A stretch of 64,000 bases of DNA from Mermis nigrescens (taxonomy: Eukaryota > Nematoda > Enoplea > Mermithida > Mermithidae), in assembly GCA_036768485.1 (NCBI GenBank), contig JAVLUZ010000340.1, positions 1,871,470-1,935,469 on the forward strand. Direction: 5' to 3'. Shown here piece after piece: positions 1-64,000 of this stretch (positions are counted from its first letter, which is position 1; each line of letters opens with the position of its first letter). Below the pieces are notes generated by a model. That model saw only the letters and a program-made list of their open reading frames with translations, searched no databases and was not told where the DNA came from. The position numbers were made by a program, and so were the translations under genes.

Positions 1-530
1 CCACAACGTGACAAAAATATTTCACAACGTGACAAAAATATTTCACAACTTGACAAAAAATTTTCACAACTTGACAAAAAATTTTCACAACTTGACAAAA
101 AATTTCCACAACGTGACAAAAATATTTCACAACGTGACAAAAATATTTCACAATTTGACAAAAAATTTTCACAACTTGAAAAAAAATTTCCACAACTTGA
201 CAAAAAATTTTCACAACGTGACAAAAAATTTCCACAACTTGACAAAAAATTTCCCCAACCTGACAAAAAATTTCCACAACTTCACAAAAAATTTCCACAA
301 CTTGACAAAAAATTTCCACAACTTGACAAAAAATTTCCACAACGTGACAAAAATATTTCACAACGTGACAAAAATATTTCACAACTTGACAAAAAATTTT
401 CACAACTTGACAAAAAATTTTCACAACTTGACAAAAAAATTTCACAATATGACAAAAGTACTATGCTTAAGCACGTAAAAATATTTCACAATTTGACAAA
501 AACTGCATCCATGATGCAGAATTGAAGCAA
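1..530. repeat. 21-bp minisatellite, block 1
   Basis: Tandem array of a 21-base unit, consensus cacaacttgacaaaaaattt plus one base, with a variant cacaacgtgacaaaaatatt. The unit length is a multiple of three and lacks stops, so several frames stay open and encode a fortuitous heptad (HNLTKNF) ladder. The array ends in a distinctive non-unit junction (gtactatgcttaagcacg, 458-475), followed by one more unit. The window opens inside the array, so its true left edge is not seen. Confidence 0.95.
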
Positions 531-714
531 TTTTAATTTTTTATGGTGTAAACAGCTTTTGATCAAGCTGAGACACCAGAATTGAGTGCTTAAAACTCAT
601 ATTTTCTTCATTTTTTTTCTTTTTTCTCTTTTTTTGGCTGATGGATGACTTCCTATTATTTCAGCGAAAAACTCGTGAAACTGCATACTTTCAGCAAAAT
701 ATAAAAATTTTATA
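531..714. other. spacer between minisatellite blocks
   Basis: Unique AT-rich sequence containing a T-rich tract near 610-635. It separates the two 21-bp arrays. No gene or motif is recognised in it. Confidence 0.5.
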
Positions 715-1190
715 AAAATATTTCGCAACTTGACAAAAAATTTTCACAACTTGACAAAAATTTTCACAACTTGACAAAAAATTTTCACAACTTGACAAAA
801 AATTTTCACAACTTGACAAAAAATTTCCACAACGTGACAAAAATATTTCACATTTTGACAAAATATTTCCACAACTTGACAAAAAATTTCCACAACTTGA
901 CAAAAAATTTCCACAACTTGACAAAAAAATTTCACAACTTGACAAAAAATTTTCACAACTTGACAAAAGTACTATGCTTAAGCACGTAAAAATATTTCAC
1001 AACTTGACAAAAAATTTTCACAACTTGACAAAAAATTTTCACGACGTGACAAAAATATTTCACAGCTTGACAAAACATTTTCACAACTTGACAAAAAATT
1101 TTCAGAACTTGACAAAAAAATTTCACAACTTGACAAAAAATTCTACAACGTGACAAAAATATTTCGCAACGTGACAAAAATATCAATAAT
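715..1190. repeat. 21-bp minisatellite, block 2
   Basis: Second array of the same 21-base unit. It contains the same junction (gtactatgcttaagcacg, 969-986) seen in block 1, here with about ten further degenerate units after it. The repeated junction shows that a larger segment was duplicated, not only single units. Confidence 0.95.
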
Positions 1191-2164
1191 TGTTTTTTAA
1201 ACGGCAAAGTTCTCTGTAGTATGCAGACCCATGCAAATGAGAGGAGACGAGACGAACACCTGTGGGAGGGGCCTAAATGGAAAAGTTACTGGGAATTGAT
1301 GAAAATTATATTTTTTCGCTGCAGTGACTGTAAATTTATGCCTATTTTTGAGGCTGCCCCCCAGAACCGCCCTGCTATGCATCTACGGATTTTATGCTCA
1401 AAAATCCTCAAAAACACTTGAAATAGCTGTGAATTTTTTTGTTATTTTCGTGACGTATTGCTATATCGTATTTCTCTTATGCGAAACACATCACATTTGC
1501 AGCATATATCCGATGTATTCGCTGATCTATATGGCTGCCTCTTTAGTTTTTTGCTGTAATTTTAGCAATTTTTCGCGATTAATGTTCTACTGAATTACCG
1601 ACAGCTGAAGCCAAATTAGTTGTACATCATTCGTGACTTGTTGTGTACGTGCTTTCTTCGAACAGTAAATAATACATACAAGACATGCACGAGGGGGCAT
1701 CTCAGCAAGGAAAATTTCTGGATAAAATAGGGCGAAAATCGGAAAAATGCTTGACCAGAAACATAGTTTTTATGCAGACACGTCGATCTGGGGGAATGGT
1801 GGGTCCTGATCCCCCAAAATTCGGAAAAATCTTACTTTTTAAACGTTATATTGAGCTATTTTGGTCTTTTTGGGTATGGAGGACGGCCAGCCACGTGCCT
1901 GTTTTATGCCATTTTAGCATTTTTGGCACACCAGCTGATACCCCCCAGATCGACCATGCAACCTGAGGAACAACACTGCAAGATAGACCATGCTATAACA
2001 GGCGGCGCGGTGGGACCCCCCTCCCTTACACACCCCTCCTTTCCCGTCCTTTATATACTTTATCGTTGCACCCTCAACTTACTTCAGGGTGCAGATTTTT
2101 ACGTCATCGCCTATGTTATAACATAGGCTATCCTACAGCGTTGCTGTCCAGACTGCCGGCCATT
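1191..2164. other. no gene recognised
   Basis: Short open frames exist on both strands but none has a recognisable domain. Around 1790-1850 there is a ggtcctgatccccc motif like the dispersed repeats seen between 44 and 63 kb, so this stretch is probably degraded repeat DNA. Confidence 0.4.
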
Positions 2165-2179
2165 ACTACTGCTTAGCCA

Positions 2180-2485
2180 TTTATCCTTCAAACCGATGCA
2201 TCAGTTATGGGCATAGGAGCTATTTTAAGTCAAATAGGTACTGACGGATTAGAACATCCAATCGCTTATGCTAGCAGAACTTTGAAGCCTGCTGAAAAAA
2301 AGTATCCAATAACAGAACTTGAAACACTAGCAGTGGTCGAATTTGTTAAATATTTCCGACCCTATCTATATCTCAATGAAGTCACAGTATACACAGATCA
2401 TACTGCGGTTAAATCTGTTTTAGAAAAGCCTAATCCTTCCTCTCGTATCGCACGCTGGGGATTGGCTTTACTAAGCTAAACATTT
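2180..2485 (+). pseudogene. RNase H fragment of element C pol
   Basis: The translation carries LQTDAS, IAYASRTL, ELETLAVVEFVKYF and VYTDHTAV, the standard Ty3/gypsy RNase H blocks, ending near SRIARWGLAL. The usual Trp before the KYF block is replaced by Glu-Phe. The frame stops at 2477-2479, while the expected NADALSRLP continuation lies in another frame from about 2510, which shows a frameshift near 2480. The reverse transcriptase that should precede it is missing. Confidence 0.85.
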
Positions 2486-3962
2486 TCCCAAAAAAAGGAA
2501 GTGCTAATAAAAACGCAGATGCACTGTCAAGGTTACCTAATGAAAATCAGAGACCTTTCTTCGACATCGAATCTACTTTAATGAGTCGGCCACAAGAAAA
2601 TAACCTAATATGTGCTTTAGAAAATCAAACCATTAGCATAAAAACTTTACAGCTTAAAGATCATGAGCTCAAACCCATCATGCAAAGTCTAAAGGGAAAT
2701 AACAATAATCAGTCTTCTGCAACACAAAACTATGAATTACGTAATGATACTCTTTACCGAAAGCTTCATAGTAATTTCAAAATTGTGGTACCTAAGCAGA
2801 TACAAAATCTAATAATTCAAACTCATCATGATGATGAGCTAACTGGCCATTTTGGACCACGCAAAACGATTCACCTAATTTCTCAATTTTACTATTGGCG
2901 TACAATGCAAAAGGATGTAAAGGAATACTGTAAAGTGTGTAAATTGTGCCAAGTAAATAAATCAATGCGACACAAAATATTGGCTGATTTGAAGCCTATA
3001 ATTGCAAACGGACCTTTTGAACGCTTAGGATTAGATTGCATGGGACCATTACCAATCACTGAAAAAGGTAATCGTTTCATTGTTGTATTCACTGATTATT
3101 TTACAAAATATGTCGAGGCTTTTGCAACAGAAAATATTATAGCTGAAACCATAGCACATTTATTTGTAACAAAAATAGTATGCAGACATGGTGCACCACG
3201 TATTTTACAATCAGACCAAGGAACTGACTTTACTTCTCACCTCATGAAAGAAGTAACAAACATCTTAGGTACAAAAAAGTACATTGCACTGCATATCATC
3301 CCATCTCTAATGGCGAGGTGGAACGTACTAATCAGACTCTAGCAACTCGTATACGAATGTATGTTGAAATTAATCAGAAAGACTGGGACGATCATCTCCC
3401 ATTTGCAGTTTTTGCAATTAACATTACTGTGAATGACTCAACTCAATATAGTCCAGTCGAACTTGTATATGGGCGTTTACCTAAATTACCAATAGACATT
3501 GCACTGACACATGAAACATCTCCTTATACGGTAGATATTGATTCGTTTAATGATGCAGTGAAACAGCACTTTACACAAGCTCTATGTATTATTCATAATC
3601 GCATTTTAGAATCACAACAAAAATATGCAAAGTATTACAATAAAAGAGCAAATAATGTCGATTATAAGATTAATGATTTAGTCCTGAAAGAATCTCAAAT
3701 TATCAAGCGAGGCTTGTGTAAAAAGCTTTCACAAATTTATCAAGGCCCTTATAAAGTAGCTGCGGTTGACTATCCAAACATTACCATACAGTCTTTGACT
3801 AAACCTACAGAAATTGAGATGGTGCATGTTAACCGTACTAAACCATATTTTAACAAAATGGTGCCGGTGTTAGTGGAAAATACGCCTAATAAAATCCAGT
3901 CAATGAATGATACTCTCGAGGATGAGGAAGATGATTCAAGTGACTCAGAAGTAGAATACTAA
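2486..3962 (+). pseudogene. integrase of element C, frameshifted
   Basis: Two overlapping open segments make up one integrase. The first (to about 3317) has the zinc-binding HHCC module (HH near 2825, CKVCKLC near 2933) and the first two catalytic Asp blocks (LDCMGPLP and SDQGTDF). The second starts in another frame at 3318 with the GEVERTN block carrying the catalytic Glu, then a core tail and the C-terminal GPYKV...VHVNR barrel. The frame change lies between about 3270 and 3317, just before the catalytic Glu, so this copy cannot make a whole integrase. The last 20 residues are highly acidic. Confidence 0.9.
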
Positions 3963-4195
3963 GCCAATTAATGTTAATCATCAGAGCGTGTTCTGCTCAA
4001 ATGTAGGACCTACATAGTTATCTATATTTACTCAAAATATATGCCTGTATATTCATTTTAGTACTACATTATATGTGTTAAATAGTATTTATTTAGTTTA
4101 TCTAAAGCGAATATCATGTTTCACTTTACACTTCCTACTCAACAGCTTTACATTACCGATTATTAGTTTTCCAATCGTACGAGGACGTCCGAAAT
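3963..4195 (+). other. 3' untranslated part of element C
   Basis: AT-rich sequence between the pol stop and the purine tract. There is no third ORF and no env-like frame. Confidence 0.6.
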
Positions 4196-4207
4196 AAAGA
4201 AGGGGGA
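4196..4207 (+). promoter_or_regulatory. polypurine tract of element C
   Basis: The purine run aaagaaggggga lies directly against the TGTAACG that opens the LTR. This is where plus-strand DNA synthesis is primed in LTR retrotransposons. Confidence 0.7.
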
Positions 4208-4641
4208 TGTAACGTAGAAATCCAACGCAAGACACACAAAGCATACAACATCAGTCGACGTGATTAGCCGCCCTTAGACAATAAAGCCTACGTGAAATCT
4301 AGTCACTTACTTCTCTTTTTTCACTTTGATTTACACTAATTGTTTTTTCAGTTTTATTACTTTTTCTACGTAACTGACGAATGCCGCCCAATTGTTACTT
4401 TGTCCACGCGCATATTAGCTATCTTGCACTTTTTTGACATTTTTCGCATATCTTTTCAATTGCACTAATTTATTGCGTTAAAGTTTTCCTAATGCGTCAG
4501 GAAAAACCCATTAGTATAATCTGCGTAAAACTACGTTTAAGAGCTAGTATAAAATCTCGTGTTATAGTATATATAGTGGATTATTGCTGTTATTATGATG
4601 TCGTGTTGGTTCTCGGATTCTGCTATTCAATTGAATATACA
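4208..4641 (+). repeat. 3' LTR of element C
   Basis: Opens with TGTAACG after a purine tract and ends with TATACA at 4641, giving TGTA...TACA ends. An AATAAA lies near 4280. The 3' boundary is inferred from the terminal inverted bases only, because no second LTR copy is in the window. Confidence 0.6.
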
Positions 4642-5381
4642 GATGCCTCCGAAGCCTTACCGTAAGTTGATAATTCCATATTAAAGTTATCCTTAGTTCA
4701 ACTGCGTTATCCCTTACTCTCACACTCCTTATGATTTCTGTTTGTTTATTTCTTTTGCTTCCTTCTCGTATTGATGACTTCTTACTATTATATGGCTGCC
4801 AAGAGATACTTGCTTAAATATAGTTTTAAAATCGTGATATGAACCTCTATGTTAAGTTTTATACGTAATCAGACGGAATACAACGTTGTATTAAGAACAA
4901 AATGCAAGGCGTACTGTAAGTTGCGGTGCCAGCCAACGCGTCATGTCACCTGACCACCATGCATGAGTTTTTATACTTTTAAATGCAAAGCTAAAATGTC
5001 GCAAAGAAAAATATCATTGTAGGTACATACCTATAAAAATGCAAAATATCATGGACGCACAGGCAAATAAAAAATTTACGCTCACGTTACCCCGCTGAAA
5101 AGTTTCTGAATCAACCTTTTTCGTCAGCGAAATTCTGTCCAGATTTCTCAGATCCTACGATATGATTCGCTCGCGTGCTGGGAGGTTGGCCCCGCAGAAT
5201 GGCAAATGACCCCCGATGGCCTCGCCTCCACTTCCCCCCACAAGTGTCGACTTTTCATAAAAATTGTAAAAAGTTTGCTTTTTTAAGCTGACCTAAATGC
5301 AAACACAAAATATGCAAATCTAGTCGATCTTGTCACGCTACTCAAAGACAACCTATAAAAAACGTGATATTCTCCTATTTA
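4642..5381. other. intergenic, nothing recognised
   Basis: AT-rich sequence between the relic element C and the left LTR of element A. No reading frame or repeat boundary could be supported. The last four bases, TTTA, form the left copy of the target duplication of element A. Confidence 0.5.
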
Positions 5382-6442
5382 TGTAACTACGAGAGTTACA
5401 CGTATAGGCGAACTTGCCTTAGCATTTCGCGGTAGCCATGACATAGCCAATACTAGTAGCTATCTACGATAGTGCACTGTGGGCTATGCCTTCGGTCTTC
5501 CCATTTTTTCCCCAATTTTCAACAATAAAAAACATTTAGATACTTGTCCGGTAACATAGAGTTAAGTGTATGATAATAGTAATTGTTTAATGCATACCGC
5601 TTGTGTAATCGATAACATTCGATCTGAGATAAAAGTGTATCAGTATTACGTTGATTTGATCTTTGTTTATTTTACTGTAATGGTCCTTGAGGCCAGTGTA
5701 CTTAGAGTTCTTGTGAGTGGTGTTGTTGGCAGTCATGTTGGCCACTCGTACGTGTGTATAGTCCGTACGTTTTCGTTTTTCTTTTGCTTTATTTGGTTGT
5801 CCGGCTACAGGCCGTGGATTCTTCGTTCGAAATAAATTAGAGAAAAGCCTACCCAGGGGTTTTTGGATATACCGAGGGTTAGGTCGGCAATTTCCTTCGT
5901 CGAGGACTTCAGCTCATCAGAGTGGACGGATAGGTAAATCCCATATGTTTGCTTATTCTATTTGGAAATCTTAATTCTTTTCTCAAACCAAAAATTGATC
6001 AAAAATATTATCTAATCTTTAAGGATGATTGATCAGTATAGAGCTCGTTGTTGTTGTTTTCGAAGTTCATTGTGCTACACATATTAGGAACCAAAAACAT
6101 TTCGGATCAGGCACTGATTAGAAAAGAAGTTAAATAATCAACTTGAGCTCTGAGATAGGTCAACTGACCTCCGCGGCAAATTCCGAGATTAGGTAGGTAG
6201 CCTTAGGTCTTAGGGCGTAGCTGCTGAGATCACCCGACGAAAAGCGGCCAGCAATATTAGGGCTGAGGGGATCAAAGCCGTAAGGTCTGTAAGGGTCCAA
6301 AGATCGAAAGCTATCCAGGGCTGCGCGATCAGGGCCAGCGCTAAGCGTAGACTTAAGTACCTACGTACCTAAGTAACTCTCGAAGGCAAATACACGTGTT
6401 CTATGTCATCTTTGTACACATAGGACACCCACGATATTTACA
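5382..6442 (+). repeat. 5' LTR of element A
   Basis: Begins TGTAACTACG and ends TATTTACA, so the ends are TGTAA...TTACA. It matches 33524-34582 almost base for base. AATAAA occurs near 5526 and 5832. The short open frame inside it (5566-5835) is broken by an indel in the 3' copy, so it is not treated as a gene. Confidence 0.95.
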
Positions 6443-6443
6443 C

Positions 6444-6461
6444 TGGATAGTCCCTCTTTTA
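6444..6461 (+). promoter_or_regulatory. putative primer binding site of element A
   Basis: TGGATAGTCCCTC begins one base after the LTR. A TGG at this place is the expected complement of a tRNA CCA end. I cannot assign the tRNA. Confidence 0.45.
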
Positions 6462-7026
6462 GGCTGCTAGCTACAGCCGAACTGATCAATCATCGTAAAA
6501 TTATTTTTCGATCCAAAAATCATTATTTTGGCCATCTAAAAATGTGTAACATTTGGTTCACCTTTGTTGTTGTATCGACCGCGATTGTGGCAGTGCGCAA
6601 TTTAAGTAAGCGTCCGTGGTAAAGATTTTGTGTATTGTGGTAAAGTCATTGTTATTTTTTCTATTTCCGTCGGATCTCTATCGATGAAGGCAGCTCTCAC
6701 GCTTGCATTTTTGTATAAACGTCGACCCTCAGGCGACGATTCATCATTTTTTCTCTCTCGGTAAAGACCTAGGTGACAAAAGTCTTTACCTACCTCTTTT
6801 TCTAACCACGTACATTTTCTTGCGCTTTAGGCTTAGTCCTACCTGTTTTCGATCATTTCACGTTAGGTATATCTTACTTCACGTAAGCAAATACTATTCA
6901 CGTGAAAAAACCTGTTTTTCGGATCGACAAAGGCCAAATTCGAAACATTTATTTTAGACAAAATTTCGACGTACTGAAATTTATTTTACCCAAGGTCATA
7001 TTTTTCGACATTTTTGATACCTAATA
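6462..7026 (+). other. leader of element A
   Basis: About 570 bases between the primer site and the gag ATG. One 84-codon open frame (6703-6957) has no recognisable domain and is probably chance. Confidence 0.5.
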
Positions 7027-9330
7027 ATGGCAGGAAAAAAGGTTTTGCGGACACCGCCCGCTAAATTGAAAAAACCTTCTACGCCACCTACGTCATCTCG
7101 CCAATTACCCACCGCGCCTGTTGACTCTAATAGCGCGAGTTATTCTGTGAGTAATGACACAAATACGAAAGACGTAACTAGTAAGGCGAGTAATGATAAA
7201 TTACCCGCGTCACTAAATGCCGCGAGCAATACACAGTCTGAAGATGAACTGTTATTGACTACCGTGCGATCACGCATTAATCAAACTTCGATAACTAGAT
7301 CGGACCCTAACATTGACAATTCATCTAATCATACAATAATTGATAATACGACTACTCTTAATACGGCAAATAATCCTGAAACCAGTTCGGAGCGCGAAAA
7401 TCCCGATTCTGATGTAGAAAGTAATCATAGTCATAGCATAAATGCCGACAAAGAGCGTGCTAATGCTAATGTGACTAATGATCTTATTTTAAAAGCGCTA
7501 CAAGCTATTCATTTGCAATTTTCGGACCTTTCTACGCGCGTTGATCAAGATAAAAAGGAAAATGCGGATGAAATGCGTAAACTGCGTCTGGAGCTAAGCA
7601 CTATGCTTAAACCCCAACCAGTTTTTAATCGCATAGAGAATAATTCATCTGAGCGCGTTAACCACTCAATTGACAGCGCAAATTTTTCTGAATTTAATGC
7701 GCAAAGTGCGAATCGTGTGCAAAGTACGCATTGTGCATCTTCACTGTTGTCCACTGGCAATAGCGCATCAAATTCACGCTCACCTTCGGAAACTGTTCCT
7801 GAAAATATCGCTCAAAATTGTACGAATCGCGCGCCTGAGATATCTAATTTGTCACAGAATCCTTTAAACACGGGTTTGCAACCAGTGCAAAACTCGGGTT
7901 TTTCGGATAACATACCTACGATTTCGCAGCCGTCGGTACCGATTTTGCAGACGTCGCGATCTCGGCCTTCGCTGTCCTTAAATCGTATTGCGCCTTCTTT
8001 CGTACCTAATTCTTTGAATGTGAGCTCACAGCAGCAATTAAATCCTCCACCACTGCAATACTTTCCACCACAAGGAGAAATTCTTCCAAATAATTTCGTA
8101 CCTAATCCCATAAATGTGGAAATACCACCTAATAATCCTATTTTGCATTCTTCTAACATCGAAATGCAACCTGTTGAGATAAACTTATCTGGCATTAACA
8201 ACGAACCTACAAATTTACAAAATGAATCTGCGCCTCTACCTGAATCATCTAGTAGGAGAAGACATGTCAAATTTTCTGATGAAAGTTCATCTAATAGTTA
8301 TGATCGCCCGCGCAGCTGTCGCTCGCGTCGCAAAAGTAGATCGCGCAGACGTCGTCATCGCTATAGTTCAGATTCTTCATCTGAAGGCTCGCATGGTGGA
8401 TTGCGTCTCGCTGATTCCCTGAATCGCGGACCATTTTTGACACAAATGCAAATTGCAATTGCTAACAAAAAATTTTTTGATGGAGATAAAACGGATATAA
8501 AAGCATATTTTGCAGAATTTGAATCGCTTGCCGATACCTATGATATCGACAAAGCTGATCGTTTAAAATTTGCAACTGGATTTCTTGATCCCTATGCCAT
8601 GCGTTTGTACCGTTCGTTACCTGCTGATATACAACAATCTTATTCAAAAATGAAACAAGTGCTAATAACCGAATTTTGTCCAATGGACACCGGTGCGCTC
8701 TTTAACCGTTTTTTGAATCATAAACAGCAGCCTAACGAATCGGTTAAAGCTTATTATCTCTCGCTTCGCAAAGAGTTAATTAAATCTGATCCTTATCTTG
8801 AAGTGGATTTGCATCATTTCAATAATTTAATGCGACATCAATTAAAGGAAGGTTTATTACCACACATTTCGAAAGAGGCATATCATAAAAAGCCTAGAGC
8901 ATCGTTAGCTGAATTTTTGGACAATGCGCTAAGCGCTGAATTTGCTAATAAAGAATTTGAAGATAAAAAGGCAGTAACACCTTATGTATCGGTAACAGCT
9001 GCTCCCGTTGGCAGTGCAGTACCTAAAGATACTCCTCGCGCACCTAACCAAAATAATTCGAATCGTTCGCGTCATAGAACGTTTCATCGCTCGTCGTGTG
9101 CTGAAAAGCCAGAAAGTTCCTCTCGTAAATATTGCACCTTTTGCAAGCGCATAGGGCACATTTATGAGGAATGTTTCATGCGTCAGAGGCAAGAAGCGTC
9201 TAATAATGCTTATCATAATACCCAATCTGATCGAAATAATAATTCTATGGCTCGCAATTGCAGCCAGTTGCGTTCTTTTTTGCGCCAAAATCGTTTGCCA
9301 TCGCGTCCGAATTCGCAAAATAGACATTGA
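7027..9330 (+). CDS. Gag of element A, RS-rich
   Basis: Structural protein expected to form the cytoplasmic particle and bind element RNA. The ATG sits in a good context (aataATGG). Residues 1 to about 400 are a low-complexity Ser/Asn/Pro region. Residues about 410-455 form an arginine-serine segment (RSRRKSRSRRRRHR). A capsid-like retrotransposon Gag domain follows at about 480-640, then a zinc knuckle, CTFCKRIGHIYEEC (C-x2-C-x4-H-x4-C), near residue 704. The frame stops with TGA at 9328, yet the same frame continues open past it into the protease (9379 onward). CGA to TGA, one transition in an Arg/Ser-rich stretch, would explain the stop. Suppression of the TGA is a less likely alternative. 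Confidence 0.9.
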   Translation: MAGKKVLRTPPAKLKKPSTPPTSSRQLPTAPVDSNSASYSVSNDTNTKDVTSKASNDKLPASLNAASNTQSEDELLLTTVRSRINQTSITRSDPNIDNSSNHTIIDNTTTLNTANNPETSSERENPDSDVESNHSHSINADKERANANVTNDLILKALQAIHLQFSDLSTRVDQDKKENADEMRKLRLELSTMLKPQPVFNRIENNSSERVNHSIDSANFSEFNAQSANRVQSTHCASSLLSTGNSASNSRSPSETVPENIAQNCTNRAPEISNLSQNPLNTGLQPVQNSGFSDNIPTISQPSVPILQTSRSRPSLSLNRIAPSFVPNSLNVSSQQQLNPPPLQYFPPQGEILPNNFVPNPINVEIPPNNPILHSSNIEMQPVEINLSGINNEPTNLQNESAPLPESSSRRRHVKFSDESSSNSYDRPRSCRSRRKSRSRRRRHRYSSDSSSEGSHGGLRLADSLNRGPFLTQMQIAIANKKFFDGDKTDIKAYFAEFESLADTYDIDKADRLKFATGFLDPYAMRLYRSLPADIQQSYSKMKQVLITEFCPMDTGALFNRFLNHKQQPNESVKAYYLSLRKELIKSDPYLEVDLHHFNNLMRHQLKEGLLPHISKEAYHKKPRASLAEFLDNALSAEFANKEFEDKKAVTPYVSVTAAPVGSAVPKDTPRAPNQNNSNRSRHRTFHRSSCAEKPESSSRKYCTFCKRIGHIYEECFMRQRQEASNNAYHNTQSDRNNNSMARNCSQLRSFLRQNRLPSRPNSQNRH

Positions 9331-10074
9331 TCTCAATCACGATATCGTAATTCTAGTCAACATCGTTCATCTAACTATGTGAATAATGATAACCGCTTTG
9401 AATCGAAGCAAACACGATCGAATTTTAGGCAAAATCGTAATGATTATTACCAAAATTCGCATGCTAACTATCAAAATTTGCGTTACAATAATCATTATAA
9501 TAATCAACCGCGACAAAATACACCTTTTGTGCAATTCCCAAATGAACAGCGTGGTATATACTATAATTCAAACTACCGCAACGACAACAATTTTAATCGC
9601 CCTTATGTCACATACACTGCGGATAACCAACCCACCATGAATGTGCCCCCACCTCAGCCAACCCTTACATCTCCTCATGATGTAAACACGGTTACTGCGA
9701 AAGGGCCAGAATCTAGCGCGCGTCCTAATCTATTTGCGTTGCAAGAATTTCTCAAAGAGTACGAACGCTTACAACGTCGTCTCACAACTTATGAAAAAAT
9801 CAATCTACCTGCATCTAAGACTTTAGATCCTAATATTCCTATTGTAAGCCATGCTGGGACAAATTTACCCACCATTCTCGTTAAAGTTCATGGCGTTGAC
9901 ATACCTGCTCTTATAGATACAGGTTCACAGGTCACCATGATGACCACGTCTGCATTCCTACGTCTTGGTTTTAATTTACCACCTAAACAAGTCTCACAAG
10001 TCGTACATGGTGTAGGCGAAATCACCGCAGTAGTTCGGTATAAAGTAAACATGACTTTAACTATCGCGGAACAA
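9331..10074 (+). pseudogene. Gag tail and protease, first half (element A)
   Basis: Same frame as gag, downstream of the TGA at 9328-9330. After an Asn/Arg-rich linker and a short predicted helix (EFLKEYERLQRRL) comes the retropepsin core, with active-site ALIDTGSQVTMM at about 9908-9943 (catalytic Asp in DTG). The domain is cut after the codon ending at 10074, where a Helitron-like element enters. The second half, including the LLGYDF block, resumes at 13945 in the same frame. Retropepsins of this type process Gag-Pol. Confidence 0.88.
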
Positions 10075-13000
10075 TCATAGGTAGCGCGTTAGCGCGTACC
10101 TATAATATACTTGGGTACCCCCAACACCTGGGCACTCCCCCTACAGCTATAACGGGACACTTCTGGAAGGTGCGGTTTTTTTTAAAAGAAAGATAATAAA
10201 AAAATTCGCTGCCCGTGTTTTTTTGTTTTTCTTGAAACTCAAAATTGACTGTGTAAAGAAGGTGTAAAGTTTTTGTGTAACGTTATAACATAGGACAAAT
10301 TTTGGGACCTTTTTACTGCGGCATGTGGACAACTGAGTATTGATGACTCGAAGGATTGAACAGAATAGGATAATAGAGGGATGAATTCTACAGATGACAC
10401 TTTTTTTGTTTTTTGAAATTCGCATTATTTATCGAACGGCAGTGTAAAGAGTGCGAAAATCTGGGGGTGAAAAAGCACTTTTTGGTCGAGTTTTCAACCT
10501 TCCTATGTCCGATACTAACTCCGGTTATGAGGTTTTTAAAATGTTTTCTGACAGAAATGTAGAGCGGATCAAGGGCTACATTCTGCATATAAGCAAAGTC
10601 TTCTATGCTCTATGGTGAGTTAGATCCTGGGGTTTAAAGTTTACACTCTAGTGGATGGTGTAAAAAAACGGATTTTAACTAAGATTTCTCTGCCAAATTT
10701 TTCCGCTTATGAGTCAGTGCAAATCGAAGACAGCATTAATAAAGTGCCTCACAGGGGCTAAACATCGCAGCAAACCGCATTTAAAAAAACGCAATATTGA
10801 GTTATTTATGGGGGTGTAAAGTTCGAAATCAGAGGTAAAAAATGGGCTAAAAAACACGTTTTTTCCGAAGTTTGATTGATAAATCATGCCAAATAATTTT
10901 TGCAACAGAATTTTGGCACACAGGAATGTACTACGATTTAAAAGCTACAAATTGTACCAAACCGAATTTCTTTAAACTCAATGGGGAGTTCGGTACGGAA
11001 TTTTAAAGTTTACAGTGTTCTAAATGATGGAAAATACGTTTTTGTTGCGTTTTTTGTTCGCCACTTTCTCCGTCCAGAAGTCGGGATAAGTCTAATAGAA
11101 TAAAAATAAAGTGCTTTATATCGGGTGCATGTCAAAGCAAATTGTCTATACATTAATATTTAGCGAGTGTAAAGTCAAAAATTTGGAGTTTTAAATGCGT
11201 TTCTGTCTTGTTTTTTCTGCCTGCTTCTCCGGTTACGAGTCAGGGACACGTTTATCAAGTCTAGAAATGGACCAGGAATCAAATTTGATATGCCAGTCTG
11301 GCGCATATGTTTACACTCTACGGTGTTGTAAAGTAGTTTACACCAATTGTTAGTTTGCCCATAGAACATTATGTAGACTTAATTTTTTCATAAATATTAA
11401 TCGTAATATCGGAACAATATCAAAATTACGAATCTGACTAAAATCTTCTTTACACTAGGTGTTTACATGAAGTTTACACTACATATATATTTATCTTCGT
11501 TTTTGAGCATTCCTGAAACCTAATTTTTTCTTGGAGCCTAGAAGTTTTCAAAGGATCAAATGTGAGACGTCACGTAGGCGCGTTTGTTTACATCCAACAG
11601 TGATGTAAAGTAGTTTACATTCATTGTTTATATGTCCTCAGACCATTGTAGAGACATAATTTTTTCATGAATGTTGATCATAATATCCGAGTAATTTTTT
11701 ACACTGCATGTTAGCCTTTGTTCTAGAGCATTGCAAAAATCGAAATTTTTTCCTGAGATATAAAAATTTACAGGGAATGAAATATATACGTCAATTGGGC
11801 GCGCTTGCTTACACTCAGCAGTATTGCAAAGTGGTTTAAACCTAATGTTTATTGTCTTTAAAACATTATGGAGACTCATTTTTCCATAAATGTTGAAAGA
11901 AATATCGGAGCAATATCAAAATTACGAATCCGACTAAAATATTCTTTACGCTATGTGTTTGTGTAAAGTTTACGTTACGTGTTAACCCTAATTCGATAGA
12001 CTTGCAGAGACTTTGTAACTGAAGTCAAGAAATTTTCAAGGATTCATATGTGAGACATCAATTAAGTGAGTTTGTTTACCCTCAAAAGTAATCTAAAGTG
12101 ATTTAAAAATTATGTTCAAGTGTCCTTAGATCATTGAAGAGATGTAATTTTGTCTTAAATGGGTTGCATTAAAGTTAAATCTTTCTTAGCCGTGTTTATA
12201 ATATGTTTCACAAAATCTTGCACATGGAGAGCTATCGTTTAATTGATGTAAATTGCCTGCAAAAGTGGTTTAAAATGAACCAGCAATCACACTACTGTGC
12301 ACAGAAGTCGACAAAGATATACAGCTTTATTGTAATCATGTACATTAATAAGCCGTAAACTGTTAGTATTCTCTACACCTAGTAGTTGTGTAAAGTTTGC
12401 ACTATTCATTTGTTGTTAATATGTAGTCTATACTACAAATTTATTTTACTACCAAATCAAAGCGTTAGTGTTCCTTACATTTGATATTTGCGTGAAGTTT
12501 TTGAATTTTTGCCGAAAATCTTTGCCTTCTAATTTACCAACATCCCGCCTTTTCCATTTTCTTGAAGTTTAAAATCTTTTATAATTCTCTCATAATTTAA
12601 TGGTAGGTTTTAACTTTAAGTTTCTCTTGGTTTACAACTCTCGCTTAGCAAGCTCATTTTTCAAAACTTTTTCATAGTGATCAGATTAGTTGCGTTTAGT
12701 TTGGAATTGGTGGACGGTCGTTATTTTATTACTCGGCTTAAATAAACCAAGTGACTATCTTTTGATTATTTTCTTCATCGCAAATTCAAACACCCAATTT
12801 TCAATTTGAAAATTGACCCAATTTTCAATTTGAAAATTGATCCAATTTTCAATTTGAAAATTGAAAATTGGGTGTTTTCAATTTCAAAAGTCACAACACA
12901 TTGTGCTTGTGTATTGATTGAGTGAGGATTTGCAATGTGAATTCGTTGGTTAAATTTTTGTGCTTGATTATAAGTGAACTGCACATTAAGAAGAAATAAC

Positions 13001-13944
13001 TTAATGCAGTTTTAATTTGAAAATGGATGGTGTCAATAAGGTTGTCTTGTTTAAAAAGGATAATGCTGATGTTAAGAACAATATTGTTTTCCGCGTTCTT
13101 GGACTGTTGTCATTATTGTGGCATGTTACTGATTGTGTTTACTGACTGATGTACTGAAATCACGCTAATTAAAAGTAGTGTACTAGCAAAGAAAAATGCT
13201 CCGATGGAACAAAAAAGATGAATATACTTGGAATTGTGGATTATTATGGATGTAAAAGGAGGGGACTAGGAAAAATCTACCTAAAGTCGGAAAATCTGCT
13301 AAAAATCACACTTTCTCTAAGCAACGCAAAAAATCGATGTATATTCTGCGGCCTCTAAAAAAGTGTCTTTTTTAAATAATGTTCGAAGTTTCAGATAAGA
13401 GTGTATAAACGAAATCTATCAAGGTTACTTTTTTAAATTGCTGGCACCTGATTGATAGAAAACTAAGAGGTATTGTATTTAAAGTTGTTTTGTATTATGA
13501 GCATTATAGCAAGCAAAGCAGGAGCCGATTGATTAGTGCACACAATCGTTTCGGGCATGCTAGTGTATCTACATTAAGTCTGTTTCAAGTCAACTTACGT
13601 GTTTCCTACTGTTTTTAACCAACCATGTCTTCAATTGTCTTCGATGTTTGCTATTTCATTCAATTGGCTTGGAAGACTGTTAGTTTACTTAATATCATTT
13701 CCCATAGCTACTGCATAGCTAACGTGCTGCTGTTTCAATCATTGTTATGGTTGAATATTTATTTTAATCTGTTGGCCGCAGAATATACGTCGATTTTTTG
13801 CGTTGCTTAGAGAAAGTGTGATTTTTAGCAGATTTTCCGACTTTAGGTAGATTTTTCCTAGTCCCCTCCTTTTACATCCATAATAATCCACAATTCCAAG
13901 TATATTCATCTTTTTTGTTCCATCGGAGCATTTTTCTTTGCTAG
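10075..13944 (+). mobile_element. Helitron-like non-autonomous element, copy 1
   Basis: Opens with TC (TCATAGGTAGCGCG), closes with CTAG, and lies between a host A (10074) and a host T (13945) with no target duplication. These are classic Helitron end and target rules. The reading frame of the host protease continues exactly across the two flanks, which fixes both boundaries. A palindrome (ATAGGTA...TACCTAT) lies just inside the left end. The interior is AT-rich with many scattered gtgtaaag words. No Rep or helicase frame is present, so it is non-autonomous. Copy 2 (37941-40122) shares both ends. Alternative: a foldback DNA transposon. Confidence 0.75.
12786..12866. repeat. 24-bp palindromic tandem repeat
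   Basis: Three copies of cccaattttcaatttgaaaattga (second and third slightly varied), followed by a partial copy. Each unit contains the self-complementary core tcaatttgaaaattga, so the array can form several small hairpins. It lies inside Helitron-like copy 1. Confidence 0.9.
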
Positions 13945-13945
13945 T
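13182..13945. repeat. long foldback at the Helitron 3' end, copy 1
   Basis: The left arm (13182 to about 13352) starts ACTAGCAAAGAAAAATGC. The right arm (about 13788-13945) is its near-perfect reverse complement, ending in CTTTGCTAGT. Arms are about 160 bases around a loop of about 435. The right arm end coincides with the 3' end of the whole insertion. It could be a MITE captured at the terminus or a structure needed for termination. Confidence 0.85.
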
Positions 13946-14472
13946 CCATTTCTACCTCAGTATCTATAATTGATCACTTGCCGGAAGACATGCTCTTAGG
14001 ATATGATTTTTGCGAATCCGCACTCATGTGGGTTAATCCTATTGAGCGCTGTGCTTTTATAAACGGCATAAAGATTAATTTGCTCTCATCTCATGAAAAA
14101 TTGCAATTTCGTGCGAAACCCAACACAACTACCTCTGGTGTTGTGTGTGTGCATGTTTCGTTACCTGAGCCTGTTATAATACAACCTAGACACGAAGTAA
14201 TCACACCTGGTTATATAAGTCACGGTTCTTGCAATTTTGATTTCGCATTATTCGAACCAGATCCCGATTTTATGGAAAAAACCTCACTTTTTGTTGCTCC
14301 GTCTATAGTCGATGCTTCACAACCTTTAATACCTATTCGCGTTTGTAACATCTCTAAAGCGCCAATTCGCATCGACTCTGGCGACATAATAGGTTCTTTA
14401 ACCTTTGATGCCGAAGTTGTGTCGCATGTTTCATCTTTTGATGATAGGACACCAGAACTTTTGCATCAATAA
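13945..14472 (+). pseudogene. protease, second half (element A)
   Basis: Continues the frame interrupted at 10074. The block LPEDMLLGYDFCES is the second conserved motif of retropepsin-like proteases (usual form hhLGhDhh). After it comes about 130 residues of pre-RT linker, rich in beta-type hydrophobic segments, like the matching region of element B. The frame ends at 14470-14472. The pre-RT sequence continues in another frame from 14475, so a frameshift lies here. Confidence 0.85.
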
Positions 14473-14474
14473 AT

Positions 14475-15139
14475 AAAGCTTTAAACGGCTCCGCCGTTGA
14501 TTCTCGACAACAGCAACAAATTCGTGAACTATGTTTAAAATACGACTCAATTTTTGCATTAAAAAACGAACCTCTCGGACGTACCCCTTGATGAAACATC
14601 ATATTGATACAGGGGATAATCCGCTCGTTGTTGGAAAAACTTATCGTGTCGAACATTCTAGAAGAGAATCTATGCAGAAAATTATAAATGAAATGCTTGC
14701 GGATAAAATTATTCGACCTACAACCAGCCCATGGGCAAGTCCACTATTTCTCATAGGAAAAAAGGACGGTTCCCTTAGGCCGGTCGTCAATTATCGACGG
14801 TTAAATGACGTTACTAAAACGCAAGTTTATCCTCTTCCACAATTAGACGATTATTTCGATACTTTAGGCAATGCTGCATATTTTAGCACACTAGATTTAA
14901 AATCTGGATACTGGCAAATTCCACTCGATAATAAATCTCGCGAAAAAACGGCATTCATATGTCCTGTTGGTCATTACAAATTTGAAGTTTTACCTTTTGG
15001 TTTAAAAAATGCGCCCGCAGATTTCCAAAGGCTAATGGAGCTTGTGCTCGCAGGTCTAAATTGGAAATCTTGTCTCGTTTACATCGATGACATAATCATT
15101 TTTTCACGCACCTTTCAAAGAACATTTAAAAGATCTTGA
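14475..15139 (+). pseudogene. reverse transcriptase (element A)
   Basis: RNA-dependent DNA polymerase. The pre-RT helix lies in one frame (14475 to about 14590) and the body in the next (14531-15139). Motifs seen in order: SPWASPLFLIGKKDGSLRPV, NYRRLND, YPLPQLDDYF, FSTLDLKSGYWQIPL (first catalytic Asp), LPFGLKNAP and the active-site box YIDD (about 15080-15091). A second frameshift near 15120, just after YIDD and before the EHL block, ends this segment. All catalytic Asp residues are present, so the damage came after loss of function. Confidence 0.92.
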
Positions 15140-15562
15140 AAATGTCTTTATTGCTCTTAAAAAGGCAAACTTACGTGTAAAGCCGGATAAATGCCATCTT
15201 GCGCATGCAGAGGTAAAATTTCTTGGCCACAGCATAAGCGCAATGGGCATCGCTCCTGATATGTCCAAAGTCGCAGATTTAATGTCGTTTCCTGTACCAA
15301 AAACCGTGAAATCCTTACAGAAATTCCTTGGCTTAGTCCAATGGTTTAAAAAATTCGTTAAAGATCTCGCTAAAATCGCTAAACCGCTATTCCATCTTCT
15401 TCGTAAAGATGTCGAATTTTGCTGGAAGGCCAAACACCAAACCGCCTTTGAGCTTCTGAAGAAAGCATTTACGTCCCCACCTATTTTGCAACTACCAAAA
15501 TTCGATGATGAGCACCAATTTATTTTAACAACTGACGCAAGTAATTATGCGTTAGGTGCTAT
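15140..15562 (+). pseudogene. RT thumb, connection and start of RNase H (element A)
   Basis: Frame shared with 26506 onward. It has FLGHSIS, the FLGL...FKKFVKDL connection block, and the start of RNase H (LTTDASNYALGA). It is cut by element B after TTAGGTGCTAT. The CTAT there is the left copy of B's target duplication, and the interrupted Ile codon is completed at 26510. Confidence 0.92.
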
Positions 15563-16507
15563 TGTAAAGAATATTGGGATTATCAATCAAGGTTTTAATT
15601 ATAATTATCCCATTTATTTCAATACTCAGCTATTAGAGTTATCTTATTGCTAATACATAGATATATTATGTGGACGGTATTCAATTTGCGTTTCATCTCT
15701 ATAGCACTCATCACATTTAACATTCTTTATTCACTTTATGCATTAAGCGTGTGCACACAACAGTCAACTTTTACTTTAGTTTTTATGCCGAGCGCAAAAG
15801 TTATTCCATACGATTACATTTCCAGATTATGCGCTTTGGTCAACTCGTACGCAAAATAATTCTTATCTCACTCAATGGAAAAAAATGTAGCCCACTCACA
15901 CTCGCATAGAAAGTATGTTTTTCTCAACGTAACTTCTCGGAAATATTCTTATCTACTTTCGTGTCTTGTTTTTATGACGCTAATTCTGTGCTCGCAAAAT
16001 GACTCGTTGCTGCTAGAAAAACTGCTCATGGGATTTCAAAGCTATTTTTTTATTCTTTTCGTCTTACTGTGTGTCCTACTGTAGCTCTCTTACTTTTATA
16101 AGTTGCGTGCAAAAATAAGCTCATTAAGCGCCGCCTTTATTTAATGTAATTAATGCACAACTTCTCTTCGCTGATCTCTCTCTGTTCCGCCTACCGCTCG
16201 GGTAATAAAACTTTCGCGCAGCTTCGAAAATCAGTCTCTCTCTGCTCCGGGTTCGTGGTTCATTTGACTCTCTCTTCGTTTTGGGAATCTGGCCCTGCTC
16301 TCCTATTCTTCGTATTATGTTTGTTAAGTACGTTATTTACTTAGGTATCCCATTAATAAAACTTACTACTCTCTAGTGTTGTGCCTGAATTTAATTACGA
16401 GAGACATTCATGCAGTTTAGATTTAGAATGAATTAATGCTATTGAATATTGCGGGTGCCTTTCCTCAACTTATAAGTTTTGGGTGCGCAGTAACCCCCAG
16501 TTTTACA
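15563..16507 (+). repeat. 5' LTR of element B
   Basis: Starts TGTAAAGAATATTGGG and ends CAGTTTTACA, giving TGTAA...TTACA ends. It is almost identical to 25563-26505. AATAAA motifs lie near 16204 and 16352. Open frames inside it are short, differ between the two copies, and are not annotated as genes. Confidence 0.96.
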
Positions 16508-16509
16508 AG

Positions 16510-16527
16510 TGGCGATCGCGCCAGCTC
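16510..16527 (+). promoter_or_regulatory. primer binding site of element B
   Basis: TGGCGATCGCGCCAGC begins two bases after the LTR. The TGGCG start resembles primer sites of other Ty3/gypsy elements that use Ser or Arg tRNAs. The exact tRNA is not determined here. Confidence 0.6.
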
Positions 16528-16837
16528 TCCTATTATTTATCGTCAACTCTCAAATTTTTATCACCGTCTCTTTTAATATTTATCGACAAATCGTTTTGTA
16601 GAAAAAAAAGATTTGTAATTCATACTCAGCTTACAAATAACTCATTATTATTATTTCTCAGAGACGGCAGGCGGCATTTCGAACGATTTAATATATTAGA
16701 TAATTTTAAAAATATTTTTGCACATCGTTTTGGATCGTAGAATTTTTCGCCAATCTGTGCGATAGTGTTGCTAACGACGGCACTTAGTCAGCAATTCGAA
16801 GCGATAGTCAATCAAGCAAAGAAAACTTCGCTGATTG
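16528..16837 (+). other. leader of element B
   Basis: About 310 bases between primer site and ORF1 start. No conserved frame was found. Confidence 0.5.
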
Positions 16838-19800
16838 ATGGTAAATTCATATCACACTCGTAGTAGAGCAGCTTCAATTACTGGCCCATCATTTGTAGAC
16901 CCTCCGAAATTAAAAATGGATCAGCAAGCTATAGCTCTTCTTCAACAAACCGTAACTAGAGTTCAAGAATTATATGAAAATCGACCTATTTCTCTCGTTG
17001 CTTCTCCACCACTCTTACCGTTTTCAGGCGAAGAAGAAACAAATTGGTCTGAATATGAGAAAAAATTTAGTAATCTTGCCATTTTGGCTGGTGCATCTGA
17101 GATAGAAAGGAAAATTGCTTTACTTTCAACTTATTTAAAAGGAGCAGCTCAAGCATTTTTTTTTGATTTAACTCAAAGAAATCCTCCTAATACTTGGCAA
17201 GAAATTTCTAATGCTTTTAAAGAACGTTTTCCTGATAATTTGCATATTGATATTAAACGTGATCAACTCCTATCCCGGTACCAACTCCCCTCGGAAACTG
17301 TGCAAAAATATGCTGATGATATACGTAAATTAGCTCGTATCGCTCAACCAGGATGGACTGGGCATGAGGAAAACGATTTTATAAAAAGTCACTTTATCTC
17401 AAAACTTTTACCTAATCTCAGACTCTGGGTTCGTAATGCTTCGCCAAAAACATTTGAAGAAGCAGTTTCAGAAGCATTTAAACAAGAAATTAATCAAAAT
17501 TATGATGCCAATTCATTTATTTTCCCTCAAAAAATTCCGCAAAATGTATCTTCTTCATTAACTCAAAATTTTCAGCGAATGTCGTTGTCTGACCCTTCCC
17601 CTCAGCCCCAACGAATTAATAAAAATGATGCACCTCAATCATCCATTAAATTTGCGTATAATCAACCTCATTCTCGCACAAATAATTTTAATCGTAGTAA
17701 CTTGTGCTATTATTGTGGTAAACCTGGTCATTACATAGCTCAATGTAGATTAAGATTTCGTGAAAATCGCGATATGCAAAATAATAATAATATTTTTCGT
17801 CAGGCACCCGAAACCTCTAAAAACTCTTTTGTCGAAAATTCTAGAAATTTTCAGAGTTCTGCTAGACAATCTCACTACCCAAACGAATTTTCTACAACTT
17901 TTGGTCAATCGAGAAATAGCGGAAGGCCATTCCAAAAATATTCTTATGGGGGTAGGGCGCCTAAACCCCAACATAGGAATCCATCTGCTTATCAGGACGC
18001 TCGCCTGAATGCAAATGTGGTAGGAAGAGGGTTAATGAACCCACAAGCGGAAGATGACGGGCAGGAACTTGAGAATGAGAATATTCTATCCCCATGTCTT
18101 GACTCTCACTCTATCAATCCATATGTAATAACGGATGATCCTCATTTTCAGAATTTTTATTCTAATGTAGTTGTTCCTTCCATGAGGACAAACCTTATTT
18201 TGCGCGCCCCAGACGTAGTCAATTTAACTGATATCGGAATAAGTATGTGTGAGGTAGACAACCAAGGTGGTGCAATTTTACAAGCGCGCAGTTATACCCC
18301 GTTTTCGAAAATTAACTTCATGGCATGGGATGCGGTTTGTCTTACCTACTTGCTAGTCTGTGGGTTGATAAGGAGCAGAAGACTCGGGCACCACATATAT
18401 AATTTAGTCAGAGTAATTGGATTTTGGATATCCATTTTCTCTCTTTTTTTGAATGCAGCTGAGTTGGATAATAAATTTTATTTATGTAATCAAGCTCAAG
18501 CAGGACACCCAATTTCTGTCCCGAGGTCTATTACATGTGTTTTACCGAATGATTTAAACTCTCAATCGCAGTCTGCAAAAATAATGCTCTACACTCCTAG
18601 AACAAAAGCTATTTCTGTACCGAGTATAAAATGTTATCTCCTTATTAGAACTGTCTGCACTAATTACGGGTTTTTCTTTTCAAAAGGCATAACTGCAGAT
18701 CTAACCACGAAACAAGCTCCAGATCTTTCTGATTGCGTTAAAGCACAAAATGGAGAAAAATACAATAATCAAACTCTCAAGCAAGTCTCAAAAAATCTCC
18801 GAATGACGACAAATGTCTTGTCAATTTCTTATGAATATTGTTGTTACGATTATTGTGAATCTGTGACAAATCTCATTTTAGAAGATGGGTTAGCGTATTC
18901 TTTTGATGGAAAAACAATAATAACTGATTTAGGAGATACTGGCGGATGTGCTGCTACGTTAGGCAGTTGCTCTCATCAAGCTTATCACATTTTATGGACC
19001 CCTCTTCCTTTTCAAAAATTTTGTCCTTTTACTCGTCTAGGATCATATAACGCTAAGCTTATAAGGAAATTTATAACTATAGAAGCCATACAAGGAGCTT
19101 TCACGTTAGAAGGGCGTACTGATGTATGTAATCTCAATCACAGTTACTTAACTCTTCAAGGTCCTATCATTCAGTTTGTTGAGGCTGAGCCTCAGATTAG
19201 TATTATAAATCAGACTCATTTTAATAAACTCGCTGACGATATAGATGATCCTATAAATGCTAAACTCCAGTTTCTCTTTAATAAAATTGAACAGTTTGAA
19301 ATACAACATTTCCGAGATATTTGGCTAGAATTATGTAGAAACGCTGATCGATACCTTCAACTCATTTGGCAACTCTTACATCTTGACCCTACCTTAGGTG
19401 CTCGTGCATTATTGAAACGAAGTAATATTTCGGCTTCTTTCGCAGGTCAAGCTTTACTAATTTGGGAATGTGAACCCGTTTTTCCTGAAATTGTTTTTTG
19501 GAACTATACTGTTAATGAAACTTGTTACATACTCTTACCGATTAAAATAAACTCAACTCTGTGGTTTAACGTACCTGGTACATTAGATATAGTCCCTGAT
19601 TCTCCACAGCAAGACTGTCATAAAGTAATGTCTGGAATTTATAAGCAAGGTGTAAATTGGAGGACTGATAAGGGAATCACACATGTGAGTCATATTCCAC
19701 TTCAGGTCGCCTGGCATGGTAAATGGCAACCCTATACTTTTAATGCACCTCCTTTAAACCCTCATTTGCAAATATTTCCTGCGGCTCTAGGTTTAATGAG

Positions 19801-21151
19801 ACACTATATTGCTCGCACCCAAAATTTGGATAATCAAATGCAAAGATTTATAAATTATTCTTCTTCTCTCGCTTTAGATCCATCAGTAGTCTCACACTTT
19901 ATAAAAGGAACCGGTACCGCTCTTGGAGAAATAATAAAAAGTTATGAAAGTTCTTTAGAACATTTTCTTGTTCAAGGAGTTAATACTTTCACTTCAAGTT
20001 TGAACTCACTCTTGAAAGGTCCGATTCAACTCATTATAAATATGATAGTTATAACTTTAATAGTCGCTGTGATCGGATACTTTATTTATATATATTTTTC
20101 GAGAAAATTTTTTCTATTCTGTTGTAAGAAAATGACATCAACCCATATAACTCAACCATCTAACCTTGTTTTGAGTGAAAATCCGCATGATGAGCATATT
20201 GAATTGCAATCAATAGTGAGTCCTACTTCAATGGAACAACCTCAAGCATCCAGTGTTCTTCAATTTATTACTACAGCTTTGCAACCACTTATCACCGCAC
20301 CCACTCCAGAAAAGTCAAGTATTTCAAATAATATTACAAATGGACGAAAATTGTATCCACTTATCGCTACTAAAATAATAAATCCAAAAAATAAAATAAA
20401 TTATCTTGATATCTTAGCTATGGTAGATACTGGTTCTGAAGTCACTTTAGTCACAATAGATAGTGTGAATAAACTCGGACTGAAGCTCGAACCATCTTAT
20501 ATATTAACTATTACTCAAGCATGTGGCACAAAATCGCCTGTCTTAGGTGCTGCTTGGATAAATTTAATGCTAGAAAATGAAATAGGTTATCCTTCTGAAT
20601 TTGTTAGGACACAAGTGATTGAAAAATCTCCGGTCGATCTCATCTTAGGTAATGACTTTTTAATGCGATATAATACATTAAACATTAATTGGAGAAAAGG
20701 CACAATCAAATTAGGACCATATAATCTCACGCTGACAGAACCGTTTGAAATTGATGAATCTGCTCGAGGCATAGTTAGGCTTTCTGAATTAATTGTAGTA
20801 CCTCCTCGCTCAATGCATACTACTTTTATTTTTGTTGGTGAACCCTATAATCACTCTCTTAACCTACTTTTTGAGCCTAAGCATGATTTTTATGTGAAAC
20901 ATAATGTTCAAGTTAGTTGTTGTCTTGGATCTCCGAGTGATTCGAAAATTCCTATTAATATTTTAAATCTAAATCATAAAACTCCAGTCACACTTTATTG
21001 TGGAACTAAATTAGGTAGAGTAAGTGTTTATTGTCCTCCTGTTATTAAACCTCTTACATCTAGCTTCGCTAATTTTAAATTGACAGCCATACCAGGAGAT
21101 CCTCAACTTGCAGAAAACGAAAAAAATTCAACACTTCCAACTCATGACTAA
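16838..21151 (+). CDS. ORF1: Gag, zinc knuckle, Env-like glycoprotein segment and protease in one frame (element B)
   Basis: One open frame of 1,437 codons. Residues about 60-216 match the retrotransposon Gag (capsid) domain. A CCHC knuckle, CYYCGKPGHYIAQC, lies near residue 290. After a Gln/Asn-rich linker, a hydrophobic signal-like stretch (about 522-543) opens a Cys-rich region of about 520 residues with several N-glycosylation sequons. It ends in an amphipathic Gly-containing stretch and a strong membrane anchor (about 1067-1090). Then comes a cytosolic-type tail, a retropepsin with DTGS (Asp near 1197) and its ILGNDFL block. Envelope genes in known Ty3/gypsy elements lie after pol, so this order is unusual. 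The glycoprotein region is called Env-like on topology alone. I cannot assign its fusion class, though the membrane-proximal part vaguely recalls class III fusogens. Confidence 0.85.
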   Translation: MVNSYHTRSRAASITGPSFVDPPKLKMDQQAIALLQQTVTRVQELYENRPISLVASPPLLPFSGEEETNWSEYEKKFSNLAILAGASEIERKIALLSTYLKGAAQAFFFDLTQRNPPNTWQEISNAFKERFPDNLHIDIKRDQLLSRYQLPSETVQKYADDIRKLARIAQPGWTGHEENDFIKSHFISKLLPNLRLWVRNASPKTFEEAVSEAFKQEINQNYDANSFIFPQKIPQNVSSSLTQNFQRMSLSDPSPQPQRINKNDAPQSSIKFAYNQPHSRTNNFNRSNLCYYCGKPGHYIAQCRLRFRENRDMQNNNNIFRQAPETSKNSFVENSRNFQSSARQSHYPNEFSTTFGQSRNSGRPFQKYSYGGRAPKPQHRNPSAYQDARLNANVVGRGLMNPQAEDDGQELENENILSPCLDSHSINPYVITDDPHFQNFYSNVVVPSMRTNLILRAPDVVNLTDIGISMCEVDNQGGAILQARSYTPFSKINFMAWDAVCLTYLLVCGLIRSRRLGHHIYNLVRVIGFWISIFSLFLNAAELDNKFYLCNQAQAGHPISVPRSITCVLPNDLNSQSQSAKIMLYTPRTKAISVPSIKCYLLIRTVCTNYGFFFSKGITADLTTKQAPDLSDCVKAQNGEKYNNQTLKQVSKNLRMTTNVLSISYEYCCYDYCESVTNLILEDGLAYSFDGKTIITDLGDTGGCAATLGSCSHQAYHILWTPLPFQKFCPFTRLGSYNAKLIRKFITIEAIQGAFTLEGRTDVCNLNHSYLTLQGPIIQFVEAEPQISIINQTHFNKLADDIDDPINAKLQFLFNKIEQFEIQHFRDIWLELCRNADRYLQLIWQLLHLDPTLGARALLKRSNISASFAGQALLIWECEPVFPEIVFWNYTVNETCYILLPIKINSTLWFNVPGTLDIVPDSPQQDCHKVMSGIYKQGVNWRTDKGITHVSHIPLQVAWHGKWQPYTFNAPPLNPHLQIFPAALGLMRHYIARTQNLDNQMQRFINYSSSLALDPSVVSHFIKGTGTALGEIIKSYESSLEHFLVQGVNTFTSSLNSLLKGPIQLIINMIVITLIVAVIGYFIYIYFSRKFFLFCCKKMTSTHITQPSNLVLSENPHDEHIELQSIVSPTSMEQPQASSVLQFITTALQPLITAPTPEKSSISNNITNGRKLYPLIATKIINPKNKINYLDILAMVDTGSEVTLVTIDSVNKLGLKLEPSYILTITQACGTKSPVLGAAWINLMLENEIGYPSEFVRTQVIEKSPVDLILGNDFLMRYNTLNINWRKGTIKLGPYNLTLTEPFEIDESARGIVRLSELIVVPPRSMHTTFIFVGEPYNHSLNLLFEPKHDFYVKHNVQVSCCLGSPSDSKIPINILNLNHKTPVTLYCGTKLGRVSVYCPPVIKPLTSSFANFKLTAIPGDPQLAENEKNSTLPTHD

Positions 21152-23399
21152 ATTTTCCTCACTTTTCGTTAAAAATGATTATGAAACTGAGTTAGGGCGC
21201 ACTTCGCTTATAGAACATAAAATTAATACTGGAAATTCTGATCCCATTAAGCAGCAAGCTTATCGTGTTCCTTATAAACAGCGAGAAGTTGTAGACAGAG
21301 AAATTAAAAAGATGCTTCAGCAAGACGTTATTCAACCCTCTAAGAGCCCGTGGGCCAGTCCAATTGTTCTGGTCCCAAAAAAGACTGGTGGGTTTCGTTT
21401 TTGCGTTGACTACAGAAAATTAAATGCTGTGACAAAAAAGGATAGTTATCCCCTTCCCCGAATAGCCGATATTCTCGAAACTCTCAATCAGTGTAACTTT
21501 TTCTCAACTCTTGATCAGGCATGGGGTTATTGGCAAATACCAATGGAACCCAGTGACATGGAGAAAACTGCTTTCATAACTTATAATGGACTTTATGAAT
21601 TCAAGGTTCTACCTTTTGGACTTTGTAATGCCCCAGCTACTTTTCAAAGACTCATGGATATACTCCTTTCTGGATTACAGTGGGATATTTGCCTAGTATA
21701 TCTTGATGATATTCTTATTTTCAGTAAAACATTTGACGAACATTTAAGGCGATTAGAAATTATCTTTTCTAAGCTAAAAGACGCGGGTTTAAAGTTACGT
21801 TTTGAAAAATGCAAATTTGCTCAGAGATCTATTACTTATTTAGGCTATGTTATCTCAGACAAAGGAATTTCTCCGGATTCTCAAAAACTCAAAGCTATTG
21901 CAGATTACCCAGTTCCTGTCAGTGTTACTAAACTAAAAAGCTTTCTAGGTTTAGCAGGCTATTATCGACGATTTATTGAGAATTTTTCAACTACAGCCGC
22001 ACCTCTTTATGATCTCTTAAAAAAAGTTAGCACATTTTCTTGGTCAGATAAATGTCAAGCTGCTTTTAATAAGCTTAAGGAACATCTTCAAACAGCCCCT
22101 GTACTCACCTTCCCTGATTTCTCAAAACCTTTTATCGTACAAACTGATGCATCAGGCTATGGATTAGGAGCTATTCTAGCTCAAGAACAGAATGGGCAGG
22201 ACCATCCAATTGCATATGCTAGTCGCACATTAAACACAGCTGAGCGAAATTATTCTGTTTTTGAGCAAGAAGCCTTGGCTGTTGTTTGGGCGGTTAAATA
22301 CTTCCACTCATTTATTTATCAACAAAAGATAACAATAGTCACTGATCATGCTGCACTCCAATATATTCTCAAGAAACCAAATCCTTCTCCTAGAATAGCA
22401 CGATGGGGACTATCTCTACAAGAATACGATTTTGAAATTAAACATAGGTCAGGCAAAAAGCACACTAATGTTGATGCATTATCTAGACAACCTTGTTCCT
22501 CAGTGGCTACTCTCAAAACCTCAGTTGACCCAATTTTTGAAAATATAGAAAATCTACAGAAACAAGATCCATTTTGTAGTTCTCTCATTGACTATATCTT
22601 AAAAGGTGAATTACCTGATGATGATTCAACTGCAAGAAAATTAGTATTAATGAGCTCAAAATTTGATATTATCGATAATCTTCTTTACTACATCCATACT
22701 CCATCAAAAAGTAATGTTGATCAATTGCTAGTTATCCCTCAACACTGTCGTCAAGAACTCATATGTAATTTTCATGACAGCCTATTTGCTGGACATCTAG
22801 GATTCAAACGGACTTATACTAAACTAAAAGAACGTTTTTATTGGTCTCGTATGTACAGTGAAACAAAAATTCATTGTGAAACCTGTTCTTTGTGTCTCAA
22901 GAGGAAATCTCCTACAAAACTTACAAAAGCACCCCTGATTAGCATTCCAATTCAAGCACCCTTTGAGCGAATTGCCACTGACATACTAGGTCCATTACCT
23001 ATTACTGAGAATGGGAATAGGTACATAATTATCTTTACCGAATATCTTACAAAATATACAATGGCACAAGCTATTCCTAATATACAAGCTCAGACAGTTG
23101 CACAATGTCTCCTTTCAGAGGTTATACTTCGACATGGTGCACCTGCTCAACTTCTCTCGGATCAAGGTTCAAGTTATATGTCTGAAGTGTTCAAAGAACT
23201 CTGCAATTTATGTAACATTCACAAAGTTAAAACAAGTGCCTACCATCCTCAGACCGATGGCTTAGTTGAACGCTTTAATAAGACTCTAGCAAATATTCTC
23301 TCAATGTATGTTAATAAAATGCACTCAGATTGGGATAATTTCCTGCCTTTTGCAATTTTTGCGTACAATACAGCCAGGCAAGAATCAACTCAATTTTAA
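21144..23399 (+). CDS. ORF2: reverse transcriptase, RNase H, integrase core (element B)
   Basis: The frame is open from 21108, overlapping ORF1 in the +1 frame. Its first ATG (21144) overlaps the ORF1 stop as ATGACTAA, so coupled reinitiation or +1 frameshifting could express it. RT motifs: SPWASPIVLVPKK, FCVDYRKLNAVT, FSTLDQAWGYWQIPM, LPFGLCNAP and YLDD near 21699-21710. RNase H: QTDASGYGLGAI, EQEALAVVWAVKYF, VTDHAAL. Integrase: HHCC zinc module (CETCSLC), then catalytic Asp codons near 22980 and 23160 and Glu near 23268, spaced D-35-E. A TAA at 23397 stops the frame inside the integrase C-terminal part, although the same frame continues open afterwards. Confidence 0.94.
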   Translation: MTKFSSLFVKNDYETELGRTSLIEHKINTGNSDPIKQQAYRVPYKQREVVDREIKKMLQQDVIQPSKSPWASPIVLVPKKTGGFRFCVDYRKLNAVTKKDSYPLPRIADILETLNQCNFFSTLDQAWGYWQIPMEPSDMEKTAFITYNGLYEFKVLPFGLCNAPATFQRLMDILLSGLQWDICLVYLDDILIFSKTFDEHLRRLEIIFSKLKDAGLKLRFEKCKFAQRSITYLGYVISDKGISPDSQKLKAIADYPVPVSVTKLKSFLGLAGYYRRFIENFSTTAAPLYDLLKKVSTFSWSDKCQAAFNKLKEHLQTAPVLTFPDFSKPFIVQTDASGYGLGAILAQEQNGQDHPIAYASRTLNTAERNYSVFEQEALAVVWAVKYFHSFIYQQKITIVTDHAALQYILKKPNPSPRIARWGLSLQEYDFEIKHRSGKKHTNVDALSRQPCSSVATLKTSVDPIFENIENLQKQDPFCSSLIDYILKGELPDDDSTARKLVLMSSKFDIIDNLLYYIHTPSKSNVDQLLVIPQHCRQELICNFHDSLFAGHLGFKRTYTKLKERFYWSRMYSETKIHCETCSLCLKRKSPTKLTKAPLISIPIQAPFERIATDILGPLPITENGNRYIIIFTEYLTKYTMAQAIPNIQAQTVAQCLLSEVILRHGAPAQLLSDQGSSYMSEVFKELCNLCNIHKVKTSAYHPQTDGLVERFNKTLANILSMYVNKMHSDWDNFLPFAIFAYNTARQESTQF

Positions 23400-23936
23400 C
23401 CTTTTTATTTAATGTATGGACGTCAAGCTAAATTGCCTATTGAAACTGTTGTTCAAAAACACTCAGCAAAGGCAATTTATCGCATAGATCTCTCTGATTA
23501 TATTACAGAAATGTCTCGACTTCTTAATGAAGCTTGGGAAATAGCTCGAATTAACATACAAAAATCTCAGCTAACTCAGAAACATTATTATGATAAAAAT
23601 GTTCATGAAAATATTTTTATAGTAGGCAACAAAGTGTTTAAATACTCTCCAGCTATGAAACAAGGTCAATCTCCCAAATTTCTTCATCCATGGTTGGGAC
23701 CTTATGAGATCATTCAGATAAGATATCCTAATGCTCTTATACGCTCTTGTAAACCTCAAGAATTTAAGGATGAATGGGTACATGTAAATCGGCTTAAAAA
23801 GATGAAAACAAATCAGGACTTGGAAACGATTTCTGTTAAAGAAGCGGTGGACATTTCTAAATCAAAATCGTCACAAAAAGCTGACACCTCTTTAAAACAG
23901 CATAACTATAATCTTCGATCAAGGCATCTTCATTAA
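23400..23936 (+). pseudogene. integrase C-terminal part after the in-frame stop (element B)
   Basis: Same frame as ORF2, starting straight after the TAA at 23397-23399. It carries the LMYGRQAKLP block, a helical segment and the GPYEII...WVHVNRLKKM barrel typical of Ty3/gypsy integrase ends. No other break is seen, so a single substitution to a stop separates it from the core. The tail (about 60 residues) is Lys/Ser-rich. Confidence 0.9.
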
Positions 23937-23958
23937 TTCAAACTCTTCCGCACTTTAG

Positions 23959-25383
23959 ATGTCAAGTAGTAGTGGCTCACAACATAGTGCGGCAGAAGAA
24001 TTGTCTGATGAGGGATCCACAAACTGGAAGCGTAACAATCACTCTCTCTCACCTGATGTCTCCAAAAAGACCTGTGAAGAAACTCATACACTATTAGATA
24101 AGACGCTGATTCCTGAAGCTCATGAAGTAGTTAACTCAAAGGCTCAAACTCAGGTGGATCCAAAAGCTTTGAATTGGATCAAAAGGTTTCATCGCCGTCC
24201 AGCTGAAGCACGAATGCAAGTCTGTCCCGATGACATAACTCTTGACGAAGCTTATTTTTTAATCTCGTCTGATCCTCATCATCCCACGGTCAATTCGTTC
24301 TACTGCTCGACATATATCAAAGCTAACCCAGCCGCTAAGCCCTCACCAAATCGAGCCATAGGTATCAATGGTCCATTTTGCGACTTTTTGTACGTGTTTT
24401 GCTCTGATGGCATCATTTGTATTTTCTCTTTGTGGGAGCTCAATGGTATCCCTGACCAGTTGAGGAAATTTTTGATGTCTCCAAATCGTATGCGCTTGTT
24501 TTTTGATGCCGACTCTCAGATCAATGCACTCGTCAATACCGATCAGCAACTTCTTGGTCTGGCTGCTAGCATTGATTTGAAAGAAGTATGTGAAAAGCTG
24601 GCAGTTTCCAAGGTAGCTGAATTTCCACCAAATCCACACTCTATAGCTCAGCTCTCATTGTTCTTTTTCAACATAAAGTTGGTGCAAACGGACGCCGCCG
24701 ATCCTCAGTTGCACTATCCTACATCAGCTTATGCAGTGTTGACCTTCGACTTGTATGTGAAATTACAGTCAATGTACCCTCAAATCCTTCCGATAGAGTT
24801 GCCAACTGCGTCAACAAAACAGTATCTCAGTGCAGCGATCCAAACTTCTAATTTGAGTGTTTCGCCATTTCACTCAAATTTGGACGTCATCCCTAGTTTG
24901 ATGAGCATCGATATCGTACCACCAGCAGTCACCATGTGGAGAACTGAAGACAAGCCAGCGCCTTTGCAGTACGTGACCGAAAATTTGCGCCCACCCTCTG
25001 TTCGTTTTCCAGCTATCGATATCCGAACAAAGGATATTGAACCTCGATTTGCCCAATTATTGCAACAGGTCAAAGCTAATCTGCTGCAAGAATTTCGTTA
25101 CGGCCAACCTGTTGACGACCAGAAGTATTCGCAATTTGTGAGAAAGTGGTCAAATGAAATCAATAAGCAATTCATCACAGCTCCTGAAGAAATCGTGCGG
25201 TTACATGAGCGTTTGAGTGACTACATTTTGTGCCGCATTGTCAATCGGCAAGCTCAAGCTCGAATCCCAGCTCAGTCGCCCGGCCAAGCTTCACCCTCTC
25301 AACCAAGCGCAAACGTGCAAGGCAGACATAACCAGCAGTTCCCACCGTTGTCAATGCCAAGGAATCCATGGAACAGACATTGA
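23959..25383 (+). CDS. ORF3: degenerate DEDDy exonuclease-like protein (element B)
   Basis: 474 residues, ATG 22 bases after the pol stop. Residues about 130-270 follow the layout of WRN/Rrp6-type 3'-5' exonucleases: a first strand (GINGPF), a second strand with SDGIICIFSL, a helix DLKEVCEKLAV, and a final helix LHYPTSAYAVLTFDLYV. The positions expected to be Asp-x-Glu read Asn-x-Pro and the Tyr-x3-Asp reads Tyr-x3-Ala, so catalysis is unlikely. A helical domain (about 385-425) resembles one in ORF3 of element A, and the tail is Pro/Gln-rich. The frame is fully open in a young element. Related enzymatic ORF3s are known in bdelloid rotifer LTR elements. The role, perhaps nucleic-acid binding, is inference. 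Confidence 0.7.
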   Translation: MSSSSGSQHSAAEELSDEGSTNWKRNNHSLSPDVSKKTCEETHTLLDKTLIPEAHEVVNSKAQTQVDPKALNWIKRFHRRPAEARMQVCPDDITLDEAYFLISSDPHHPTVNSFYCSTYIKANPAAKPSPNRAIGINGPFCDFLYVFCSDGIICIFSLWELNGIPDQLRKFLMSPNRMRLFFDADSQINALVNTDQQLLGLAASIDLKEVCEKLAVSKVAEFPPNPHSIAQLSLFFFNIKLVQTDAADPQLHYPTSAYAVLTFDLYVKLQSMYPQILPIELPTASTKQYLSAAIQTSNLSVSPFHSNLDVIPSLMSIDIVPPAVTMWRTEDKPAPLQYVTENLRPPSVRFPAIDIRTKDIEPRFAQLLQQVKANLLQEFRYGQPVDDQKYSQFVRKWSNEINKQFITAPEEIVRLHERLSDYILCRIVNRQAQARIPAQSPGQASPSQPSANVQGRHNQQFPPLSMPRNPWNRH

Positions 25384-25562
25384 GTAACGTAAAATCCATG
25401 AAAAGGTTCAAATAATAAAAGACTGATTATACCCATGATACTTTTTTCGTTTATACATGTGTTAATATGGGATACCCCCGGTTAGGTACAGGATGGGTCC
25501 CCCTTTTGAATCATACCCTATACTCTTCCACTCTCAAAAAAAGGGAAGAACAGGAGGAGAAA
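25384..25562 (+). promoter_or_regulatory. 3' untranslated region and polypurine tract of element B
   Basis: Short spacer after ORF3 with AATAAA near 25413. It ends in a purine-rich run from 25536 to 25562 (aaaaaaagggaagaa, one c, aggaggagaaa) that abuts the LTR start TGTAAAG. Confidence 0.8.
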
Positions 25563-26505
25563 TGTAAAGAATATTGGGATTATCAATCAAGGTTTTAATT
25601 ATAATTATCCCATTTATTTCAATACTCAGCTATTAGAGTTATCTTATTGCTAATACATAGATATATTATGTGGACGGTATTCAATTTGCGTTTCATCTCT
25701 ATTGCACTCATCACATTTAACATTCTTTATTCACTTTATGCATTAAGCGTGTGCACACAACAGTCAACTTTTACTTTAGTTTTTATGCCGAGCACAAAAG
25801 TTATTCCATACGATTACATTCTCAGATTATGCGCTTTGGTCAACTCGTACGCAAAATAATTCTTATCTCACTCAACGGAAAAAAATGTAGCCCACTCACA
25901 CTCGCATAGAAAGTATGTTTTTCTCAACGTAACTTCTCGGAAATATTCTTATCTACTTTCGTGTCTTGTTTTTATGACGCTAATTCTGTGCTCGCAAAAT
26001 GACTCGTTGCTGCTAGAAAAACTGCTCATGGGATTTCAAAGCTATTTTTTATTCTCTTCGTCTTACTGTGTGTCCTACTGTAGCTCTCTTACTTTTATAA
26101 GTTGCGTGCAAAATAAGCTCATTAAGCGCCGCCTTTATTTAATGTAATTAATGCACAACTTCTCTTCGCTGATCTCTCTCTGTTCCGCCTACCGCTCGGG
26201 TAATAAAACTTTCGCGCAGCTTCGAAAATCAGTCTCTCTCTGCTCCGGGTTCGTGGTTCATTTGACTCTCTCTTCGTTTTGGGAATCTGGCCCTGCTCTC
26301 CTATTCTTCGTATTATGTTTGTTAAGTACGTTATTTACTTAGGTATCCCATTAATAAAACTTACTACTCTCTAGTGTTGTGCCTGAATTTAATTACGAGA
26401 GACATTCATGCAGTTTAGATTTAGAATGAATTAATGCTATTGAATATTGCGGGTGCCTTTCCTCAACTTATAAGTTTTGGGTGCGCAGTAACCCCCAGTT
26501 TTACA
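25563..26505 (+). repeat. 3' LTR of element B
   Basis: Near-identical copy of 15563-16507. Single-base indels account for the 2-base length difference. It is followed by CTAT, the right target duplication. Confidence 0.96.
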
Positions 26506-27089
26506 CTATTTTGACGCAAAAACATTTACCATCCAAAAATCGTTTTATTCTTAGCTATGCTAGTCGCGTGCTAAATTCTGCCAAATGTAACTATGCTACT
26601 TCGGAAAAAGAAGCGTTAGCGGTAGTGTGAGCCATCAAGCATTATTGACATTATCTTTACGGTAAAAAATTTATTGTCGAAACTGATCATCAAGCATTAA
26701 CTTGGCTAGTAAACGTTAAAGACCCATCGAGTCGTTTACGTCATTGGGGTCTCAAATTACAAGAATATGAATATGACATCGTTTATGTTCCTGGTGCATA
26801 TAACTGCGCAGCTGATCTTCTTTCACAACATCCTAAATATGATCATGCAGAACGCAAATATAAATTAGAGTGCAAAAATGTTGTTAACATCGCAAATTTA
26901 GAATCGGAAGATTCTGAGTCAGATGATGAATCGGTCCCAGCTGACCAATCGCGCGATAATGCGCCTACTGCACCAATTAATCATCCAAATGCGCAAAATA
27001 ATAATCCTACTGCGCAAATCGATCCTACCAATACGAAACCACCTACATTTCGTGAACGCCTGTTACTTACCGATGCTGAAAAAGCCAAA
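26506..27089 (+). pseudogene. RNase H remainder and integrase N-terminal linker (element A)
   Basis: Resumes the RNase H frame cut at 15562. Blocks LSYASRVLN, EKEALAVV, IVETDHQAL and SSRLRHWGLKLQEY are present, followed by ADLLSQHP. Two TGA codons (26628-26630 and 26646-26648) interrupt it: the first where a Trp is normally found, the second where an Arg or Phe-like position is usual. Both fit single transitions. An acidic, Asn-rich linker leads into integrase. Confidence 0.9.
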
Positions 27090-28109
27090 ATGCTAACACC
27101 TGCGCGTTTACTCGCAGAGCAACGTGCAGATGACGAATTGCATAAAATTCGCATCGCATTAAATGACTTAACAACGAAAAAATATTGTGACAAATTTTTT
27201 CTCGTAAACGATGTACTTTTTCGTAGATTCCAACCTAAACGTTCACCAACAGTCGTTCATCAAATTGTCATACTCAAATCTTTACGTCGCTTCATATTAA
27301 CAGAATTTCATGACTCTATTTTCGGAGCTCATTTTTCATCGCGCAAAATCTTGCCCGCCATACAAATGCGTTATTGGTGGCCGCGCATGGAAAATGATGT
27401 GATCGCGTGGTGTAGGAATTGTGATGTGTGCTTACAACGTAAGGTCGCATTAAATTCCACATCCGTTCCATTGCAACCAATCGAAGTATCCGCGCCCTTT
27501 GAACTTATTGCGTGTGATTGTTTGCATATGCCGCGATCTCCCTCCGGAAATGACCAAATTGTAGTTTTTATGGATTATTTTACCAAATACGTGGAAGCTT
27601 TTGCTGTTTCTGACATAAAAGCAACAACAATTGCAAATTTATTATTACGAGAAATTATCCCACGTTATGGAGTTCCCAAGAAATTTTTGACAGATCAGGG
27701 GTCAAACTTTACATCTACCCTAATTTCGGAAGTTTGTAAACTATTAAACGTTCAAAAAATATTTACAACCCCATATCACCCCCAGTGTGATGGGTTGGTG
27801 GAACGTTATAATCGCACATTGATTGATGGTTTGTCCAAGCTGAGTGCACGATCCCAGTATGATTGGGAGCAATTTCTACCTTTCGCGTTATTTGCATATC
27901 GCGCGACTCCGCAATCATCAACTAATATATCTCCTTTTGAAATGCTTTATGGTCGCGAACCAGCATTTCCACTTGACACTTTACTCATAAATGACTTTGT
28001 AATAAATCCGAATTTACCATCTGTTGCGGAAAAATACGTCATTGATTTAAAGTTGACTTTACAAGATCTACACGAAATCGCGTCTCAAAACTCTAGCTCA
28101 AGCGCGTAA
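27090..28109 (+). CDS. integrase of element A
   Basis: DNA strand-transfer enzyme that joins element cDNA to the host chromosome. The zinc module shows H...H (FHDSIFGAHF) and C-x2-C (CRNCDVC). Catalytic triad: Asp in IACDCLHM, Asp in LTDQGSNF (27693) and Glu in GLVERYN (27801), spaced D-35-E. The FEMLYGREPAFPL block follows. The frame is continuous with RNase H upstream, so 27090 is not a true start but the first start codon in an open stretch. It ends by frameshift near 28080-28109, and the C-terminal domain continues one frame over. Confidence 0.92.
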   Translation: MLTPARLLAEQRADDELHKIRIALNDLTTKKYCDKFFLVNDVLFRRFQPKRSPTVVHQIVILKSLRRFILTEFHDSIFGAHFSSRKILPAIQMRYWWPRMENDVIAWCRNCDVCLQRKVALNSTSVPLQPIEVSAPFELIACDCLHMPRSPSGNDQIVVFMDYFTKYVEAFAVSDIKATTIANLLLREIIPRYGVPKKFLTDQGSNFTSTLISEVCKLLNVQKIFTTPYHPQCDGLVERYNRTLIDGLSKLSARSQYDWEQFLPFALFAYRATPQSSTNISPFEMLYGREPAFPLDTLLINDFVINPNLPSVAEKYVIDLKLTLQDLHEIASQNSSSSA

Positions 28110-28662
28110 GCAGCAAAAAGCTCAATATGACAAGTCCGTAACTCAAACAAATTTTTCTCTCTCGGATATAGTTTACCTTAATAATACCTCAGTAATTCAA
28201 CCTGAAATCGGTAAACTATCACCCAAACGTGTTGGACCATATAGAATTATCGACTTACCTACGCCTGAAACTGCGAAAATCGCGTATGTCTATAATCCTC
28301 TAATCACTCATCTCGTTCACCGGAATAGACTTCTGCCTGAGCCCAAACTACCCTACTCAGATTTAATTGTGGAAAAGCACGCGTATGTCCCTGGCGATTT
28401 TGTTTTGGTAAAATTACCACATCGCCCTCTCGCCCCGGCAGTAGTCATAAGTTTTGAGGATTTACCGGGCAGGGAGCAAAAAGCTAAGGACTGCGCGCCT
28501 ATACGTTTATTAAATGGCTCTAAAACAGCACATGCCGTACCATTAGCTAATGTTTTCCCTTTTGCAGACCCATGGCTGCTGAAGGTACCCCAAGCAAGGA
28601 GGCATTGCTGGAGGCAGCTGGTCGCCAATTCAAATTTGAGGGGCGTGATCCCGCGTCCCTAG
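28080..28662 (+). pseudogene. integrase C-terminal barrel plus PWWP-like domain (element A)
   Basis: Open in the frame next to the integrase core. The first part is the usual integrase tail (LAQARKQQKAQYDK, GPYRIIDLP, LVHRNRLLPEP). It is followed by about 60 residues, GDFVLVKLPHRPLAPAVVIS ... VPLANVFPFAD, whose order of strands and the PLAP tetrad recall PWWP domains (GDhVWAK...PWWPAhV...). PWWP modules bind methylated histone tails plus DNA, so a role in choosing insertion sites is plausible. The similarity is judged by eye only. The last 91 bases overlap the start of ORF3 in another frame. Confidence 0.6.
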
Positions 28663-29600
28663 ATGAGTTTTGTTCGGCTTTGACTAATATGGCTTTGGAG
28701 CGGTGGTTGGTTCTACCAGACCCGCTGCCACAAAATGATGACAGTCGTGTTGGCGGTTTAGACGCACTTACCGCAAAAATGATAGAGCATAAAACATCAC
28801 ATATAGCAACAAATCATAGTAAACGTATAAATGACCAAGAGCTCTGGTGGGAGAACAGGTTTGATAGATTCCCTTTGGCTACCCTTCGTGTGCCAAAGAA
28901 GAGACTTCTATCCACTGTTTTAATCACCAATGACCAAGAGTCTTTTGGGGCTATTTTGGCTTTGATTCAGCCATCAAACATGACTAATGGCACGTTATTC
29001 TTAGGCTATGATTCAGAATTTGTGAATGACAGAAAAGGCAGAACCTATAAGACCTGGGATTTGCGTTTTAAGCAGCTATGTCCCACCTACCAGGACCTCC
29101 ATGGCCCATTCGTTTCGCTATGTCCAAGTTGCTAGCGCGAACGGTCATGTGTTCTGCTGGGACATCGCAAAGTTCCCAAAACCTCCGTTTGGGCTTCATC
29201 AGCTGCTCGAAACGCGTCTACTGAACATATATATGGTCTGCTACGACCCTACGCAAGACAGACTTGCGTATTTTCATGTTTACGGCCCAACTTTCGAAGA
29301 AATTTTGGCAATTCCTGATGCCGAGATTCGAAATCAACGGCATTGGAAAGATCCGTTTAGTGCAAATTTTATCAATATTCAGCCTTTGGCGAGATTGTTT
29401 ACTCGTCGTCTCCGTATCACAGCGCATTCACACACTTTAAAGCGCTTGGCTGAATTTTTCTTTGACATGGCTATTGATCCCAACGCGCCTGATAATTTTG
29501 GACAGGCGTGGAGTCTACCACTAACTCAGGATATGCAACATTATTTAGCGATGGATGCCCTGATAACTATCAATGTTTTCATATTGATAGAAGGCTGCTC
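28572..29600 (+). pseudogene. ORF3, DEDDy 3'-5' exonuclease domain (element A)
   Basis: ATG at 28572 (ccATGG, strong context) lies inside the end of pol. The first frame, to 29135, includes the first exonuclease motif LGYDSEFV (Asp 147, Glu 149). The domain continues in the next frame from about 29110: a second strand VQVASANGHVFCWDI, a middle helix FHVYGPTFEEIL where the usual Asp appears as Glu, a helix PLARLFTRR, and the closing motif HYLAMDALITI with Tyr-x3-Asp (29542-29556). This is the WRN/Rrp6 type that trims 3' ends of RNA or single-stranded DNA. One frameshift near 29110 breaks this copy. Possible roles, such as cDNA 3'-end trimming or RNA degradation, are inference. Confidence 0.75.
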
Positions 29601-31035
29601 GCAAAATAATCGCATTACCGACGATAGAAAGCCTATGCCAATTTCGTTTAAAGGCGACGAATCGCACGTTAAAGCTAACGAATCAAAAACTAGACGGCGT
29701 ATACCGTTGTCATCTCACAAGCCATCACGGGGCCAGTCGACCAGCACGGCGACTGATGTTTCCGTTGATTCCGATGGCGGAGAGTTAGTCACAGTAGAGG
29801 ACTTTTATGGTCCAGCTCCGCAACCACCAGCGGCCATAGCCGCAGCCACCACCGTTGCCTCTGTAACGGAAGCGTTGGCTCATACTAATGTTTTCGATAA
29901 TCCTGATCTAAAAGTTCAAGGATCGCAGGCCGTTGCCGACTCAGTTTCGGGCCCGGCTAATGCACCTGACACCGAACCTAAGTCCAAACCAACCAGCTCA
30001 AGTACCCCAGCTTCTGCGATTTCTTCGCAAACTGATATTCCTTACGATTCTCCTATGGTTGGAATAGAACCATCTATCTCCACTGAGGACGACGATTTGT
30101 CTCCTAAACGATTAGTGATGGCGTTATCTGACGCTGAGGCGGAAAGACAAGCAAACTTGTCGCCACCGCGTACCACACGCGCGGCATTGGCTCGAAAAGG
30201 GGCTACTACCGTTTCGCAACCGATTGTTTCACAATCGCTTGCGGCGGACCAGCAGGCACCCTGGGGCATCGGTTTGCTCCTACCTTTACCAACTTCTCAG
30301 CCGGATTGGGTAGAGCGTCAACCTGAACCCGACGTTATCATGACAGAGATTATGGGCTTCCCACCGCCACCACAACGCTCATTACCCGCACAGGAAAGCC
30401 AACAAGCAGCGTTATCCACGCAAATCGCGTCCCATTCCGCGCCACAAGGCGTGTCGAGCTCAGTGGCACTTACTACTCGTTTTACGGCTCCTATGGCCAT
30501 GACGGGAGTGTCGAATACCGTGGCAAATATTCAACCACAGGTTATTCAAAATCCACCGTCGAATCTAGAAGTCGCAGTACCTGCGCATATTCAAGCCATA
30601 CGCGAACGCGTATCCGCAGAAGAGAACGCGAGAGTTCAAAATCGCTCGCGTTATGTGCAACATTTTTTCAACATGATGGAGACCATGACGCGTGAAGCAC
30701 CGTGCTATATTGCGCCTGACGTATTGCACGAGTTACGCTCTTATCTGGGTGAAGTCGCAGGAACGTGTCTGTACGACCAGTTGGTCGAGTGCGCCCAAGT
30801 GCACTTCGACCGGGTGTACGCAGCACATCTGCACTACGCGGCTACGACTGACACACCCTCGCGTCCTTTAGTTTGGTCTACAATTGCACAACCTTTGGCT
30901 GATGTCGATCGTGCGCCGGCACCTCGATTTATCAGCAAAATGAGCGTTTTTAACCGATTATTTTACCCTGACCAATTTTTTGTGCGAACCCGGTTTTTCA
31001 TTACAACCGGAATGATGCTGTACGAAGTTCCTTAA
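29601..31035 (+). pseudogene. ORF3 middle region: Pro/Ser-rich linker and helical domain (element A)
   Basis: Same frame as the second part of the exonuclease. About 300 residues of Ser/Pro/Ala/Thr-rich, probably unstructured sequence are followed by a helical segment (about 30620-30830, RYVQHFFNMMETMTREA to LYDQLVECAQ) that resembles the helical C-terminal part of ORF3 in element B. A TAA at 31033-31035 stops the frame, which stays open beyond it. Confidence 0.7.
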
Positions 31036-31959
31036 CAGTACCTGGTAGTCCATCCACACCTCGACGCACCGAGTGTGGTGACTGATGGCGTTACGCACCA
31101 GATCCTTCCAGAATTTTTACCGCACAGAATGTCACCAGCGCCAGATCATTTAGCGCCGATCTTAATATCAACGCGTCAAATGGTCGATATTTTCGATACC
31201 TTCCGAGAATTTCAATCGTTATACGATTCGGAGTATCGACTCTTGACGATCTTCTCAACAATAGACGTCATGCGCGCTAAAGTGCTTTTGGAATTTTTGG
31301 ACAGAAAGTTCCACTTTTATGCGTATGCCTACGGCAATGCCGCGATAGGCTGGCGCATGGTGGAGCAGCTACGTCGTATGTTGCGCGTAGCTTTCCTTGG
31401 CGAATCTTACACACCTTCGCCAAGAGAAGCCTTCCCGGAATTCCCGGAGTTAACGAGGCGAATCGAAAGTCCAATGGTGTTACATAACATGATTTGTCAA
31501 ATTCGGTTAGCAACCGATCCGCCACTCGAAGTTCCGGTTCAATTTGACCGTTTCCGAGGTCGCCAAAAATCGGTGTTTTACCTTAAACACCGAATTCAAG
31601 GTGATCTAGAGAAACTTCGAAAAGAGAGACGGCAGGCATCCTCGCAGGACCCAAGTGGATCCTCAGCAAGCCTTGATATGCCCGAAGTCGATCTATCTCT
31701 GGAGGCACAAATTGAAATGCGTAGAGCACGCATGACGATCAAACAACGCGATCGTGAAAATCTTGCTACAGAGATGCCAAGGCGTGCGACAAAATTACGC
31801 GCCGCCGGTTCTCTCGCTGAATCCTCAGAAGTTTGTCATATGTCGGAAGACAAACATAAGGCTAAATTAAATCGATTTTATGATACAAAATCCGAGCATA
31901 CCTTGCGTTGGTTAAAGAATTTGGAAAAGCAACGAGTCAGAGAGACTTGTTCAAGCTGA
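31036..31959 (+). pseudogene. ORF3 C-terminal helical region after an in-frame stop (element A)
   Basis: Same frame as the segment before the TAA at 31033, so one nonsense change separates them. About 290 residues, mostly helical and charged (MVEQLRRMLRVAFLG, KHRIQGDLEKLRKERRQ). No family is recognised. It ends at 31959 by frameshift: the next frame continues ERLVQAEVAAKLRARLG. Confidence 0.6.
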
Positions 31960-32791
31960 AGTTGCAGCTAAATTAAGAGCTCGTTTAGGCTAAAAGGGAT
32001 CTAAGCGGAAAGAACCGCAATCATCCCGGCAATGTTATGCTCAAATGCATCATCGCTCACAATCACAAGTACAACCACAGGCACAAGGAAAAGCACATAT
32101 ACAGCAACATACACGATCGCAGACCCAACTGCGACAACAGCAGCAATTCACGGAATCGCGTCAGCGTTCCGAGGCATATTCACAGGCCGATGCTGGTCAT
32201 CTGTTGCGCCTGCGACAGCAGCAGCCTTATGAATATCGCCGTCAGCCTCAATCAAACCGCGGAACTCATCAGGGCCAGTCACAATCCCGTCAATGGAAAC
32301 AATGGGACCAATTGTATCGTTCACCATTGGAACAAGATCAATCAGCCACTGGGGTCTATCAACCACAACCTCGACCAGGCCCACTTTTGCCTAAACCGTG
32401 GCCTGTTACGCAATCACAACAGCGTCCACGCGAATCTTCACGTGAACAAACGTTTGGTTTTACTCCGGAGCAATTATTCACTCCGGTGCAATCTATACCG
32501 CGTCGTTACGCAGACGACTACGAGGACGACGACGACTTTGAGGACGATGATCGACCAGTCGATCCACATCAATGCTTACGCCAACATATGTACGGGCGTA
32601 GGCAATCGCCATACCAGTATCGCGAACGTTCGAGTACGCGTCGCGAACCTGAATCGGATCGTGATTATTTTCAACGTCAACGACGTCGCGGAAAACCGCG
32701 TGGCTCGAATGGCCTATTATCAGGATCAATATTAATTCACAAGTTCGACGTACAGAACTTTTTGCAACTCTGCGAACGGCGTCGAATTTGA
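31937..32791 (+). pseudogene. ORF3 Gln/Arg-rich tail (element A)
   Basis: Continues ORF3 in a shifted frame, with one further TAA near 31991, then opens into a Gln/Arg/Pro-rich region (QSQVQPQAQGKA, RQQQPYEYRRQPQ), an acidic patch (DDYEDDDDFEDDDR, about 32513-32550) and a basic end (RQRRRGKPRG). Other frames are open here only because of the CAA/CAG-rich composition. It may bind nucleic acid. Whether it was one protein with the exonuclease in the intact element is inferred from continuity. Confidence 0.5.
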
Positions 32792-33523
32792 CCAGCAGCT
32801 TTTTCGTCATATTTCGTTTTTCATCCTGATGTGGATTCCAGGACATCACGTATCATCTATTTTCTGTGTAATTTTTCTCTTGTCATTTTTTCTTGCTGTA
32901 AATTTTTCTCGGACGGTGCTCTTCTTTTTCCCCGTTATCTCGCATAATTTGCCATTTTTCGTTTTTATCGTTACCTCTTATTTTAATTCGTCAGTGTCTT
33001 TAATTTTGCTCAGCATAATCTTGCCTTATCATTCCATATTTTAATTTTTTGCTCAAATAGCGGTGTTACTATTATGGTATCTTAACTCTTTAACGGACAA
33101 GGGGTTAATTCATACCCAATCTTAAAACTTTTTCAATTCAAAATTTTTCTCATTACCCGGGGACTGAAGGAGGCTAATTGGGCAGCAAGATCGAATATTA
33201 TGCAATGCTGTCCAAGACCGGAGTTCATCATTACTCGGGCAACAATATAGTTATACCTAGCGCCATTGAGAGTGTTGCTCGAGAGTTTCCTGAGTGCGAA
33301 TGAGGTCATGCGTCGACCATTATTTGTTATCGCTCTTTGTTATTTTTTCTTTCTTTTATTTTCGTTTTCACGTTCGCTCAGGATGAGGCGTTGCGGACGC
33401 CAGATTAGAGGCGTTGCGAACGCCGGAGTGCCGAGTTATAGAAGCGTTGCAGACGCTAGTGTTGATGGTGTACCCCGAAAAATTCTCCACTTCGTTTCAA
33501 ATTTTTTTCTATACGTGGGGGAG
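32792..33523 (+). other. 3' untranslated region and purine tract of element A
   Basis: No gene was recognised. It includes three near-copies of a gcgttgc(g/a)gacgcc motif at 33390-33460. It ends with the purine run gtgggggag (33515-33523) directly before the LTR, which serves as the polypurine tract. Confidence 0.6.
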
Positions 33524-34582
33524 TGTAACTACGAGAGTTACACGTATAGGCGAACTTGCCTTAGCAGTTCGCGGTAGCCATGACATAGCCAATACTAGTA
33601 GCTATCTACGATAGTGCACTGTGGGCTATGCCTTCGGTCTTCCCACTTTTTCCCCAATTTTCAACAATAAAAAACATTTAGATACTTGTCCGGTAACATA
33701 GAGTTAAGTGTATGATAATAGTAATTGTTTAATGCATACCACTTGTGTAATCGATAACATTCGATCTGAGATAAAAGTGTATCAGTATTACGTTGATTTG
33801 ATCTTTGTTTATCTTACTGTAATGGTCCTTGAGGCCAGTGTACTTAGAGTTCTTGTGAGTGGTGTTGTTGGCAGTCTTGTTGGCCACCGTACATGTGTAT
33901 AGTCCGTACGTTTTCGTTTTCTTTTTGCTTTATTTGGTTGTCCGGCTACAGGCCGTGGATTCTTTGTTCGAAATAAATTAGAGAAAAGCCTACCCAGGGG
34001 TTTTTGGATATACCGAGGGTTAGGTCGGCAATTTCCTACGTCGAGGACTTCAACTCATCAGAATGGACGGATAGGTAAATCCCATATGTTTGCTTATTCT
34101 ATTTGGAAATCTTAATTCTTTTCTCAAACCAAAAATTGATCAAAAATATTATCTAATCTTTAAGGATGATTGATCAGTATAGAGCTCGTTGTTGTTGTTT
34201 TCGAAGTTCATTGTGCTACACATATTAGGAACCAAAAACATTTCGGATCAGGCACTGATTAGAAAAGAAGTTAAATAATCAACTTGAGCTCTGAGATAGG
34301 TCAACTGACCTCCGCGGCAAATTCCGAGATTAGGTAGGTAGCCTTAGGTCTTAGGGCGTAGCTGCTGAGATCACCCGACGAAAAGCGGCCAGCAATATTA
34401 GGGCTGAGGGGATCGAAGCCATAAGGTCTGTAAGGGTCCAAAGATCGAAAGCTATCCAGGGCTGCGCGATCGGGGCCAGCGCTAAGCGTAGACTTAAGTA
34501 CCTACGTACCTAAGTAACTCTCGAAGGCAAATACACGTGTTCTATGTCGTCTTTGTACACATAGGACACCCATGTATTTACA
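33524..34582 (+). repeat. 3' LTR of element A
   Basis: Starts TGTAACTACG and ends TATTTACA. It matches 5382-6442 with scattered substitutions and small indels. It is followed by TTTA, the right target duplication. Confidence 0.95.
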
Positions 34583-34739
34583 TTTAGTACCTACCTACTT
34601 CATCTGATTTATCTTGACTGCTTTATTTTGTTCAAATACTTTTTCTAATTTACATCACGCAATTAATAAAAGAAGACACACATCTGTTACTTTGTCTATG
34701 CTCATTTTTACCCAGTTTCTCACTTATCGCTAACTGCAT

Positions 34740-35110
34740 TTATGAGCGGCTGCAGTTAAGGATCGCCCATCGGCTCGATCGATAGTCACCGATTTCGCTG
34801 AAATTTTCAGGGAAGTGAGTAATCAGTTTGTAATGTAAACCTACAAAGCAATTTTTCATTATATCGCACGCTCCAAGAGATATAGCGCTGTTCATACCTA
34901 CAGTATGCTCAAAATTCTAAAATTCCCTTTCCTGACATTTTTCTCTATATCTTCGTCAATACTTAATATTTTTTCATCATCTTTTTTCTTATTCAATGCC
35001 AAAATAAGTGCCTAACCTGCCGATCGAATGTAAAAAAAGCGCATCTATGTACGTTATAAAAATGAGCTACAGTATGCCGAAAATCACACATTTGTACATA
35101 CATATATCTA
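34740..35110 (+). repeat. diverged inverted repeat, left arm
   Basis: Approximately the reverse complement of 40900-41265. Shared landmarks are gatcgatagtcaccgattt, the cgcacgctcc/cgcacgcttcg block and catac(c/t)tacagtatg words. The pair may be two copies of one dispersed repeat in opposite orientation. Confidence 0.75.
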
Positions 35111-35908
35111 TCCTCGGGGCAAAATCTCACGAGGATCTAACTCGAAATCGGATATTTCATTTATACCACCGAAAAGATTGTTTCTTTTTCTATATGTCAG
35201 TACACGGGCCCCGGTTTTTGAATAGCGAGCTATAGCTCGTCGTTCAAAGGGATGTCCTTATGTATTTTAGGTATCCTGCTGCAAAGTCGGTGTTCGTCGC
35301 ACGCCTTCCCTTGAACATTATGAACTTTTCAATGGAATACTGTGAGATTTCAACAAAAATATAGTGTTTTCGCTGGGTTTTGCGAGAACCTTGGCAAAAT
35401 AGGACTCGAAATAGTCTTTTTTATGTTTCAGTGAGAAGTTCTACAATCAGAGCAGCGTTTGATTTAAACATGCGTAGTAAAAGAAAATAAAAAATTGCAG
35501 GCTTGAATACGAGATGCACACATGTAGGCAGGTACGTAACTTGTGTGTATGTATGTGAACATACGTATATGGAGCAAACACATTTCAACGCACTTAATCA
35601 CTCAAATTAGCAGATAAACAGGTACAAAGCGAAGAAGCTTGTAAGAAGCAAACAAATTGTTTTTTGCGACTTTGGATTTTGGTGTTTTTAATTTATACAT
35701 TGATCCTTTTCTGGGATGCGAACTTGTAAGAACCGTTCACCAGTGAAATTAAACAGAACAATTTGAAGTCAAAACATTGACTATCATTTAAGTTTGAGCA
35801 TAAATTTTAAAATCTATGTCCGACAACAAGCTGCGATCATAGCATTGATTTGACACATAATTATCATGATCCGCAGGCTTACTTTCACAAAAATTCTTAA
35901 AATTTATG
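35111..35908. other. nothing recognised
   Basis: AT-rich, with no supported gene. It lies between the inverted repeat arm and a hAT-type MITE. Confidence 0.4.
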
Positions 35909-35916
35909 CCCAAACT

Positions 35917-36285
35917 CAGAGGCGGATTTAAAGGGGGAGGGGGCGGCTGCCCCCTCTCTCCCTTGAAAAAAATAAGCGCAAAACTAAGCATTTTTGAGCG
36001 ATTTTTAGCGATTCTCGGGTTAAAACCAGTTGCGGATCTAAGATTTTCCTAAGGGGGACGGTACCCCTAAGGGAGGGGGCGGAACCCTGACTTGGGCGGA
36101 AAAATTAGCTGTTTTGACCCGAAAATCGCTAAAAATCGCTCGAAAATGCTTAATTTTTCGCACTATTTTCCGCCCCTCCCTAAATCCGCCTCTGATAAAA
36201 CGGCTAATTTTTCCGCCCAAGTCAGGGTTCCGCCCCACTTAGGGGTATCGCCCCCCCCCTTAGGAAAATCCTAGATCCGCTACTG
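35917..36285. mobile_element. hAT-type MITE, inverted dimer
   Basis: Starts cagaggcggattta and ends ctagatccgctactg, imperfect terminal inverted repeats. It is flanked by a perfect 8-bp duplication, cccaaact (35909-35916 and 36286-36293), as expected for hAT elements. The interior is a head-to-head arrangement: gcgatttttagcgattctcgg is followed by the complementary cgaaaatcgctaaaaatcgct, and the acccctaaggg/ggaaccctgacttgggcgg cassette appears in both orientations. No coding capacity. Related single copy at 54400-54588. Confidence 0.88.
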
Positions 36286-36293
36286 CCCAAACT

Positions 36294-37104
36294 TATGCAA
36301 AACAGACTCTGTGAAGTTGAAAACTGAACTTCACATTCAATTTGTGAAAAATAACTCGCAATTCAACCTAAAAACATGTTTTTGATATTTTTCACTGATT
36401 TAAAATTGCTAAGCTAATCTCAATTCATCAAATAGGATATGAAAATGGAAATTGCAGTATAAGCCGGTCGACTAATATGCGGGCAAATACATGTTGTGAA
36501 TAAATCAACAACCAATAAGATGTAAAAAACAGCCCAAAGTACGCATGTGCGTGATCAAATCATTGAACCGACGGATTGGAGTCGACAATATTAAAAAATC
36601 TAGAATATTGTGAGAAATTAATTTTGCACAGTTATTTAACAGCTCTAGCTCCAATAATAGCAGGATAAATGCTGGATTCCAAAGCATGAACTGGACTTTT
36701 CTCGTATCCTTTAATTCATATTCTTTTTGCATTCATAACAGTGTTGACAGATTTTAGCTAATAATGGCAACCCGTTGTGAAATCGCGATGTTTTTAACCG
36801 CTGAAGCTTTCAAATGAGTAGTTCGAATTTTTCTAATATAATGAAAGATAATAAAAGAAAAAGGATCGTTAGTAACATAACAAAGGTGGTTCTTGACATA
36901 AATCGACTACACATGGGCGTGGGGTGGGTCTGTAACTGAAACGTAAATGGGCAGCAGCAAATTCTGGATGGGCTGGGTAGTGTAAAACCAGCCAAAATCC
37001 CAAAAAACATGCCAAAATTTAATTCTGTAGGTTTATCGATTTTAGGGGTCTACCAGATTTTCGGGAGTTCAAACTCCTTAACCTCCCACGCTCATAGGGA
37101 GGAC
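36294..37104. other. nothing recognised
   Basis: AT-rich intergenic sequence with no supportable gene. Confidence 0.4.
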
Positions 37105-37320
37105 TGAATCATAGGTGGGCGGCACCAAAGCTCTGGGGGTGCAAGATTTTTTCAAAGGTCAAAAAATGGCCTTAAAAATGGTGGTATGGCGAAAAAACAC
37201 CATTTTGGCATCAAAAAATTGCGAAAAAACAACAAAAAATTTAAAAATTGAATTCTGGAGGGGGGTACTTTGATTGCTGGGGGTGTACACCCACCCAACC
37301 CCCACGCCCAGGTATGGACT
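37105..37320. repeat. dispersed repeat family 3, copy
   Basis: Contains ataggtgggcggcaccaaag and cttaaaaatggtggtatggc. The reverse complement of these blocks occurs at about 49825-50085, inside the PCM1 introns. Confidence 0.7.
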
Positions 37321-37457
37321 GAATCCTCCGAGAATAATCTAATAACCTTATATCTATTAAATCATAGTCAGTTCCACACAAGTTTGGGCATAAGTTTCGA
37401 AAATAATCTTAGACAATAAGCTGACACATTGCGATTATATCATTGATCTGATATATA

Positions 37458-37900
37458 CAGGGTGAGTCACCTAACTATCCGTAGTGTTATTTGGTCATAA
37501 CTTCCGTAATAATTTTACAAACTTATTGAAAATTTGGCAAAGAGTAGACTGTCCAATAGCAAAGTAGTTCCAAAGTTTTATTCGAAACAAACAAATTGAT
37601 TAAACATTACACTACTTCTACGTGACCACCATCTAACTCAATCAAATGCTGAAGCCGTCCTTTATATCCCAACATTGTTTTCATTCTCATTTCCACAGTA
37701 ACAAAAGCCAGTATAATGCGATTTTTAAGGTCAGCGATATTCTTAAGACGAGTAGTGTACACTTTAGACTTGATAAAGCCCCACAAGAAAACCTGGCGAT
37801 TACGCCCGAATTCAGCTCTGAATTTTGCTTGGACCATATTGGCACTTTTGGTCCATTCATATCATGACGCCATTTTTGCTCTTTCATCAATGGAGTACGA
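37458..37900 (-). pseudogene. mariner-type transposase 3' end
   Basis: Minus-strand frame ending at 37607 with a stop. FLWGFIKSKVYTTRLKNIADL followed by LQHLIELDGGHVEVV matches the C-terminal end of Tc1/mariner-superfamily transposases (family pattern FLWGYLKSKVY ... C.....GGHLE). The element edge is likely cagggtgagtcacc at 37458, preceded by a TA. The catalytic DDE region is missing. The fragment is bordered on its 5' side by the second Helitron-like copy at 37941. It is non-functional. Confidence 0.75.
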
Positions 37901-37940
37901 CATTGAGCAAAATTGAATGAAGTGGTAAGTTAATGACTAA

Positions 37941-40122
37941 TCATAGGTAGCGCGATAGCGCTACCTATAATATAGGTACTTGGCCACCTTTTTTCTTATG
38001 TTTATCACAGCGAGTGCGAATTTTGTGTCTGTTCCCCACAGCAGCAACGGCACACACCTGGGAGGTGCGGTTTTTTTAAACGATAGATAATTAAAAACTC
38101 GATGTACCATTTTTTCATTTGTTTACACTCAATGCCGAGTTAGCAATGAGTGTGTAAAGTGTAAACAAAAAAATCAAATAATTTGCGGAGAGCCAATTTT
38201 TTCAAAATGTTGTTCCCGAACTGTGGATTACGAATCTGACATTAAAATTTCTTTACACTCAATGGTTGGTGCGCAAAAGTGTAAAGTATACAGGTTTTTT
38301 ACTCTTTGCGTGTTTTCAGCTTATCTAACTCAATTTTGGTTTCTGTGCAGTCCAATTGGTTTTATAATGTAGTGGGCTACAATATCTCAAAGGCCAATTT
38401 TTTTCTTTTTTAACGCAATATTTCTTGATCTGTGATCGTTTTAGTGTTAAAAGTTCGAGACGAAAAACGAAATTTCTTTTGCTACTCCGCTAAGTAGGCG
38501 GAACATGCTAATTATGCTTAAAATGTGCCCTGACCTTAGCGTTACAGATCCTAGTTTATTTTGTTTCTATACACCCAATATTGCGTTAGTAGCACTAGTG
38601 TAAAGTTGACACGGAGAAGCACTTTTCCGCCCAGAGCATTGGGTATCAAACAATTTGCGGAGGGCCAATTTTTTTAAATGTTGCTCTTTAGTTGTAGATT
38701 ACGAATCTGACCTTAAAATTTCTTTACACTCAATGGTTTGCACAAAAGTGTAAAGTATACGGGTTTTTTACTGTTAGCGTGTGTTGAAGCTTATCTAACT
38801 CAATTTTGATTTATGCGCAGCCCAATTAGTTTTATATGGTAAAGGGTTACAATATCTCGAAACGTAAAATTTTTTCCTTTTTTAACGCAATATTTCGCGA
38901 TCTGTGATCGTTTTAGTGTAAAGGTTTCGAGATGAAAAATAAAATTTCTTCAGCTACTCCGCTAAGTAGGCGGAGCATGCAAATTATGCTTAAAATGTGC
39001 CCTGACCTTAACGTTACAGGTCCTAGTTTATTTTATTTCTATACACCCAATATTGCGTCATTAGCACAAGTGTAAAGTTCACACTGAGAAACACTTTTCC
39101 GCCCAGAGCATTGAGTATCAAACAATTTGTGGAGGGTCATCTTTTTTAAAAAATATTGCCCCTGAGTTGTAGATTACGAATCTGAACTCAAAATTTCTTT
39201 GCACCTGATGATTCTTGCGCAAAAGTGTAAAATATACGGGTTTTTTACTGTTAGCGTGTCCTGAAGCTTATCTGACTCAATTTTGGTTTCTGTGCCATTC
39301 AATTGGTTTTATAATGTAGAGGGCTACAATATCTCAAAAGGTAAAATTTTTTTCTCTTCTAATGCAGTATTTCTTGATCTGTGATTATTTTAGTGTAGAG
39401 GGTTTAAGACGAAAAAATAAATTTCTTCAGCTACTTGCATCCCCCCAGAATTTCGGCGCTGCCCACCTATGGATATATGGTATGCTCCGATGGAACAAAA
39501 AAAGGTAAATATACTAAAAAATTTATTCATTGTTAAGGATGTAAATGGATGGGACTAGGGAAAATTTCCTCTATGTGCAGAAGCCATAGGAATGTGCTTA
39601 ACAGTTAGACTTCCCATAAACAAAGTAAAAATCGAAGTATATTCTGCGGCCCATGCGCGTTTCTACAGATGTTCTGTAGTAATTTCGATTACGATGGCGA
39701 GTATTTTGATTACTTTATTCTGGAAGATTTAAAGAAATTTTTTGTGGTTTTTCATGCAGACTATTGAGTTGGCCATGCAGGTGGAAAGTTAACACTATTA
39801 TCTTTTACGCCAGAGCATTGTGGAAGGTCAAGATTTTATTAAATAAATAATAAATTGATTAATTAATAGTCATGGAAGTGTCTTCAATGCTCTTTTGCGA
39901 AACACTTAAAAAGGTTTTGTGACTACACCCTCATTTTTCACAGGACGCAGAATATACTTCGATTTTTGCGTTGTTTAGGGAAGTCTGACTGTTTAGCACA
40001 TTCCTATGGCTTCTGCGCATATAGGGAAATTTTCCCTAGTCCCCTCCTTTTACATCCTTAGCAATGGGGAAATTGAAGTATATTTACCTTTTTTGTTCCA
40101 TCGGAGCATTTTTCTTTGGTAG
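37941..40122 (+). mobile_element. Helitron-like non-autonomous element, copy 2
   Basis: Begins TCATAGGTAGCGCG after an A (37940) and ends ctttgGTAG before a T (40123), so the 3' tetranucleotide differs from the CTAG of copy 1. Just inside the left end is a perfect 11-bp palindrome (ATAGGTAGCGC, GATA loop, GCGCTACCTAT). The interior contains two long direct repeats (around 38160-38640 and 38650-39120), each with gtgtaaagtatac and ctactccgctaagtaggcgg. No coding capacity is seen. Confidence 0.7.
39482..40118. repeat. long foldback at the Helitron 3' end, copy 2
   Basis: Left arm starts atgctccgatggaac. The right arm ends gttccatcggagcattt. The arms (about 170 bases) match those of copy 1 at their ends but differ inside: here cctatggcttctgc replaces the ctttaggtagattt region. 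The loop carries unrelated sequence. Confidence 0.8.
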
Positions 40123-40899
40123 TAGAGACAAGATAATTGTCTAGAGAAGTAAAAAGCATGAGATGAAAGAAACTTCGAAAAAATAATGGACGTAAAAGGT
40201 AAGAGAAACAAAACAACAGCTTAGAAAGCTGCAATCACTATAATGTTATTGCAACAGTTGTGAAGTTTGGTTGGTTGAGTGGTTGCCTAGAGGTTGATCG
40301 GTTAATTTTATTAGTTGTTCGGTTGATTGTTGATTATTGGTTGGTTAAAAATTAGTTGATTAACCAATTTTCAAAGGGTTTTCCCATATTTTTCTGGATT
40401 CATATTCCTTGATTTACTTTTGAGAGTCATTTTCGTGTATTTCCATCATTTTTCATTTTTCTTCAATTTGAATGGCGTGCCAAAATTTTCCATTAATAGT
40501 GGCATGTCTTCCCTTTCGTACAAAGCGGGCTCCTATTGGTACCAAGTTGAATAAACTTGTATGATTTGTCCATGTTTAGACAGACCATCACTTTAAAACA
40601 TATATTTTTGAAAAAATCTCCGTTTTCCCCAATTTTTCAGTTGATAGAGTGTAGATGAGAAATGTCTGAGCTTAGATAAATTCTATACCATTCAACTATT
40701 AAAATAAAAAGGCCTAAATTTCACTTTGAAAAAGTTTCTAGATAAGTTTTCTCCGCTGATTTCAAAAAGTTTATTCATTTTTAATTTTGTTAACTACTAG
40801 CTGATTTATGATGGGTTAATTCCGCTCCATTTTGCTGGTCTTTTGATCAAAAATCGCGTCTATGTTTAAAGAACTAAACTATTCCAAAGAGTGATAGCC
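40123..40899. other. no gene; ggttg-rich low-complexity patch
   Basis: Contains a ggttggtt-rich patch at 40260-40370, complementary in style to the ccaaccaac tract at 48600-48860. Nothing else is recognised. Confidence 0.5.
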
Positions 40900-41265
40900 G
40901 GATGTTTCAATATAAATGTCATTTTCGGCATACTGTAGGTATCTCATTTGTATAACGTACATATGTACATACATATTCATTTTTGCATTGAATGAAAAAA
41001 AGAATGAAAAAATATCAAGTATTGAAGAAGTTACATATGGAGAAAAATGTTACAGTAGGGAATTTTAGGATTTTGGGCATACTGTAGAAATGAACAGTGC
41101 TATATTTCTCGAAGCGTGCGATATTATGAAGAATCCCTTTACAGATTTATATTACTAACTGATTGCTAACTTCCCTGATAATTTGAGCGAAATCGGTGAC
41201 TATCGATCTAGCCGATCTGGGCGACCCTTAATTGCAGTCGATGTTCAACAATCATGACGCTCACA
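40900..41265 (-). repeat. diverged inverted repeat, right arm
   Basis: Partner of 34740-35110 in reverse orientation, with ggtgactatcgatct and atatcgcac blocks. A mean identity of perhaps three quarters is suggested by eye. Confidence 0.75.
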
Positions 41266-42335
41266 GCGAATGATAAAGTTTTGCTAGATCAAATTATTAT
41301 GAGCTGATTTTAAATCACTTTTTGTAGCTGTAGATAGCTGAAAAATTGATTTCCGTGCACGATTTTCCATGAAATAAACTATAGATAGGTCAATCCTATC
41401 TAAGTGTCCAATTTCAGTACAATGTTTGCAATACTTTACCGCTGAGACAAAAGTGGCACGCATCGTGTACGTGTACCTACTAGAAGTTTTGAGCGTCTCG
41501 TTCCTTATGGCGACTCTTAGTCTGTTTCAAAATTCTTAAGACTTTACACAGCATGGCGATTCGAAAGTATGTATTTACAATTCAGCCAATCGACAAAGAG
41601 CAGTTTCTTAGTACCCGTCTCTCGCATCAACTGATCCGCTAATTGTACAACAAGCGATGTAACAACTTCGCTGCCGCTTCCCCAAATGGTCTATCGGCAT
41701 TACCACTCACTTCACAGCGAGAAATATAGAGTTCGACCCCTCGCATGCATACGTATTTTTCAAGCGCGAAGCTGCCAATTGCGGTTTCACAGCTCCTAAG
41801 AGCACAGCTGACCCAGTGTGCCAAAGCACAAGGTTTAGATCTACATAAGGTGCAGTAGATGATAGCTGATCGGATAGAAGCCCTTACGCTGGTTGGCTGA
41901 ATTTTTACTGCTTTCAAGTCACCTCCACTATAAAAAAGTCTGAAGAATTTCGAATTAGACTATAAGTACCTAAATTTATCACGGTGACTACATTAGCTAT
42001 CTCACTTCCCAAAGGAAGGCTTCGATATCCGAGCAAAATGACTTTTTATACATCTGAGTGAATTCCAGAATTGTAGGATTTGCTGAAAATAAACACAGAG
42101 ACCTGTTCAAGTTATTTAAGAAATTTCCATTTTAAGCTAGAAGTAGGTAATTTCCACAATATCGCACTACTTGTCAACAAGCGGGAATGATAAATTTTTC
42201 TCAACCTGCCTATGCACTGTACTTTGTTCCGCCCACAAAGATGTGTGTGCTAGCCAATCCAATCACCTGATCATGTTCAACACACAATTACGCGAGTTTC
42301 ATAAGAAATTCCGGGCATGAATTAAATTTCCGTCC
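41266..42335. other. no recognised gene downstream of PCM1
   Basis: A 92-codon minus-strand open frame (41639-41917) with ten Cys residues is present but matches no family I know and has no supporting splice or start context. Confidence 0.35.
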
Positions 42336-42341
42336 TTTATT
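42336..42341 (-). terminator. candidate polyadenylation signal of PCM1
   Basis: AATAAA on the minus strand, about 300 bases after the PCM1 stop codon. It is the nearest perfect hexamer downstream. Confidence 0.4.
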
Positions 42342-42635
42342 GTGAATTTTTCACAAAATGCATATAAGTAAGTGGTACCTAACCTGAATCGCTAGTCAGG
42401 AGGAAAAGTCGACGCGGGTTACTACAGATTGCATGGACTTAATTTTAGAGAATAAGTACCGCAAGCACAATCGATATAAGCTAAATAAAAGCAGTGTAGT
42501 TTGTTTAAAATGCACATAAACGGATTAAACGTTGTGAAACGGCACAGCAATGATAAAATTAAAAGCGAGCGAGCGGTTAATTTCACCACATAGCGTTACA
42601 TCGCCTATTAAATCCCAACTATGTAAAATATTATG

Positions 42636-42731
42636 TTAAATTTGTTCCGAGCTTGATGGCAGTCCTTGTTCTCCACGATTTAAATCGCTTATAGTTCTAC
42701 TCGTCGTCAAATTCCTTTCTTTTTCCAAATC
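42636..42731 (-). CDS. PCM1: PCM1 last exon with stop
   Basis: Acceptor actcaattcag/gatt, in phase with exon o, 31 codons and TAA. Ends SSSEQI, comparable in position and style to the vertebrate C-terminus. A polyadenylation hexamer lies about 300 bases downstream. Confidence 0.72.
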   Translation of the reverse strand, partial: DLEKERNLTTSRTISDLNRGEQGLPSSSEQI

Positions 42732-44988
42732 CTGAATTGAGTTGTTGAAATGAATTGGCCCAATTGAATATGTACATACATAATACATGTAATCAGACAA
42801 AGACAAGGGAAGTTGAGTACGCCCCTAAACGCAAAATAGATAATTTTTTCGGGAAAACAATGTGCAATGAAGGCTAGGAATTTAAAAAAATCAGAAATTT
42901 TCTGCAAAAGTACTTGGAAATGACAAAAAACAACTGTGATTTAACGCAGATTTACCCTATTTTAGCATTTTGAGATCATTTTGGCTCAAAAACTCTCTAG
43001 CTGAACCATGCCTCACACCGGTCATGCTAATCATAGTAACTGTTGTTTCCATAATTTAACAAACGCGGATTTAATGAATAAAACGCATGAAAAATACTGC
43101 ATCCTTCCTTTTAAGTCAAGTTTAACTTTTAAATAAGTGGTTTTGATTCATATGACGCTAATTTAAAAGACTATTTCGGTGAATCGCAAACCGAGAAGTG
43201 TATCGCGAGAATGGGAAAATGTCTTCAGTAGGTTAAGCAGTAATTAAGATAAAAGCAGCATACGAATATATTACAGCCCACTTTATTGCAGCAAAGTATT
43301 TTTCCACAAAAATATAGATGTATGCAAACTTAAGTGAAACCCCGTGATTTTGCAATGCGTTCAGCATAAATTAGAAAGCTGATCTCGCAGAAACACTGGG
43401 TATTTCATGCAATGTAAGAAATAAAATTTTCTCAGTCTTTCTCTACATAGAATATATAACATGATTCACGATTATCTATAGTCTACTTCACGAAACCTTG
43501 CGCATAGAGTACAATTTTGGAGTCAATATAAATTGATTTTAAAAGCTGTTCAAAATGAAGCAACAATCACGATAGGGTGCATGGACACTGAAAATAGTTT
43601 CTGAAACAAAGGCGAAATCAGTGTAAAAACGAACAAAAATCAAAACGTTTTGCAAAATGTGTTTGAAATCGCATGGAAAATGTGAATTGAGGTGTATTTG
43701 TGCGATTTTTAAGTTGATTATAACAAAAATGTAGATACCACTGTTTTTTGTATCCTTAAGAGGTAGAAAATGAGTAAATGCATATTTAATGCAAAAATTT
43801 TGTATCTAGCGATTTTTATTAAATGTTATGTTATTCAAAGTCCAAAATAGCTAACAATCACATGGACGTGGGGATCTGAAGTCTGGACCCACTGAGAGTC
43901 CAGCGGACCCCTCAAAGCGATAGACCTCCCAGAATTGATTTTTCGGTGCTAATTTAGCAATTTGGCCTCATCGGGCCCCCAGAATTTGATTGCTGCCTAC
44001 CTAAGCTAAAAGCTAATAACTGTTTTGAGTTTTCTAATGTTTTTTCTCAAATTCGAAGAGGAGTTGTATTTAAACGACTTATATATACAGAAATGTCGTT
44101 AAAGCAATGAGCTTGTATTAATTGATAGTTTAGATATTTTTGTCATTCGTTACTTCCTTAGCTACGGATAACCAGGAAAAGCATTTCAAGTCGATGTCAA
44201 GTCTTCATGAATATTCGGTCGTTAAATTGCATTGAAACAAACGCAATAAGCATACATTAAACGGCTAAAAATTTTGGATGGAGTCCCCGGTCATTTTAAG
44301 GGGGGGAATAAATTACCTCTAATTTTGGCCAAAAACAGCCAAAAAATTCAATTTCTTCCAAAAATCGAGAGGGGGATCCTAAATTTTCTGGCTTTGTGGG
44401 ATGGGATCACGATGGACGACCAACTTCAGGTGTGGAGGATCCCCATCCTCCCCCTGTTACATATATGACAATAAGGGCGATAGAAAAGTTTAGTTTAATA
44501 ATACTTAATAAGCATGCATAATTGATCTTGAAGGCTTGGGTATTCATAAAATTTTCCACCTCACCACCAGAATTCTTAATTTTTCAAAAAATCGTATAAA
44601 ACATCCCGATTAAAGCATTTCTAGCTATCATTCAGTTTTGAAATACCACTTTATTGGCGTTCCGTGCCAAATAGCCATCTTCGGCTATATTTTGCTCCAT
44701 TTCATCGAACTTTTTTATGTTTTTGTCATCTAGAAAGGAATAAACGCCAAAAATAGTTTTTAGTAACACGTGTCAATCCAGTTCTGAGCCCAAAAAAGGC
44801 ATTTTGAACGGTTTTACTACCCTCAACAATTCCTATGCGGCATATGTAAGATATTAAGCACACCTCATCATCAATAAAGGCCATTGCCTTGTCGATTTTG
44901 GTTAATTCTTCGTGATAGGTCAAGTGCTCGCTGAACTCACAAGGCGACCGGGCCACTATCTCGCAATTTACATCGCTGGTTTAACAAC

Positions 44989-45028
<40 letters not shown>

Positions 45029-48000
45029 TTCAATAAATTATTATTAATATAATAATTTAATAATTAATAGAACGACTATTAATTATAATTATAATTACTG
45101 CCTAATAAAATGTATTACTATCAAAATATACTATATACTACCATTGCTATTACTTTACTATAGTCTATTTCACAAAACCTCGTGCATGAAAATCAATTTT
45201 CAGCCATCTAGTCAGTAGCAATAAAAGTGGTTCTTAAGCAGCTTAATGTAATGAAATATCGCATAGTAAAATTTCCTATTCTCATCAATTGCTGTGCACA
45301 GTAACATGATTGCTGCTTCAATTTAAATCGCTTTTGCAATCGATTTACATCGACTCAAGAATAGTTGCCCGCGCACAAGGTTTCGTGAAACAGACTATAG
45401 TTACTATCATTTTCACTATTACCAGACTTCGAAATATGACTTGTTTGGTTCCGGCCGTTCTCCTGTCCCAAAATTTGCATCAAAAGATAGCTTCTTGCAC
45501 TTTTTGAACAAAATTTACTGAAAAGGCGTCTCATTTCTTCATATTAAAAACACTTGTTTTGAAATTCCACAAAGAAAAAGCTGATAAAAAGAGGCATTGC
45601 ATTCAAAAATATTACTTCCGGCGTGCAAAAACATTTCGGGCCCATTTTTTATACACGTACAATACTTTTTGTGAAACAAAAACAGTAAAAATATCGAAAA
45701 AATTTAAAATTTCTTACATTTCGCGACGGAGTTAAAGTAATTGTTTGTTCTGTATGAGTTTAACAATTCAACGATTAAGTTAAAGGGACAAAACCGTTAA
45801 GATTTTCCGGCTCCTCGCGTCGCTTACTGTGTTATTCAGACATGTAACAGAGGATTGGGATTCTCCATTTGAAGTTGATCAACCCCATCCTCCGAAGCCA
45901 GAAAATTCTTGATACTCTCTCGATTTTAGGAATTCTCAGAAAAAAACTAGCGTTTTTGACCATTTTAGGTGTTTTTTTCGCTATTTTTGGCCAAACATTT
46001 ACCCCTACCCCCTCTAGAAATGGTCGGGGACCTCCAACCCGAAATTTCAAGCCGTTGCATATATGGTGTTATTTATCTACGCATGTAGAGCTCAAAAATT
46101 GAGTTAAAAAGCTTGAATCAGCCAAACAATTTTAGTGCTTCAATCAAAGTAATTAGGTAATTTGTACTGTTCATCTATCCCGAACATAAGCTTAACGTAA
46201 AAATATCAAAATTGCTTTGTAAAAAGTCGAAAATTTTCTGTGCGGTAAAAATATCAAAATTTATCGATGCATTAATAAATTTTTTATTTTTAATCGTCAG
46301 ATACCAAAAAATGGCTTAAATACATACACTACGACAGTTCGGAAAACCCAATTTTACAATACAGGACGCCTTAATATACCAAATTATAGTATTCCAAAAT
46401 TTACATTGTACAAAATGTTCATTGTACAAAACAGAGCAGACCAGACGTGTTAATCGCTTCGACCCCTCTTAAAATTGTCGATTCTTTGTAAAAGTTGATA
46501 CGAGTTGTAAGAAGTGTGCCTTTTTAGGCGTTTTTAGCTCATTTTTGGCACAAAAATCTCAAATTTTCAGCGCTTCGCGCCATATGCACATTTTTTGACA
46601 ATATTTTGTTCAATTTATTCAATTTTTTCAAATTGTTTTAGGATTTCTTTTAAGTTTTTATGTTTTATGTTCTAGAAAGAGAGAGCATTGTCTGAAACGT
46701 CAAAAAACAGTGTTTTTGACGTGTACTCATCCTTTTTAGCCCAAAAAGGCACTTTTTTAAAAAAATTTTGGGCCTGACCCCCAGAATTCCCATGTTGTAC
46801 ATACATGTATGGAGCAGACCATAGATGATCAATGGGGAGGAGGGTTTCTTCCCCTCCGAAAAATTTTTTCATCCTCCAAAAATCACGATTTTTAAAAATT
46901 TTGAATAATGTCGTATAAAAAGTGGTGTTATAAGCGTTTTTCGCAATCTGTTAGCTCAAAAATGTCATATTTTTGGCGCTTGGCGCCGTATACTTATTCA
47001 TTTTTGGACTATATTTTGTTCAATTCTGACGTGTATGCACCGTTTTTAAGGCCAAAAAGGCACATTCAAATATCATTCCCCCAGAATTCCCAGGCTGTAT
47101 ATGTCTAGAACAGACCGTCAAAAAAATGTTCAGCAAGATATACTAAAAATTAAAGCAAAATTATAACTCACCTGTTCCTCACGCGATTATTAGCAGGATT
47201 TTCCGTCTAAAACAAGTAAAATATAATAAAAGGGACTATTTTTTAACCAAAAACATTGCACGATTACATTGTTAGCCAGCTTTCCGTCTATCGTCTGATC
47301 AACATTCTGCACCAGGTTATAAAATGATACGTGATCCTTGACAACTTCTTGCAGATTAGCCAATAAACTAACTCGACATCTTTCCAAGCTGAATATGAAG
47401 CATAAAAATAATCTGATTTAAGCAATGCAACATGAAAATATAAAAAGTGAATAGAAACCCGGCAACAACACGAAGAGTGATAAAATCACAGAAACTAAAA
47501 AATAAAGCAATTCAGAATAAAATTTATATATATTATTGTAAGCAGACATCGTATTATGTATATGTAAATTAAATCCCAATTTCAATAATAAGTTAGTAAA
47601 TGACTATTACTTATATAAGTTAACTCAAGCTTAATGAATTAATGCACCGATTTACGATAAATGTTGTTGGCTAAACGAGCAGTAAAATCGTAATTAAGAA
47701 AATCGGTAAATAATTTATAAGAATCCAACCTGGATATGAAACAATATAAATAATTTGATTTTGAGAAATGCAAAAATTAAAATAAAACTATTGAAAAATC
47801 AACTTAATTTAATATTTCCTTGAGCAATAGGGAAATGTAAAATAAAAGTAGCAACCCGACAACATTCCGAATATCAAAAACCAAAATAAGGTAAATTAAA
47901 AACAAAATTTATGCATATTACTTTAAACAGACATCGTATTATATGAATATCAGACCCTAATTTGAATAATAAATCTGCAAAAAAGTATTATTTGCTTAAG

Positions 48001-51000
48001 TTAATGCGCGTTTCATGAACTTACGTATCGATTTACGATAAATTTTACGTCTGAATGAGTAGTAAAATCGTAATTTAGAAAATTAATAATAAAATTAAGA
48101 TAATTCATAAAAAATATAGCAAAATAATTACGGTAAGCCTTGAAAGCCGACCAAACACTGCTCCAAGTCGACGGCCAATTTTTTGTGGAAAAAGGCAGCC
48201 TCGTTAGTGCAGGGTATAGCGTTCGATGAAATAACGAGAGCCAGCGTAAATTTTTTGATGAAATTCAAAAAACCCGGCTCGCATACTGTAGTTTGATCGC
48301 TTTCATTTACGAAATTGGCCAAGTCGCCATTGATCTTTCGCAACATGTCATTGTTTTGTTTTGACTGATGATAAAAATTAGAACAAAGATTTTTAGCTGC
48401 TTACTGACTCGCTTAAGATGTAACGCAAAGTACATAAAATCATAAGTGGGCAATGCCGCGCAACTCGCGCCACCGGGTGGCGCCAGAAGGCACTTCGGTA
48501 CCTTCAGAATCCCAGCTGAGTGGCGCCAGAAAAAACAGTTTTTGATTGGGGGAGTAGAATTTTTTGACCCAAAAATAAAAAGTGAGAAAATGATACAACC
48601 AACCAACTAGCCAACCAACCAACCAACTAATCGGTCAACCAACCAGCAACTAGCCAACCAAACAACCAACCTACCGGCCAAACAACCAACCAACTAACCG
48701 GCCAAATAACCAGCCAACTAGCCAACCAAACAACCAACCGACCACCTACCCAACCAAACAACCAACCAACTAGCCAGCCAGCCAACCAACCAACCGGCCA
48801 ATCAAGCAACTAGCCAACCAAAAAACCAACCAACCGGCCGAACAATCAACCAACCAAACCTAAAAAAGGGACCCGGCACCTTCAGAACCAAAATCCATTG
48901 CCCAGGTATGCAAAAATACATAGAATTCTAAAAAATTTTAAGAATTGAATATGAGCAGCTATTATATCTTTAAACCGTCATCATCATTAACACTAAATAT
49001 ACAATCAAATACAATTTTCTATTTTACTTGGAAGCACAGGAGAATAAGAGAATCTTTCTAATTGAAAAATTAATGAAAACATTAGGAAAGCAAGGCGAAT
49101 GGTGTAAATACCAATCGCGCAAGATCTTGGGGAGTTTGCGGGCTTCGACCTACGCAAAAAAATTTTCACCCTCCAGAATTTTAGGTTTTTAAAAAAAATA
49201 TGTTCAGAATGTCCTGCTTCAAGCGTTTTTGCATTAGTACCAACTTACAAAGAGTCATTTTTAACAATATTCTGTTGAATTTTATCAAGTACTTCTTTAA
49301 TTTTTTATTTTCATTGCCTAAAAACAAAGAACATCGTTAGAAACACCGAACAATATTTTTTATGAGTGCGTATTCGATGTTTTTTAACCCAAAAAACACT
49401 TGAGAAGAAAAATATGGTTAAACTCCGGAATTCCCATGCTTTGCATGTATGTATGCTAGCAAACTCGAAGTAACTCAAAATACTGATAAAAACTGGTTAC
49501 GTTATGACTACAATTTATTTATTGTTTAATAGCGCAGTAGCATTGTTTCTAGCACCCTAATGACTGCTCAAAACTTTACGTAATTTGAGCATTAATTTGG
49601 TGATTTTCTTGAAAGTATCAGAAATTTAAAAACTTCGCCCTGCTGTTATCAGCTGAAATTAATGGGTTAAAAAAATAGAAAAATGCAGCTTAGTTTTTCC
49701 GAAAAAGTTGAATTTCATGGTATTCTTGTATGAAGCAACTCGGGCAACATCAAAAAATGCAGTTTCTTTAAGCCACGAAAAAATAGTTCCTTATCAGAGT
49801 AAGATATATAAGGCATAAAAGGCCCGCCATACCTGGGCGTGGGGGGAGGGGGTTCGGGGGGCATGCATCCCACAGAAACCAAAATACTCCTCCCAGATTT
49901 CAATCTTTTGAATTTTGTTTTTTTTTGCAATTTTTGATGCCAATGGATAGTGCTCGATGAGAAACGTTGAAAAATGGTGTTTTTTCGCCATACCGCAATT
50001 TTTAAGGCCATTTTTGACCTTTGAAAAAATCTTGCACCCCCCCCCCCACAGAACTTTGGTGCCGCCCACCTATGGGCCCGCTCTCTTGGTCTAACTCTGC
50101 ATATGGATGGGCCTCTGTATAGGAAGTTTGGTTATCCGCAATCGTACAAGCTGGCCACTTGCCCAAAACTAGAAATTTCTGAACACCAGATTTTCGGTGA
50201 AAAATTTTTTCTGCTTTAAGTGGTCAACTACCCACCTCCGAAATTTTGGATAATCTTATCTAAAATTATAATTGGGTACAATAAATATATGTGAGCATAC
50301 CGGCAAGTCAATAACAGAGGCTTTTGTCGATTGCGCTTTAAGGAATGGCATATAATCGCCATATCGCATCGATAGCTGAAAAACTCAAAAATCAACTGAA
50401 AAATTCAAACCAATGGATCAATAATTGAAATTTCAATAATTTAAGTAAAATCAATAATTTGAATAAAACAATTGTATCTGTGATTTCTGCAAGTTTAAAG
50501 CAAAATTTATGTTCCCAGGATCCGCCAACGGAAGCAAACTCAAGATAAATTAGTTTATTTTACGGAAACTTCGTTGAGATATTACGATTAATTTTCAAAA
50601 AAATTTTATGTATCGATAAGCGTAGAAGAGTGGTGCTTTTTGGTAGCGCCTGAAGCAAAATTACAGAAAATGGGTATTTAATATGTAACGGCGCGAAGCA
50701 ACGAAAATCTGTTAAAGATTTTCTCACAAAAAGATGCAATTTCTCTGTATGAGCTTGGGTGGGTGTCCGGAAAAACATTTTAACTCACTTTCCACAAAAT
50801 CGTTAATTTCGAGAAATGACTATAAATTCGACTAATTTTTCATAATTTGTTTATAACATGTAGTTTATCTTTTACTTTCTTAGGTTAATAACCTTGAAAA
50901 TGTACTAGGAATAAGGATAAACAAATAAATAAAAAAGAATTTGAACGAAAAATTACACTAGCCGATCGTCCACTGCGTTTCTTTGTATTGCGAGCCAATA

Positions 51001-54000
51001 TGCGCCCGGCTCGATCCAAAGTACTGATGGATCCATTTTCTGTTTGATTCTTTTGCATTCTTTTCAAACTTTTATCAATCACAGATTTTTGCTGAAAATT
51101 TTTAAAATTTTATGAGAAAAAACACATGCAAATTTAATTTTGATGGCAATATTCAATATGTAAGAACATTTGCGATTGATTTAATTTTAATACATACTTT
51201 TTTAATCTATGGCGAATTCCATCACTGAAAGGGCCGAAATGATAATTACAAAGCCAAATAAAGGTAAAACATTTCGTCTAATTTTATTATTCTTCTGTGA
51301 GATTTTCATATTTTACCGTATTCGTAAACATGTTTTGTTCTTGGATTTCCAGGAAATTTTAAACCAGGAATGATTTTATAATGAAGCTTAGCGACCTCTA
51401 AAATTGTCGATTCGATTCAAATTTTGCTCCAAGAAATTTTGACCCCGTTTGACTCTGAGCACTAAAAAACTCATTTCGATAAGAGAGATAAATAAACAGA
51501 ATAAATGAAACAAATTTTCATTATAAATAAATACAAATTTTCATTATAATTAAATAAATTTTCGCTAATTCGCATATTTCCAAAAAAATCATTCAATAAA
51601 CGATTACTGCTGCAAACTAAGCTCGATGTCACCTGACGAGAGTCAGGAAACATAGATTAATTGGATTACCACTTTTATGTATTATTTAATGACAACACTT
51701 ATCACAGCAGTAGTCGCCAGCGAAATTTAATAAAAACATAATGTAAATAAATACATAAAGCACAGTGGTTTAGTATAGACACAAATTACATCAGCAATGG
51801 TTAAAATCGGATAACAAAGGTCTATAAAAATCTCAAAGCACGCTATTCTTTTTACGCATCACGTTAGATCAATCAAATTTCGACCATTTCTGAATTTTTC
51901 AGTCATTTTAAAATTAAAAAAGAACGCAAAATAATCAAATTGCAATGAACTGCACTGATTGGCACGAATTTTTATTTCTCGCCGTAAAAAAATAATGGCA
52001 ATTGTGAACCTGTTACAAAGAACAAAATTCACCAAAACCGGTCACATCGAATTTAAAGCCATAGATGTACGGCTTTAAAATCAGTTTGTAATTGAAATTA
52101 AAAAAATTTAAAATAAATTTAAAAAATATAAAAATTTAAACATACATTCAATTCAAACTCAACTCAGAATCAAATTTTGTATGTAACCGGTCAAAATTTT
52201 GGGTGGGGGTCCCCGGTTATTTTTAGGAGGGGGAATGGATGACCTCCGCTTTTTGGTCAAAAACGACCAAAAAATTCGATCTATTCCAATATTGGGGGGG
52301 GGCAAGATTTTCTGACTTTGGGGGAGATTTAAAGCGTAGGAATCACGAAATCCCATTACATTACAATGGAATGAAAATAAATTACCGATTCATGTAGCAA
52401 ATTAAACGAGCACCGAATAATCGATAATTGCATGCAAATTAACAAAGCGGCATAGTAAAGGAAGGAAATTCCGGCGAAAGACCAGCAACACGCTGCAAGC
52501 AAACGCATGCCAGAGCTTTTCCAACGCAAAGATTGTGGCAAAACATTCACTTACAGCGGATAAGGTCGAAAAAAACGAGTTTCACAATATATAGTGCGAA
52601 CACAATATTTATTACAGTAAACCAGACGCTGGGCATACTGTAGGTATGCATATACAAAAATAAACGATACTACAACTTACGTATTACAAGCGAAATAAAA
52701 TGTATTCTTAACAGCGTAAACTAAGGTCATAAAGCGCGATAGTAACAATTAACGCAAAAAATTCTATGCATTGTGTAAAGTGAAAATTTTCTATTTGCGG
52801 TATAAAGTGGAAAATTTTTATATTTACTTGTTCTCTGTTGACCAGCTCATCGTCCGAAGTCATCGAGTCGGTGTTATTTACTAAGTTGATACCAGTTGCG
52901 GGCGCCTTCATGGTTCGCTCGGAAAAACTGCTAGTGTTCTGAAGAAGGATAATGATTTTAATTAATTCTGCTTCCTTGCATTAAATTTAGCCCCTTTCTG
53001 AACTTAAATAAACATAAAAAATTAGGTTAAATACCGAACAAAGCATACGATATCAAAATAACAAAGCGAAGTGACCTAATTTGCTGTTTACAACGCATTT
53101 CCTTAATTCTTCAACGAAAAAATTAAAGTAAGAAGTTTTTCTAAATTTTCCTCACAAAGTTTAAACTTAATACTTTTTCGACTATTAAGCTCCGCCGAAT
53201 TATTTTTCAATAAATGCTAACACCAAAATCAAAAAGAAGAAATATTTATAAGTAATGCATCCGATAAAAGAAGAACGAAGCCGAATATCAGCACTTACAT
53301 ACATACGCAAACGTAATATACGCAAATAATGCAACAAATCACTTGATTATGTATTTTTACAAACTTGTTTACACAACTATTTGTATATTAATAAGTTTAA
53401 TTCATATTTACATATTTACCCAATTATGCATTTGTTTGTTTGCTTATTGTTTTGTTGGCTAAAAAACGAACTTACGTCATGATCCTCGATTAAGTAATTA
53501 TTCAATATATCGCGAATGGCTCGAAAACCGCGAATGCGCAAATTATCCTTAAAATAAAAACCTCAAAGCATTCATTGCAACGTCCGGGAAAAAACACACA
53601 ATTACAAAAAAAGGATGAAACTTTCGATAAAAAAGACGACAAGTTTTTTAATGACACACATGACAGCATGTATGCGACTAATTAACATTTTAATTAATTT
53701 AATTAATTAATTAATTTATTAATTACTTAAATAAGAACACAACTTACCGAACTAAGCATTTGCAATTCGCGGAATAATTCCAACAAATAATGAGGACGCT
53801 GTTCGTTTTGCGAAATCAAAGTCGCCACTTCGCTATAAATCGATTCTCGCAGGCTGTCGAATGGTTCGTCGTCGCAACCGCTAAAAAACAATATTGATAT
53901 TTTTTAAATTTAAGTTTTAAATTTTCGAAATTTGATTAATGATTAAATTTTTTATTAATAATTTAATTTTTAATTCATAATAATTAAAATTGAAATTTTG

Positions 54001-55119
54001 TCAAATTTCACACGTCTTAATGTTGAATAAATCTTCATTTTCCAATATTTGCGCACACATGTGATAAAAAATAAGTCCATCATGATTGACAGCAACGATT
54101 GCATATCGTGGCGAAGGTTTACTGTAATTCTTTTTCAACCCAAAAATAGGCGAAAACTCCAAAAAGTTAACTGCTTCTTTTTATTTTTTAAATTTCTCAG
54201 ATTACAAGATTAAAGTCATCAAAATCAATGCGAAGTGATAAAGAGATTAAGGTCAAAATAATGTCATCTTGAGCAGTACGAGATGAATTTCAGAATTTTG
54301 AACTTTTTTCTAAAAGTTTATTTGCAAAAACTCACCTCCCAGTGTTTTTTGTACATGTATGTACAAAGATTGTCCCCAAAAGTCTTTGTATATTTTCTGC
54401 AGGGGCGGATTTAAAGGCGGGGCGGGGGCGACCGCCCCCCATTTGCCCATAATAGTGCGCAAAATTAAGGATTTTTGAGCGATTTTTAGCGATTCTCGTG
54501 TTAAAATGGCTAATTTTTTCGCCCAAGTCAGGGTTCGGCCCCCCTGGGGTACCGCCCCCCCCTTAGGAAAATCCTGGATCCGCCACTGATTTCCTGCAAG
54601 CAATTTCTTGTGTACTATAATATGGTACCTATGTACATCAGCGATTTCAGTGTGGTAAAACAGGATTTTCCGACCTTTGGTAGTGTATTTTAGCTAATTT
54701 TTGGGTTTCTGCCGCCAAAAATTACGAAAAATTTGACATTTTTCCATTCAAAATGCAAATTCTGCCATTTTAAAGACATATAGGACAAACAATTACTCAT
54801 TTAGGCGCGAAGCGCCGAAAATTTCGGGAATTTCACACCTTTTTTACAGTTTCTGTCTTCCGAAAATCTTTTGACATGTACAAAGACGGTCCTGAAAATT
54901 CGTTGTACATTGGAAAAACCTTTGCCGGAGACAAAAAAACCGTGCCTCAACCCTTAGACTATTTGTTTTGTTCACGTGTTTATTAATAAAAAACGCATTC
55001 TCTAAATTTTCGTCTTTGCCATCTGCTTGGCGTATACTCGGCGTTTTCGAATTCACTGCGCGTTAAAAAAGTTAGACGAACATTGTAATTGATTTTGTAA
55101 TTCGGTAGATTAACATAGA

Positions 55120-55162
<43 letters not shown>

Positions 55163-58100
55163 TGATTAAACATTTTGGTGATTATTAATGTTGACCTTAT
55201 ATTCGATAAATTAATAAAAAACTGATTGAAAAAATAATTGTTTGTTCAAATTCAAAAAGTATGCATATTTAATCAAGAATAATTTTTTTTATATTTAAGA
55301 ATAAAATAATTAATGCAAATTAAAAATTACTTAGTATCTGACTTTCCGTAAATTACGCTCGCCGGTGGCGATTTTTCTTCACGATATACGATCGAAGTCG
55401 ACCTGTCACGTGCCAAGCCACCCGCTCGACGATACGGCGCCGATGATACTCTATTACCACGCTCGCTAGGGAGAAACAACCTTTCTTACTGTAGGCATTT
55501 GATTATTTATAATTATTATTTATAAAACACTCATTATTCAAAATTTTATTATAAACAATTATTTATAATTATTATAATGATTATTATTATTCGTAATTAT
55601 TAAAATTGCGTACTGGTAGTATGGGGGTATTCCTCTAGCATGTCTCCAACTTTGACAAAAGTGTATCCTCCATATTCTAGCATGTCTCCACCTTATGAAT
55701 GCCAATAACATGCTAGGATCTAGCTGAGCCATTTTGACTTCATTCAAGAAATGTGACTGATATTTTGAAGATTTCAGTTCTTTTTTATAGCTGATCGTCA
55801 TTCATAAACATTGTCTGTTTTCATGTAAACATTATTGTTTCAAATTATTCATATCCTAGAGGTCTGATTTCAGTTGTCTTTTTATACATAGTTGTCATAA
55901 ATACTACCTGTTTTCATGTAAACATAACTGTTCCGGAACTGTTTATATCCTAGAGGTCAATATGTTAGCCCAGACACATACATAATTGCCAAAACTTACG
56001 TTGCAGACCATTGTGTTATTGTTTATTATTAGGTGAAGACATGCTAGAGTAAGGAGGATACACTTTTGTCAAGGTGGAGACATGCTAGAGGAATACCGTA
56101 TGGGGTATCCCCTTACCGGGACTTTTGAGAAGCATAACCCTCAGGCCATTTTAGACCAAAACCTATTGCTCGAACCATGAAAAAGCGTCAAATGACGTCT
56201 AGCAGTAGAATTTCAGGTTCATTTCGAGCAGTAGACTATCCAGTTCATTCATCCAGTCAAATTTCTTCCATTATTTCGTATACATCTGATGTTACAGGTC
56301 ATTCAATCGTCCTTGTCGCTATTGTTTTCATGCAAATTTAATCACAAATATTCATGAAGAATAGAATACAGCGAACTAAGTATCAACATTTGTCAAAAGT
56401 TGACCTTTAGTAGGTGAAAAGATTACTGATTTAACCGCCCCTCTCCAAGGAAACTCGATTAACCCCTCCCAGGACTTTCGACTACGTAAATGTACATATG
56501 GTAATTATTATATTTGTTATCAAATATCAAAACGATACTATTAAAAAGTGCGCTTTCAGCGGGCAATAACCTGAGTCTAAAACACAAACTAACGGGTTTG
56601 ACCGTTTTATAAAGCAAATTATGTATGTAGCTAACGCACAAAGATGGACTGGAATTTTCGAACTAATCTCTAAATTTGAAAATTTGCGGAAACGTTTCAC
56701 TCAATATATTCCCATTTTTTACACTTTATTTTTCATTTCATATCATTCTGTGCATATTGTGTCCCTTTTACAGTAATTTATGTTCTGCTCGTAGTTTAAG
56801 TTTTTTCTCTAATAAAATATGTACAAACATAAATCTTAATCGTGAAGCGCTTGGAAATAAAAATCAAATCCGAATATTTAAAATCTCAGAAAAGCCAAAG
56901 CGCACCAAATTATTTGTCAAAACGACTATAAAAATAAAATACCTTTGACTGAAATTTGAAATTTTTCGTCCTCTACTTGCCGAATAATGGCGCTCCGGCT
57001 TATCGTTTGCAAGAACCCGTTGCGGAAACGTTTCACTCAAATTCTGATTCAAGCCACTGGGTGCTGAAATTTGGAGAAAAATTCTTACAAGAATAGACTT
57101 ATTGAATATATTCAGTATCCACAGAACAAGACGAATCAGCGTATAAAAATAGGAATGATAAGCCTATGTTATGTACTACATTATTATCAGCAGTCACAGC
57201 CAGATACGCCTGCAGAGATTTGGGGGGCAGGTTAAGACTACCAGAAAAAGAAAATCGGAAATTTTCCAATTTTCTAAGGAAATAAGATAAAATGAAGACA
57301 AAAGAGGGATAAAATTCAAAACTTTTCTGCAAAAATACTCGAAATCTACCACGAACTATGGATTAAATTAGTTTTAAAGCTATTTTAGCAATTATAAGTA
57401 ATTTTTGAGGCCATTTTTGGCCCAAAAATGCTCTCTGACTGACCCCGACCCAGACCTACGTATGTACGTAACGTAGGGTATCCCTGTCTTTATTATGCGT
57501 TGAAATTTTTCTCTGCTTTCAACTTTCACGTTTCATAACAACGAGTCTCCTATCAATAAACTTCGGATAGAAATTCAAATTTTACTATCACATATCTATG
57601 TACATACAACGTGCAACTATGCATATATGTGATATAACGGTTAGGAAAATCAAGAATTTTTTACAGGTAGTGAATTATGAATATTGAAAAACAATAATTT
57701 TAAAATGAATTATGAAAATCCAAATCCTTCCAAATTGACCACAGACTCAATTATGCAAGTTCAAACATATAATTACCTTTTAAATAAGTTACCTACCCAG
57801 GCACGTAGCTGGCCGTACTATTTCGGGGGGACCAACACCAATTTTGGGGGGTCTGAGCCCAAAAAGACCAAAAATAGCACAAAATAACGTTTAAAAAGTC
57901 ATATTTTTTCGAATTTTTTCTAAATTGGGGGGAGTCCAAACCCCCCCCAATCTCCCAGAGATACGTGCCTGTATCTACCTCCTATAAAATCAGATTGGTT
58001 CTGCTGCAAATTGTATGAATCAGACAAATACGGATTCGGAGCCAACAAGTGATACAACGACGTGCGACTCAATGGTCGACCGTCGAGCGACTTTGCAACA

Positions 58101-59481
58101 TTAGCTAGAAAAATTGAAGCATCACAGTAAAAATATCTTTAAAAACATGAAGTATATTCGAAAAAATATTAGACTCATTGAAAAATAACTTATATTGAAG
58201 CGGCAATAAAGACGAAATGATTTAGCGATTCGTACCGATGAAGTTTTTTTAAGCAATTTTTGTTTTCCTCTTTTTTTAAGTCAATAAATTTTTCGAATTT
58301 TGTTTCATCCAATTTTTTTACTTCTCTAGATGTTAATTATGTGGCTTTATTAGTCATTAAGTTACCCTGCCATTTCATTTAACTTGAAAAGTATAAAAAT
58401 CGAATAAAACAGAATATTTGTTTAAAATTTTTCAAAATTTTTTTCAAAATTTTTTAAACAAAACAGAAGCAAAACAAAAAATAAAACAAAATTAAATTTT
58501 AAAACGGTACAAATATCCAATTTTCACCATTTTCAAGCAAAATGTTGCAAAGGTCGAAAAAAGCATTTATTGTATCATGTATTCTACTAACATTCATTAT
58601 GTACAAAATAATTACTTTTGTGTACCGATACACTTACATTCACATAACACTACAAGGAGGTATTATGCTCAAAATGACTTCAAATTTTGAGCAGCTATAG
58701 TCGATTATTTTGGGGAGGAGAGTAAGTAAACTATTTTTGAATAAACTATTTTTTGGCCAAAATTTGTCTAAAAAGTCAAGTTTTCGCTAAAATGGGCGGG
58801 GGCGCAAATCTCAAACTCTAAGCGGATGGTGGGGGCGACCGATTTTGGACGGGGTGGGGATATACGTGTTCGTAGGGCGTTGGGGGGTTTAAACCATGCA
58901 GAATATTTTTACCACCCCTTCCCCGCAAATTGGCTGCTGACCACCAGAATTGTCAATTTTTAGACAGTTTTAAGCATTTTTAGTTATATTTTGGCTCAAA
59001 AGTGTCACATGGTTTTGACTCTATGTTGTAAATTATTCAATTTTTTGTTCGAAAATCTTTCCGTTTTAATGTTATAGAAAGAATGAGCTTTGTACTCAAA
59101 CTAAAACGCCAAAAAACGGTGTTTCTGACGTGCACCCATGGTTTTTAAGCCTAAAAAAGGCACATTTTAAAAAATCTTTCGGGCTGACTCCCAGAATTTA
59201 CATGACTTTTGCATACATGCAACGGCCCGAAATTTAGGGAAGGGGGTCCCCGGCCATTTTCAGGTGGGGAAGGGGGTTAGGCCAACTTCAATTTTTAACC
59301 AAAAACGGTTGAAAAACATCAAAAAACGACTAAAAAATTCAATTTTTTCCAAAAATGGGGGGTCCAAAATTTTCTGGCTTTGAAGGTGGGGAGATGGAGG
59401 GACAGCCAAGTTTGGGTGGGGGTTTGTCTGTGTATTATCTGTATAGTATTATTATATTATTATATTATTATTATATTAATA

Positions 59482-59558
<77 letters not shown>

Positions 59559-62500
59559 TATCATCTTTCTATTAAACAAATTATTATCTATATATTATCT
59601 ATTATCTGTATTACTATCTGTTATCTGTCATGTCTGTGTACATGTATGGTGGGGGATTCCACATCCCCTGTGTTATTACATTTATAGGAGTTAATAATGG
59701 TTTAGTGGCAGTTTTATACGACGCAGCAGCGCCTTGTTTTGACGCAAGGTCGTCGCATAGACGGCGCAAACGTTGCATCTCTTCTTGCTGAGTCAGCATC
59801 TGCTGCTGGCAAGCGATCAATTGCGTGGCCAATTGGCGCTCGCTGACCGAAAGGTCGCTTTTGTGCAAGAAAGTGGGCGGAGCCAAAGCGCCGCCGAGCG
59901 AACCGTCGGGGTAAAGCGCCACGAAGCCTCAAACGAGAAACCACTAACAATGTACAATGCGCATTTATCGCATCACTACTAAATTAATTAAAAATTAATT
60001 CTATCAATTATTAAATTATTAAGCGTGCGAGCCAAATATTTCCTTTGTTTTTAAATTTACTGATTTTTCAACTTATAAGTAAAGTTCTGTTCAATTGAAT
60101 GTCCGGTTCCGAAATTAGAATGCACGCGCGTTACCCTTTATTTAATGTACGCAATTCATGCCATGCGTAAAAATATTGGAAATGATTGAAAGTAAAAAAC
60201 GTATAACCATCAAAGTATAGTAAGCTTATTCATACAAAACAAGGAGGATAGAGGATCTTCTTGGAAAGTCAGTCGCCCCCTAACCCTCCAAAGACCAAGA
60301 TTTTTTACAGCCCCGTCTGATTTTTGGCAAATACTTCCGTTTTTAGGCCATTTTCAGGTGCTTTTTTGGCCATTTTAGGCCAAAAATTGCGGGTCATTTA
60401 CTGCTCCCCTAAAAACGGTGGGGTTCCTCAAAGAATTTCGAGCTTTTACAAACCTACGTATACGTATTTCTTCCGAAAAGGTATTGGATGTTTAATCCAA
60501 AAATTGCAAATATACGTACCGGCTGGCACGCCGAAGGCGGCGTTGTCCGAGCGGCACGACCGCGTCGATGACGTCATCAGATTCGGCAACGGCGCGACGT
60601 TGTCGTTGACACCGGCGTCGGACAAAACGCCGCCGCGTTGAAATTCGTCCCGATAGGCGGGCGGAGCGGACGCGGTCATTACGGAATCGAAGCGACGCGC
60701 CGATTGGCCGACGCGCGGCGCCGCGAGCCCCGCCTCTTGCGATCTCATTCGTCGTCGCTGCTGCTGCTGTTCTACAAGCAGCGAATCGAACATCGATCGC
60801 ATGCTATCCATTTGACGCGCCAGTTCGTCGTAACGAGGATCGGACGAATCGTAATCGAAGGGCGTGGTTTCGATTTCGTCGCAACCAATCGCCGCCGAGT
60901 TAGGCGCGCGACGATTGGTCGATTGAATCGGAGGCGGCGCCGGCCGCTGATTGGTCGAAATTGGCGGCGGCGGCGGCCGCTCATTGGTCGAAAGCGGCGC
61001 GTTTCGCATTCGATCGCTGTTGGACGCGGCCGATTTGCGTTTGACGTTTTCGTCGTTGAACGAATGTCGCGGACGCGATTGCGACGTCACCGGCTTGTCG
61101 TAGGGCGACTGGTTGTTCGCGTTGCTATCGAGCGAAAAATTTTAATTAAATATCAAAACCATTTACGAAAGTAAAAAAACAATATAAGTGAAACAGATTC
61201 AAAAATAGGCGAATGAGGGATCGAACCAAGAGCAGATTGGAAGGGGGCGAGGTCATCGGAAAATATTGCTTTGAAGGAGATGTGCATTTTTGTATGATTC
61301 TGGCCATTTTTATCACGATTTGCCGAGTACTCATATGTAAATGACATTTACGACTTTATTGGCACTCTAAATACCTTACTTTTACGTCAGAAGTGTAGTT
61401 TTGGTGAAGAACAATGATTTTGCACTCCTTGCAATGATTCTTCCAGTGGTTTTTCGGCGCTTTGTGCTGATTTTTGCATTAATTTTACGATTTTTTCGAG
61501 GAAAAACTTCTACATTATTGAAATTTTCTTATTTTTTGCATTTGAAATGATTCTGCCTATCAAAAGACGGCAAAAACGGCTACTTTAAGCATAATGGATA
61601 AATTTTTTGGATTTGACTTTATTAGTGAAACTGTGAAACTTTGGGTTTCGTCTATTTAAAAAAATATTGGATCCGCCACTGGGTCACAACGGTGTGGAGG
61701 GGTCAGCCAGGAACAAAAACGAGAATTTTCAAGGAAAATTTAAGAATACCAGTACGTAGGAGGGCTTTTGAATATGTGTACAAAGAAAACGTCGGAAAAT
61801 GCGGTTTAATAGTTCTTTACTCTTTACGTTTTTACCGAAGTTTACGGGATATCGTCTTATATCTGCCACCCCCCTTGAATTTTGGATACGGCCCGTACAC
61901 ATTGTAACCCCAACACTACATATAGATAGGTACGCACGCGATATCGCCTAGAAAAAAATCATGTCTGTCCATATGTATACTACAGCCTACAAAGAAAATA
62001 AGATTATTTATATGATAATATTTAATTGAATTTATACGCAAAGACGTCATGTAACTAATTCGACTGACATTATACATGATCTTGGGGAGGGGGTGGGGAA
62101 GGTTTCACCCCCTAGAATTCGCGATTTTTATACAGTTTCCGAAAATTTCCTAGAAATTCGCAGAAAAGGCGCTTTCAAAGCTTTTCTAGCTAACTATTTG
62201 CTCAAAAATGTCAAAGTTTCGGCACTTCGCGCCAAATACTCATGTTTTGACTATATTTTGTCCGATCTGTTCTACTTTTTTGATTTTGTATGAAGTTTTT
62301 AAAATGTTTCCATGCTCTAGAAAGATAGAGCATCGTCAGAAACGCCGAAAAACGATGTTTTTGACCCCGCCTCTTTTTTAGCCCAAAAAGGCACTTTAAA
62401 TTCCCCCTAGAATTCCCATGCTTTGCATGTCTGCTGGCACCTGTATGCGTTTAAGGCTATATCGTTGTTGCGCCGGAAGCTTTGCAAACGCGGATTCTTC

Positions 62501-62707
62501 TGAATATTTTTGCCCGAGACTGCGTTTGGACGGAAGAAAGCGGAGTCGCCGAACAATTCTTCGTCCATATCGTCAACGGTGGGCGGGGCTACATTTTCAT
62601 TGTTATTCTCTAAACCGGCTTCGATTGGTTGGAAATCGAAATCGAAATCCGCGTTGCCTTCTTCTACATCACTTTCATTGTCAGGCTTCGATTTCGTCCT
62701 TTTGTGT
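42636..62707 (-). CDS. PCM1: PCM1 orthologue, pericentriolar material 1 (5' end not in window)
   Basis: Scaffold of centriolar satellites, the dynein-moved granules that deliver proteins to centrosomes and cilia. Sixteen exons, 5' to 3': 62707-62441, 61124-60520, 59927-59680, 58104 (or 58090)-57979, 57063-56943, 55465-55343, 53880-53748, 53547-53476, 52938-52828, 51091-50957, 50375-50301, 48364-48132, 47388-47268, 47206-47172, 44975-44864, 42731-42636. All introns are GT-AG and phases agree at every join, except that the third join needs the inner acceptor at 58090. With it the coding length is 866 codons including the stop. The anchor is ESIYSEVATLISQNEQRPHY with LLELFRELQML, nearly identical to vertebrate PCM1. 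AFFHKKLAVDLEQCL and LANLQEVVKDHVSFYNLVQ match the next conserved blocks in order. Vertebrate PCM1 is about 2,000 residues, so the N-terminal coiled coils are probably encoded to the right of the window. Confidence 0.88.
44270..44460 (+). repeat. dispersed repeat family 1 copy
   Basis: Marked by ggagtccccggtcatttt, a gggggg run, aaaaattcaatttcttcc and attttctggcttt. Copies also at about 45840-46050 (reverse), 52185-52345 and 59221-59420. Non-coding, located in PCM1 introns. Confidence 0.75.
44560..44855 (+). repeat. dispersed repeat family 2 copy, next to PCM1 exon o
   Basis: Shares tttgctccatttcatcgaact, ctagaaagga and gcccaaaaaaggca with the copies at 46470-47115 and 62075-62434. Ends about ten bases from the exon o donor. 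Other copies: 49110-49455, 58915-59220, 62815-62995 (reverse) and 63560-63965 (reverse). Confidence 0.65.
44864..44975 (-). CDS. PCM1: PCM1 exon o
   Basis: Acceptor ttaaaccag/cgat, donor gatgag/gtgtgc. Encodes CEFSEHLTYHEELTKIDKAM. A dispersed repeat of family 2 begins soon after the donor. Confidence 0.78.
44990..45028. repeat. (AAT)n microsatellite
   Basis: About a dozen aat/taa units in the intron upstream of PCM1 exon o. Confidence 0.95.
45157..45401. mobile_element. MITE with about 28-bp terminal inverted repeats
   Basis: Left end actatagtctatttcac continuing to cgtgc. The right end gcacaaggtttcgtgaaac continuing to agactatagt is its reverse complement with three mismatches. 245 bases, no coding capacity. 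Related single ends occur at 43478 and near 12200 in Helitron copy 1. Confidence 0.82.
45840..46050 (-). repeat. dispersed repeat family 1 copy, reverse
   Basis: Reverse-orientation copy (gccagaaaattct, ccaaacatttacccc, ggtcggggacc). Intronic. Confidence 0.75.
46470..47115 (+). repeat. dispersed repeat family 2, two adjacent copies
   Basis: Two tandem-oriented copies (about 46470-46815 and 46840-47110) each with tcatttttggc, a gcgcttcgcgcc/gcgcttggcgcc element, gacgtgtactcat/gacgtgtatgc and cccccagaattccca. Intronic. Confidence 0.75.
47172..47206 (-). CDS. PCM1: PCM1 micro-exon n (35 nt)
   Basis: Acceptor cttgttttag/acgg, strong donor aacag/gtgagt. 35 bases encoding TENPANNRVRN. Without it the phases of exons m and o do not agree. 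With it they fit exactly. The intron before it is only 61 bases. Confidence 0.78.
47268..47388 (-). CDS. PCM1: PCM1 exon m, C-terminal conserved block
   Basis: Acceptor catattcag/cttg, donor aacaat/gtaatc. LANLQEVVKDHVSFYNLVQN matches the ISEVLFNELAFFKLMQDLDN block. Phase agrees with exon l. Confidence 0.9.
48132..48364 (-). CDS. PCM1: PCM1 exon l, C-terminal conserved block
   Basis: Acceptor tatcatcag/tcaa, donor ttacc/gtaatt. TNEAAFFHKKLAVDLEQCL and VGFQG align with the FFHKQLGSILQDSLAKFAG block. Ends in phase 2. Confidence 0.9.
48600..48860. repeat. ccaaccaac low-complexity tract
   Basis: Degenerate tandem of ccaac/caact/agcca words. It makes a Trp/Leu/Val/Gly-rich open frame on the minus strand that is an artefact of the repeat. 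Confidence 0.92.
49110..49455 (+). repeat. dispersed repeat family 2 copy
   Basis: Begins agatcttggggag and ends ggaattcccatgctttgcat, with gaaacaccgaacaata inside. Intronic. Confidence 0.65.
49825..50085 (-). repeat. dispersed repeat family 3, reverse copy
   Basis: Contains gaaaaatggtgttttttcgc and ctttggtgccgcccaccta, the reverse complement of blocks at 37105-37320. Intronic. Confidence 0.7.
50301..50375 (-). CDS. PCM1: PCM1 exon k
   Basis: Acceptor gtttttcag/ctat, donor ttgccg/gtatgc, 25 whole codons. YGDYMPFLKAQSTKASV parallels MKEVIPFLKEHMDEVC of vertebrates. Confidence 0.8.
50957..51091 (-). CDS. PCM1: PCM1 exon j
   Basis: Acceptor aattttcag/caaa, donor gctagt/gtaatt, 45 whole codons. 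Encodes KSVIDKSLKRMQKNQTENGS and a basic end. It joins exon i in phase. Confidence 0.78.
52185..52345 (+). repeat. dispersed repeat family 1 copy
   Basis: ggtccccggttatttttagg and attttctgactttg blocks as in 44270-44460. Intronic. Confidence 0.7.
52828..52938 (-). CDS. PCM1: PCM1 exon i
   Basis: Acceptor cttcttcag/aaca, donor aacaa/gtaaat, 37 whole codons. Ends in DSMTSDDELVNREQ, comparable to the acidic ATTDDETFEKN stretch in vertebrates. Confidence 0.83.
53476..53547 (-). CDS. PCM1: PCM1 exon h, conserved core
   Basis: Acceptor attttaag/gata, donor catgac/gtaagt, 24 whole codons. DNLRIRGFRAIRDILNNYL continues the core block, parallel to DYLRQRALYALQDIVSRH of vertebrates. Confidence 0.92.
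53748..53880 (-). CDS. PCM1: PCM1 exon g, conserved core
   Basis: Acceptor ttttttag/cggt, donor agttcg/gtaagt. Encodes DSLRESIYSEVATLISQNEQ then RPHYLLELFRELQMLSS, the most conserved block of PCM1. This exon alone identifies the gene. Confidence 0.93.
54400..54588. mobile_element. hAT-type MITE, single copy
   Basis: Ends caggggcggattta and tggatccgccactg. Flanked by 8-bp duplications attttctg (54392-54399) and atttcctg (54589-54596) with one mismatch. Related to 35917-36285. Lies in a PCM1 intron. Confidence 0.87.
55120..55162. repeat. (ATA)n microsatellite
   Basis: About thirteen ataata units in a PCM1 intron, next to exon f. Confidence 0.95.
55343..55465 (-). CDS. PCM1: PCM1 exon f
   Basis: Acceptor ttctccctag/cgag, donor ggaaa/gtcaga. 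Encodes a basic segment (APYRRAGGLARDRSTSIVYR). It lies just upstream of the conserved core, as the basic region does in vertebrate PCM1. Confidence 0.75.
55626..56097. mobile_element. MITE with about 75-bp compound terminal inverted repeats
   Basis: Left end ggtattcctctagcatgtc continuing through gacaaaagtgtatcctcc. The right end is the reverse complement with few mismatches. Each arm contains the word tctagcatgtct twice. Flanked by gtatggg on both sides (7-8 bp duplication). Non-coding, in the intron between PCM1 exons e and f. Confidence 0.87.
56943..57063 (-). CDS. PCM1: PCM1 exon e
   Basis: Acceptor aaatttcag/cacc, donor caaag/gtattt. Encodes NQNLSETFPQRVLANDKPER, low-complexity and basic. 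Phases 1 and 2 match its neighbours. Confidence 0.72.
57979..58104 (-). CDS. PCM1: PCM1 exon d
   Basis: Strong acceptor tttttctag at 58105-58106, donor taggag/gtagat. Only an acceptor 14 bases further in (58090, gcaaag/tcg) keeps phase with exon c, unless a small exon was missed between them. Encodes RPLSRTSLYHLLAPNPYLSD. Confidence 0.65.
58915..59420 (+). repeat. dispersed repeat families 2 and 1 side by side
   Basis: A family 2 copy (about 58915-59220) is followed directly by a family 1 copy (from ggggtccccggccatttt at about 59243). The adjacency suggests the two are parts of one longer repeat. Confidence 0.65.
59445..59570. repeat. (ATT)n microsatellite
   Basis: About 120 bases of att units with interruptions. 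Open frames of poly-Leu or poly-Tyr through it are artefacts. Confidence 0.95.
59680..59927 (-). CDS. PCM1: PCM1 exon c
   Basis: Acceptor cgtttgag/gctt, donor ataaat/gtaata. Encodes the coiled-coil SERQLATQLIACQQQMLTQ followed by QEEMQRLRRLCDDLASKQ, which parallels the QLTWQQNNVQRLKQ region of vertebrate PCM1. The donor lies just inside a microsatellite-bearing repeat, so the exact 3' edge is less certain. Confidence 0.7.
60520..61124 (-). CDS. PCM1: PCM1 exon b
   Basis: Acceptor gctcgatag/caac, donor gccg/gtacgt. 605 bases, much richer in G and C than its surroundings. A Pro/Asn/Arg-rich first half (NERPPPPPISTNQRP) is followed by a helix with heptads (YDELARQMDSMRSMFDSLL) and a Gln/Arg run. 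Phases agree with exons a and c. Confidence 0.8.
62075..62434 (+). repeat. dispersed repeat family 2 copy, abutting PCM1 exon a
   Basis: From atgatcttggggaggg to ttcccatgctttgcatgtctgc, with agagcatcgtcagaaacgcc inside. Its right edge lies about six bases from the donor of exon a. Confidence 0.8.
62441..62707 (-). CDS. PCM1: PCM1 exon a
   Basis: Acceptor cctattag/acac, donor acag/gtgcca. Encodes KRTKSKPDNESD, an acidic stretch and DDMDEELFGDSAFFRP. Ends in phase 2. A dispersed repeat begins within about six bases of the donor. The inner AG at 62698 is an alternative start. Confidence 0.72.
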
Positions 62708-62814
62708 CTAATAGGCAATAAGAAAATGAGCAATTGATGAGTGAATCGCAAAAAAAGCAAAAGATAATTAATAAAAGCGGAAAATACTGAAATGAAGACA
62801 GGAAGACTTATTGG

Positions 62815-62995
62815 TGATAAGCAGACATGCACAGCATGGGAATTCTTGGGGGGCCTTAAGATGATAAAGTACCTCCTTTGGGGCCCGTAAACGGTGGGTA
62901 CGCATCATCAAAAACATCCTTTTTTGGCGTTTCTGACGATGTTCTATCTTTCTCACAGCATAAAATGTATTATCAGGATCGACTTCAGAAATGAA
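62815..62995 (-). repeat. dispersed repeat family 2 copy, reverse, partial
   Basis: Starts gcagacatgcacagcatggg and contains ggcgtttctgacgatgttct. Upstream of PCM1 exon a. Confidence 0.75.
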
Positions 62996-63051
62996 TCTAG
63001 AATATCTAGAAAATAGAAGGTTTTTGTACGATTTAAATATTGTTTTACAAA

Positions 63052-63495
63052 ATGTTTCATTCAGCAGTTGATGTTAATGTAAATGACTTCTTCACATTAA
63101 GAGACAACAACACCAGATCCACCAACACATCAAAATTAAAAGTCACTGCTTTAAAATCTAACTTGAAGAAATATTTTTTCAATCACAGAATAATAAATGT
63201 TTGGAATATGCTCCCTGAATCTGTGGTAAACGCTTCCAGTAGTAATGTGTTAAGGCTAAAATTAGAAAATCTAAAAATGAACTATGGAGAATAAACCTTA
63301 GTCATAAGTAAGAGCACTGCCTTTATGACCTTGCCAAGCAATGTTTCTTCTTGGTACGAGCTGTATTCGCATTATTGCTTTAACGTCTTTTATTCTGTAT
63401 TCTACATTTTCCGCGACTGTACATTTTTTCTTCGTTAAAGTTTCTGATGACATATTTTCGCTGTTGCAATAAACTCTACTTTACTTTACTTTATA
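63052..63495 (+). pseudogene. LINE (non-LTR retrotransposon) 3' end
   Basis: An 81-codon open stretch ending in TAA at 63292-63294. FFTLRDNNTRSTN, KKYFFNHRIINVWNMLPE and SVVNASSSNVLRLKLENL match the C-terminal tail common after the RT of non-LTR retrotransposons. A 3' untranslated region follows, with AATAAA near 63470 and a short ttactttactt tail, typical of LINEs that end in a simple repeat. The rest of the element is missing (5' truncation). Confidence 0.82.
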
Positions 63496-63559
63496 AAAAC
63501 ATAAAAAATTTCGAAAAAAAGCAACGAAAGTCGAACGAATTGAACAATATGTATATAGG

Positions 63560-63965
63560 TCAAAACATGAGTGTATGGCGCGAAGCATTGAAAATCTGAC
63601 ACTTTTGAGCAAATAGATTAGCTAAAAACATTTGAGAAAGCTTTTTTTCTACCAATTTTCAGGAAAATTTCGGTAACTTGAAAAATCGTCAATTCTGGGG
63701 GGGGGGTGAAAAAATTTCTGCGGAGGGTGTGAATTTTTAATTTTTCTGGGAGGGTTCGCTCAAGATCATGTATGGTGATAGCAAAACTAGTTTATGAGTA
63801 AATAATGAATAAAACGATATAGGTAGGTAGTAGCAGACATGCACGGCATGAGAATTCTGGGCGGGTGTGGAATTTAAGGCGCCTTTTTGGACTTAAGAGC
63901 GGAGGACACACGTCAAAAATGCCATTTTTCAGAGTTTCTGACGATGCTCTTGTTAAAACAAAAAA
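63560..63965 (-). repeat. dispersed repeat family 2 copy, reverse, long
   Basis: Runs from about ggcgcgaagcattgaaaatc to gatgctctt, apparently with an internal restart at gcagacatgcacggcatgag (63834). Window ends just after. Confidence 0.65.
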
Positions 63966-64000
63966 TATTGAAAAATATCGGAAAACGTGAACAAAAAATA

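Follow-up and report, generated by a model that had tools for sequence, protein, structure and literature searches.

An envelope-like segment between Gag and protease in a single reading frame of a Ty3-type LTR retroelement from the nematode Mermis nigrescens

In textbook retroviruses and errantiviruses, env is the last gene and is expressed from its own spliced RNA, so that Env is optional for the production of Gag and Pol. A 64,000-nucleotide stretch of the Mermis nigrescens genome (hereafter the window) contains a retroelement with a different arrangement, in which an envelope-like segment lies between Gag and protease within one open reading frame. This raises the question of whether this order is a genuine property of a lineage, and how such an element would make its proteins.

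To judge from its sequence, the element is a Ty3-type LTR retroelement. It possesses features of the Metaviridae (Ty3/gypsy), namely, LTRs, a short target duplication, a polypurine tract and, according to Pfam, Ty3-type domains in the order RT-RNase H-integrase. Its components other than ORF1 are the following.

15563..16507, + strand: 5' LTR, beginning with TGTAAAG and ending with TTTTACA
16510..16527, + strand: putative primer binding site, 2 nt past the 5' LTR, starting with TGG
21108..23399, + strand: ORF2, with RT, RNase H, integrase H2C2 and integrase core of the Ty3 type (Pfam), ending at an in-frame stop
23412..23936, + strand: remaining integrase past that stop, in the frame of ORF2, 42% identical to residues 2332-2496 of the relative P0004
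23959..25383, + strand: ORF3 (474 aa), at the usual location of env, matching no family
25536..25562, + strand: polypurine-rich tract, immediately upstream of the 3' LTR
25563..26505, + strand: 3' LTR, paired with the 5' LTR

The two LTRs are 99.15% identical (945 aligned nt with 6 mismatches and 2 gap openings), and the element is thus young. It is flanked by the target site duplication CTAT at 15559-15562 and 26506-26509, and its 5' LTR is inserted into the pol of another, older Ty3-like element, which is thereby interrupted. No tRNA genes were found in the window. Among solved structures in the PDB, the best relative of ORF2 is the Ty3-G Gag-Pol (E 3e-123). The reading frame of ORF2 differs from that of ORF1, corresponding to a frame change after the protease, and the integrase is broken by the in-frame stop at 23397-23399. 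The preliminary description had proposed an intact frame in a young element; this holds for ORF1, which is open, and for the age of the LTRs, whereas the interrupted pol means that the element is not intact overall. For ORF3, there were no homologues at an E value of 0.01 and none in Pfam, PHROGs, NCBIfam or the PDB, nor was there a clear similarity to the ORF of the neighbouring element; an AlphaFold model of ORF3 alone had a pLDDT of 33.6.

ORF1 is organized as listed below. Residue numbers of Pfam and hydropathy features are counted from the TTG at 16835, whereas those of the stretches used for identity comparisons are counted from the ATG at 16838.

16838..21151, + strand: ORF1, Gag-Env-protease in a single frame of 1,437 codons, from the ATG at 16838 to the stop at 21151
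17105..17488, + strand: Ty3-type capsid domain (PF03732, Retrotrans_gag; residues 96-171; 33.8 bits against a cut-off of 24.1)
17705..17746, + strand: CCHC knuckle CYYCGKPGHYIAQC (residues 291-304; PF00098, 21.7 bits against a cut-off of 20.8)
18311..18460, + strand: two hydrophobic segments (residues 493-512 and 521-542, by hydropathy) with RSRR in between
18473..20002, + strand: Env ectodomain, Cys-rich, 510 residues with 16 Cys
19256..19495, + strand: gB-like core of Env (PF00606, 15 bits, under the cut-off; PDB profile matches)
20006..20104, + strand: transmembrane anchor (residues about 1058-1090, by hydropathy), after which comes a tail with positive charges
20393..20668, + strand: retropepsin-like protease, with DTG at 20426-20434 (residue 1198)

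Pfam and hydropathy analyses thus confirmed the order initially reported for this frame, from the capsid through the CCHC knuckle, the signal-like hydrophobic segment, the Cys-rich ectodomain and the anchor to the DTG protease. The capsid region also matched PF19259 with 24.3 bits, under the cut-off of 29.1, and the counterpart of the knuckle in P0004 is CYYCNKPGHLQNVC. The DTG region is likely the aspartic protease of the element, with matches to PF13975 (gag-asp_proteas; 24 bits) and PF13650 (18.4 bits) that remain under the respective cut-offs of 28.2 and 24.3 bits. Considering the base composition, the chance of finding no stop is 4e-6 for the 190 codons of the linker between Gag and Env and 2e-3 for the 91 codons of the linker between Env and protease; the remaining two frames of the latter contain 7 and 8 stops.

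The profile searches place the middle part of ORF1 among viral envelopes, as had been suspected, and not in a non-envelope family. It matched PF24664, the fusion glycoprotein of Monjiviricetes, with 53.2 bits (cut-off 27) at residues 664-943 (18824-19663), a match that covers profile positions 172-442 of 653. This family was also above the cut-off in all three relatives (53.2, 54.9 and 34.7 bits). A profile made of four Env sequences (A3) retrieved herpesvirus gB from the PDB in 37 of 38 distinct sequences (best E 0.002), with the gB matches falling on one stretch of about 80 residues; a PDB search with the single Env sequence gave no match, gB being found by the four-row profile only. The curated cut-off of 43 bits for gB (PF00606) was not reached: the window's ORF1 scored 15 bits, and the best score, that of P0005, was 31.8 bits. 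No family of baculovirus F-type Env was detected in ORF1 or ORF3 at E values up to 1 in Pfam-A. Eight sequons are present in the aligned Env piece (18392-20164), and 14 of the 16 ectodomain Cys are invariant across four sequences, the remaining two being jointly absent from P0005. An AlphaFold model of the Env piece (four rows) was unusable, with a pLDDT of 34. That the segment might instead be a captured host membrane protein is scarcely credible: no support for this reading was found, and it was rejected on the basis of the PF24664 score and the gB matches.

The conservation of the order in relatives bears on whether the arrangement is specific to this copy. P0004 (2499 aa) contains Gag, Env, protease, RT, RNase H and integrase within one frame, with identities to the window element of 41% for Gag, 43% for Env, 61% for Pol and 32% for the protease (36.8% when the retropepsin-like stretch at 20393-20668 is compared), and P0005 has Env and protease within one frame. 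Env and protease are consequently open in a single frame in all three sequences that extend past the anchor (window, P0004 and P0005), whereas P0006 stops within the ectodomain and, lacking the anchor, is uninformative on the protease. Since no Gag match was found upstream of Env in P0005, the fusion of Gag to Env is supported by two sequences, those of the window and P0004. Domain cores are conserved, whereas the linkers drift yet remain open: identity to P0004 is 69.5% in the capsid core (residues 75-225) and 73.3% in the gB-like core (residues 805-890), which is the most conserved of the 12 ORF1 stretches compared, but 26.7% in the linker between Gag and Env and 28.9% in that between Env and protease. 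Searches of IMG/VR (with Env, A3 and pol) and of GTDB contigs (with A3) confirmed no relative, and the phage collection gave no match.

These data bear out the earlier view that the order is not a decay artefact, and the order is not private either. A single-copy insertion or decay product would agree with the other Ty3-like element of the window, whose Gag ORF and protease ORF lie 48 nt apart, in that order, and give no match to Env; however, that element belongs to a distant lineage, its Gag being 19% identical. As the Env-protease fusion is kept in P0004, together with Gag, and in P0005, at Env identities of 36-43%, and the gB-like core is conserved as much as the capsid core, we rejected this explanation, which we consider very improbable.

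Because the order is retained in P0004, and its Env-protease part in P0005, the particles of this element are likely assembled from one protein, predicted to be membrane-threaded. Our favoured reading, which we regard as probable, is that Gag, Env and the likely protease are produced as one Gag-Env-Pro(-Pol) polyprotein that would thread the membrane twice, with Env released by signal peptidase and the element's own protease. The second hydrophobic segment (about 521-542), read here as a putative internal signal peptide, would insert into the membrane while Gag stays in the cytosol. The ectodomain would then adopt the fold of a class III fusogen on the lumenal side, and the anchor would bring the chain back to the cytosol, where the protease would cut itself and Gag loose. 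Signal peptidase would free the start of Env, and the protease would separate Env from its own domain. Each Pro-Pol would start out tied to an Env-bearing membrane, which would bring capsid, enzymes and fusogen to a single budding site.

The two membrane crossings, with Gag and protease on the same side, had been predicted previously, and the charges agree in part. With segment bounds set by eye, the 20-residue flanks in the window, P0004 and P0005 contain 3-6 K/R before the signal segment, 0-1 past it and 3-6 after the anchor, whereas the signal segment of P0006 (1 K/R before, 3 after) disfavours the proposed orientation. Hydrophobic segments upstream of the ectodomain are also present in P0004, P0005 and P0006. 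In favour of the polyprotein reading we further count the Env profile scores in all four sequences, the open linkers between conserved cores, the invariant Cys, the lack of an acceptor above 5.9 bits between anchor and protease, and the neighbouring Ty3-like element, where Gag and protease are adjacent and Env is not matched. Against the polyprotein reading stand the location of pol in another frame in the window copy and the two hydrophobic segments, rather than one, upstream of its ectodomain. It also implies a Gag:Env ratio of 1:1, which we count against it; to our knowledge, such a ratio is unlike those of known retroviruses.

The main rival to the polyprotein is an env mRNA of its own, spliced or trans-spliced into the linker between Gag and Env, with the long frame serving mainly for Gag or Gag-Pro. 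We consider this possible but rather doubtful. According to scores from a hand-made matrix, which are suggestive only, the donor ATG|GTAAAT at 16840, just past the start codon, ranks second of 51 GT sites in 16508-18000 (phase 0), and joining it to the best acceptor of the linker (18152, phase 0) keeps Env in frame, with an in-frame ATG downstream at 18182. There are precedents in the literature: errantivirus Env is made from a spliced transcript, within gag in one subclade (PMC12992720), and Cer1 of Caenorhabditis elegans undergoes both cis- and SL1 trans-splicing (PMC3315495). However, sites of this quality are frequent: per kb of the window's + strand there are about 1.6 donors and 0.5 acceptors. 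Moreover, a spliced Env would still read into the protease unless stopped, the junction being open in 3 of 3 sequences. An intron that excises Env, so that Gag is joined directly to the protease and Env becomes a minor product, would settle the stoichiometry problem and could use a donor of 8.0 bits at 17951, in the linker past the CCHC knuckle; we nevertheless judge it improbable, as the top acceptor between anchor and protease (20085-20450) reaches 5.9 of a possible 15.9 bits.

Should the polyprotein reading be correct, this would be a second way to couple a capsid with a captured fusogen. Since translation would have to pass through Env before it reaches the protease and, in P0004, the polymerase as well, a simple stop losing Env would cost Pro-Pol, which would explain the retention of the envelope. 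The order therefore offers a direct test of whether such elements, in order to persist, need infection in addition to transposition. A deep Ty3-type lineage may even, although we stop short of calling it probable, have dropped the gag-pol-env plan, its capsid and class III fusogen being encoded together with protease and polymerase in one membrane-threaded polyprotein, with signal peptidase participating in maturation and each Pro-Pol born attached to its own Env. A reverse-transcribing element would then follow the same polyprotein strategy as alphaviruses and flaviviruses.

Alphaviruses and flaviviruses have structural polyproteins in which capsid, internal signal and glycoprotein follow one another before the chain returns to the cytosol. 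In the proposed scheme, an internal signal would position the capsid and the envelope much as it does in these viruses, although their proteins are unrelated and they do not reverse transcribe. Errantiviruses carry env after pol; here, in contrast, the Env domain precedes the protease, and the ORF past pol has no Pfam match. Errantiviral env is spliced (PMC12992720), whereas Env of the window element lies between CCHC knuckle and protease in a single frame. That gypsy elements can carry class III envelopes is already on record: type III fusion glycoproteins have been reported for them (Chary and Hayashi 2025, as cited in PMC13172572), and such Metaviridae share the Ty3-type pol with the window element. 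A literature search on gag-env-pol order in LTR retrotransposons, which did not extend to Chary and Hayashi 2025, found no Env between capsid and protease. Cer1 is a Ty3/gypsy element that reads from gag to pol without a stop (PMC10309623), but its splicing yields the RNA export factor CERV, and the available part of that work describes no Env for it. Anakin, from mosquitoes, is likewise an LTR element with a chuvirus-type glycoprotein (Chuviridae-like), but its pol is of the BEL/Pao type, whereas the solved structure closest to the pol of the window element is that of Ty3; three other BEL/Pao envelopes in the same source follow the polyprotein (PMC7642597). Atlas virus of hookworm (Belpaoviridae; PMC9094657) resembles the window element in having Env within one stop-free polyprotein (Gag-Pol-Env, 2828 residues), and differs in that this Env is last, of class II and phlebovirus-like, and is combined with a BEL-type pol.

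The middle part of ORF1, a single frame encoding Gag, the envelope part (Env) and protease (Pro) in this order, is an envelope. Its residues 664 to 943, numbered from TTG 16835, matched the Pfam-A family PF24664 (Monjiviricetes fusion glycoprotein) with 53.2 bits at a cut-off of 27, which bears out the Env-like glycoprotein that the preliminary description had placed here. The element and two of its frames are as follows:

15563-26505, + strand, LTR element with both ends present (LTRs, TSD, PPT)
16838-21151, + strand, ORF1, open, 1,437 codons
23959-25383, + strand, ORF3, with a serine-rich start

Searches with the Env part, which covered proteins inside set length limits, retained P0004 (1 of 6628 candidates) and, in a second search, P0005 and P0006 (2 of 5046); all three relatives are predicted proteins that also exceed the PF24664 cut-off. 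Among the 16 ectodomain cysteines of the window, 14 are invariant across the four sequences; P0005 has Ala in place of the remaining two, at positions 705 and 712, a joint loss as expected for a disulfide pair. The single-sequence Env search of the PDB gave no match, and the structure model of Env had a pLDDT of 34. The four-sequence Env profile matched 38 distinct PDB sequences at E ≤10, namely, 37 herpesvirus gB fusion glycoproteins, with a common stretch of ~80 residues (best E, 0.0021), and a glutamate receptor (E, 1.1). Since the gB scores are weak and gB entries in the PDB are redundant, these matches suggest a class III fold but are no proof of one.

The gene order is conserved. P0004 has 2499 residues in one frame, with all four parts colinear with the window element and identities to ORF1/ORF2 of 41% (Gag), 43% (Env), 32% (Pro) and 61% (Pol), in agreement with the initial claim of Gag, Env and protease in one frame. 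P0005 (948 residues) contains Env and then a DTG protease in a single frame, with no Gag match in the region before Env, and P0006 stops within the ectodomain, short of Pro. The Env-Pro fusion was thus present in all three sequences reaching that far, and the Gag-Env fusion in the window and P0004, but it was not seen in P0005. Relative to P0004, and counted from ATG 16838, identity was 69.5% in the capsid core (residues 75 to 225) and 73.3% in the gB-like core (805 to 890), as opposed to 26.7% in the Gag-Env linker and 28.9% in the Env-Pro linker. Such strong drift without any stop suggests that both linkers are translated. The rival explanation is that Env is made from spliced or trans-spliced RNA; a donor at 16840, after the start codon, is in phase with the top-scoring acceptor of the linker (18152), but sites of this quality are frequent across the window. 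As to an intron that takes Env out of ORF1, splice-site scoring found no good acceptor.

In the likely mechanism, Gag-Env-Pro is translated as one chain, in which the segment at ~521-542 would serve as an internal signal peptide and keep Gag on the cytosol side. Folding of the ectodomain would take place in the lumen, the anchor at ~1058-1090 would return the chain across the membrane, and the protease would then free itself. Lysine and arginine were counted over flanks of 20 residues, the bounds of the segments being placed by eye, and numbered 3, 6 and 3 before the signal segment, 1, 1 and 0 after it, and 3, 4 and 5 after the anchor in the window, P0004 and P0005, respectively. These counts fit the proposed topology, whereas those of P0006 (1 before and 3 after the signal segment) do not.

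The element has a polypurine-rich tract, a CTAT target duplication and LTRs of 99.15% identity across 945 nt, and it is inserted in the pol of another Ty3-like element, which continues beyond the 3' LTR. ORF2 encodes RT, RNase H and integrase (Pfam), and Ty3 is its closest relative among solved structures. The initial description was of an intact frame in a young element; ORF1 is indeed open, but ORF2 lies in a different frame from ORF1 and is interrupted by an in-frame stop within integrase, so this copy, though young, is intact only in part. ORF1 and ORF2 overlap at 21081-21151 in different frames, P0004 being one continuous frame; the overlap may reflect a programmed frameshift or a defect in this copy. 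ORF3 occupies the usual place of env. Family/profile, homologue and PDB searches revealed no relatives, and we would guess at a regulatory protein, by analogy with CERV of Cer1.

Another Ty3-like element (7027-10080) shows that the ordinary order is present in the same genome: a 767-aa Gag ORF ends in a stop, a DTG protease ORF follows 48 nt on in the same frame, and an Env match is absent. Downstream of the pol hosting the insertion, ORFs at 28572-31035 carry GYDSEF (DxE) and HYLAMD (YxxxD) motifs, which we take to resemble those of DEDDy 3'-5' exonucleases; neither ORF had a convincing Pfam match, nor the longer one a PDB match. The window also contains a satellite (2-1183; 21-bp unit, ~56 copies), a tandem 472-bp unit (38173-39435; 2.7 copies) and, directly ahead of the older element's pol, an inverted repeat (13174-13953) with 180-nt arms that are 98% complementary.

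An Env between Gag and protease may have no earlier record in print, as none was found in one open-access library. A 2023 survey saw no clear case of such glycoproteins captured by Gypsy or Copia (PMC10084718), and a 2026 paper, drawing on 289 representative metazoan elements from a 2025 survey, attributes type III fusion glycoproteins to gypsy elements (PMC13172572). Among the nearest described cases are Anakin, where a BEL/Pao element carries a chuvirus glycoprotein (PMC7642597), and Atlas virus, which encodes Gag, Pol and Env as a single polyprotein in that order (PMC9094657).
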